This document shows, in pieces, positions 1 through 34,995 of a stretch of DNA of 34,995 nucleotides. How positions within the stretch are numbered: the stretch's first letter is position 1; each line of letters opens with the position of its first letter. A program made the translations under genes and the position numbers. Source of the stretch: Chloroflexota bacterium (GTDB taxonomy: Bacteria; Chloroflexota; Dehalococcoidia; Lucifugimonadales; Lucifugimonadaceae); the NCBI GenBank assembly GCA_022564545.1, contig JADFLG010000014.1, positions 1-34,995 on the forward strand, given 5' to 3'. The notes under the pieces are model-generated. The model was not told the DNA's origin. It saw nothing but the letters and a program-made list of their open reading frames with translations, and made no database searches.

Positions 1-392
1 TAGTCGCCTGTACCCGCGCCGACTGCTCGGAACACCCTGGAGTCTCCTCGCCAGTTAAAGTTGCCGCACGAGATGAGCAGGACACCGGATTGCCGGATTG
101 CCGCCTTCCCGGTGAGGGCGCAGGGCTGTTGACAGCGCTTGTGCCTGCGACCCACGCTGGCGTAGTCGCAATGGCAGACTCCGGGAGCGCCCGGAGCTAT
201 AAAAAAATAGGCTGCCAATGTCGCGCCTGATTAAACATTTTCGTTGCAAGTGTTCCGGAATAACCGCAGCGGGCCAGCTTTTCACAACTCATTCATTGAT
301 TCTGGGCTGCGGGATACTCGGGGCCATTATGGATAATCATCCACATCCGAGCTTGGCCTCGCGACGGACATTCCTGAAATAGGCCGCAGCGA
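1..392. other. No supported gene
   Basis: I see no convincing coding region here. The open frames are short, arginine/serine-rich and without a usable ribosome binding site. A 7-bp hairpin (arms 179-185 and 190-196) is followed on the plus strand by an A-run rather than a T-run, so it does not have intrinsic terminator form on either strand. Confidence 0.5.
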
Positions 393-680
393 GTGGCATC
401 ATTCAGTAATAAATATCCCGACGATTGGTACGCCGAAGTTCGCCGGCGATGGGCCGGGAAGGCAGAGTGGGTGACTGGCAAGGGTCGATATGCATTGCTT
501 GAGCCTTGTCGAGTCCTCACTATCCAACTATTTGACAGCCAATATGAAGCCTTATTGGAGCGGAATCTGGGCAACGAATTTGGGTGTGGTAACCGCTGTC
601 TTGGCGCCCACGAAGTGGTGGATCTGACTCACGACTATCGCCCACGGCATGAGCAACAGAATCAAGGATTGCAGCAGTGA
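393..680 (+). CDS. Small cysteine-containing hypothetical protein
   Basis: I do not recognise this gene. The GTG-start frame encodes 95 residues with a balanced composition (Trp, Tyr, acidic and basic residues mixed), unlike the Arg/Ser-rich shadow frames around it. The middle reads GRYALLEPC and the C-terminal third GCGNRC followed by GAHEVVDL, giving Cys39, Cys65, Cys69 and His73, a possible small metal site. No signal peptide or membrane segment is visible. There is no clear Shine-Dalgarno sequence, the opposite strand is also open over part of the stretch, and no neighbour forms an operon with it. It could be a genuine small protein, a fragment, or chance. Confidence 0.35.
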   Translation: MASFSNKYPDDWYAEVRRRWAGKAEWVTGKGRYALLEPCRVLTIQLFDSQYEALLERNLGNEFGCGNRCLGAHEVVDLTHDYRPRHEQQNQGLQQ

Positions 681-1040
681 GCAGTAGATACGGGTGTACT
701 AACTGACGCAGGACGGCTGTACTGAAAATCCCGCGCGAATTGTCAGCAGGTAGTACCCAGCAACCAGCCAACAGATTTCCGTAAGCAGTAGGCGGGGGGG
801 GCTACCCGCAGCTACCCAGTCGCCGTGCCAGGTGGACTGGCGACCTTCTCCACGCCTGTAGCCATCCCGTAGCCACGAAGCCCAGCTTCCTGTGGCGGCT
901 GGACGGCTGGTACACCACGCTGCGGGCTGCTGCGCTGGTCGTCGGGGCAAGCGGGTGCTGGAGTGGGTGAGGGTGGCGGGTGAGTGGGTGAGCGGAAATC
1001 CAACATTCGAGTCGGGTGGGTCTACTTCCAACAAAACAGA
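681..1040. other. Gene-poor stretch downstream of the tRNA
   Basis: No supported gene. The segment lies past the 3' end of the minus-strand tRNA and contains a G-run (near 795-802) and short GTGAGTGGG-like repeats near 960-1000. The open frames show no start signal or recognisable family. Flanks of tRNA 3' ends often collect mobile-element debris, but I could not identify an integrase fragment. Confidence 0.4.
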
Positions 1041-1061
1041 GGCCCGGCTACAAGCTGGGCC
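1041..1061 (-). terminator. Intrinsic terminator of tRNA-Pro
   Basis: A 9-bp stem (1041-1049 with 1053-1061, one G-T pair, 3-nt loop) lies about 18 nt past the encoded CCA. On the minus strand it is followed by TCTGTTTTGTT, a T-rich tract. Position and form fit a factor-independent terminator for the tRNA transcript. Confidence 0.75.
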
Positions 1062-1078
1062 TGAATAGGGGTTCAGTC

Positions 1079-1153
1079 TGGTCGGGGCGGCAAGACTCGA
1101 ACTTGCGACCCCCCGCCCCCAAAACGGGTGCGCTACCACTGCGCCACGCCCCG
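1079..1153 (-). tRNA. tRNA-Pro (anticodon TGG)
   Basis: The minus strand folds into a full cloverleaf. The acceptor arms are CGGGGCG and CGCCCCG (7 of 7 pairs), the D-arm is GCGC/GCGC, the anticodon stem is CCCGT/GCGGG with loop TTTGGGG, giving anticodon TGG, and the T-arm is GCAAG/CTTGC around TTCGAGT. The discriminator A is followed directly by CCA, so the 3' CCA is encoded in the DNA (1079-1081). The last stem pair of the anticodon arm is T-G and the D-loop is short; neither is disabling. A terminator follows and no other tRNA is adjacent, so it appears monocistronic. Confidence 0.95.
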
Positions 1154-1603
1154 ACCGGTGCGCCTGCGCCTTTGCATGGGCCGGAACAGACGAACCTGAC
1201 TATTGTAAAACCGTAAACGCCCGATCACATAACCAAATCAGGCCAATCCCCGCTCCGGTTCAAATTCGCCTGTCCCAATCTGGAAACCACCGTAAGTAAG
1301 CGGCAACTCACCAAAGGTTAAGAAATCGACATATTGGGGTTTTCTCCCTGAAATGTCGTGCCAGATGCATTGAGATTCGCGAAGTAAAGCGCGAGTTTTG
1401 AATTACGAGGGCGAAACAGGTCAGCCTTTCTCGCAATCGGTTCATTTATTTTTCCGGGCCAGGTCAGGCCAGATTCAGGCGGTTTCAGGCTAATCACCCG
1501 AATTCTCCAGGCTCAAACGACTGCATCTCCCACAGGTTCAAAATGAGCGCTGGTCCCGGCACGCCGGGACAGCGACGGGGTTCTAGCAACGGCAACTCTA
1601 CGA
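1154..1603. other. Intergenic region between tRNA-Pro and the MFS gene
   Basis: No supported gene. Short CAGGCC/TTCAGGC-type repeats occur around 1455-1490. The left part should hold the promoter of the minus-strand tRNA and the right part that of the plus-strand transporter. I see no hairpin or riboswitch-like structure that I can defend. Confidence 0.4.
1202..1207 (-). promoter_or_regulatory. Possible -10 box of the tRNA-Pro promoter
   Basis: On the minus strand TACAAT (5 of 6 matches to TATAAT) lies about 50 nt before the mature tRNA 5' end, in an AT-richer patch. I see no good -35 hexamer at 17 nt, so this is a weak call based on position and hexamer only. Confidence 0.3.
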
Positions 1604-2914
1604 ATGCTCCACCGACACCGTACTGCTCAAGTGCCAGGTGGAACGACTCCCAACACCCGACCGGTGCGACGCATCCGCCGAGGGCATCCGCTCGGTGTTC
1701 TTCGCAATCACCAGTACCGGCGTTACTGGGTCGCGGGCTTCGCAACCTTTACCGGGTTCAACATGCAGATGCTGATCCGTGGCTGGATGATGTACGACCT
1801 CACTTCATCGCCGCTCATGGTGACGATGGTGACAGCTGCAATGATGATGCCGATGCTGTTCCTGTCGCTGGTCGGTGGGGCACTGGCCGACCGTGTCGAC
1901 CGCAAGATGATCACGCTGGTCTCCGATGTCACGCTCCTTGCCAGCTTCATCGCATTGTTCGCCATATCGGCGGCGGGCGCGATGGCCCCCTGGCACATCA
2001 TTGCCATCTCTGTCATCAACGGCATCGCCTTCTCGATGGCGATATCGGCCCGGCAGGCGCTTATCTCTGGACTCGTCCACCGAGAGCAGCTCCGCACAGC
2101 GATCGGGCTCTCGGCCACAACGTACAACACGGCGCAAATTATCGGACCCGCAATTGCCGGCGCTATCCTGCCGTTTCTTGGCCCCACATGGGCGCTCGGC
2201 GTAAGCGCTCTGGTGGTCCTGCCAGCGCTTTTCCTTTACGCGTCACTGAAGCCGGTCCACCAGCCCAACTCTTCACACGCACAGGGTTCGATCATCGAAA
2301 ACATCAGGGCCGGGTTATCGTACGCATACAACAACTCTACCCTCCGGTTCCTGATGCTTGGGACTATGGTGATGATCCTCACGGTTGGACCGTTCCAATC
2401 GCTAATGCCGGTGTTTGCAGAAGATGTTTTTAAGGTCGGAGCCGGCGGGCTGAGCGTGTTGCTGCTATTCGCCGGTGTCGGGGCCCTCGCAGGTTCGATC
2501 AGTGTCGTGATTATCGACGATAAGATCGATCATCAGAAACTCGAGCTTGTCTTCGGGCTGCTCGCCTCCGCATCGCTCGCCGCTTTCGCACTGTCGCCGT
2601 GGTTTGCCCTGTCGATTCTGCTGGTAAGCGTTACGGCCTTCGCGTCAACCGGGTTCATGGTGGTCAATATGACAGTTGTCCAGGTCATGAGCCCCGACTA
2701 CATCCGCGGTCGCGTCGTCAGCGTGCGGTTCCTTGTCATTGGTCTCATGCCTTTCGGTGCAATCACTACGGGAGCGCTTGCCGAAACGCACGGTGCCCCG
2801 ATTGCGGTTGCGGTCGTTGCGGCAGTTGGGGCCCTCGGGTTCGCAGGCGTGCAAATAGTATCCCGAGTCTTCGCACCCCAATCTGGAAACTCTGATCCGC
2901 CCTCCCGGGGCTAG
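1604..2914 (+). CDS. MFS efflux transporter, MFS_3 / EntS-like
   Basis: Twelve-helix major facilitator protein of 436 residues, most similar in pattern to the MFS_3 (enterobactin exporter EntS-like) group of inner-membrane exporters. After a basic leader of about 35 residues the first helix follows LRNHQYRRYWVAG, a typical MFS_3 entry. The loop between helices 2 and 3 carries GGALADRVDRK, the conserved MFS motif A, and the second half repeats a weaker form. The ATG start has no strong ribosome binding site; in-frame GTG codons at 1631 and 1664 are alternatives that would shorten the leader. It stands alone, with more than 400 bp on both sides. Substrate is unknown; siderophore or drug export is the family norm, not shown here. 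Confidence 0.85.
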   Translation: MLHRHRTAQVPGGTTPNTRPVRRIRRGHPLGVLRNHQYRRYWVAGFATFTGFNMQMLIRGWMMYDLTSSPLMVTMVTAAMMMPMLFLSLVGGALADRVDRKMITLVSDVTLLASFIALFAISAAGAMAPWHIIAISVINGIAFSMAISARQALISGLVHREQLRTAIGLSATTYNTAQIIGPAIAGAILPFLGPTWALGVSALVVLPALFLYASLKPVHQPNSSHAQGSIIENIRAGLSYAYNNSTLRFLMLGTMVMILTVGPFQSLMPVFAEDVFKVGAGGLSVLLLFAGVGALAGSISVVIIDDKIDHQKLELVFGLLASASLAAFALSPWFALSILLVSVTAFASTGFMVVNMTVVQVMSPDYIRGRVVSVRFLVIGLMPFGAITTGALAETHGAPIAVAVVAAVGALGFAGVQIVSRVFAPQSGNSDPPSRG

Positions 2915-3020
2915 ATTCCAGGGTATTTCAGGGCATCTCAACTGCAGCAGGCCCGGGAGTTCAGCAATGAAAGCAGCAGGTAATTCAGCCGTAAGACGGC
3001 GCGGTTGAAACTTTTCTTAT

Positions 3021-3072
3021 ACCGGATTACCGGTGTTGGGCCAGCGCCCGTGCCCGGCACCGGTAACCCGGT
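3021..3072. repeat. Imperfect 21-bp inverted repeat
   Basis: Arms 3021-3041 and 3052-3072 pair over 21 positions with one mismatch and two G-T pairs, around a 10-nt loop. The core of each arm is TTACCGGTG or its complement. No T-run follows on either strand, so it is not a classic terminator. It could be a nucleotide hairpin at the end of the MFS transcript or a small palindromic repeat element. Confidence 0.6.
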
Positions 3073-3102
3073 TCAAAAAGTTGTGGACAGGCAGGCGCCA
3101 GT

Positions 3103-3140
3103 CCCCTCGTCCTGTGAGGGAGAGGGTTGGGGCGTGGGTG
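3103..3140 (+). repeat. REP-like intergenic repeat, copy 1
   Basis: A short palindromic head (CCCTC, 7 nt, GAGGG) is followed by AGAGGGTTGGGGCGTGGG. The same head-plus-tail design occurs at 21106-21137 (tail AGAGGGTTGGGGTGAGGG) and, inverted, at 21193-21226. All three lie between genes, as expected of a dispersed REP-type repeat. Confidence 0.6.
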
Positions 3141-3426
3141 AAACCCGCCTCGGAAACCTGCTTGAGCTGACGCCACCACGTCGACGCAAACCCATCACCA
3201 GATACAGGCGGCCGTGATGCCACCATGACGACTGTTCGAGACATCGTTCTGAATGAGTGGCGACCCACGCTCTCCCACGATCCTTTTATGATCCAGGGTC
3301 GGACGGTCCACCACTCACGACCGGAACACACCGGTTCAACATACAAGGGTTAGGGTGTGGGTCGCGTGCTAGAAGACGAAGCCACTGAGCGACGTCAAGG
3401 TCCCTGGCAAGGAAAATACGAACCGA

Positions 3427-4473
3427 ATGAAAATCACGTCCTTAAGCGCGGTCTACCCGAGTTACCAGCACACGGCTCCGTCGTGGCGGACCAACCTCTG
3501 GCAGATCGTCGTCAGGGTCGAGACCGACACCGGCCAGACTGGCTGGGGTTGCGGCGGAGGCGGCAAAGCAGCAGTCGAGATCGTAAACGGGCATTTTTCA
3601 GAAATACTCGTCGGCCGGTCGGTCGATTCGGTTTCAGAGATATCGGACACCTGGGACTTTCTCTACACAGAGTCGATCCCTTACGGTCGAAAAGGCATTG
3701 CGATCATGGCGTTGAGCGGCGTTGATCTTGCGCTTTACGACGCGCTGGGGAAGGCAGAAGCAAAACCGGTTGCGGCACTTCTCGGAAACGTGAGCAAGCG
3801 CCGGATGCGCTGCTACGCCACGGGTCCGGACACCGACTGGTACGCAGAACTGGGGTTTACGGCCCAGAAGATGTCGCACAGGTGGACCGGCGACAGGTCG
3901 GTCGATCAGGCAGTGGAAATGGCCGAAAGCGCCCGCACCGCGCTGGGTCCCGACGCAGAGGTAATGTTTGACGTCTACATGTCCTGGGATTCGGAAATAA
4001 CCCTCCGAATGGCCGACGCGTTGTCCCACGTCGGCATCCACTGGTTCGAGGATGTCCTGACGCCCGACGATCTCCAGGAACTGGGCGCCCTTCGATGGAA
4101 GATTCGCCCGATCAACATGGCTGGCGGCGAGCATGAGTTCACAGCTCATGGCTTCGCCGAGATTGCCAGGGCCGGGGCATATGACATCTGGCAGCCGGAC
4201 ATCACATGGTGCGGCGGCATAACTGCCGGCCTGCGCATTGCCAGTATGGCCAGAGCGGCAAAGGCAGAGGTGGTGCCCCATCGGGGTGGCGAACCGTGGG
4301 GTCTTCACCTGATCGCAGCATCGGGTTGCGAGGATTTCGCCGAGCTCGTTATGGGCACAAGAAACGCAGAAAAGGACGTTATGTGGCTTGGAGCTCCCGA
4401 ACCAGTAAACGGCTATCTCGAGCTGGGCGACGCACATGGATTCGGCGTCGATCCCAACGAAGAGTTGCTCTGA
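3427..4473 (+). CDS. L-rhamnonate dehydratase-like enolase-superfamily enzyme
   Basis: Enolase-superfamily acid-sugar dehydratase of 348 residues, closest in motifs to L-rhamnonate dehydratase (RhmD), which converts L-rhamnonate to 2-keto-3-deoxy-L-rhamnonate with Mg2+. Metal ligands are read as Asp182 (FDVYMSWD), Glu208 (HWFED) and Glu235 in GGEHEFTAHGF. His236, the Asp258-His285 pair (QPDITWCGGIT and VPHRGG) and their spacings match RhmD closely (26, 27, 23 and 27 residues between successive sites). The protein is shorter than typical RhmD (about 390-400), mostly at the N terminus. It is cytoplasmic, with no signal peptide. The gene converges with an HpcH/HpaI aldolase 29 bp away, the expected next enzyme. 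The exact sugar acid is inferred from motifs. Confidence 0.82.
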   Translation: MKITSLSAVYPSYQHTAPSWRTNLWQIVVRVETDTGQTGWGCGGGGKAAVEIVNGHFSEILVGRSVDSVSEISDTWDFLYTESIPYGRKGIAIMALSGVDLALYDALGKAEAKPVAALLGNVSKRRMRCYATGPDTDWYAELGFTAQKMSHRWTGDRSVDQAVEMAESARTALGPDAEVMFDVYMSWDSEITLRMADALSHVGIHWFEDVLTPDDLQELGALRWKIRPINMAGGEHEFTAHGFAEIARAGAYDIWQPDITWCGGITAGLRIASMARAAKAEVVPHRGGEPWGLHLIAASGCEDFAELVMGTRNAEKDVMWLGAPEPVNGYLELGDAHGFGVDPNEELL

Positions 4474-4502
4474 CGCCCCCTGCATCAGGTTATTTCAGCC
4501 GT

Positions 4503-5273
4503 TTATTTCAGGGCCCGGGCGATCTGCTCGCACGCCTGCATGTAGATCGTCGCGTCGACATTGATCGACAGGTACTGCACTCCCAGGTCAATAAGCCACT
4601 TGCCCATCTCTACATCTTTGGCGTATGAGCCGACGACCCGGTCCTGCGCCCGGGCTTTCGCCGTGGCTTCCTTCAGCGCATCTTCGACAATTTTCGATCG
4701 AACATCGCCGGGAACGCCAAGTGACTGCGAAATGTCATACGGGCCCAGGAACAGCACATCGATGCCCTCAACTGTCATAATTTCGTCGAGGTTGTCCAGG
4801 CCCTTCCGGCCCTCAATGTGGACGACGGTCATCGTCTCTTCGTTCTGGCGCGCAGGATGCCCGACGGCGTCGTCCTTGTAGTAGTTGCCGGCCCGTGTGA
4901 ACACGGAAACGCCCCGTTCACCAAGAGGGGCATATTTCGCGGCGTGAACGACCCGCCTGGCGTCGTCGATCTCGTTGATTTGTGGGACCTGGACCCCGTC
5001 GGCGCCGACATCCAATGCCCGGAGGATCGGCCATTCTTCGTTGCCGCCGACCCTGATTATCGGTGCCACACCACTACCCTGCGCCGCGATAACAAGATCT
5101 GTGACGGTCTCCATCGAAAGCGAACCGTGCTCGGTATCAAGGATGCAAAAGTCCATGCCCGCGTAGCCGAGAGAGTCGATCATCGTAGTCGACGGCACGA
5201 TGCAGAATGGACCAACAACGGTTTCACCGGCCTGGAGCCTCTTTTTGAGTTCGCCGCGAATGGTCTTGGTCAT
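4503..5273 (-). CDS. HpcH/HpaI-family class II aldolase (RhmA-like)
   Basis: Metal-dependent 2-keto-3-deoxy acid aldolase of 256 residues, full length for HpcH/HpaI. The family splits pyruvate from 2-keto-3-deoxy acids, for example 2,4-dihydroxyheptenedioate (HpaI) or 2-keto-3-deoxy-L-rhamnonate (RhmA). Visible catalytic elements are LDTEHG with general base His49, IIRVG with pyruvate-binding Arg74, VPQI with Gln97, HIEG with metal ligand Glu154, and GPYDIS with Asp180. This spacing fits RhmA/HpaI. AGAGAAG lies about 8 nt before the ATG. It lies tail to tail with the rhamnonate-dehydratase-like gene, and the two together would give pyruvate plus an aldehyde (lactaldehyde if the substrate is L-rhamnonate). 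A role on another 2-keto-3-deoxy acid is possible. Confidence 0.87.
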   Translation of the reverse strand: MTKTIRGELKKRLQAGETVVGPFCIVPSTTMIDSLGYAGMDFCILDTEHGSLSMETVTDLVIAAQGSGVAPIIRVGGNEEWPILRALDVGADGVQVPQINEIDDARRVVHAAKYAPLGERGVSVFTRAGNYYKDDAVGHPARQNEETMTVVHIEGRKGLDNLDEIMTVEGIDVLFLGPYDISQSLGVPGDVRSKIVEDALKEATAKARAQDRVVGSYAKDVEMGKWLIDLGVQYLSINVDATIYMQACEQIARALK

Positions 5274-5337
5274 TTTTAATACTTCTCTTGCGGTGCCGAA
5301 TTTTGCAAACTGAGCACCGATTCCAGATTAACTTTTA

Positions 5338-5916
5338 TTGAGCGGGTCAAAGTTTACCGCCCGAGCAACAGAATCGGCAGAGAAATTCGTGGCCCAGGAA
5401 ATTACGCTCGAAGACATGCATCGGTATCTCGATCTATTTGCGGAGCTTGACCTCGAGATCTGGATTGACGGCGGTTGGGGTGTGGATGCTCTACTGGGCG
5501 AACAGTCCCGGCCTCATGAAGATCTAGATTTCCTAATCGAGAAGGCCGATTCTGACCGGCTCGTGAAAGCGATACGACAGCTCGGATTCGAGGACGTCCA
5601 CACAGACGATCACAGACCGTGGAACTTCGTGATGGGCACCGCTTCGGGCAAGAATTTTGATTTCCATGTAATCGAACAATTATCGGACGGTAATTACAGA
5701 TACGGATCAACTGACGACCCAATCCCCGTTACGGCGGAATCGATCGATGCCACGGGCACGATCGGCGGCAGATCGGTCCGATGCCCTACCGCCGCTTTCC
5801 AGATAAACAGTCACAGCGGATACACCCTCAAACAGCAAGACATCGACGACGTGACGGCGCTCAGCGAGAAGTTTGGAATTCCGTTATTGCCCGATCAGCT
5901 GGCGTTTTGTGAATGA
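5338..5916 (+). CDS. Aminoglycoside/lincosamide nucleotidyltransferase-like protein
   Basis: Nucleotidyltransferase-fold protein of the ANT(2'')/Lnu type, enzymes that add AMP to aminoglycosides or lincosamides. The segment IWIDGGWGVDALLG (41-54) holds the GG-W-G nucleotide-binding motif and Asp50; HEDLDF (60-65) supplies the paired metal-binding acids Asp62 and Asp64. Length (192) is near the family norm of about 160-180, and the extra N-terminal residues suggest the true start is the GTG at 5389 or the ATG at 5416 rather than the TTG used here; none has a strong ribosome binding site. It is divergent from the aldolase. Many environmental homologues are not proven resistance genes, so resistance is not established. 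Confidence 0.72.
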   Translation: MSGSKFTARATESAEKFVAQEITLEDMHRYLDLFAELDLEIWIDGGWGVDALLGEQSRPHEDLDFLIEKADSDRLVKAIRQLGFEDVHTDDHRPWNFVMGTASGKNFDFHVIEQLSDGNYRYGSTDDPIPVTAESIDATGTIGGRSVRCPTAAFQINSHSGYTLKQQDIDDVTALSEKFGIPLLPDQLAFCE

Positions 5917-6155
5917 GACGCGGGGCGAGTTCTACCTTGCACAACGATCACTCCGTGCTTCCGAAACAAAGCGTCCTGACACCTGATTCACGAGTGGCAA
6001 TCAGCGGCACCGCCAACTAATCGGGTGATCGTGCCCCGCACATTCCAGCAGTTCTGCTATCTGTGACGACATAGCCAGAGTTTATGGGCGAATTGGCGCG
6101 TCGGCCCTGGCGATTTTCTGGCGTTTACCCCGCATCCGACCGTTATCCTTCTTCG

Positions 6156-7019
6156 ATGCCAGTTTCCCGAATAGTCTTCCTGGGCACCGGCACATCGGAA
6201 GGTGTGCCGCGAGTCTCATGTCTGACCAGGCCAGACCATGTGTGCAAAGTCTGTACCGATGCGATCAAGCCGGACTCACGTAACCGGCGGCGAAATACTT
6301 CCCTGTTAATTCAGCGGCAACTGGACGACGGGCGAACCAGCAACATCGTCATCGACGCTGGAAAGTTCTTCTATGAGGCGGCAATGCAGTGGTTCCCAAA
6401 GTACTCAGTCTCGACCATCGACGCTCTTGTACTTACCCACTCCCATGCGGATGCTGTAGGCGGCATGGACGACCTGAGAGACTGGACGAACAACGCCCAG
6501 GAATCGCTCCCGATCTATCTGAGAGAGTCCGACTTGCAGAACGTTGAGTCGCTTTTTTACTACCTGGTCGATCGCAACAGGCAGACCGGTGGTGGCGGGG
6601 TGGCCAGGCTCATTTTTAAAACGATCGATGCCAATCCCTTCATGATCGACGGACTGGAAATGATTCCCCTGCCGGTCGAGCATGGCCGGGGTCACGAGGT
6701 ATTCGGCTACAGGTTCGGGCCAGTGAGCTACATTTCAGACGCCTCGGAAATATCAGATGCGACAGCCGAACTCGTCGCGGGTTCAGAGCTGCTGGTCCTG
6801 GACGCACTTCGGCCCACTCGCACGCACGGTACCCATTTCACAGTCGAAGAGGCTGTCGACCAGGTGCGCAGGTTGCGCCCGCAAAGAACTCTGCTAACGG
6901 ATGCCACGCACGATATCGACCACAATTCGGTGAACGCCGCGTTGGCGAAACTCAAGGACGCCGAGGGTCTCGATATCCAGTACGCCTACGACGGCCTGGA
7001 AGTCGAGATAAAGCTGTAA
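6156..7019 (+). CDS. Metallo-beta-lactamase-fold hydrolase, PhnP-like
   Basis: Cytoplasmic binuclear-metal hydrolase of 287 residues. It opens with the strand RIVFLGTGTSEGVPR, followed by Cys22, Cys30 and Cys33, a cysteine cluster like the structural zinc site of PhnP. The metal motif is LTHSHADAVGG (His95, His97, Asp99), with further candidate ligands in PVEHGRGHE, YISDAS and the C-terminal DATHDIDH. PhnP hydrolyses cyclic phosphodiesters; relatives act on other phosphodiesters, so the substrate is open. The frame is open from 6084, but the family begins right at MPVSRIVFLG, so I take the ATG at 6156. No Shine-Dalgarno sequence is visible. The gene stands alone between the nucleotidyltransferase and a scarred intergenic region. 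Confidence 0.8.
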   Translation: MPVSRIVFLGTGTSEGVPRVSCLTRPDHVCKVCTDAIKPDSRNRRRNTSLLIQRQLDDGRTSNIVIDAGKFFYEAAMQWFPKYSVSTIDALVLTHSHADAVGGMDDLRDWTNNAQESLPIYLRESDLQNVESLFYYLVDRNRQTGGGGVARLIFKTIDANPFMIDGLEMIPLPVEHGRGHEVFGYRFGPVSYISDASEISDATAELVAGSELLVLDALRPTRTHGTHFTVEEAVDQVRRLRPQRTLLTDATHDIDHNSVNAALAKLKDAEGLDIQYAYDGLEVEIKL

Positions 7020-7200
7020 CCCTCAAATTGACTGGCAGGCCGTCCCCTTCCCGACCCCTGCGGATGGACGCAGACCGATTCGGTTAATTGGTGGAATCCG
7101 CGCCAACACCCTGAATTGTCCTGCCGAACGCGTGTACACAATAGACCAACTCAGATTCGTGCTGGAAGTGGCATTGTGAGATCGAAGTTGACCGCATGAA

Positions 7201-7225
7201 AGTTCGAATCCTCCCAGCTCCACCA
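7201..7225 (+). pseudogene. Isolated tRNA 3'-end fragment with CCA
   Basis: The bases AGTTCGAATCCTCCCAGC followed by TCCACCA read as a tRNA T-loop, 3' T-stem, 3' acceptor strand, discriminator A and CCA. A complete tRNA would need GGAGG before the T-loop and a 5' acceptor GGAGCTG; neither occurs in the preceding 100 nt, where the expected T-stem position reads TGAAAG. It is therefore not a working tRNA. Such 3' ends are left when an integrating element uses a tRNA gene as attachment site, so this may be an old attachment-site remnant. Confidence 0.6.
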
Positions 7226-7351
7226 AACGACACTGCAGGTGGTACATCCTCCACGCCAAGACTGGATTTCTCCAGTGGAAGCGGGAGGGTGTACTCGATT
7301 TCGATGGTATTGCCCTTCTTACGAACGAGCTTTACGAAAGACCTCAGGAAA

Positions 7352-7505
7352 GTCGGCCGTCAGCGAAAGTGGAGGGGATTTTGGGCTCGAAATAAGAGAG
7401 ATCGGCGGTTGTGAGCCCCCAGGGATAGATTCCAGATGAGGGAGCGTGACCTTGCCCGACAACAATACCGCTGACAGAACCGAGAAAGCTGAGGAACGAA
7501 CCCGA
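7352..7505 (+). mobile_element. Truncated IS3-type relic, left end (copy 1)
   Basis: About 154 bp match the segment at 28627-28780 at roughly four of five positions by eye. The similarity starts at GTCGGCCGTCAGCGAAAGTGG, presumably the element's outer end, covers the leader, and continues into an orfA start: GTG at 7446 encodes VTLPDNNTAD, matching MAVPDNNTAD of copy 2. After about residue 20 the similarity stops, so only the left end survives. The remainder of 7020-7604 holds the tRNA fragment and no other recognisable feature. Confidence 0.65.
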
Positions 7506-7604
7506 ACGCACCTGGAAACGCTCACCAGTACGGCGAGCATTACATCGAAAATCCATGCGTCGGCAGCCCAAGCCTGCCCCTCGGCACCATTTTTGACGCA
7601 ATCG

Positions 7605-9194
7605 TCACTCGTCGTGTGACCTGATCACGCGACCGGGCCTTTTACCGGTTGTCTTTCCGTCGCTGACGACGGGAGTGCCGTTCACCAGGACCTGTTCTAT
7701 ACCTTCTGAATACTCGTGGGGACGTTCGAACGTGGCCGTGTCCCGCACATCGGAAGGATCGAACACGACAACGTCTGCGAAATAGCCCGGCACCAGTCTT
7801 CCCCTGCGTGTAAGGCTCAGCCGCCCGGCCGGTAGTGTCGTCATCTTGCGAATGGCCTCTTCGAGCGAGACCAGTCCCGTTTCGCGAACCCTCGCAAGGA
7901 ATCTTGGAAATGTCCCGTAGCTGCGGGGATGCGGCTTGCCGGCGCTCAATGGACCGGTCGCCCGCAACGAGCTTCCATCTGAAGCGATGGCAACCGAGGG
8001 TGCAGCGCTGATCCGGTCTACGTCTTCCTGGACCATCCCAGTGATAACAAGCTGGGCATCGAATTTTTCGTAAAGTCTCGCAAGCGCCTCTGCCTCACCA
8101 CATCCCATATCGCTGGCAACGTCAGTAAGGCGTTTCCCCTCCAGGGTCGCATCCGGCGCATAGTTCGCGATCGCGACCTGGGCGGGACCCGTGAACTTCG
8201 CAAACGATTTTTCCAGATCGGCCACTATTTGCGCGCGGAGGTCGGCGTCCTGCAGTCTCTTCAACGCCTCATCTCGGCCACCCTCCAAAGCCCAGCGGGG
8301 GAACACGTTGCCGCTCATTGGCCCACTGGCCGACACATACGGATAAACGTCCGCCGCCGCGTCGATTCCATCGGCCTTCGCTTCCTCGATCATTTCGAGA
8401 AGTTTGCCCGAGCGACCGCGCATCGGGCCATTCGCCTTGAGGTGTGACACCTGAACCGATGCCCCCGTCCTGCGACCGGCTTCCAGCGCCTCCATCGTTG
8501 CGACGAAAAGACCGGGGCCCTCGGTTGACGAATCGCGCATGTGAGTCGAATAAAGCTTGCCCCGGTCGGCGGCGATCTGGACCAGGTCGAACACTTCCCC
8601 CGCAAGCGAGTAAAAGCCTGGTGCCATCGAAAGGCCTGATGAAAACCCCAGGGCACCGGCGTCAAGGCCCTCCGCAACGAGCGTTTGCATTTGCCTGAGT
8701 TCACCGGGACCGGGGGCACGTGTGTCCATGCCCATGACGGCCCTTCTTACGGTGCCGTGCCCTACCTGCGTTGCAATGTTCAGCGTCGAGCCGTTTTTGG
8801 CTAACGCGTCCAGGAAACCGTCGAAGCCGGTCCAATCTGGTGCCCACTCGGTGTCGTACCAGGCCTTGCGCGTTTCTAAGTCGGAACCCGAGTCTCCGAT
8901 CAGCGGGGCGCAAAAACTGATGCCGCAGTTGCCCACATACTCAAAGGTCACGCCCTGGGTAATCTTGCTGTCTGCGTCGGGGTCTACAAAGAACGAAAAA
9001 TCTGCATGGCTGTGCAGGTCGATAAAGCCGGGAGCAACGACCTTGCCGGTGGCGTCGATCGTTCGACGCGCTTCCCCTTCTATCGGCTTGCCAATGGCAA
9101 CTATCGCGTCGCCGGCAATCGCCATGTCTGCCGGGTAGCCCGGAGTTCCGCTCCCGTCGATCAACATGCCACCACGGATCACGACATCGAACAA
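7605..9194 (-). CDS. N-acyl-D-amino-acid deacylase (D-aminoacylase family)
   Basis: Zinc amidohydrolase of 529 residues that removes the acyl group from N-acyl-D-amino acids or D-residue dipeptides. Sites expected from D-aminoacylase are present: GFIDLHSHADF (His61, His63), VGNCG (Cys90, bridging ligand), YSTHMRD (His218), QVSHLK (His251) and the catalytic aspartate in IASDGSS (Asp406). The C terminus has the usual PGYFADVVVFDP amidohydrolase strand. No signal peptide, so cytoplasmic. The TTG start directly follows the oppF stop codon (TAATTG), with GGGAG about 8 nt upstream, so it is the last gene of the transporter operon. The context suggests it deacylates or cleaves compounds delivered by that transporter. 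Confidence 0.87.
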   Translation of the reverse strand: MFDVVIRGGMLIDGSGTPGYPADMAIAGDAIVAIGKPIEGEARRTIDATGKVVAPGFIDLHSHADFSFFVDPDADSKITQGVTFEYVGNCGISFCAPLIGDSGSDLETRKAWYDTEWAPDWTGFDGFLDALAKNGSTLNIATQVGHGTVRRAVMGMDTRAPGPGELRQMQTLVAEGLDAGALGFSSGLSMAPGFYSLAGEVFDLVQIAADRGKLYSTHMRDSSTEGPGLFVATMEALEAGRRTGASVQVSHLKANGPMRGRSGKLLEMIEEAKADGIDAAADVYPYVSASGPMSGNVFPRWALEGGRDEALKRLQDADLRAQIVADLEKSFAKFTGPAQVAIANYAPDATLEGKRLTDVASDMGCGEAEALARLYEKFDAQLVITGMVQEDVDRISAAPSVAIASDGSSLRATGPLSAGKPHPRSYGTFPRFLARVRETGLVSLEEAIRKMTTLPAGRLSLTRRGRLVPGYFADVVVFDPSDVRDTATFERPHEYSEGIEQVLVNGTPVVSDGKTTGKRPGRVIRSHDE

Positions 9195-10283
9195 TTATTT
9201 CTCTCCCGACGCTGGAGATCGTTCACGAGTGGAACGGTTGTACCAGTCGCCTCTTATGCAGGCGGCACGCTGGGTGCCCCGCACCAGGCGTAGTTCTGGA
9301 ACTTCATTACTGCACTCTTCGATGGCGATCGGACACCGGGTGCGGAACACGCATCCCGACGGCGGGTTCAGCGGGCTGGGGATATCACCCTCCAACACGA
9401 TGCGGCTGCGCTTGCGCTCCAGTTCCGGGTCGGCCGTTGGCACAGCCGATAGAAGCGCCTTTGTATAGGGATGTTGCGGACTGTTATACAGCTCGTCTAT
9501 CGACCCGGTTTCAACTATTTTTCCCAGATACATCACAGCTACGCGATCACTGATATTGCGTACCACCGAAAGGTCGTGAGCAATAAAGATATAGGCCAGC
9601 CCGAACTGCTCTTGCAAATCCTTGATCAGGTTGATCACCTGGGCCTGTATCGATACGTCGAGCGCGGAAACGGGCTCGTCGAGGACCATCAAGTCCGGTT
9701 TTGCGGCAAGTGCCCGAGCAACGCCGATCCGCTGCCGCTGGCCCCCGGAAAACTCGTGGGGATAACGTCCTGCCATCGTTGGGTTCAGGCCCACCAGGCG
9801 CAGTAGTTCCGCGACTCGTCGCCGGTATTCGCTCTTGGTCGAAGTCAAACCATGTATCTTCAGCGGCTCCCCTATCAGGTTTCCCGCCGACATACGGGGA
9901 TTCAGCGAACCGAAGGGGTCTTGAAACACCATTCCGATGCGGCGGCGCATTTGCCGCAGTTGCAGCCCACGCGACTGGGTGATGTCCTGTCCATCAATTA
10001 AAATCTCGCCCGCGGTCGCATCCTCCAGCTTGAGAATCGCCCTGCCGATCGTAGTCTTGCCCGACCCACTCTCTCCAACCAGCCCGAGCGTTTCTCCCCG
10101 ATACAGCGAAAGGTTTACGCCGTCCACCGCCTTTATTACGCCTACCTTGCGCTGAATGATGAAACCCTTTTTAACAGGGAAGTGGACCTTCAGGTCCCGC
10201 ACCTCCAGCAACGGCGATCTGCTGTCGCGGTCGAGCGAGTTGCCCTCGGTCTCGGGGTCGCTCCGCGTGGCTGCGACCGTCAA
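9195..10283 (-). CDS. Dipeptide/oligopeptide ABC transporter ATPase, OppF/DppF type
   Basis: ATPase subunit of 362 residues energising peptide import. Walker A is GESGSGKT at about residues 70-77, the signature is FSGGQRQR, Walker B plus D-loop is [12 protein letters not shown], and the H-loop is IAHDLS. The C-terminal oligopeptide-ABC extension contains the [14 protein letters not shown] cysteine segment typical of OppF/DppF. The frame is open far upstream, but that part overlaps oppD. I place the start at the TTG at 10283, which overlaps the oppD stop in a TTGA arrangement and has AGGAG 6 nt upstream. That implies translational coupling to oppD. Confidence 0.88.
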
Positions 10284-11287
10284 ACGGTCACTCCTGGCAG
10301 ATTCCTGGCGACCCGCTCGTGCTCCCAGCACGCGCCGTAATGCAGATCGCCAACTTCGACCAGTTCCGGATCTTCTTCCTGGCACCGCTGGACGGCGTAG
10401 TCGCAACGGTCCACGAAGGCACAACCCGGGGGCAGGTCGGCCAGATTGGGTATCTCGCCCCTGATTGGTTCGAGCCTCGCATCCGCGTCCAGGTCCAGCG
10501 TCGGCACCGAATTCAACAGCCCGACGGTATACGGGTGTTTCGGGTCCTTGTACACGCTGTCCAGGCTTCCGGTTTCACGGATCCTTCCCGCATACATCAC
10601 GTTCACCGTATCGGCGTAGCGGGCAACAACACCCAGGTTGTGGGTGATTATTATCACGGCAGTCCCAATCCTGTCCGTAAGGTCCTTGATGATCTCCAGT
10701 ATTTGCGCCTGAATCGTGACGTCGAGCGCGCTGGTGGCCTCGTCGGCTATCAGGAGCGTTGGCTCGCAACTGAGCGCCATTGCGATCATCACCCGCTGGC
10801 GCTGGCCCCCGGAAATCTGGTGCGGGAAGGAATTGAGCCTGGTTTCGGGATCGGGCATTCCGACCAGCTGCAGCAGTTCCGTCGACTTTCTAAGCGCCTG
10901 GTTTTTTGTCATTCCCAGGTGGAGTTCAAGTGGCTCACGCAGTTGCCTGCCGATGGTGAGCACCGGATTGAGCGAGGTCATCGGCTCCTGAAATATCATG
11001 CCGATATCGCGCCCTCGTACGTTGCGCACTTCCTGTTCCGACATGGTGAGCAGGTCCTGACCACGAAATATGATTTTGCCAGCCACAATTCGGCCTGGAG
11101 GGGACGGAACAAGACGCATTATCGACAGTGCTGTGACGCTCTTGCCACATCCGCTCTCGCCAACCAGCCCCAGTGTCTCGCCTTCATGCAGAACAAAAGA
11201 GACGTTGTCGACGGCCTTGATCACGCCCAGGCGGGTGCGGAAATGGGTAGAGAGATTTTTCACGTCCAGCAGTGTCTCAGCGGTCAT
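10280..11287 (-). CDS. Dipeptide/oligopeptide ABC transporter ATPase, OppD/DppD type
   Basis: Partner ATPase of 335 residues. Walker A is GESGCGKS (43-50), the Q-loop lies in [12 protein letters not shown], the signature is SGGQRQR (from about 159) and Walker B is LLIADE (178-183). The following ATSALD has Ala where most family members have Pro-Thr; this is not expected to abolish activity. The C terminus holds the oligo_HPY-type cluster [14 protein letters not shown], cysteines that bind an iron-sulphur cluster in some Dpp/Opp ATPases. ATG start. A small lipoprotein gene lies 85 bp upstream and oppF overlaps its end. Confidence 0.9.
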
Positions 11288-11372
11288 CTACTCGCTCCGA
11301 GAATGTTCAGGACGAACCAGATAGTTGCCATATATGACCGGCTCATTTCCGGCCTCATTGAAACTCGGGTAC

Positions 11373-11969
11373 TCAAAAGCCGATTACCACTCTGCAATCT
11401 TTGAGTGTCAGCACTCTATTTTCGGAATCCCAGGTATCAATCGTTCCGACTACCGAGTTGGTACCGTCCGGCGTGAACCTGCGAAGTTCAGCTTCGGTGA
11501 TGATCTCGAAAATACATGTGACCCGCCCAAGCCCTGCCTTGAAGCTAACGTAAGAATCGCCCGCTGCGTCGTTGCCAGCTTCCAGAACATCTCCCTGCAC
11601 CACGAACTGTTTGCCGATTTTCTGATTCGCCGTCTCGGGCGTTTTCCGGAACTCACGCTCAAGGTCTCTTGCACTTGATCGCGGGTACTCATCGAAAGAC
11701 AGTTCGTCTACGAGCCTGCCCGTTACTTCTTCGTCAATTGTCCTGTTGGGCGGCGTGGGCGTCGGGCTCGCCGCTACTTCGTTCGCTGCCGAAGGTGTTG
11801 GAGTCGCCGTCGTCGCCACAAGGGGGGCTCCCATTACGGGTTCAGCTTCACCCGGAGTGAGTTCGATAAAAACCGGCCCGGTACCGGCAGGACTATCGTC
11901 TGACCCTCCGCAACCGGAAAAGCCTGCTGCGAGAACAATCAACAATATTGACGCTATCACTCGGTACAT
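11373..11969 (-). CDS. Small lipoprotein with OB-fold (tRNA_anti-like) domain
   Basis: 198-residue predicted lipoprotein. A hydrophobic signal (residues 4-16) ends in the lipobox GFSGC with Cys20. A Ser/Thr/Pro/Ala-rich linker of about 70 residues containing two TPTP motifs follows. The C-terminal 90 residues read as a compact domain (GKQFVVQGDV, VTCIFE, VVGTIDTWD, LTLKDCRVV) resembling the tRNA_anti-like OB-fold family of exported proteins, which is not evidence of RNA binding. It sits between oppC and oppD, an unusual place for a lipoprotein that is not the binding protein, with 75 and 85 bp gaps. It may be an accessory part of the transporter or an unrelated insertion. Function unknown. 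Confidence 0.75.
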   Translation of the reverse strand: MYRVIASILLIVLAAGFSGCGGSDDSPAGTGPVFIELTPGEAEPVMGAPLVATTATPTPSAANEVAASPTPTPPNRTIDEEVTGRLVDELSFDEYPRSSARDLEREFRKTPETANQKIGKQFVVQGDVLEAGNDAAGDSYVSFKAGLGRVTCIFEIITEAELRRFTPDGTNSVVGTIDTWDSENRVLTLKDCRVVIGF

Positions 11970-12044
11970 ATGCGACTTACCTGACGGGAGGAGATCGTCT
12001 CTTGATTTTTCAATAAATAATACCCGCGTCGAGATTTTCGACCC

Positions 12045-12974
12045 CTACTCTTCTCCGCGCAGTCGAGGGTCCAGCACATCGCGAAGTCCGTCCCCAACCA
12101 GGTTTGCCGCGAATACCGTCAGCGCAAGAAATATGCCGGGGAAGAATGCTATCCAGAAAGCCGTCCTTATGAATGCGCGCCCCGAAGAGATGATATTGCC
12201 CCAACTCGGGATAAATTCGGGTGTGCCGACTCCCAGGAATCCCAGTGCAGCCTCCGTAAGAATTGCGCCACCGAAGAATATAGATGCCTGGATGATCACG
12301 GGCGCCAGCGTATTGGGCATTATGTGGAAAAAAAGAATGCGCTTGGTACTGGCCCCAGACGCGCGCGCAGCGTCAACGTAGGTCCGCTCCCGCAGGCTTA
12401 GTACCACTGCTCTGACCACTCGGGTCATAACGGGAGTATCGACGATCGCGATGATCATAATGACATTGGTGAGGCTGCTGCCCAGGGCTGCCACAAGGGC
12501 CAGTGCGAGTATCAAAGTTGGGAACGACATCATGCCGTCCATAAAACGCATGACTATATTGTCGGCAACGCGGTTATAGCCGACGACAACACCCAGTGTG
12601 ACGCCAATAACGGTGACAATAATGGCCACACCGCCACCAACGTACAACGATGTTTTTGTACCGTGAACAGTGCGCGAGTACACGTCTCGACCAAGCGTGT
12701 CTGTACCAAACCAGTGCTCGGCAGATGGTGCGTTGACCCGATCGATCAACGCAAGTTCCGTAGGATCGTAGCGCGCAACCAAGGTCGCCGTGGGAAGTAT
12801 GGTCAGTATGGAGATCACGACCATGAACGCGATGATCGTCAATCCGAACAGCAGGTTCGGATTCGAAAGCATGGTGCTCCAGCCGGTAGCTACCAATTTA
12901 CGAAGGCGAACACCGAGAGGAGGATCTTCGTAAATATCCACCGCCGCAATGGTCCCTTCGGTACCGGATATCAA
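12045..12974 (-). CDS. Dipeptide/oligopeptide ABC permease, OppC/DppC type
   Basis: Inner-membrane permease of 309 residues. The N terminus (about residues 15-36) has the OppC_N pattern before the first helix. A periplasmic segment with HWFGTDTLGRDVYSR precedes the five-helix binding-protein-dependent permease core. The EAA loop that contacts the ATPase reads EAALGFLGVG, and the C terminus LVGDGLRDVLDPRLR is a family hallmark. The start is a TTG directly after the oppB stop (TAATTG), with GAGG about 6 nt upstream, so translation is likely coupled. Confidence 0.9.
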   Translation of the reverse strand: MISGTEGTIAAVDIYEDPPLGVRLRKLVATGWSTMLSNPNLLFGLTIIAFMVVISILTILPTATLVARYDPTELALIDRVNAPSAEHWFGTDTLGRDVYSRTVHGTKTSLYVGGGVAIIVTVIGVTLGVVVGYNRVADNIVMRFMDGMMSFPTLILALALVAALGSSLTNVIMIIAIVDTPVMTRVVRAVVLSLRERTYVDAARASGASTKRILFFHIMPNTLAPVIIQASIFFGGAILTEAALGFLGVGTPEFIPSWGNIISSGRAFIRTAFWIAFFPGIFLALTVFAANLVGDGLRDVLDPRLRGEE

Positions 12975-13916
12975 TTAGAGCCTCACCCTCGGATCGAAAA
13001 ACACGTATGCCAGATCGACCATTAAATTAATAAACACGTAAAGGGACGCGAGCAACATAAGCATTGACTGGACCACAGGGAAGTCACGATTTTTGACCGT
13101 CTCAGCGACCAGTCTCCCAAGACCTGGGATGGTAAATACCGTTTCGGTGACCACCACGCCGGTAATCAACCCACCGGCCAGGGCGCCAATTACAGTGATT
13201 ATGGGGATGGCGCCGGCGCGTAGCGCATGCCTGAACAACACCGCCCTGTTCGCCAGTCCTTTGGCCCTGGCCGTCCGGATATAGTCTTCTCTGAGAACCT
13301 CAAGAATTGAGGCACGGGTCATGCGGATGATTATCGATGAACCGCTAATGGCCAGCAGTGATACAGGCAGCGTAATCGACCGTATCCAACCCGTGAAACT
13401 TTCTGCAGGCGACACATAACCGATTACCGGAAACCATCTCAAGTAAACGGCGAATGCCAGGATCATTATGAAACCCAGCCAGAACCCCGGTATGGAAATG
13501 CCCAGTGCCGCAAAGATCTGGATCACCCGGTCCCAGCGAGACCCGGCTTTCCACGCTGCGAAAACGCCCAGAGGGATGCCGATGAGCACCGCAAATAGTC
13601 CGCCAAGAACCGTCAGGCTTATCGTCGGTCCCACCCGGGTCCTGACAAGTTCTGCAACCGACTTGCCGGAATATATCGACCTTCCGAGATCTCCCCGCAA
13701 GGTACGGCCAACCCACTCAACGAACTGAGTGGCAATCGGCTTGTCCAGCCCCAGTTCTTTGCGGATTAGCTTCACGTCATCCGGACCGGCGTAGTCGCCT
13801 GCCATGATATTGGCGGCGTCTCCCGGTGCTATATGCACCAGTGAAAAGGTCAGGACTCCCACAAATATCAAGATGGGGATGACGGCCAGCACTCGCTTGA
13901 TGATGTACGCAGTCAA
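12975..13916 (-). CDS. Dipeptide/oligopeptide ABC permease, OppB/DppB type
   Basis: Inner-membrane permease of 313 residues. It begins with the typical first helix MTAYIIKRVLAVIPILIFVG and the periplasmic signature HIAPGDAANI, followed by the motif KELGLDKPI. The EAA-type loop region (around residues 200-260) includes VLREDYIRTARAKGL. The C terminus YVFFDPRVRL is diagnostic of OppB/DppB. The start is TTG with only a weak ribosome binding site. It pairs with oppC as the second half of the channel. A strong RNA hairpin lies between it and the upstream binding-protein gene. Confidence 0.9.
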   Translation of the reverse strand: MTAYIIKRVLAVIPILIFVGVLTFSLVHIAPGDAANIMAGDYAGPDDVKLIRKELGLDKPIATQFVEWVGRTLRGDLGRSIYSGKSVAELVRTRVGPTISLTVLGGLFAVLIGIPLGVFAAWKAGSRWDRVIQIFAALGISIPGFWLGFIMILAFAVYLRWFPVIGYVSPAESFTGWIRSITLPVSLLAISGSSIIIRMTRASILEVLREDYIRTARAKGLANRAVLFRHALRAGAIPIITVIGALAGGLITGVVVTETVFTIPGLGRLVAETVKNRDFPVVQSMLMLLASLYVFINLMVDLAYVFFDPRVRL

Positions 13917-14050
13917 CTAAAGGTCCAAATCATACTGAGTGAGCACATTGTCTAAATCTAACGCTCATCGCCATCACCGAATCACGCGTTTTAGTGAATA
14001 TCCGGCAGGCAGGCCTGCACAAAACCGTATGTAACGTACACCGCACACCG

Positions 14051-14084
14051 ATTTGCGGCGGGGCCCGTGAGCCCCGCCGCAAAT
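14051..14084 (-). promoter_or_regulatory. Intercistronic 14-bp hairpin after the binding-protein gene
   Basis: Arms 14051-14064 and 14071-14084 form a perfect 14-bp GC-rich stem around a 6-nt loop, 36 nt past the stop codon of the binding protein and 134 nt before oppB. No U-tract follows, so it is more likely an mRNA-stabilising or partial-attenuation element than a full terminator. Such hairpins commonly raise the binding protein above its permeases. Confidence 0.7.
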
Positions 14085-14120
14085 GCTATCAACTACTTAC
14101 CGGTCAGAGGTCAGAAGCGT

Positions 14121-15848
14121 TCAGTTCGACCGCCAGGCGTTGTAGACGTTGACCGGCATGCTGAATAGCGTTACCGATCCCTCGATGTTTGCACGAATAC
14201 CCATGGTCCCGAACGTGTCGCCGAAGGAAATGTACGGTATGTCTTCCCAGAAGACATTCTGCATTTCCTTGACTATGGCGAGCTGTTCAGATGCCGTGGT
14301 TGCACGCGCCAGTTTTTGCATTCCTGCAGTCATTCGACCCGACTCGTCCTGGTACTTGTTCCAGTACTTGTTCTTGGCCAGTGAACTGTTCAGCAGCGGG
14401 TTAGCGGCCCATGCCCCACCACCGGCAGTGTGGAAAACGTCCCAGAGCTCAGGCTTTTCACGCCAGTTCGTCTGGGTTGCCCAGTCGGTCTGCTTGAAGA
14501 TGACGTTGAAGCCCATTTCCTCAAGTGTCTGACGGGAAATCTCTGCCGGGCCAGCGAACCTCGGGCGGTCTCCGGCCTGGAGGACGATAATGTCGGTACC
14601 AACAAGACCCAGATCTTTAATGATCTGCTTGGCCGCCTCAAGTCCGCCGTTGTCACGGTAGTTGTAGATACCTTCCGAGCCATCGGCGAATCCACCCCAT
14701 TTGCCTGCGCACGCCATCATCGACGGGCAAGTCGTCCAGAAACGCTCGTCGCCGACAGCCGCTCGCAGCGCATCCTCGACCGGGTAGGCCATTGCGAATG
14801 CACGGCGAACCCTTACGTCGGTGAACGGACCTTCCACGTTGTCAATCCACGCGCCGTCACGTGTAGAGCTGTTGGTGGCAATCCGAATGTCCAGGTCAGG
14901 GTTCGCTCCCAGAGTGTCAACGATGTCGCCCGGGATACCGCGCGAAATCAAGTCAATCTGGCCAACCTCTAACGCAGCAATCTTCGCGTTCTCGTCCGGA
15001 ATTACCACGTAGTCGACGGTGTCGAAGAACGCATCCTTACGACCTGCCATGAACGATCCAGCGGAGTCGGCCGGACTGTAGGCCTCGTAACGCCGCACCA
15101 GCAGGTGGTCGCCGGGAACCCACTCGACAAACTCGTACGGTCCGGTCCCGATCATTACCTCCGCGCCCTCAGCAGCCGGGATGTTGTACATCTCTGGCGG
15201 CATGATGACCGGGGCGTACCCGCCAATGCGGGCCATGCCTTCGAGCACCAGCGCTGTCGGCTCAATCATATCGACGGTAAAAGTCAGCTCGCCGGTCGCG
15301 GTCACATCATCGATGAAACCGAAAATTATCGAGCCGTAGTTGTCACGCTCTGCCCAACGGGACCACGAGTTGACGGCATGCTCCGCCGTAAGCGGGACCC
15401 CGTTGTGGAATTTGATCCCATCGCGGAGCTTGAAACTCCACTGCAGACCATCGTTGCTCACCGTCCACGAGTCCATCAGCAACGGCGTCGCGATCAAGTC
15501 CCGATTGTACGCAAGCATGCGCTCCTGGACCGCGAACGATATCTCGTACGCCGTCGTGCCGGTCGTCCGATGGATATCCAGTGTTGTGATCGCCGCGCCA
15601 AGGGCTACTCTCAGCTCTCCGCCGAACCTTTCGTCAACCCGAGCGGGTGCCGCTGCATCGGATGGTGCCGCGGTGGCAACGACGATTTTTTCGACCTCAC
15701 GGGTGACTTCTACCTGGACTTCCCTTTCGACAATGACTGTCTCAATAACCGTCGTGACCGTATCGCTGCCACAGGCCACAGCGAATACGATCGTGAGCGG
15801 CAACGCGAGCAACGCGTAACGCCCAAACTTTCGTAAATAACGATTCAT
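14121..15848 (-). CDS. Peptide/substrate-binding lipoprotein (SBP_bac_5 family)
   Basis: Extracytoplasmic binding protein of 575 residues feeding the downstream Opp permease. The leader is basic (MNRYLRKFGRY) and hydrophobic, ending FAVAC with lipid-anchor Cys26. A Val/Glu-rich segment (VETVIVEREVQVEV) and an Ala/Pro linker form a stalk, as often seen in Chloroflexota binding proteins. The body shows SBP_bac_5 features: WSFKLRDGIKFHNG, GTGPYEFVEW and VRRAFAMAYP. The frame is open 92 codons further upstream, but the ATG at 15848 has AGGAGG 7 nt upstream and begins the signal peptide, so it is the start. It is first in a seven-gene minus-strand run and divergent from the acylase gene. Ligand unknown. 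Confidence 0.9.
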   Translation of the reverse strand: MNRYLRKFGRYALLALPLTIVFAVACGSDTVTTVIETVIVEREVQVEVTREVEKIVVATAAPSDAAAPARVDERFGGELRVALGAAITTLDIHRTTGTTAYEISFAVQERMLAYNRDLIATPLLMDSWTVSNDGLQWSFKLRDGIKFHNGVPLTAEHAVNSWSRWAERDNYGSIIFGFIDDVTATGELTFTVDMIEPTALVLEGMARIGGYAPVIMPPEMYNIPAAEGAEVMIGTGPYEFVEWVPGDHLLVRRYEAYSPADSAGSFMAGRKDAFFDTVDYVVIPDENAKIAALEVGQIDLISRGIPGDIVDTLGANPDLDIRIATNSSTRDGAWIDNVEGPFTDVRVRRAFAMAYPVEDALRAAVGDERFWTTCPSMMACAGKWGGFADGSEGIYNYRDNGGLEAAKQIIKDLGLVGTDIIVLQAGDRPRFAGPAEISRQTLEEMGFNVIFKQTDWATQTNWREKPELWDVFHTAGGGAWAANPLLNSSLAKNKYWNKYQDESGRMTAGMQKLARATTASEQLAIVKEMQNVFWEDIPYISFGDTFGTMGIRANIEGSVTLFSMPVNVYNAWRSN

Positions 15849-15893
15849 TTTCGATCCTCCTATTGCACTGATGCACGGTTCAGAGCACGGCAT

Positions 15894-15922
15894 ACCATAC
15901 TCTACGAATCGTAAATCAACAA
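15894..15922 (-). promoter_or_regulatory. Candidate sigma-70-type promoter of the transporter operon
   Basis: On the minus strand TTGTTG, 17 nt, TATGGT lies 45-75 nt upstream of the binding-protein ATG in the 86-bp divergent region. Spacing is ideal and the hexamers match 3 and 4 of 6 consensus positions. The same short region must serve the acylase operon in the other direction, so one regulator site could control both. Confidence 0.4.
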
Positions 15923-15934
15923 CAATGAGAACAT

Positions 15935-18394
15935 GTGATGCGGCGCAATATCGAAAGACCCGGAATGTCGGACCGAGATGAACGGCGTAATCTGATCGAT
16001 ATTTTGCGGAGCGATCACCGTGATCCGCAAAATGCCGTGTTCGAAACGGACGAAAACTTCCAGACTGGGATAAAGCGATACCTGGAATCGAAACTCCCCG
16101 CACAGCTGCTAAAACAACGGGCACCGGGTCACGGAGCGACGGTCATCCGCGACCGGTTCGGGGTGCCCCACATATTCGCCGAAAACCCGGACGATTTATG
16201 GTTCGCGAGCGGATATGTCCAGGCCCAGGACCGTTTGTGGCAAATCGACAATCGGCATCGCGTCGCTACCGGCACACTGGCAGAGGTCGTTGGCAGCGAG
16301 GCCCTGCACGGAGACCTTGAGAGTCGAACGATTGGCTTCGAACGCGCTGCCCGCCTGGAGTTTGCCGATATAGATGATCGGGCCGGTTCGGCGTTGGAGG
16401 CATATGCACGCGGCGTGAACGCCTGGACCGATGTGGCCATTGACAATTTACCTGTCGAATTTGAGGTGTTGGGGTACGAGCCGGGAGAGTGGTCGCCGAT
16501 CGCCACCCTCGCTGTACTGCGAGAATTCTGGTGGTCGCTAACGGGCCGTCTGCACCAGATCGTGGGTGCGGAGCGCGTCTTGCGCGATGCGCCACCCGAC
16601 GTTGCCGACAGATTCCTTACACCGGAAGTGACGGAATATATTGTGCCCGGTCATCTGGATTCCGATGGGAGCGTGCCTGACGGCGGGGGTGGTGAAGGAG
16701 GTGGCGACGATGGCACCGGATCGAACAACTGGGTCGTAGGCCCGTCCCGTTCCAGAACCGGCCTGCCCTTACTGGCGTCCGACCCCCACTGGCCCATCCA
16801 TTTTCCCGACCTCTGGTACGACCAGCACCTGATCGGGCCCGGTGTCGACTGCATTGGCGCTGCCTATGCGGGTGTCGGTCCCATTGTTTTCGGACGCACA
16901 CGCGAGGCCGCCTGGGCACGCACCAACAACGTCTCCTCCGTTCGGGACCTGTATCACGAACGATTGGATCCCGACGACCCTTCAAGGTACATCGATGGGA
17001 CAACCTCGGTCCCTTTCGAAATTATCGAAGAGACAGTTCATGTCAGGGGTGGAGAAGTTTCTAACTTGAAGATTCAACTGACCCGGCGCGGCCCTATAGT
17101 GAACCAGTTCATTCCACCGATCGACTCAGGCGGCGATGGACCGGTGTCGCTAAAGTGGGTCGGTCACGAGCGAATCGGCGATTTTAGTTCGCTCATGGCC
17201 CTGAATCGCGCCCGGTCTGCCGATGAAATCAAGCGGGCGCTATCCGGGTGGAGGTTATCTGTCTGGAACGCGGTTTACGCCGACGATGCCGGGAACTTCG
17301 GATACCAGATGAGCGGCGCGGTGCCGCGGCGCGGGCGCATGACTCGCGGCACCCGTGACGCCTCTGGTGTAGAAGACCAGTGGCGCGGTTACACCGGTAC
17401 CGATTTACTGCCCGGTCTGCGTAATCCCGATCGAGGATGGGTCGCAAGCGCCAACAACACTCCGGCTCCGGTATCGCTGCTGGGGGAAATTACCGGCGCG
17501 TACGCAGACGGCTACCGGTTCAGACGGATTGGGCAGGTCCTCGGCAAGGGCGACCGAATGACTCCAGCAGACGTCAGGTCTTTGCAGTGGGACAACTTCG
17601 ACCAGCGGGCATCCGAACTGAAAGGTCACGTAGTCGACCTTTTGCAATCGGGGGGCGAGACAGACTGCCTTCTCGCTGCCGGAGCGCTCACATCGTGGGA
17701 CTGTCGTTTCGAAGGTGATAACGCTGGCCCCGCGGTGTGGACTGCGCTGTGGTCGCGATTGTCGAAGGCAGTGGGCGCGGCCCTGCTCGGTTCTTCGGCC
17801 GCAGAACTCATGGCCGAATCGGCGGGAGCGGTCGTCCGCTCTCTGCTATTGGGCGAAGAAAATCCACGTGATTACGGTCTCGACCTTCTGGACCTGGTGA
17901 AAACAGCAGCCTCCGATGCGTTGAGTTACCTCCGGCAGGCCCTCGGGCCAGATATTTCCGACTGGGGCTGGAATCGCGCTCACCATGTGAGCCTGGATCA
18001 TCCCGCAGCCCGCACGGGCGCAATGAAAAAACTTATGAACCGCGGGCCGTTTTCGTGTCCGGGCGGCGGTGGCGTGGTGAACAACCGCCGTCCAATCGAA
18101 ACCCCCCAGGGGTTTGTGAATGCCAGCGGGGTCAGTTACCGGCTATTCGTAGATATGTCGGAGCCAGGCAGGGCATGGGCCGCCTCCCTGGCCGGACAGT
18201 CCGGGCAGCCCGGCAGCGATCACTATGATGACCGGGTGCAGGAGACTTTGAGGAACGAGTACCATCCGCTTTTGATGGACAGGGCGGAAATCGAGAGGGA
18301 GGCCGTGCACGAGTTTGTCGCCCCGGCCGATGACTCAAGACAGGACCACAGACACTCGTTAATTTGCGAACCGACGCTGGGCGGCGGTGAGTAA
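15935..18394 (+). CDS. Penicillin acylase-family Ntn hydrolase (cytoplasmic)
   Basis: N-terminal-nucleophile amidase of 819 residues. Family members (penicillin G acylase, AHL acylase, cephalosporin acylase) cleave acyl-amide bonds after self-processing. The alpha-chain region has RDRFGVPHIFA (72-82) and ASGYVQAQDRLWQ (91-103). The cleavage point reads GTGSNNWVVG with nucleophile Ser263, preceded by a flexible Gly/Asp-rich linker (about 245-262). LLASDPHWPIH and ASANNTP follow at the usual places for the beta-chain His and oxyanion Asn. No signal peptide is present, whereas classic members are exported, so this enzyme probably acts on imported substrate. The start is GTG at 15935, with ATG at 15965 possible. 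It leads a plus-strand operon with the next two genes. Confidence 0.85.
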   Translation: MMRRNIERPGMSDRDERRNLIDILRSDHRDPQNAVFETDENFQTGIKRYLESKLPAQLLKQRAPGHGATVIRDRFGVPHIFAENPDDLWFASGYVQAQDRLWQIDNRHRVATGTLAEVVGSEALHGDLESRTIGFERAARLEFADIDDRAGSALEAYARGVNAWTDVAIDNLPVEFEVLGYEPGEWSPIATLAVLREFWWSLTGRLHQIVGAERVLRDAPPDVADRFLTPEVTEYIVPGHLDSDGSVPDGGGGEGGGDDGTGSNNWVVGPSRSRTGLPLLASDPHWPIHFPDLWYDQHLIGPGVDCIGAAYAGVGPIVFGRTREAAWARTNNVSSVRDLYHERLDPDDPSRYIDGTTSVPFEIIEETVHVRGGEVSNLKIQLTRRGPIVNQFIPPIDSGGDGPVSLKWVGHERIGDFSSLMALNRARSADEIKRALSGWRLSVWNAVYADDAGNFGYQMSGAVPRRGRMTRGTRDASGVEDQWRGYTGTDLLPGLRNPDRGWVASANNTPAPVSLLGEITGAYADGYRFRRIGQVLGKGDRMTPADVRSLQWDNFDQRASELKGHVVDLLQSGGETDCLLAAGALTSWDCRFEGDNAGPAVWTALWSRLSKAVGAALLGSSAAELMAESAGAVVRSLLLGEENPRDYGLDLLDLVKTAASDALSYLRQALGPDISDWGWNRAHHVSLDHPAARTGAMKKLMNRGPFSCPGGGGVVNNRRPIETPQGFVNASGVSYRLFVDMSEPGRAWAASLAGQSGQPGSDHYDDRVQETLRNEYHPLLMDRAEIEREAVHEFVAPADDSRQDHRHSLICEPTLGGGE

Positions 18395-18451
18395 ACAGCC
18401 AGACGCCAGAAGGTTAGATAGCACTTGACTGGAACCGGCTGGTGAAATCAG

Positions 18452-19621
18452 ATGAAAATTGAAGAGCTACAGATAGACATCGTAGAACTTGGGTCCCTTG
18501 CACCCGAGTGGCGGCCCCTGCGGCAAATGCAGGAGTACCCGGATTCTCACCGCGTCAAGTTCACACACAGGCCGTTCGAAGGGGAGGGCGTGACGGGCCC
18601 GCCAACCCCAGCGTACGCCGCGATCCTGCGCATACAGACCGCCGATGGCATCGAGAGTCCCGGCGTGCTCTGGTCGTCGTGGGGCCGGGAACAGCTGGAA
18701 TGGGACGCCCGCACTTTCAAGGTCCAGTGGGCACCCGAACTGGTGGGGGTGAACGCGCTCGACCGAGAGTACATCTGGCACAAAATGTGGATGGCCCGCC
18801 GCTATTTCCACATGCCTTCAACCGCGCCGCTGGCGCTGATCGACGAACTGCTGTGGGACCTCGCCGGCCAGAAGTCTGGCCTGCCTGTGCACAAGCTACT
18901 GGGTGGATTCCGGGACAGGATACCTGCCTACCTGACGGAAACCGCAGTCTCGTTCGATGAGGCACTGGTATCTGCCAGGCGCGCCAGGGAACAGGGTTTT
19001 CACGGATTCAAAGATCATTCAATACTCGGCGTCAAAACCAACATCGAACTGGCGCGTGAACTTCGCACGGTCGTTGGCGACGATATGGTGCTGATGCACG
19101 ACCCGGTCCAGCAGTACACGGTGGACGAAGCGATCAGGGTCGGAAGAGAACTGGAAAAACTCGATTACCTGTGGATCGAGGAGCCGCTGCAGGAATCGGA
19201 CCTGCATGGCCTCAAGCGTCTTTCCGACGCCCTGGACCTTCACGTCCTGGCGCTGGAATCGGTCCAGGGAGCTCCGTATCTCGCGGTCGAGTACCTGAGG
19301 TCGGGTGCCATCGACATAGTGCGGCAGACCGGGCTCGGCATAACCGGGCAAATGAAGCTGGCGAACCTTGCCGAGATGTTTGGGATCAACTGCCACGGAG
19401 GCAACCCTCACGTGGTGGCTGCAATCAGAAACGACGATTGGTGGGAACATCCTGCATGGCCTGCGACAGCGCCCGACCGTGTGCTGACTGCAGCGACCTC
19501 GGAAATGATTCGCAACACACACCACGTCGAGAACGGATTCATGTACGTCCCGCAGACCCCGGGCCTGGGGCGAGAAATCGACTGGGATCAGATTAACGAA
19601 CGCACGGTGCTGTCTATCTAA
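18452..19621 (+). CDS. Enolase-superfamily protein (mandelate racemase/muconate lactonizing type), atypical site
   Basis: Mandelate-racemase-like protein of 389 residues, full length, cytoplasmic. Capping and barrel domains are recognisable. Metal ligands are read as Asp217 (LMHDPVQQY), Glu243 or Glu244 (LWIEEPL) and Glu269 (LALESVQGA). The usual KxK catalytic pair reads K-D-H (Lys187, His189). The strand normally giving QPD reads DIVRQTGLGITG, so the Asp of the His-Asp dyad is missing, while His315 and His320 lie in NCHGGNPH. This differs from mandelate racemase, muconate lactonizing enzyme and the RhmD-like paralogue at 3427. It lies 57 bp after the acylase and 57 bp before the M28 peptidase. 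Reaction unknown: a dehydratase, racemase/epimerase or altered activity. Confidence 0.78.
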   Translation: MKIEELQIDIVELGSLAPEWRPLRQMQEYPDSHRVKFTHRPFEGEGVTGPPTPAYAAILRIQTADGIESPGVLWSSWGREQLEWDARTFKVQWAPELVGVNALDREYIWHKMWMARRYFHMPSTAPLALIDELLWDLAGQKSGLPVHKLLGGFRDRIPAYLTETAVSFDEALVSARRAREQGFHGFKDHSILGVKTNIELARELRTVVGDDMVLMHDPVQQYTVDEAIRVGRELEKLDYLWIEEPLQESDLHGLKRLSDALDLHVLALESVQGAPYLAVEYLRSGAIDIVRQTGLGITGQMKLANLAEMFGINCHGGNPHVVAAIRNDDWWEHPAWPATAPDRVLTAATSEMIRNTHHVENGFMYVPQTPGLGREIDWDQINERTVLSI

Positions 19622-19678
19622 ATGACCTGCAAACCCGTCTTTTGCACCGGACAAAAAACTTGAAACGGAGATTCGAAT

Positions 19679-21061
19679 ATGACCGTTGATTGGCCCTCTG
19701 CCGAAAGTTCCCTGATGGGCAACGCATGGGTCTGTTCCCGGGCGAACGACCACGTCAACATGCTCTGTGACTCGATCGGGGTGCGCTGGGGTGGCTCCGA
19801 GGGAGAGCGGCGTGCGGCTGAATACATCAGGTCTCGTTTCGAGGAATATGGTCTTCAGGAAACCTCGACCGAGGAGTTCGAGGTCGATACATGGGAGGCC
19901 ACGTCCTCATCGATATCGATCGACGGTGAAGACGACCGAATTCTTGATGTTCGACCCAGCCTGTTCTGTCCGTCAGTCACCGCAACGGCGCCGATCGTAG
20001 ATGTCGGCTTCGGGATGGCACACGAGGTCGGGCCGCTAACGGGGAGGTTGGACGGCGCGATCGCCCTCATTTCAGGCGCATACGAACCGTTTTCTCCGCC
20101 TGAATCGCTGACAATCAGGCTCGAACGGCTCGCCACCCTTGGAGTTGTCGCGTGCATTACACCTTACGCAGCCGGGGGCCGACGCACGTCGCACGGCCAC
20201 GCGGGCGACTGGCGTGACGACGACCCGAACACGGTGTCGTTGCCGCTTGTCCATACCTCGCGCGAAGACGGGGCGCTGCTGGCACGACGGGCTGCGTCAG
20301 GTGCCACGGTTACCTTGCAGGTGGATTCACAACGGACCACCGCGACTTCACGCAACGTCATGGGCGACCTGGCGGGTGACATCTGGCCGGATGAATGGCT
20401 GGTCCTCGGTGCACACCACGACACCACGGTCGATTCTCCCGGCGCAAACGACAACGCATCGGGGTCGACCGTGGTGCTGGAAGTCGCAAGACTGCTGGCT
20501 CAACTGAAGCGGGAACAGGGTATCGGTCCCGGTCGTTCCATTCGCTTCGTCACGTTCGGCTCCGAGGAGCAGGGCCTTCAGGGCTCGGCGGCGTATGTTG
20601 AGCGGCACTACGGCCCGGACCCGATGCCGCGGTTAATGGTTAACCTTGACGAGCTCGGAACGGGCTCGATGAAGGGAGTCGTTCTGCAATTTCCTGAACT
20701 CAGACCGCTGATTCAGAAAGAACTGGACGCGATGGGCGAAGGCCTGAAGTGTCACGTGCTGGCACAGATGGACGCAACAGGAGATGGGTTCCCGTTCGCT
20801 CGCAAAGGCATCCAGGCCGCAATGCTGTGGCGCTGGCGGTTTGTCGGTCGACACCCTGATGTCGCATTCGGTCACAGCTCAAGTGACACGGTGGATAAGG
20901 TGCGAATCAGGGAATTGAAGGAATATGCCGGGTTCCTGGCGCGGCTGATGCTCCGTGTTTCACACACAACGCCCGAAGAATGGCCGCAGGAACCGCTAGA
21001 TACCGTAGAGATCAAGGCGCGGATCGCGCAAGAACGCGGCTCCGTTGTAAGGACCATGTAA
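19679..21061 (+). CDS. M28-family zinc metallopeptidase
   Basis: Aminopeptidase/carboxypeptidase-type enzyme of 460 residues with two co-catalytic metals. The metal sites are LGAHHDTTVD (His246, Asp248), GANDNASG (Asp258, bridging), GSEEQGLQGSAAY (Glu296 as general base, Glu297 as ligand), NLDELG (Asp324) and GHSSSDTVDKV (His399). A region between about 90 and 220 resembles the inserted PA-like domain of many M28 proteins. No signal peptide is visible, so it is likely cytoplasmic. CGGAG upstream supports the ATG at 19679. As third gene of the acylase operon it could hydrolyse peptides or acyl-dipeptides delivered by the divergent transporter. Confidence 0.85.
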   Translation: MTVDWPSAESSLMGNAWVCSRANDHVNMLCDSIGVRWGGSEGERRAAEYIRSRFEEYGLQETSTEEFEVDTWEATSSSISIDGEDDRILDVRPSLFCPSVTATAPIVDVGFGMAHEVGPLTGRLDGAIALISGAYEPFSPPESLTIRLERLATLGVVACITPYAAGGRRTSHGHAGDWRDDDPNTVSLPLVHTSREDGALLARRAASGATVTLQVDSQRTTATSRNVMGDLAGDIWPDEWLVLGAHHDTTVDSPGANDNASGSTVVLEVARLLAQLKREQGIGPGRSIRFVTFGSEEQGLQGSAAYVERHYGPDPMPRLMVNLDELGTGSMKGVVLQFPELRPLIQKELDAMGEGLKCHVLAQMDATGDGFPFARKGIQAAMLWRWRFVGRHPDVAFGHSSSDTVDKVRIRELKEYAGFLARLMLRVSHTTPEEWPQEPLDTVEIKARIAQERGSVVRTM

Positions 21062-21105
21062 GCAGGCAGGATTCACTTTAGAAATTATCCCAAAACCCAT
21101 AACTT

Positions 21106-21226
21106 CCTCTCCCCGGGGAGAGGGTTGGGGTGAGGGGAATGTCGCTGAGTTGCCATACACGTTCGAAAGCATCAAAACGCCAGTCGCGCGTTCCCCCTCA
21201 ACCTAACCTTCTCCCCAAGGAGAAGG
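21106..21226. repeat. Pair of inverted REP-like repeats (BIME-like)
   Basis: Copy 2 (21106-21137) has a CTCTCCCCGGGGAGAG palindrome followed by GGTTGGGGTGAGGGG. Copy 3 (21193-21226) is the same unit in inverted orientation with substitutions. The two could fold into one large stem with a 55-nt loop. A further short similarity (GTGGAGAAGGATTTAAC) lies near 21264. The unit resembles copy 1 at 3103-3140. The rest of 21062-21348 holds no gene. It lies between convergent genes, where such elements often end transcripts or stabilise mRNA ends. Confidence 0.7.
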
Positions 21227-21348
21227 AATTAACCGCGTCGTCTGACACTTATGAGACAGCCTCCGTGGAGAAGGATTTAACTACGCGTGCTTTTCTGGCC
21301 GATGCCTTCGCCTGTGATCTTAATTTGGGGCCGGTTCTCGAGTTGTGA

Positions 21349-22644
21349 TCAGATCAGGCCTGCCGCCCGCACCGCGTGCAGCCCCGCCTCGTAGCCGCTT
21401 ACCGTCTCGTCAATATCGGCGTCACTGTGCGAAGCCGACAGGATCATCGAAGCCGGATGCGTCCAGAGGCCTTCATTAATGATGGCGAGCTGGAGTTGGT
21501 CGAGGACTTCGGTCGAGACCGGCCTGCCGCCCTGCTCGACCCCGGCCGGAACGGCGTGCGGGTCATCGGTGTCCACCGGGGTGCCAAGGCTGACCATCGC
21601 TATCGAGGAAACCCCGTAAGCCCCACCGGGGATTTCCATCGATTGGAGCACCTTGTTGATGCCCGCCTTCAGCCGGGTGGCCTGTTTATCCGCCGTTTTC
21701 ACAATCGGATCGCGTTCCACAATGCCCAGAGCAGCCTTGCCCGCGGCCGCGCAAAGGGGGTTCGCGTTAAACGTGCCGGGATGCCTGATGCCCCCTTCTC
21801 CCACAGTATCGACCACATCAGCCCTGCCGCCCACGCAACCGCCGGGGAGCCCACCGGCCAGGATCTTGGCAAATGCGCTCAGGTCCGGAGTTACCCCGTA
21901 GCGGCCCTGGCATCCGGCATTCGACCAGCGGAACCCGCTGACAACCTCGTCGAAAATCAGCAAGACGCCGTGCGATGCAGTCAGTTCACGCAATCCCCGG
22001 ATAAATTCGGGAGGCGCAATGTCGTTCCCCTGGAAGACCACCGCTGCGACATCGTCACGGGCCACGAGAATCTCGTCCAGTGCATCGAGGTCGTGCGCGG
22101 GGGTGTTGATCACCGTCTCGCTCGTGCCGTGGGGAATGCCGTATTGGCGGTCCGTCTCCGGGTCCGTCACGTAGGCCGGGTCGGACCAGCCATGGAATGC
22201 GCCTGCGAACTTGACGATCTTCTCTTTGCCGCTGAACACCCGGGCCATCTTGAAAGCCATCATTAGTGCTTCGGTGCCCGAGGCCACGAACCGCAGTTTT
22301 TTCACCGATGGGACCAGCCTGATCACGGCCTCGGCCCACTCCACCTCCAGGCGGGTACCGGAACTCAGGTGAGTTCCCTTCGTCATTTGTGACTGGACAG
22401 CCTCGACGATCGCGGGATGTGCCTGCCCGAGGATCATCGACCCGTGGCCGGTCTTGTAGTCGATGTACTCGTTGCCATCGACGTCCCACTTGCGGGGCCC
22501 GCTGCCCCGTTCCATATAGACGGGGTACGGCGACATGGCGCGACCCACATGCGTCACGCCGTGTGCGAACAGGGCGTTAGATTTTTCTGCCAACGGCTTT
22601 GATTCGGGGTGTAGTTCCAGGAACCGGTCTTCAATGCTGGTCAT
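21349..22644 (-). CDS. Class III PLP aminotransferase (glutamate-1-semialdehyde-mutase-like)
   Basis: PLP-dependent class III aminotransferase/aminomutase of 431 residues. Key elements are ASGTEA (121-126, phosphate binding), AFHGW (149-153), FDEVVSGFR (Asp232 to the pyridine nitrogen) and AFAKILAGGLPGG with Schiff-base Lys260. The pattern is that of glutamate-1-semialdehyde aminomutase relatives, but no other haem gene is nearby and many proteins of this type are catabolic omega-aminotransferases, so I do not call it hemL. GGAAG lies about 9 nt before the ATG. It is downstream of the NHL gene in the same direction after a 233-bp gap, so it may have its own promoter. Confidence 0.85.
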   Translation of the reverse strand: MTSIEDRFLELHPESKPLAEKSNALFAHGVTHVGRAMSPYPVYMERGSGPRKWDVDGNEYIDYKTGHGSMILGQAHPAIVEAVQSQMTKGTHLSSGTRLEVEWAEAVIRLVPSVKKLRFVASGTEALMMAFKMARVFSGKEKIVKFAGAFHGWSDPAYVTDPETDRQYGIPHGTSETVINTPAHDLDALDEILVARDDVAAVVFQGNDIAPPEFIRGLRELTASHGVLLIFDEVVSGFRWSNAGCQGRYGVTPDLSAFAKILAGGLPGGCVGGRADVVDTVGEGGIRHPGTFNANPLCAAAGKAALGIVERDPIVKTADKQATRLKAGINKVLQSMEIPGGAYGVSSIAMVSLGTPVDTDDPHAVPAGVEQGGRPVSTEVLDQLQLAIINEGLWTHPASMILSASHSDADIDETVSGYEAGLHAVRAAGLI

Positions 22645-22877
22645 TTTTGCGGTCTTCCGATCGGTCTTTCGTTCTGGGCGTTTGTGGTCGTCGATATTGC
22701 CTGTTCAGACAAACCAGGCTGGATTACGAAACGAGATCATATCCAGAAATATCAATACGTCAAAAGAAAACTTCGAAGAGATGCCCCCGCCCGCTAAACC
22801 CGTATCTCATATTTCGTAATTTTGGACGCCGTTGTTGCCGATAACCACATCGTTTGGCCGACAAATTCACCCGGCGC

Positions 22878-24008
22878 TCACGTCAGCTCGGGGTCAACGT
22901 GAATCGCCGCGGGATCGATCTCTTCAGGACTGAGTTCGCGGCACAGTTTTCTGTAAACCTGGATGCGATAGCGACCCGAATCGACCATCAGCACCAGCCC
23001 GTCGGGGCCGATTGTCACCGAGGTCGGGTTCCGGAACCGCTTTTCATCGTCGAGGTTCACCACGTTCTCGCGGATGCGGACCATGTCGAGGTTGGTCATC
23101 AACTTTCCAATGCCGCGTTCGTTGAGCGTCGCATCGCCGCGGAACGACTCGATGAACATCCCGCGCGGGTTGAACATCAAGACCCGGTCGTTGCTCCGGT
23201 CCGCCACGTAAATATCGCCGTGGCTGTCGACCGCCACGCCGCTGGGGCGGTTCATCTCACCCGGTCCGTTGCCGGGGCGGCCTATCACCTGCAGCAGTTC
23301 GCCATCGAACGAGAAGCGCTGCACGCGGTCGTTCCGCCAGTCGGCGACGACCAGCGTGCCTGTCACCGGGTCCACCGCTATGCCCCACGGGTGATTCAAC
23401 TGCCCCGGGTCGCTGCCGAACCCGCCAAAGCCAGAAATATGTTGCCCATCACGGGTGAACCGTTCGATCCGGTGGTTGAGAGAGCTGACGACCCATACGT
23501 TCTCGTCTGCGTCGAGGGCTATTCCAGACGGCGCGTTCAACTCGCCGGGGCCGTCGCCCGCGGTCCCCCAGTGACCCCGTGCGTCTCCGGTTGCGGAATC
23601 GAACTTCGCGACGACGTTGGCGTGCTCGTCTGTCACGAACAGGGTGCCCGAACTGTCGATTGCGCACATCACTGCCGACGGCATAGTTTCCGCACCGACC
23701 GGGTCCAACTCTCCCGAGAACGAAATGACGATGTCGTCTTCGTAGCCCGTGTCGTCCAGGCGAACGCGCACGAACCGGCTCCGGGCCACGGTTACGCCCG
23801 CTTCGGAGTACCGGTTGATCACGTAGAGCCAGCCGTCCGGAGCCACGGCTACGTCCTGCGGGCCTTTGAACCCGCCCGCCGCCAGTCGCTGACCCAGCGT
23901 ATTTTCGTAGCGGTGGCCGATCCGCATCATCGACGGGTATAAAGACAGCGGGTCGAAAGTGGCGGCGGTGAACTTCGTCGTCGATTCGGGGGCCGGTGTT
24001 GTTGTCAT
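22878..24008 (-). CDS. NHL-repeat beta-propeller protein
   Basis: 376-residue propeller. Repeats of about 45 residues recur with the NHL pattern: PQDVAVAPDGWLYV, PSGIALDADENVWV, PWGIAVDPVTGTLVVADW, PSGVAVDSHGDIYVADRSNDR and PTSVTIGPDGLVLMVDSG, consistent with a six-bladed fold. No catalytic residues can be assigned; such propellers bind ligands or, as in peptidylglycine lyases and SMP-30 relatives, act as metal hydrolases or lyases. There is no signal peptide. AAGGAC precedes the ATG. It follows the DUF1501 gene by 37 bp and is probably co-transcribed with it. Confidence 0.8.
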   Translation of the reverse strand: MTTTPAPESTTKFTAATFDPLSLYPSMMRIGHRYENTLGQRLAAGGFKGPQDVAVAPDGWLYVINRYSEAGVTVARSRFVRVRLDDTGYEDDIVISFSGELDPVGAETMPSAVMCAIDSSGTLFVTDEHANVVAKFDSATGDARGHWGTAGDGPGELNAPSGIALDADENVWVVSSLNHRIERFTRDGQHISGFGGFGSDPGQLNHPWGIAVDPVTGTLVVADWRNDRVQRFSFDGELLQVIGRPGNGPGEMNRPSGVAVDSHGDIYVADRSNDRVLMFNPRGMFIESFRGDATLNERGIGKLMTNLDMVRIRENVVNLDDEKRFRNPTSVTIGPDGLVLMVDSGRYRIQVYRKLCRELSPEEIDPAAIHVDPELT

Positions 24009-24045
24009 GTTTCGTGTCCTTAAGTGCCGTCAAGCGCCGTCCACG

Positions 24046-25212
24046 TCAGGAATTCAGGGGAGCCAGAATCCCGTCGAACTTTTCGAAGTGGCCGTTCACT
24101 ATCGGATCCGGCTGAATATTGAACCAGTCGTCAAGGACCGTCGAGTACATAGACCTGAAGTCGTTGTTGAAACGGAGGTCACCGCTCACCTGTTCAGTCG
24201 GTTCAAGGCTCGGGTATTCGCCATACAGGCCGCCGTTGACACGGTCGCCAATCAGGAACGCTCCCCCGCCGGAACCGTGGTCTGTCCCGTTGCCATTGTC
24301 CCGGACCCGCCTGCCAAATTCCGAAAACACCATCATGACCACCTCTTCCGCAGCGTCGTGCTGGCGCAAATCGGCGAAGAAGTCGTCAACTGCGCGGGAG
24401 ACCTCACCCCACAGTTTCGCCTGGATCTGGACCTGGCCCCCGTGCACGTCGTATCCCCCGTGCTGGGCGTAAAACACCCGTGTTCCCAGTCCGGCCAGGT
24501 GGATCTGGGCTATGCCCCTCAGGCTCTGTGCGAGCGGGTCGGAAGCGTATTCGATGGTGGACGAATAGTTCGCGGGAGCGGCTTTTAGCATGTCGACACC
24601 GGCCATCGCGTCCATCCCGATCTGTCCGATGTGCTGCATTACCATTGCACCTTCATCGAACTCCTCGGGTGTGTACATGCGGGTAAACGCGCTCAGGGCG
24701 CGGCGCTGGCTGGTCCCGGAAAGCGAGGTGAGCAGGCCGTAGCTTTCAAGTTCAGTAACGGAAATCGCCGGCGTGCCGGTGAGGTACATCGCCCTCGGCA
24801 GACCTGCGCCGAAACTGACCCCGGTCACCACGTTCTGCTTGTTCGGGTCGAGCTCGCGTATCACGCGTCCCAGCCAGCCCTCGCTGCTGAATTCGCCTGG
24901 CTGTGCCGTATGCCAGATGTCCATCGACCTGAAGTGCGACCGGTCAGGCGCCGGGTAGCCGATGCCCTGGATGACGGCCACATTGCCTTCATCGTAGAGC
25001 GATTTGATTTCGGCCATCGCCGGATGGAAGCCAATCCGGCTGTCGATGTGAAGCGCCTCGTCTTCCGAAACGCCAACGGTCTTGCGAAAATCGTAGTACA
25101 GCGGGTCGCCGTAAGGCACGACCGTGTTCATGAAGTCATTGCCGCCCGACAGTTGAAGGACCACAAGCACGGGCTGTTTGCCCTTGCCTGTACGCGTTCC
25201 GTTCTGTGCCAT
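24046..25212 (-). CDS. DUF1501 family protein
   Basis: 388 residues, matching the DUF1501 family (alkaline-phosphatase-like fold, function unproven). The protein starts directly with the first strand, VLVVLQLSGGNDFMNTVVPY, then has the landmark DRSHFRSMDIWHTA at about 90-103, and near the end VFSEFGRRVRDNGNGTDHGSG with GAFLIGDRVNGG. Most family members carry a Tat signal peptide; none is present here. The gene follows DUF1800 by 69 bp, the standard partnership of these two families, and precedes the NHL propeller. Confidence 0.88.
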   Translation of the reverse strand: MAQNGTRTGKGKQPVLVVLQLSGGNDFMNTVVPYGDPLYYDFRKTVGVSEDEALHIDSRIGFHPAMAEIKSLYDEGNVAVIQGIGYPAPDRSHFRSMDIWHTAQPGEFSSEGWLGRVIRELDPNKQNVVTGVSFGAGLPRAMYLTGTPAISVTELESYGLLTSLSGTSQRRALSAFTRMYTPEEFDEGAMVMQHIGQIGMDAMAGVDMLKAAPANYSSTIEYASDPLAQSLRGIAQIHLAGLGTRVFYAQHGGYDVHGGQVQIQAKLWGEVSRAVDDFFADLRQHDAAEEVVMMVFSEFGRRVRDNGNGTDHGSGGGAFLIGDRVNGGLYGEYPSLEPTEQVSGDLRFNNDFRSMYSTVLDDWFNIQPDPIVNGHFEKFDGILAPLNS

Positions 25213-25281
25213 TGTCCCCGATTCCTCAAGTATTTTATCTATGCGATTGCATTCGTCACGGTTTGCCCGTAAATCGGACTT

Positions 25282-26643
25282 TCACGCCAGTTGATATTCC
25301 TTCGATGTGCCGATCAGCGCCAGTATTTCGGTCAGCGCTGCCACAAGTTCATCACCTCCGCACTGGATAATTTCCGGACTCGACAGTTCGTCGGCGATAA
25401 CCCGCCGGGTGGCAACGTCGAGGTCCAGGTGGACGAACTCGCCCGTGCACAGGTCCAGAAGCCCGTCGCGCGTAATCGACGACCTGCCATCGCTGATCCG
25501 GCGGGCGATTTCAATAATTCCGGGTGCATCGGCATCGGACAGTTTTTCTGTGGCGAAGTTCAACCGTTCGACAAGGAACGCCGAGTCGATCCATTCTCTG
25601 CCGGTATGCCAGCCCTCGACTGTCGGAGGGTTCAGGAGCTCCTGTCCCATCATGCCCGACAGCTTTGCGAGCCGGTCGAGCCCGAACTGGTGAGCGTTAC
25701 GGTGCTGCCCGGTCAGCCGCACAGTGCCAACGATGAACTCGATCGGGCTTTTGACGCGTTTGAATAACGCTGCCTTGAAGAAATCGGAATTGAAAACGAA
25801 GCGCAGAATCTCGCGCATTTCATAACCGCTGGCGAAATAAGAGTCCGCTATCTGCTCGACAGCGTCATCGTCTATTTCGTCGGCGACGAAGAACTGGTAG
25901 ATCTCCCGGGCCACGAACCTCCCCGTAGCCGGCTGACGGACGATGATGTCGATCACGTCGTCACCGTTGAAATTACCCGTTTCGCCCAGAAAGGACTTCT
26001 CGCCATCATCATGGTCGTCGCCGCGATATACAAATTCAGCGGGCCAGTACCCGGTGGGGTAACGGGGCAGCACGTGGGTCATTGTCCAGCCGCTGAACGC
26101 ACGCGCACACGAGCGCACGTCCTCCTCCGTGTAGTTGCCACGCCCCATGCTGAACAGTTCGAGGAGCTCGCGACCGTAGTTCTCGTTGACAGCGTCGGCG
26201 TGGTTCATCTGCTGGTCCAGCCAGTAGATCATCGCCGGGTTGCGGGACAGTTTTTTCAGCAGCACGCGATAGTCGCCGAGTCCGAAGTCCCGCAGCATCT
26301 CGTACTGCTCGGCCATCATTTGCCCGTTGGTGACTTTGGCCCAGCCCGTGGCGAAGACGCCGTGCCACATAAGGGCCGTCTTCTCTTCCAGCGGACGATC
26401 ACTGTTGATCATCCGGTACACCCACTTCAGGGCTACCCACCGCGGCGATTCTTCATCGCAGTGCTCAGAGTGGAAACGCTCCAGCAGGTCTTCGTGTGGC
26501 CGCTCATGCCGCTCGGTGTCGAGGAGATCGTCGACCGTGGCCCGGTACCCGACTGCCGCCGCCGCGTCAATCGCAGACGGACCGGCGCCAAACCCCGCTC
26601 TTCGCAACAGGTGTGCGATTAACCTCCGGTCTTCGTCTACCAT
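25282..26643 (-). CDS. DUF1800 family protein
   Basis: 453 residues, full length for DUF1800, a mostly helical family of unknown function almost always next to DUF1501. Landmarks are LLRRAGFGAG at the start, LMWHGVFATGW, NENYGRELLELFSMG (about 158-172), ARAFSGWT, PPTVEGWHTGREWIDS near 345 and the C-terminal LIGTSKEYQLA. GGAGG lies 6 nt before the ATG. It is the first gene of a minus-strand run (DUF1800, DUF1501, NHL, aminotransferase) and is divergent from the second deacylase homologue across 186 bp. Confidence 0.88.
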   Translation of the reverse strand: MVDEDRRLIAHLLRRAGFGAGPSAIDAAAAVGYRATVDDLLDTERHERPHEDLLERFHSEHCDEESPRWVALKWVYRMINSDRPLEEKTALMWHGVFATGWAKVTNGQMMAEQYEMLRDFGLGDYRVLLKKLSRNPAMIYWLDQQMNHADAVNENYGRELLELFSMGRGNYTEEDVRSCARAFSGWTMTHVLPRYPTGYWPAEFVYRGDDHDDGEKSFLGETGNFNGDDVIDIIVRQPATGRFVAREIYQFFVADEIDDDAVEQIADSYFASGYEMREILRFVFNSDFFKAALFKRVKSPIEFIVGTVRLTGQHRNAHQFGLDRLAKLSGMMGQELLNPPTVEGWHTGREWIDSAFLVERLNFATEKLSDADAPGIIEIARRISDGRSSITRDGLLDLCTGEFVHLDLDVATRRVIADELSSPEIIQCGGDELVAALTEILALIGTSKEYQLA

Positions 26644-26808
26644 GGTCGCCTCCGCGACGATCTTTTACTGCACTGGCCAGGCGCGGCCAAGTATTACACG
26701 GAAAGTCGGGATATGCACCTAATGTTATGCAATGCGGTTTCATCACGCATTTTTTCCCCGCCAAACGATTCAGGCAACGCCTGCTTCATTCCGGGTCCGG
26801 TAGTTTCG

Positions 26809-26827
26809 GGTCGATGGTGAATCGACC
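26809..26827 (+). promoter_or_regulatory. Hairpin directly before the deacylase start
   Basis: GGTCGAT and ATCGACC (26809-26815, 26821-26827) form a 7-bp stem with a 5-nt loop, ending 2 nt before the GTG at 26830. No Shine-Dalgarno sequence is visible, and the hairpin could hide or mark the initiation region. It may be chance. Confidence 0.3.
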
Positions 26828-26829
26828 GG

Positions 26830-28422
26830 GTGAACTCCGTGTTTGACCTTCTTCTTAAAGGCGGGCAGATAATCGACGGAACCGGAGCCCCGGCCTACCG
26901 CGCCGACCTGACTGTCAACGGCCAGAAAATAGCCGCCGTTGGAATTCTCGATACCCCGGACGCCAGGACCACGCTGGAGATCGGCGGGCTTGTTGTATCG
27001 CCCGGTTTCATCGATACGCACGTCCACACCGATGCCGCCCTGCTGAACGACCCGCAGCACGAAAGCGCCATCCAGATGGGCGTGACGACCGAGGTACTCG
27101 GGCAGGACGGTCTCTCTTATGCGCCGCTTAACTCCGATGACTACCGGATGTACAGCCAGTACATGTCGGGCCTCTGCGGGACGCCCCCGCAACACCTCGA
27201 TATGTCGACCATTTCTGCCTTCAGATCCCACTACCACCGCACCTGCTCGGTCAACACCGTGGCACTCGTGCCACACTGCGCGGTAAGGCTCTCGACGGTC
27301 GGGTTCCGAGACGTTCCGCTGACCGGGAATTCGCTCCAGGCGGCGAAAGTGCTCATACGAGAGGGCATGGAGCAGGGTGCAGTCGGCATGTCTACCGGGC
27401 TCGGCTTTTTTCCGGCGGCATACGCGACTACGGAGGAGCTAGTGGAACTTACACGCGTCGTGGCCGAAATGGACGGTGTGTTCGTTATCCAGTACCGATT
27501 TTTCAACTTCGACCGCGCCGAGGGACTTGGTCCTGTGGCGGAGGCGCTCGAGATCGCACGCCGTTCCAGAGTGAAGCTGCACATCGCACACTACAGGACG
27601 ACCCCCGACAATCCCGGCGAGACCGGCCCAATGATGGACGAACTTGACCGCGCCGTTGCTGACGGCATTGACCTCACGCTTGATGCGTATCCCTACCCCT
27701 GTGGATCAACTATGCCAGTCTGCCGTTTTCCCGGATGGTTCGTCGAAGGAGGGCCGACGGCGATCATGAGAAGGCTGGCGGATCCGGCGGACCGCCGGCG
27801 TGTAATCGCATTTCTCGAAGAGACCTGGGGCGATGCACTGGGCCACACGTCATGGACGTACATCGGCTCGGAGGGGAACCGAAACCTTGAAGGGATGTCC
27901 TGGACGGATGTCGCGACGGACCGGGGTACGTCGGTGGCAGAGATGATGTGCGAAGTCCTGCTTGAAGAGAATCTCGAATGCGGCCTGACCGGCCTGCCAC
28001 CTGAGAGCGTATCGGTCTGGAGACAGGTCGAATCCGATGTGATGCAGCTGCTGGAACGAGAGGACTACATGGTGGGGAGCGATTCGATACCCCTCGGCAG
28101 TTCCCCCCATCCCCGTGCGTTTGGCGCTTTCCCGCGCATCCTCGGACGCTTGCGCCGGCGGCACGGCGCACCACTTGAGCAACTCGTCCAGCGCATGACT
28201 GCCAACCCGGCGCGGCGGTTCGGGCTGACAGGTCGCGGCGAGATCAAGCCGGGCAACTTTGCGGACCTCGTGGTATTCGACGCAGATCGTATCGATGACC
28301 TGGCCACATTCGAAGACCCCCGCGTCCCGCCCGCTGGCATCAGGCACGTGATGGTCAACGGTCAGCTGGCGGTAATGGACGGCAATTGCACCGGAATACT
28401 TGCCGGCGAAGCAATACCCTGA
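26830..28422 (+). CDS. N-acyl-D-amino-acid deacylase homologue with altered metal site
   Basis: Amidohydrolase of 530 residues, paralogous to the enzyme at 7605. It keeps GFIDTHVHTDA (His64, His66), KLHIAHYRT (His254), DAYPY and VGSDSIPLG (Asp418), and ends with PGNFADLVVFDA. The bridging cysteine of the family is Asp93 (LGQDGLS instead of GNCG), and the ligand in STHMRD is replaced by Gln221 (VIQYRF). It may be a mononuclear-metal enzyme with another substrate. The start is GTG at 26830; GTG at 26839, giving a VFDLLLKGG start, fits the family equally well. It stands alone on the plus strand, divergent from DUF1800, with IS debris downstream. Confidence 0.82.
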   Translation: MNSVFDLLLKGGQIIDGTGAPAYRADLTVNGQKIAAVGILDTPDARTTLEIGGLVVSPGFIDTHVHTDAALLNDPQHESAIQMGVTTEVLGQDGLSYAPLNSDDYRMYSQYMSGLCGTPPQHLDMSTISAFRSHYHRTCSVNTVALVPHCAVRLSTVGFRDVPLTGNSLQAAKVLIREGMEQGAVGMSTGLGFFPAAYATTEELVELTRVVAEMDGVFVIQYRFFNFDRAEGLGPVAEALEIARRSRVKLHIAHYRTTPDNPGETGPMMDELDRAVADGIDLTLDAYPYPCGSTMPVCRFPGWFVEGGPTAIMRRLADPADRRRVIAFLEETWGDALGHTSWTYIGSEGNRNLEGMSWTDVATDRGTSVAEMMCEVLLEENLECGLTGLPPESVSVWRQVESDVMQLLEREDYMVGSDSIPLGSSPHPRAFGAFPRILGRLRRRHGAPLEQLVQRMTANPARRFGLTGRGEIKPGNFADLVVFDADRIDDLATFEDPRVPPAGIRHVMVNGQLAVMDGNCTGILAGEAIP

Positions 28423-28626
28423 CGGCGCGAGCGGGCAGGCTGGCTAAACAGGATTAAAGGCCTGGCGGATTTCCTTTGATCGACTCTGTGTTGGCCAACT
28501 CTTATCGGTCAGTTTCGTACTCGGTGCGCAACCTGTCACCTGTGCACAAACCTGATTATTCGGTCTGGGCGAACTGGCTGAGATTCAGCGACCATCAGGC
28601 AATATCGCCGCAGATCCACCTCTAAT

Positions 28627-29015
28627 GTTGGCCGTCAGCAAAAGTGGGACGGATTTCGGGCCTGAAATAAGCGAGATATCGGCGGTTGTGAACCCCTGGG
28701 ATAGATTCCAGATGAGGAAGCATGGCCGTGCCCGACAACAATACCGCCGACACAACCGAGCAGGCCGAGGAACGGACCCGTGAGCCCCAGTCATTCATGC
28801 GGCGCGTCCGCAGGGCGCCGCGCCTCTGGACACGCCAGAGGAGAAGGTCCGGATCGTGCTGTAAGAGTTCCGCCGGGAAACGACCGTTTCCGACCTGTGC
28901 CGCAGGTAGGGGATCAACCCTGCCAACTACTACTCGTAGACCAAAGAGTTCACGGAGGCGGGCAAGGAGAGGCTGACACGCTACACCGTGCGCGACGCCA
29001 ACAAAATGCGCCGGC
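28627..29015 (+). mobile_element. Decayed IS3-family element (copy 2)
   Basis: The element starts with GTTGGCCGTCAGCAAAAGTGG, shares 154 bp with the relic at 7352, and continues through an orfA-like region to about 29015. No orfB (integrase catalytic) part and no right end are visible. The flanks 28423-28626 and 29067-29259 hold no supported gene. Confidence 0.7.
28722..29015 (+). pseudogene. IS3 OrfA (helix-turn-helix transposase subunit), broken
   Basis: The ATG at 28722 encodes MAVPDNNTADTTEQAEER, then a frameshift is needed to continue at 28820 with APLDTPEEKVRIVL, EFRRETTVSDLCRR, GINPANYYS and TKEFTEAGKERLTR. This is the IS3/IS911 OrfA helix-turn-helix pattern. In-frame stops TAA at 28862, TAG at 28907 and TAG at 28937 interrupt it; the last replaces the usual Trp after YYS. 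The gene is dead. Confidence 0.75.
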
Positions 29016-29034
29016 AGGGCATTTTATGGACACG

Positions 29035-29066
29035 AACAGACCTTGTCCGCGCGGACAAGGTCTGTT
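29035..29066. repeat. Perfect 32-nt palindrome
   Basis: AACAGACCTTGTCCGC is followed at once by its exact reverse complement, with no loop. The stretch lies just past the IS3 relic and 194 nt before the end of the M20 gene. There is no T-run after it on either strand. It could be the joined ends of a small element, an operator-like dyad, or a bidirectional terminator-like structure. Confidence 0.8.
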
Positions 29067-29205
29067 GCTTGTGTTCGTGATGGAGACGAAGGAGAGTCGA
29101 ATTCGCGGGTGAACACAAGACTGTCTGAGAATGAGTTGGCTTCGACGCGTTGTTGCAGCGTCCGCGGGCGTTATGGGGATAGAACGATATCGTAATTCTG
29201 AACTC

Positions 29206-29231
29206 GCCTGTCCTGAGCCCGGTCGAATGGG
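29206..29231 (+). repeat. Degenerate REP-type sequence
   Basis: GCCTGTCCTGAGCCCGGTCG closely resembles the CCTGTCCTGAGC-TGTCGAAGGG repeat seen between genes in many bacterial genomes, with one inserted base and changes at the end. Only one copy is seen in this window. Confidence 0.4.
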
Positions 29232-29259
29232 ATTCAGAACCTCTTGCCACCGGCACGGC

Positions 29260-30678
29260 TCACTCGATTCCGCCATTACCTATCCTGCCGGAGAAAACGT
29301 CGCCTCGCGACCCCCAGTCCCTGGCAAACCGGTCGATGATCAACGCCGCATGCTTCGCACCGAGCAGGAAATCCTCGATTGTGATGTTCTCGTTCGGGGC
29401 ATGGATCTTGTGAGACGGGTGATCGACTCCCGATGTGGCGATCGGCATGCCCAGCGTGTCGCCGAAATCGAACATGGGACCAGTTCCCGCCATGTTCGGG
29501 GTCATGACAGCCTTTCGACCGTATATCTCCTCCGCAGTCTCGGCCACCATTTGCACCCAGGGTGAATCGAGGTCGGTGCGATACGGGTTCACCGCGGCGA
29601 TCAACTCGACCTCAACGTCACTGAAACCGTGCTTGTCGAGGTGTTTCCGCAGTTTTTCCGCAATATCGTGAGGGCGTTGCTCTGGAACAAGCCGGAAGTC
29701 CATCTTGGCGCTGGCGACTGCCGGTAATACAGTCTTCAGTCCTGCGTCCTGGTATCCGCAGTCGAGACCCGCTATGTTCGCGGTCGGTTGGAAGATGAGT
29801 TGTTTGCGGAGGTCTTCTCCGTCGAGGCCCTTCAAAAACGTTTTCACTCCGAACGTTTCGAGCCACTCGGGGGCGTCGTCTGGCAGAGCTTCAACTGCGG
29901 CGACGGCCTCTGGACTCGGTTCAACGATAGCGTCATAGAAACCATCGATAAGGATTCGCTCATCTTCGTCTTTGATGGATGCAAGTGCACGAAGAAGTCG
30001 CCATGTGGCCGACGGAAGAATCGCTGCGTACGATGAGTGGGCGTCACCCGAGAGCGCACGGACGCTTAACCCAACGCCAAGCACGCCTTTTAATCCCAGG
30101 TACATGAACGGGTCATCGTTCAGGTTTCGGCCCCCGCCTTCCCAGATGCAGGCATCGGCTTTAAAGTCGTCGCCCCGCTCGGCAATCAGCGCGGGGAGGT
30201 TTATCGAGCCCGATTCTTCCTCGCCCTCGCAGAACATCTTGATGTTGCAGGGAACACCACCACGCTCATCTATGAACGCCCGGATTGCCGCAAGGCGCGC
30301 CGCAATGTTGCCCTTGTCGTCGGACATCCCCCGTCCGTAGAGGCGATCGTCAACCCGGGTGGGTTCGAACGGGTCGGTGTCCCAGAGGTCGAGGGGGTCC
30401 ACTGGCTGGACATCGTAGTGGCAGTAGAACAGCAACGTCGGAGAGGTGTCTGGATTTTCGGAAGCGGGCATGTAGCCGTAGACCGTCGGCAGCCCGTCGT
30501 TTGGGACCTGAACGATTTCGGCCTCGAATCCGTTGCGCTCCAGGATTTCTCTCATCAGGCCAGGTGCTTTATCGAAGCCGAGTTTCTGGGCCGATATCGA
30601 GGGTTGCCGGACCATTTCGAACAGCTGCTCTATCGAATCATCGACGTGGGATTCGATATGCGCGTAAATCTCGTTCAT
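29260..30678 (-). CDS. M20-family metallopeptidase (dipeptidase type)
   Basis: Zinc peptidase of 472 residues in the CNDP/M20 dipeptidase group. Metal residues are FYCHYDVQP (His87, with Asp89 assisting), GRGMSDDKG (Asp120, bridging), EGEEESGS (Glu153/Glu154 as base and ligand) and HKIHAPNENI near the end (His). The dimerisation (lid) domain between about 200 and 370 contains the SGDAHSSYAA segment. Cytoplasmic, with no leader. It is the last gene of a five-gene minus-strand run, 19 bp after the Nudix gene. Likely substrates are dipeptides or N-acylated amino acids. Confidence 0.87.
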   Translation of the reverse strand: MNEIYAHIESHVDDSIEQLFEMVRQPSISAQKLGFDKAPGLMREILERNGFEAEIVQVPNDGLPTVYGYMPASENPDTSPTLLFYCHYDVQPVDPLDLWDTDPFEPTRVDDRLYGRGMSDDKGNIAARLAAIRAFIDERGGVPCNIKMFCEGEEESGSINLPALIAERGDDFKADACIWEGGGRNLNDDPFMYLGLKGVLGVGLSVRALSGDAHSSYAAILPSATWRLLRALASIKDEDERILIDGFYDAIVEPSPEAVAAVEALPDDAPEWLETFGVKTFLKGLDGEDLRKQLIFQPTANIAGLDCGYQDAGLKTVLPAVASAKMDFRLVPEQRPHDIAEKLRKHLDKHGFSDVEVELIAAVNPYRTDLDSPWVQMVAETAEEIYGRKAVMTPNMAGTGPMFDFGDTLGMPIATSGVDHPSHKIHAPNENITIEDFLLGAKHAALIIDRFARDWGSRGDVFSGRIGNGGIE

Positions 30679-30697
30679 TCGGAGTCATTTCCAGTTT

Positions 30698-31282
30698 TCA
30701 TCTTGCGTGCGAAGTCGTTTCCTGGCTGGCCCAGTAGCGGGCAAGGCACATGAGCGTCATGCCGTCTTCGATCTCCTGGCTGGCCGCCATAGCGGCTATT
30801 TCCTGCCGGGTCACAAGTTTTGCGTCAACGATGCCCTCGTTGACCTGCGGCTTGATGTCACCGATATCGATCTCTGGAATATTAGCCAGCACAGTGTAAA
30901 ACATGTCGCCTATGAAGCCTGAGACTGGAGTCTGCGACCCGAGCAACACGACCGTCTCGGGTGTGACCCCGGTCTCTTCGACCAGCTCGCGCCACCCGGC
31001 TTCAAGTGGTGTTTCATCATCGTCGATCAGGCCCGCTGGAAACTCCCACAGATATCGCTTCAGCGGATACCGGTACACCTTGATTAGCAGGTACCGTTCG
31101 GACGGGGTCACCGGGACTGTCATCACCGCGCCGTCGCCCGAATGTGTTCGCGCCCAGCAGTAATGACCTGCTGTGCCGTCGAAGTTCGTGATTTCGTCGT
31201 AGTAGAAGTCCCACCACGGCGTTTCGTAAACGAGATGTTCTATGCCCGGTTCCGGCTGTGGAAAGTCGTTCGGGTCAACCAT
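30698..31282 (-). CDS. Nudix hydrolase, ADP-ribose pyrophosphatase-like
   Basis: Nudix hydrolase of 194 residues that would cleave nucleoside-diphosphate-linked compounds, most likely ADP-ribose or an ADP-sugar given the domain layout. The Nudix box is complete from Gly84 to Val106: G-x5-E-x7-RELVEETGV, with metal-binding Glu99, Glu102 and Glu103. The preceding YLWEFPAGLI is the usual entry in ADP-ribose pyrophosphatases. The frame opens with a TTG at 31285, but the next codon is ATG (31282) with CGGAG about 7 nt upstream, so I start there. It lies between an SDR gene (42 bp) and the M20 peptidase (19 bp). Confidence 0.85.
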   Translation of the reverse strand: MVDPNDFPQPEPGIEHLVYETPWWDFYYDEITNFDGTAGHYCWARTHSGDGAVMTVPVTPSERYLLIKVYRYPLKRYLWEFPAGLIDDDETPLEAGWRELVEETGVTPETVVLLGSQTPVSGFIGDMFYTVLANIPEIDIGDIKPQVNEGIVDAKLVTRQEIAAMAASQEIEDGMTLMCLARYWASQETTSHAR

Positions 31283-31324
31283 CAATCGGCTCCGTATCGC
31301 TGATTGGGATTTTCAATTGCCCGG

Positions 31325-32149
31325 TTATTCCATTGCACCGGGCTGCCCCGGTTCCAGCGGCTGTGAGTCGGACGGCACCCCGCTGGCAAGATACCCGCCA
31401 TCGACCGTAATCGTCTGACCGTTGACATAGTCTCCGAGGTCCGAGGCAAGGAACAAACAGGCACCGGCGATGTCACGGGGAACACCACCTCGCCTGCTCG
31501 GAATGAACGAGAGGGCCGAGCCTAAATTACCCGCAGCTCCGCGTTCAGGCTCCTCCTCTTCGGTCAGCACGCGGCTGTCGATATAGCCTGGAGCGACGCA
31601 ATTTGCCGTAATCCCGGTCCCTGCAAGGTCTTTTGCCATCGACATCACCATCCGGTTCAGCCCTGCTTTCACGATTCCATAAACAGTGTCGTGGGGCCAG
31701 GCCCGATAGCTGTGGACGCTGCTGATGTTGATGATGCGACCGCCATGACCGTGCTCGATCATCCGGTTCACAGCACCCTGCGCCAGGAACAGGTAGCCCT
31801 TCAGGGCGTGGCCGACCAGGTTGTCCCAGAATTCTTCGGTGATCTTCGTGAAGTGGACGTCGGCCGATGCGACCGCATTGTTTACGAGGATGTCGATGCG
31901 CCCGTGCTCGGCGACAAACTCGTCCAGCAGCCTGGCCCGGTCTTCGGTATCGCCGACGTCAGCCCGGTGCCAGGAAGCTTTCTGGCCAAGCGACTCGATT
32001 GACGCGATCGTTTTGTCGGCTTCTGTGTCCCGCACGACGTCGTTGATCCCTACATCGGCACCTTGCTCGGCAAACATCAGCGCTATGCCGGCGCCGATTC
32101 CGCGGCGCGAGCCGGTGATGAGCGCCTTTTTGCCTTCGAGTAGTTTCAT
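31325..32149 (-). CDS. SDR-family oxidoreductase (copy A)
   Basis: Classical short-chain dehydrogenase/reductase of 274 residues. The cofactor motif is TGSRRGIG (12-19), NNAV follows the fourth strand, and the catalytic residues are a serine in ISSVHS (about 143-144), Tyr157 and Lys161 in YGIVK. The C terminus YVNGQTITVDGGYLASG is typical of FabG-like/glucose-dehydrogenase-like SDRs. The frame starts at a GTG (32158), but the ATG at 32149 gives MKLLEGKKALITG, in register with copy B, so I use that. Substrate unknown. It is a divergent paralogue of the SDR at 32895, with one unrelated gene between them. Confidence 0.87.
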   Translation of the reverse strand: MKLLEGKKALITGSRRGIGAGIALMFAEQGADVGINDVVRDTEADKTIASIESLGQKASWHRADVGDTEDRARLLDEFVAEHGRIDILVNNAVASADVHFTKITEEFWDNLVGHALKGYLFLAQGAVNRMIEHGHGGRIINISSVHSYRAWPHDTVYGIVKAGLNRMVMSMAKDLAGTGITANCVAPGYIDSRVLTEEEEPERGAAGNLGSALSFIPSRRGGVPRDIAGACLFLASDLGDYVNGQTITVDGGYLASGVPSDSQPLEPGQPGAME

Positions 32150-32173
32150 GGTTGTCACTGGTTCGTCCGGGGG

Positions 32174-32863
32174 CTACATAGAAAAGACTTCGAAAATCAA
32201 AGTGCTGGAACTAGATTCTTGTAACTCATATCTCACTACAGGTGGATAATCCGATCTCCACCATCTTTTTTTACCCGTCATCACTTTTCCCAATTCCTCA
32301 GATACAACTAAGAATCCACGGTGTTTGGGAGGCTCAGACAGTGGTAGATTCGCAGTTTTTGTAATTTCGTTGATAAATCCAAGTTTCTTTAGATCGGTCG
32401 CTTCTTTGTTGTTGCCGTCCTTATTTCCTACTACATCAGTGACCTCAAATTTCGCACTTTTGACCCCGTGGTGGCTCAATTCAAGATCCGTCTCAGGATC
32501 ATCTTTTGGACCGCTCGACGTCGATGGGTGGCATACACCGACAAGGTGGTTTTTCAGTCCACTTTCATCTGACCGTATCCACAGCAAAACGTCCAGCATC
32601 CGCCGAATGTTCGCAGTTTGATTAATTACCTCGGCTAGCGAGTGTTCCTTCCCAGCATGTCCGATATCTGGCGGAGCTCCATCTCGCGCCAGTTCAACCG
32701 AGATGCGCTTCATCCGCAATCCCCATTCAGAGCTAATTTTCACCGTAACGGCACGCTTGGCAGCTTCTGCGCCTGCAGCTACAAGATACTCAAGACAAGC
32801 TTCAAGACGGGTTGAACATTCATGTGGCGAGACGTTATGTATTGGTTCTACTAAATGAGGCAT
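32174..32863 (-). CDS. Unrecognised protein lying between two SDR paralogues
   Basis: I do not recognise this 229-residue protein. It is soluble, with no signal or membrane segment. The N-terminal half (about 10-110) is probably helical and includes CSTRLEACLEYLVAAGAEAA and LAEVINQTANIRRMLDVLLW. The C-terminal half has ETDLELSHHG, AKFEVTDVVG, EATDLKKL, HRGFLVVSEELGKVM and STLIFEVFSM, an alternating strand/helix pattern distantly like PD-(D/E)xK nucleases but lacking a clear E-x-K. The ATG at 32863 with AAGGAG 9 nt upstream is preferred over the longer frame from 32902, which overlaps the upstream SDR. Its DNA is visibly richer in A+T than the neighbours, suggesting later acquisition. Confidence 0.65.
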   Translation of the reverse strand: MPHLVEPIHNVSPHECSTRLEACLEYLVAAGAEAAKRAVTVKISSEWGLRMKRISVELARDGAPPDIGHAGKEHSLAEVINQTANIRRMLDVLLWIRSDESGLKNHLVGVCHPSTSSGPKDDPETDLELSHHGVKSAKFEVTDVVGNKDGNNKEATDLKKLGFINEITKTANLPLSEPPKHRGFLVVSEELGKVMTGKKRWWRSDYPPVVRYELQESSSSTLIFEVFSM

Positions 32864-32894
32864 GTTACGCAACTCCTTCGGGTTCGCCCGCGTT

Positions 32895-33683
32895 CTAGTC
32901 ACCCATCTTCCGCGCGGCGATCATGCCACCGTCCACGAGAATCGTCTCGCCGTTAACGTACTGGCCAAGGTCCGAGGTCAGGTAAAGGACGGCGTTGGCG
33001 ATGTCACTCGGTAGTCCGCCCTTCGCAGCGGGAACGCTGGACCCAAGCAACGCGGCGTTGTGCGGCGGGCCGTCGATCACGTCGTCATCGCCCTCGGGGA
33101 GCTTGTTCGAAATGGCACCGGGAGCAATGCAGTTCGCCGTGATGTTGTGACCCGACAGATCGACTGCCAATCCCTTGACCATTCGTCGTAACCCGGCTTT
33201 CGCCGTTCCGTAAGCGGTCCAATTCTCCATGGCGTCATACGCATGGACACTCGACAGGCAGACGATGCGACCGCCATTGCCCCGGGCGATCATCTCTTTC
33301 GCCGCGCGCTGTGCAGCAAAGAAGTAACCCTTCAGCGAAAGGTCCATCATCCGGTCCCAGAAAGCTTCGTCGGTATCGAACAACGACCGTGACTGGTCCG
33401 GGAAAATCGCGTTGTTCACCAGGATGTCGATCTGCCCGTGCTCTTCGAGAAACGAGTCGATTACTGCGTTGATCCCGGCCACGGTGCTCACATCGCCGGG
33501 GTGAAAAGTGCCCTTTACACCACGTTTCGCAATCAGTTCGGCCGCCCGTTGAGATACCTCGTCGTCGACGATGTCGTTGACTCCAACGTCGGCCCCCTCG
33601 TTTGCGAGCGTCAGCGCGATGCCCCGGCCGATGCCCTTCCGCGCTCCTGTGATGAGGGCTTTTTTGCCGTCGAGCAGTCCCAT
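32895..33683 (-). CDS. SDR-family oxidoreductase (copy B)
   Basis: Classical SDR of 262 residues. The cofactor motif is TGARKGIG (12-19), with LVNNA after it, and the catalytic residues are a serine in LSSVHA (144-145), Tyr158 and Lys162 in YGTAK. The C terminus YVNGETILVDGGMIAARK parallels copy A, and both share SSVH and NITANC/GITANC blocks, so they arose by duplication. GGAGG lies 6 nt before the ATG. It is first in the minus-strand run of SDR, unknown, SDR, Nudix, M20, with an insertion sequence 95 bp upstream that could have displaced or supplied its promoter. Substrate unknown. Confidence 0.88.
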   Translation of the reverse strand: MGLLDGKKALITGARKGIGRGIALTLANEGADVGVNDIVDDEVSQRAAELIAKRGVKGTFHPGDVSTVAGINAVIDSFLEEHGQIDILVNNAIFPDQSRSLFDTDEAFWDRMMDLSLKGYFFAAQRAAKEMIARGNGGRIVCLSSVHAYDAMENWTAYGTAKAGLRRMVKGLAVDLSGHNITANCIAPGAISNKLPEGDDDVIDGPPHNAALLGSSVPAAKGGLPSDIANAVLYLTSDLGQYVNGETILVDGGMIAARKMGD

Positions 33684-33777
33684 TTATTGCCTCCATGCTG
33701 GCGATCACAAGATATTCAGGTGCCGATCTTAGCGCGGTAAGCGCAACTTCTGTCGGTTTCAGCGGGCAGCGCCACTC

Positions 33778-33814
33778 TGTCATTGCGGGCATATTACTCA
33801 ATTAAGTGTGATTT
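33778..33814 (+). repeat. Left terminal inverted repeat
   Basis: 37 bp from TGTCATTGCGGGC to GTGATTT. It matches the reverse complement of 34842-34878 at 36 of 37 positions; the only difference is A at 33791 against T in the other copy. Confidence 0.9.
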
Positions 33815-34765
33815 ACCTGGGTGTGAAGTGGAAGTACCAGGCGAAGTAATTCGGTCGTTTCCGAGGGCTGAGACCGCGGTGCTGGCGGTAGTGTGATTTC
33901 AGGCGGGAGAAGTACCCCTCTAACCCGTTGGTAGTGGTCGATATGTGGGCGTCGTCGAGGTAGTGGAACATGTCGGGCAGGGCCCGCAGGAGCATGCTGC
34001 GGGCGCGCTTTACATCGCTGAAGACCCGACCGGTTTCTTTGTGTGCTGCTATCCCTGCACCGTGCTGAGCCTCCCAAGTAGCGACGAGGTTGAGAAATGT
34101 TTCCCGATCCGCCGCAGTATCAACACTGGAGACCCGCAGGAAGATCCGCCGCAGCTGGCGGGCGTAGGCGGTCTTCGGGAAGTTCCTGCACCAGGCCAAC
34201 CCCTGCCGCTGGACATGGACAAGGCAGCGCTGGATGACAGCATCCGGCCAGAGCGTTCTGAGGACCCTGATCACCTGCGGGTTGCCGTCCACTGTGAAGC
34301 TACGAGGGCATAGGCCCTCATCGATCATCGGTGCGAAGAACGCCCGTAACTCCGGCTCGGAGTTCTCGCGGACGCCGAACTGCCCTCGTACCAGCGTGTG
34401 TGTTTGACCGTCCATCAAGACGACGATGCTGTGAGGGCGGTGAAGGAATGTTCCGTCGAAGAGGAGATACCGGGCGGACTGAGGCTCCAGGACTGTCGCC
34501 GGGGGCACATCGGCGAGGAGGCTGTCGGTCAGGCGGTACAACCAGGGTCGGCTGTGTCCGCTTTGCTGAACCAGCTGGCGCACCGAGTACCCCTCCGCGA
34601 TCCACCGGCGGAACCATGCCATCTCCCGCCTGCGACGGGCTGCGGGATTACGCCAACTGAACGAGCGTCTGCAGGTACGGCAAAACCACCTCTGACGACC
34701 GCTCGCGTAGTGGCCGTTCCGCAGGGCTAGAGTCCCGCACCGCGGACAGCGTTTTTGGGGGACAT
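33813..34765 (-). pseudogene. Mutator-like DDE transposase, apparent 1-nt frameshift near the start
   Basis: The main frame (ATG at 34622, 269 residues) has LLFDGTFL (Asp56), FTVDGNPQVI (Asp112), QRCLVHVQRQ (C-x2-H, Mutator hallmark) and NGLEGYFSRLK (Glu235), a full DDE set. The same frame is open upstream and encodes a zinc ribbon, CPRCG then about 16 residues and CRTC, as in zinc-ribbon transposases, but has no start codon before a stop. An ATG at 34765 in another frame would read MSP-K and join the ribbon if one base were added in the CCCCCAAAAA run. So it is a one-base deletion, a sequencing error, or a slippage site. Confidence 0.7.
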
Positions 34766-34841
34766 GACACCCTGATCTCTAAACCGGTTTATAGATTGCA
34801 GTCACATCTTACGTTTGAGCCAAACTGCACACGGACCGGCA

Positions 34842-34878
34842 AAATCACACTTAATTGAGTAATAAGCCCGCAATGACA
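34842..34878 (-). repeat. Right terminal inverted repeat
   Basis: 37 bp, inverted partner of 33778-33814, ending with GCAATGACA on the plus strand. It lies 76 bp outside the likely transposase start. Confidence 0.9.
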
Positions 34879-34995
34879 CATATTCACCCTGGTCGTGTTC
34901 GCGAACACAATCTCTTCCGACGACATGACGGCAGTGATGGACTCGACCTCAAGACTGTAAACAACGTCCGTGGGAACTACATCTAGTTGATGGTC
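34879..34995 (-). pseudogene. Possible C-terminal part of a gene interrupted by the insertion sequence
   Basis: From the window edge the minus strand is open and protein-like: LDVVVPTDVVYSLEVESITA, then VMSSEEIVFANTTRVN, running straight into the right end of the insertion sequence. Past the left end (33777 downwards) one frame reads VALPAETDRSCAYRAKIGT and stops near 33721, a plausible tail. I do not recognise the protein. The stretch is short, the plus strand also has open frames, and without sequence to the right this is a weak call. Confidence 0.25.

Follow-up and report, generated by a model that had tools for sequence, protein, structure and literature searches.

Solute-binding proteins of family 5, the family used by Opp/Dpp importers, are not confined to peptides and can bind, for example, nickel or sugars. 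D-succinylase hydrolyses N-succinyl-D-amino acids and belongs to the S45 family, in which a signal peptide is usual but not required for membership. M28 peptidases hold their metals through an H-D-E-D-H motif, and the metal site of D-aminoacylase is formed by positions 67, 69, 96, 220, 250 and 366 (H, H, C, H, H, D) of the Alcaligenes DA1 enzyme. In the enolase superfamily, the mandelate-racemase subgroup carries three acidic metal ligands together with an Asp-His dyad, and N-acylamino-acid racemases of the MLE subgroup carry Lys bases on both sides of the barrel. An excerpt of PMC11241749 names an N-terminal signal peptide as a precursor element of S45 acylases, and also names the D-succinylase from Cupriavidus sp. 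P4-10-C. For SAR202 bacteria, excerpts of PMC6946804 discuss the group as one that feeds on resistant dissolved organic matter, with chiral complexity proposed as one cause of this resistance and enolase expansion as a proposed tool; parts of PMC10444878 link SAR202 enolase paralogs to sugar and sugar-acid catabolism and report that cultivated strains now exist.

Here we describe a gene island of about 15 genes from an uncultured SAR202-type bacterium (Chloroflexota), which is conserved patchily among relatives (Table 1). It lies in the window, the 34,995-nucleotide stretch of DNA that was analysed. The enzyme types of the island are known, and their combination seems new, though made of ordinary parts. 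All ten genes of the initial annotation (7605-21061) were recovered as open frames, seven on the minus strand (binding protein, OppB, OppC, lipoprotein, OppD, OppF and deacylase) and three on the plus strand (S45 acylase, enolase and M28 peptidase), and nine of the ten matched their expected Pfam families over cut-off. The borders drawn around them proved too narrow: a class-III aminotransferase (AT3), often a DUF1800-DUF1501-NHL module, and a linked second deacylase-like gene extend the island. The module lies inside the cluster in six of the nine cluster genomes, and the second deacylase-like gene is linked to it in three (G000, G059 and G152). Because orthologous clusters were found in other genomes, the arrangement is more than chance.

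Table 1 Features of the island, with positions in the window
Feature	Position	Strand	Basis or remark
DAA1, D-aminoacylase / N-acyl-D-glutamate deacylase type amidohydrolase	7605..9194	-	Amidohydro_3 over cut-off
OppF-type ATPase	9195..10424	-	ABC_tran + oligo_HPY
OppD-type ATPase	10280..11287	-	ABC_tran + oligo_HPY
Conserved lipoprotein in Opp operon	11373..11969	-	9 sequences aligned, Cys20 invariant
OppC-type permease	12045..12974	-	BPD_transp_1
OppB-type permease	12975..13916	-	BPD_transp_1 + BPD_transp_1_N
Family-5 solute-binding lipoprotein	14121..15848	-	SBP_bac_5 5e-57
Divergent intergenic region	15849..15934	.	86 bp; up to 15964 if acylase begins at conserved Met
S45 (penicillin-acylase family) Ntn acylase without signal	15935..18394	+	Penicil_amidase 9e-172
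ENO2, mandelate-racemase-subgroup enolase superfamily enzyme	18452..19621	+	MR_MLE_C/N
M28 metallopeptidase without signal peptide	19679..21061	+	Peptidase_M28 over cut-off; hydropathy 0.39
AT3, class-III aminotransferase, not HemL	21349..22644	-	TIGR00713 below cut-off
NHL-repeat beta-propeller protein without signal peptide	22878..24008	-	lies with DUF1501/DUF1800
DUF1501 protein without signal peptide	24046..25212	-	hydropathy
DUF1800 protein without signal peptide	25282..26643	-	hydropathy
DAA2, D-aminoacylase-like amidohydrolase	26830..28422	+	nearest solved = D-aminoacylase; two metal-site residues absent

The Opp/Dpp importer set is complete, with a family-5 binding protein, two BPD_transp_1 permeases and two ABC_tran + oligo_HPY ATPases. 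No Opp protein reached an NCBIfam equivalog cut-off among its best 25 matches; the OppF frame scored 411.8 bits with NF008453 (dipeptide ABC transporter ATP-binding protein), above the NCBIfam subfamily cut-off of 408. This frame exceeds the protein, whose true start probably lies between about 10235 and 10283, and its best profile match begins at residue 67. The binding protein has orthologs of 62-76% identity in eight other genomes, and a search with its profile (E up to 1e-30) returned 8vdx as the sole solved match, which names no ligand. The operon lipoprotein (198 aa) gave no match over cut-off in a Pfam search; a weak OB-fold (tRNA_anti-like) signal was seen in three of nine members of its family (best E 3.8e-7), the window member falling below cut-off. 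A simple hydropathy measure placed a signal stretch in both the binding protein and the lipoprotein (best 15-residue means of 2.55 and 2.63, respectively).

The acylase matched Penicil_amidase with 574 bits (cut-off 21.3) over profile positions 2-674 of 675, and Gly262-Ser263, the predicted autocleavage site, His285 and Asn507/508 were invariant in all four aligned sequences. As initially annotated, it lacks a signal peptide: by the same kind of simple measure its best 15-residue hydropathy mean was -0.13, with no hydrophobic N-terminal stretch. Because a hydrophobic N terminus was likewise absent from 20 acylase frames surveyed by crude hydropathy from the homologous start (0.09 to 1.05; start uncertain in one frame, L037), signal absence looks like a trait of SAR202 acylases and not of this gene alone. 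The distribution of signals, absent from acylase and M28 peptidase and present in binding protein and lipoprotein, was counted in favour of reading the island as one unit. D-succinylase 7eby was the best solved relative of the acylase both by sequence (185 bits vs 122 for the next kind) and with the profile (206 vs 134), and since the solved relatives are distant, the substrate class is weakly constrained. The acylase had been taken as a fixed member of the island, which it is not: no ortholog was found in two of the nine cluster genomes, G030 and G025. G030 is only 69% complete, yet its cluster has ENO2 in the place expected for the acylase.

Among the other hydrolases, DAA1 had N-acyl-D-glutamate deacylase (3gip) and D-aminoacylase (1m7j) as its best solved relatives, and the metal-site residues H-x-H, C, H, H and D were kept in five of five aligned sequences, including that of the window. 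DAA2 was rejected as a D-aminoacylase by its metal site, in which two residues are replaced in all four sequences (Asp at the C96 position and a residue other than His at the H220 position of D-aminoacylase). The metal ligands of the M28 enzyme were kept in nine of nine sequences. AT3 was rejected as HemL, scoring 279.5 bits with TIGR00713 against an equivalog cut-off of 527.3; a separate, true HemL is encoded in the same genome (G000:C168, 535 bits). Its nearest solved relative was D-phenylglycine aminotransferase (222.0 bits), level with glutamate-1-semialdehyde (GSA) aminomutase (221.6 bits), and the FAKILAGGLPGG stretch, site of the presumed PLP lysine, was identical in nine of nine sequences.

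ENO2, with 1rvk and 4hcd as nearest solved relatives, showed the mandelate-racemase motif in the alignment with 1rvk, and K187, H189, D217, E243, E269, D288 and H315 were invariant in seven of seven sequences. A role as N-acylamino-acid racemase was rejected in a motif-level comparison, which revealed the Asp288/His315 pair instead, and no NCBIfam racemase/epimerase cut-off was reached among the matches listed. Judged from its residues, ENO2 appears to fit hydroxy- or sugar-acid chemistry better than the racemisation of amino acids. It forms a distinct, well conserved ortholog group: six aligned relatives from cluster genomes share 69-83% identity with the window protein.

The imported compound could be a glycopeptide or an amide-linked sugar acid, such as a muropeptide or an N-acylated amino-sugar acid, from which the hydrolases would strip the amide-linked parts; the carbon gain would then be the sugar acid, passed to the enolase and HpcH-type aldolases along the lines of the non-phosphorylative pathways for sugar acids that have been proposed in SAR202. 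The mandelate-racemase-subgroup catalytic set of ENO2 agrees with such a route, as do its best listed NCBIfam matches, acid-sugar dehydratases that all fall far below cut-off, the 52 places over the MR_MLE_C cut-off in the genome, and the connection of SAR202 enolase paralogs with sugars and sugar acids drawn in parts of PMC10444878. Genes for HpcH-type aldolases are found in the neighbourhood of the cluster in the window, G002, G016 and G025 and adjoin ENO2 in G019, but only the copy in G025 is close to that of the window (72%; 31-33% in the others). Moreover, no characterised dehydratase model comes close to ENO2, and no glycosidase, sugar kinase or amino-sugar enzyme was seen in the conserved set. 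On balance, we regard import of a sugar-acid compound as rather unlikely.

To what extent the genes belong together was assessed in an ortholog survey of the order, covering 247 genomes. The binding protein and the M28 peptidase had orthologs in the identical nine genomes, contiguous in seven, bearing out the expected co-occurrence; a gap in identity set the orthologs apart from the next matches (58% vs 52% for M28). AT3 was present in nine of nine cluster genomes and absent from all 21 further genomes checked; although G019, G025 and G030 carry it on other stretches, it still tracks the same nine genomes. The cluster is conserved as a unit in gene content, with its catalytic motifs intact, and its genes co-occur even without linkage. 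The initial proposal that the two halves belong together is supported; placement of the halves on unrelated loci was seen only in part, in G025, where M28 and Opp genes are on different contigs. Gene trees of binding protein, M28, AT3 and OppB agreed in their main branches, with distance correlations of 0.84-0.96, which plain vertical descent would also give. Within the genus of the window, the binding protein/M28 set was found in three of 19 genomes; such scattered occurrence inside genera suggests that the genes of the set were gained or lost jointly. G152 has one more copy of the binding protein (C110, 73%), around which the 33 kb examined contain no further cluster gene.

Gene order was reshuffled among the cluster genomes, with content retained, and this retention was counted in favour of one unit. 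Shuffled order and separate strands were counted against a single unit as regards joint expression. The annotated 86-bp gap between the divergent halves was confirmed (the binding protein starts with ATG at 15848, and the earliest start codon of the acylase frame is a GTG at 15935); the acylase alignment has an invariant Met at residue 11, and a start at 15965 is suggested, which would therefore widen the gap to 116 bp. Its assumed role as a conserved control point did not hold up: 15600-16200 showed no promoter-like site, there was no evident shared element, neither a regulator nor a common operator was found for the cluster, and in the eight cluster genomes other than G016 the gene opposite the binding protein was the acylase in four, the aminotransferase in two, the enolase in one and none in G025.

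Alternatively, at least two independent modules (Opp with DAA1; acylase-enolase-M28; DUF1800-DUF1501-NHL) might share a variable region without a common substrate. DUF1501 relatives (E up to 1e-60) occurred in 27 of 30 genomes, often several per genome, whether or not the cluster was present, and acylase and enolase are each absent from the cluster in some genomes; ENO2 lies elsewhere, outside the cluster, in G019 and is not beside M28 in G025. ENO2 also exists without the cluster in other phyla, with orthologs (65-70%) at 16 loci of Latescibacterota, Gemmatimonadota and one Rhodospirillaceae MAG. The flanks examined at these non-SAR202 loci held no ortholog of acylase, M28, binding protein or permeases, and only weak (27-36%) OppF, NHL or AT3 relatives. 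That binding protein, M28 and AT3, the last partly unlinked, occur in exactly the same nine genomes, and that the gene trees agree, argues against separate modules, which we consider unlikely.

We instead give an even chance to the island encoding one import-and-dismantle catabolic unit for an acylated and/or D-residue-containing peptide-like compound. The binding lipoprotein and the Opp-type ABC importer would take this compound into the cell, where the signal-less S45 acylase would cleave the N-acyl amide bond, the M28 enzyme would trim the peptide portion and the D-aminoacylase-type enzyme would release the N-acylated D-amino acid. The class-III aminotransferase would convert the released amino acid to a keto acid, and the enolase would probably work on a hydroxy- or sugar-acid portion of the same compound. 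We infer the intracellular site, the order of the steps and the N-acyl/D- chemistry. The nearest solved relatives, D-succinylase for the acylase and N-acyl-D-amino-acid deacylases for DAA1, hint at such chemistry and sustain this part of the pathway first proposed, from which the acylase drops out as an obligatory step.

Acyl-homoserine lactones and beta-lactams, previously listed as substrates, received no specific support in this analysis. Defence or detoxification, with acylase and deacylase inactivating such imported peptide-like antibiotics or signals, is highly improbable. It would fit the names in the S45 acylase family and two genes nearby, one aminoglycoside-nucleotidyltransferase-like (5338-5916) and one of metallo-beta-lactamase fold (6084-7019), but importing before inactivating would be an odd strategy, and aminotransferase, enolase and M28 peptidase suggest use as food. 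In the stretches examined there was no nucleotidyltransferase relative, and a metallo-hydrolase relative only beside the G025 cluster.

For the catabolic unit, we tentatively propose a wider and still doubtful role: SAR202 bacteria might take up N-acylated peptides with D-residues out of dissolved organic matter and burn them by a patchily inherited, dedicated pathway, in which a relative of penicillin acylase in the cytoplasm, a D-aminoacylase, a transaminase for D-amino acids and an enolase of new specificity would act. If true, chirally protected organic nitrogen in the sea would be accessible by a defined enzymatic pathway. In the island, a single conserved enolase is linked with a peptide importer and with enzymes that have proteins acting on N-acyl-D-amino acids as their nearest solved relatives, and the chiral-complexity proposal therefore gains a concrete, testable gene set.

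Compared to Opp/Dpp importers, the island has the same binding-protein family 5, two permeases and two oligo_HPY ATPases, and differs by the extra conserved lipoprotein gene in its operon. The acylase shares the S45 Ntn architecture and Ser nucleophile given for D-succinylase (7ea4, 7eby; PMC11241749), but is distant from it, lacks a signal peptide and is located beside an Opp importer. DAA1 aligns with D-aminoacylase and N-acyl-D-glutamate deacylase (1m7j, 3gip) over nearly its full length with the metal site kept, whereas its stretch at residues 290-346 is longer than in 3gip. Alignments of AT3 with D-phenylglycine aminotransferase and GSA aminomutase span nearly the whole length; in contrast to HemL, AT3 stays well below the HemL cut-off in a genome that has its own HemL. 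Finally, ENO2 falls within the expanded mandelate-racemase family of SAR202 groups I/II, as described in parts of PMC6946804 and PMC10444878, and differs from these enolase paralogs in being tied, in SAR202, to a peptide-import cluster.

Open reading frames and family profiles recovered all ten genes of the initial annotation as described, on bases 1-34,995 of contig C148 in a 2.9-Mb draft genome of 195 contigs (G000). The minus-strand operon encodes, in order, the binding protein, OppB, OppC, a lipoprotein, OppD, OppF and a D-aminoacylase-type amidohydrolase (DAA1), and the plus-strand genes follow in the order acylase (S45 penicillin-acylase family), ENO2 (an enolase of the mandelate-racemase subgroup) and M28 metallopeptidase.

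Coordinates of features in the window
Feature	Position	Remark
tRNA-Pro	1079-1153	
Nucleotidyltransferase	5338-5916	Match to aminoglycoside-2''-adenylyltransferase-like nucleotidyltransferases (PF10706); outside the conserved set
Island as first delimited	7605-21061	
Lipoprotein gene	11373-11969	Conserved; between OppC and OppD genes; weak OB-fold similarity
Promoter scan	15600-16200	0 sites versus 0.4 expected
AT3	21349-22644	Class-III aminotransferase
DUF1501 and DUF1800 proteins	24046-26643	No signal peptides
Transposase	33813-34622	Weak Mutator-type match, below cut-off; close to window end

In order to see whether the importer and the plus-strand enzymes belong together, as had been proposed, their co-occurrence was analysed across genomes of the order. 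The binding protein query matched 9/247 genomes (E up to 1e-140), and the M28 query 38/247 (E up to 1e-80), nine of which form the M28 ortholog group (identity at least 58%; next match 52%). Both orthologs occur in the identical nine genomes (G000, G002, G016, G019, G025, G030, G059, G098, and G152). In seven of these (G000, G002, G019, G030, G059, G098, and G152), M28 and the Opp genes form a contiguous stretch, which supports the proposal, but in G025 they lie on separate contigs; in G016, the end of the contig leaves contiguity not judgeable. ENO2 adjoins M28 in 7/9 cluster genomes, G019 and G025 being the exceptions. The acylase query matched 6/250 genomes of the order (E up to 1e-140), and G098 is a seventh, with only the end of the gene at a contig edge. 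No acylase ortholog was found in G025, where a 33% relative sits next to a second Opp set, or in G030 (genome 69% complete), and a class-wide draw of 393 genomes contained the ortholog in two, both already known. A second binding-protein copy in G152 (73%; L082 on contig C110) lies within an 830-aa open frame, with none of the other cluster genes around it in the fetched stretch.

The borders first assigned to the island enclose genes that are indeed present, but were too narrow, as the adjacent aminotransferase AT3 tracks the same nine genomes. AT3 orthologs were found in 9/9 cluster genomes versus 0/21 chosen cluster-free genomes, namely the remaining 16 genomes of the genus plus five of the family (E up to 1e-100; identities 66-100%); the chance of this split is 7e-8 if genomes are independent, a guide only, since they are related. 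Because AT3 stands apart from the rest of the cluster in G019, G025, and G030, the nine-genome pattern is not accounted for by proximity. G098 has an extra AT3 copy at 46%. The nearest solved relative of AT3 is D-phenylglycine aminotransferase, level with GSA aminomutase; assignment as HemL was ruled out on score.

The cluster contig of G098 (C146; L040/L094) is 88-92% identical at the DNA level to G016, which belongs to a different family, and G098 is therefore not an independent case. To judge from the sequence, misbinning or recent transfer is the likely origin of this contig. We kept G098 in all counts, which thus refer to nine genomes with it and eight without. In the genus of the window, the island is present in 3/19 genomes (G002 and G016 being the other carriers), and such patchy presence inside genera argues against simple descent. 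The main branches of the binding protein, M28, aminotransferase, and OppB trees agree, in a comparison made without a control gene; this agreement could also come from vertical descent alone. Taken together, we consider a joint function of the island genes to be quite probable.

The divergent arrangement itself was less constant. The gap between binding protein and acylase, which had been proposed as a shared start region, measures 86 bp; with the acylase start placed at the methionine conserved in the alignment, it becomes 116 bp. Its role as a conserved control point did not hold, as the gene facing the binding protein differs between genomes (acylase in G000, G019, G059, and G152; aminotransferase in G002 and G098; ENO2 in G030) and the promoter scan returned no site. 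In G025 the upstream gene lies on the same strand, and in G016 the contig ends there. No common element was obvious by eye in the upstream sequences.

The acylase, M28 and DAA1 retain their expected sites. In the acylase, Ser263 (following Gly262), His285, and Asn507/508 are invariant in 4/4 aligned sequences, and the M28 metal site is kept in 9/9; this conservation was computed here. The nearest solved protein to the acylase is, by a clear lead, D-succinylase. The reported lack of a signal peptide in the acylase was borne out by a simple hydropathy measure, as it was for 20 related frames. DAA1 is nearest to N-acyl-D-glutamate deacylase and D-aminoacylase, with the metal site kept. A peptide chemistry directed at N-acyl or D-residues is a tentative reading for the island, somewhat above a guess. 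Other SAR202 S45 acylases (31-43% group; L035:1-819, L036, L041-L052, and L074:18953-20000, e.g. L044:279-2657) carry a conserved N-terminal extension of ~45 residues ahead of the acylase domain (LxRLGxGxxI...AGMSxxEFxxWW), which appears helix-turn-helix-like by eye (best Pfam match HTH_72, E 0.19, one sequence scanned).

The nearest solved relatives of ENO2 (1rvk/4hcd) are named merely isomerase/lactonizing enzyme, and N-acylamino-acid racemase was ruled out on motif. A search of genome contigs with ENO2 as the only query gave 26 loci, 24 at an identity of at least 62%. Eight of the 24 are Chloroflexota: six in the cluster, L098 with NHL and DUF1800 only, and a G019 copy outside the cluster. 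The remaining 16, among which two genomes are represented by two loci each, come from Latescibacterota, Gemmatimonadota, or a Rhodospirillaceae MAG. Their available flanks, several of them short, lack orthologs of the acylase, M28, the binding protein, and the permeases, indicating that ENO2 is not confined to the island pathway; weak OppF, NHL, and AT3 relatives (27-36%) occur at four. Several Latescibacterota/Gemmatimonadota loci have further enolases nearby, and these neighbourhoods were rejected as a functional guide, as they repeat mainly between ~90% alike Latescibacterota loci. In G000, 52 MR_MLE_C places exceeded the cut-off, which fits the published SAR202 enolase expansion.

DUF1800-DUF1501-NHL genes lie inside the cluster in G000, G002, G016, G030, G059, and G152 and ~20 kb from it in G019, which has several paralogous modules. 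Since 27/30 cluster and non-cluster genomes sampled contain DUF1501 relatives, this module is a looser partner. Solved structures related to the NHL protein are generic propellers, and none related to the DUF1501 profile was found up to E 0.1. DAA2, of DAA1's family with two site residues altered, has full-length orthologs (identity at least 62%) in G000, G025, G030, G038, G059, and G152 and a 62% fragment in G020; G000, G059, and G152 alone carry it inside the cluster, and the cluster itself is absent from G038 and G020.

In the literature searched, no paper joined SAR202 with penicillin acylase. The available parts of the matches listed for SAR202 with deacylase/oligopeptide/D-amino acid or amidohydrolase/peptide transport/N-acyl contained no description of the island, nor did those of the literature on D-aminoacylase, penicillin acylase, and oligopeptide clusters or on DUF1501 with DUF1800. 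The island is a combination not found in the literature searched, assembled from parts that belong to known families.
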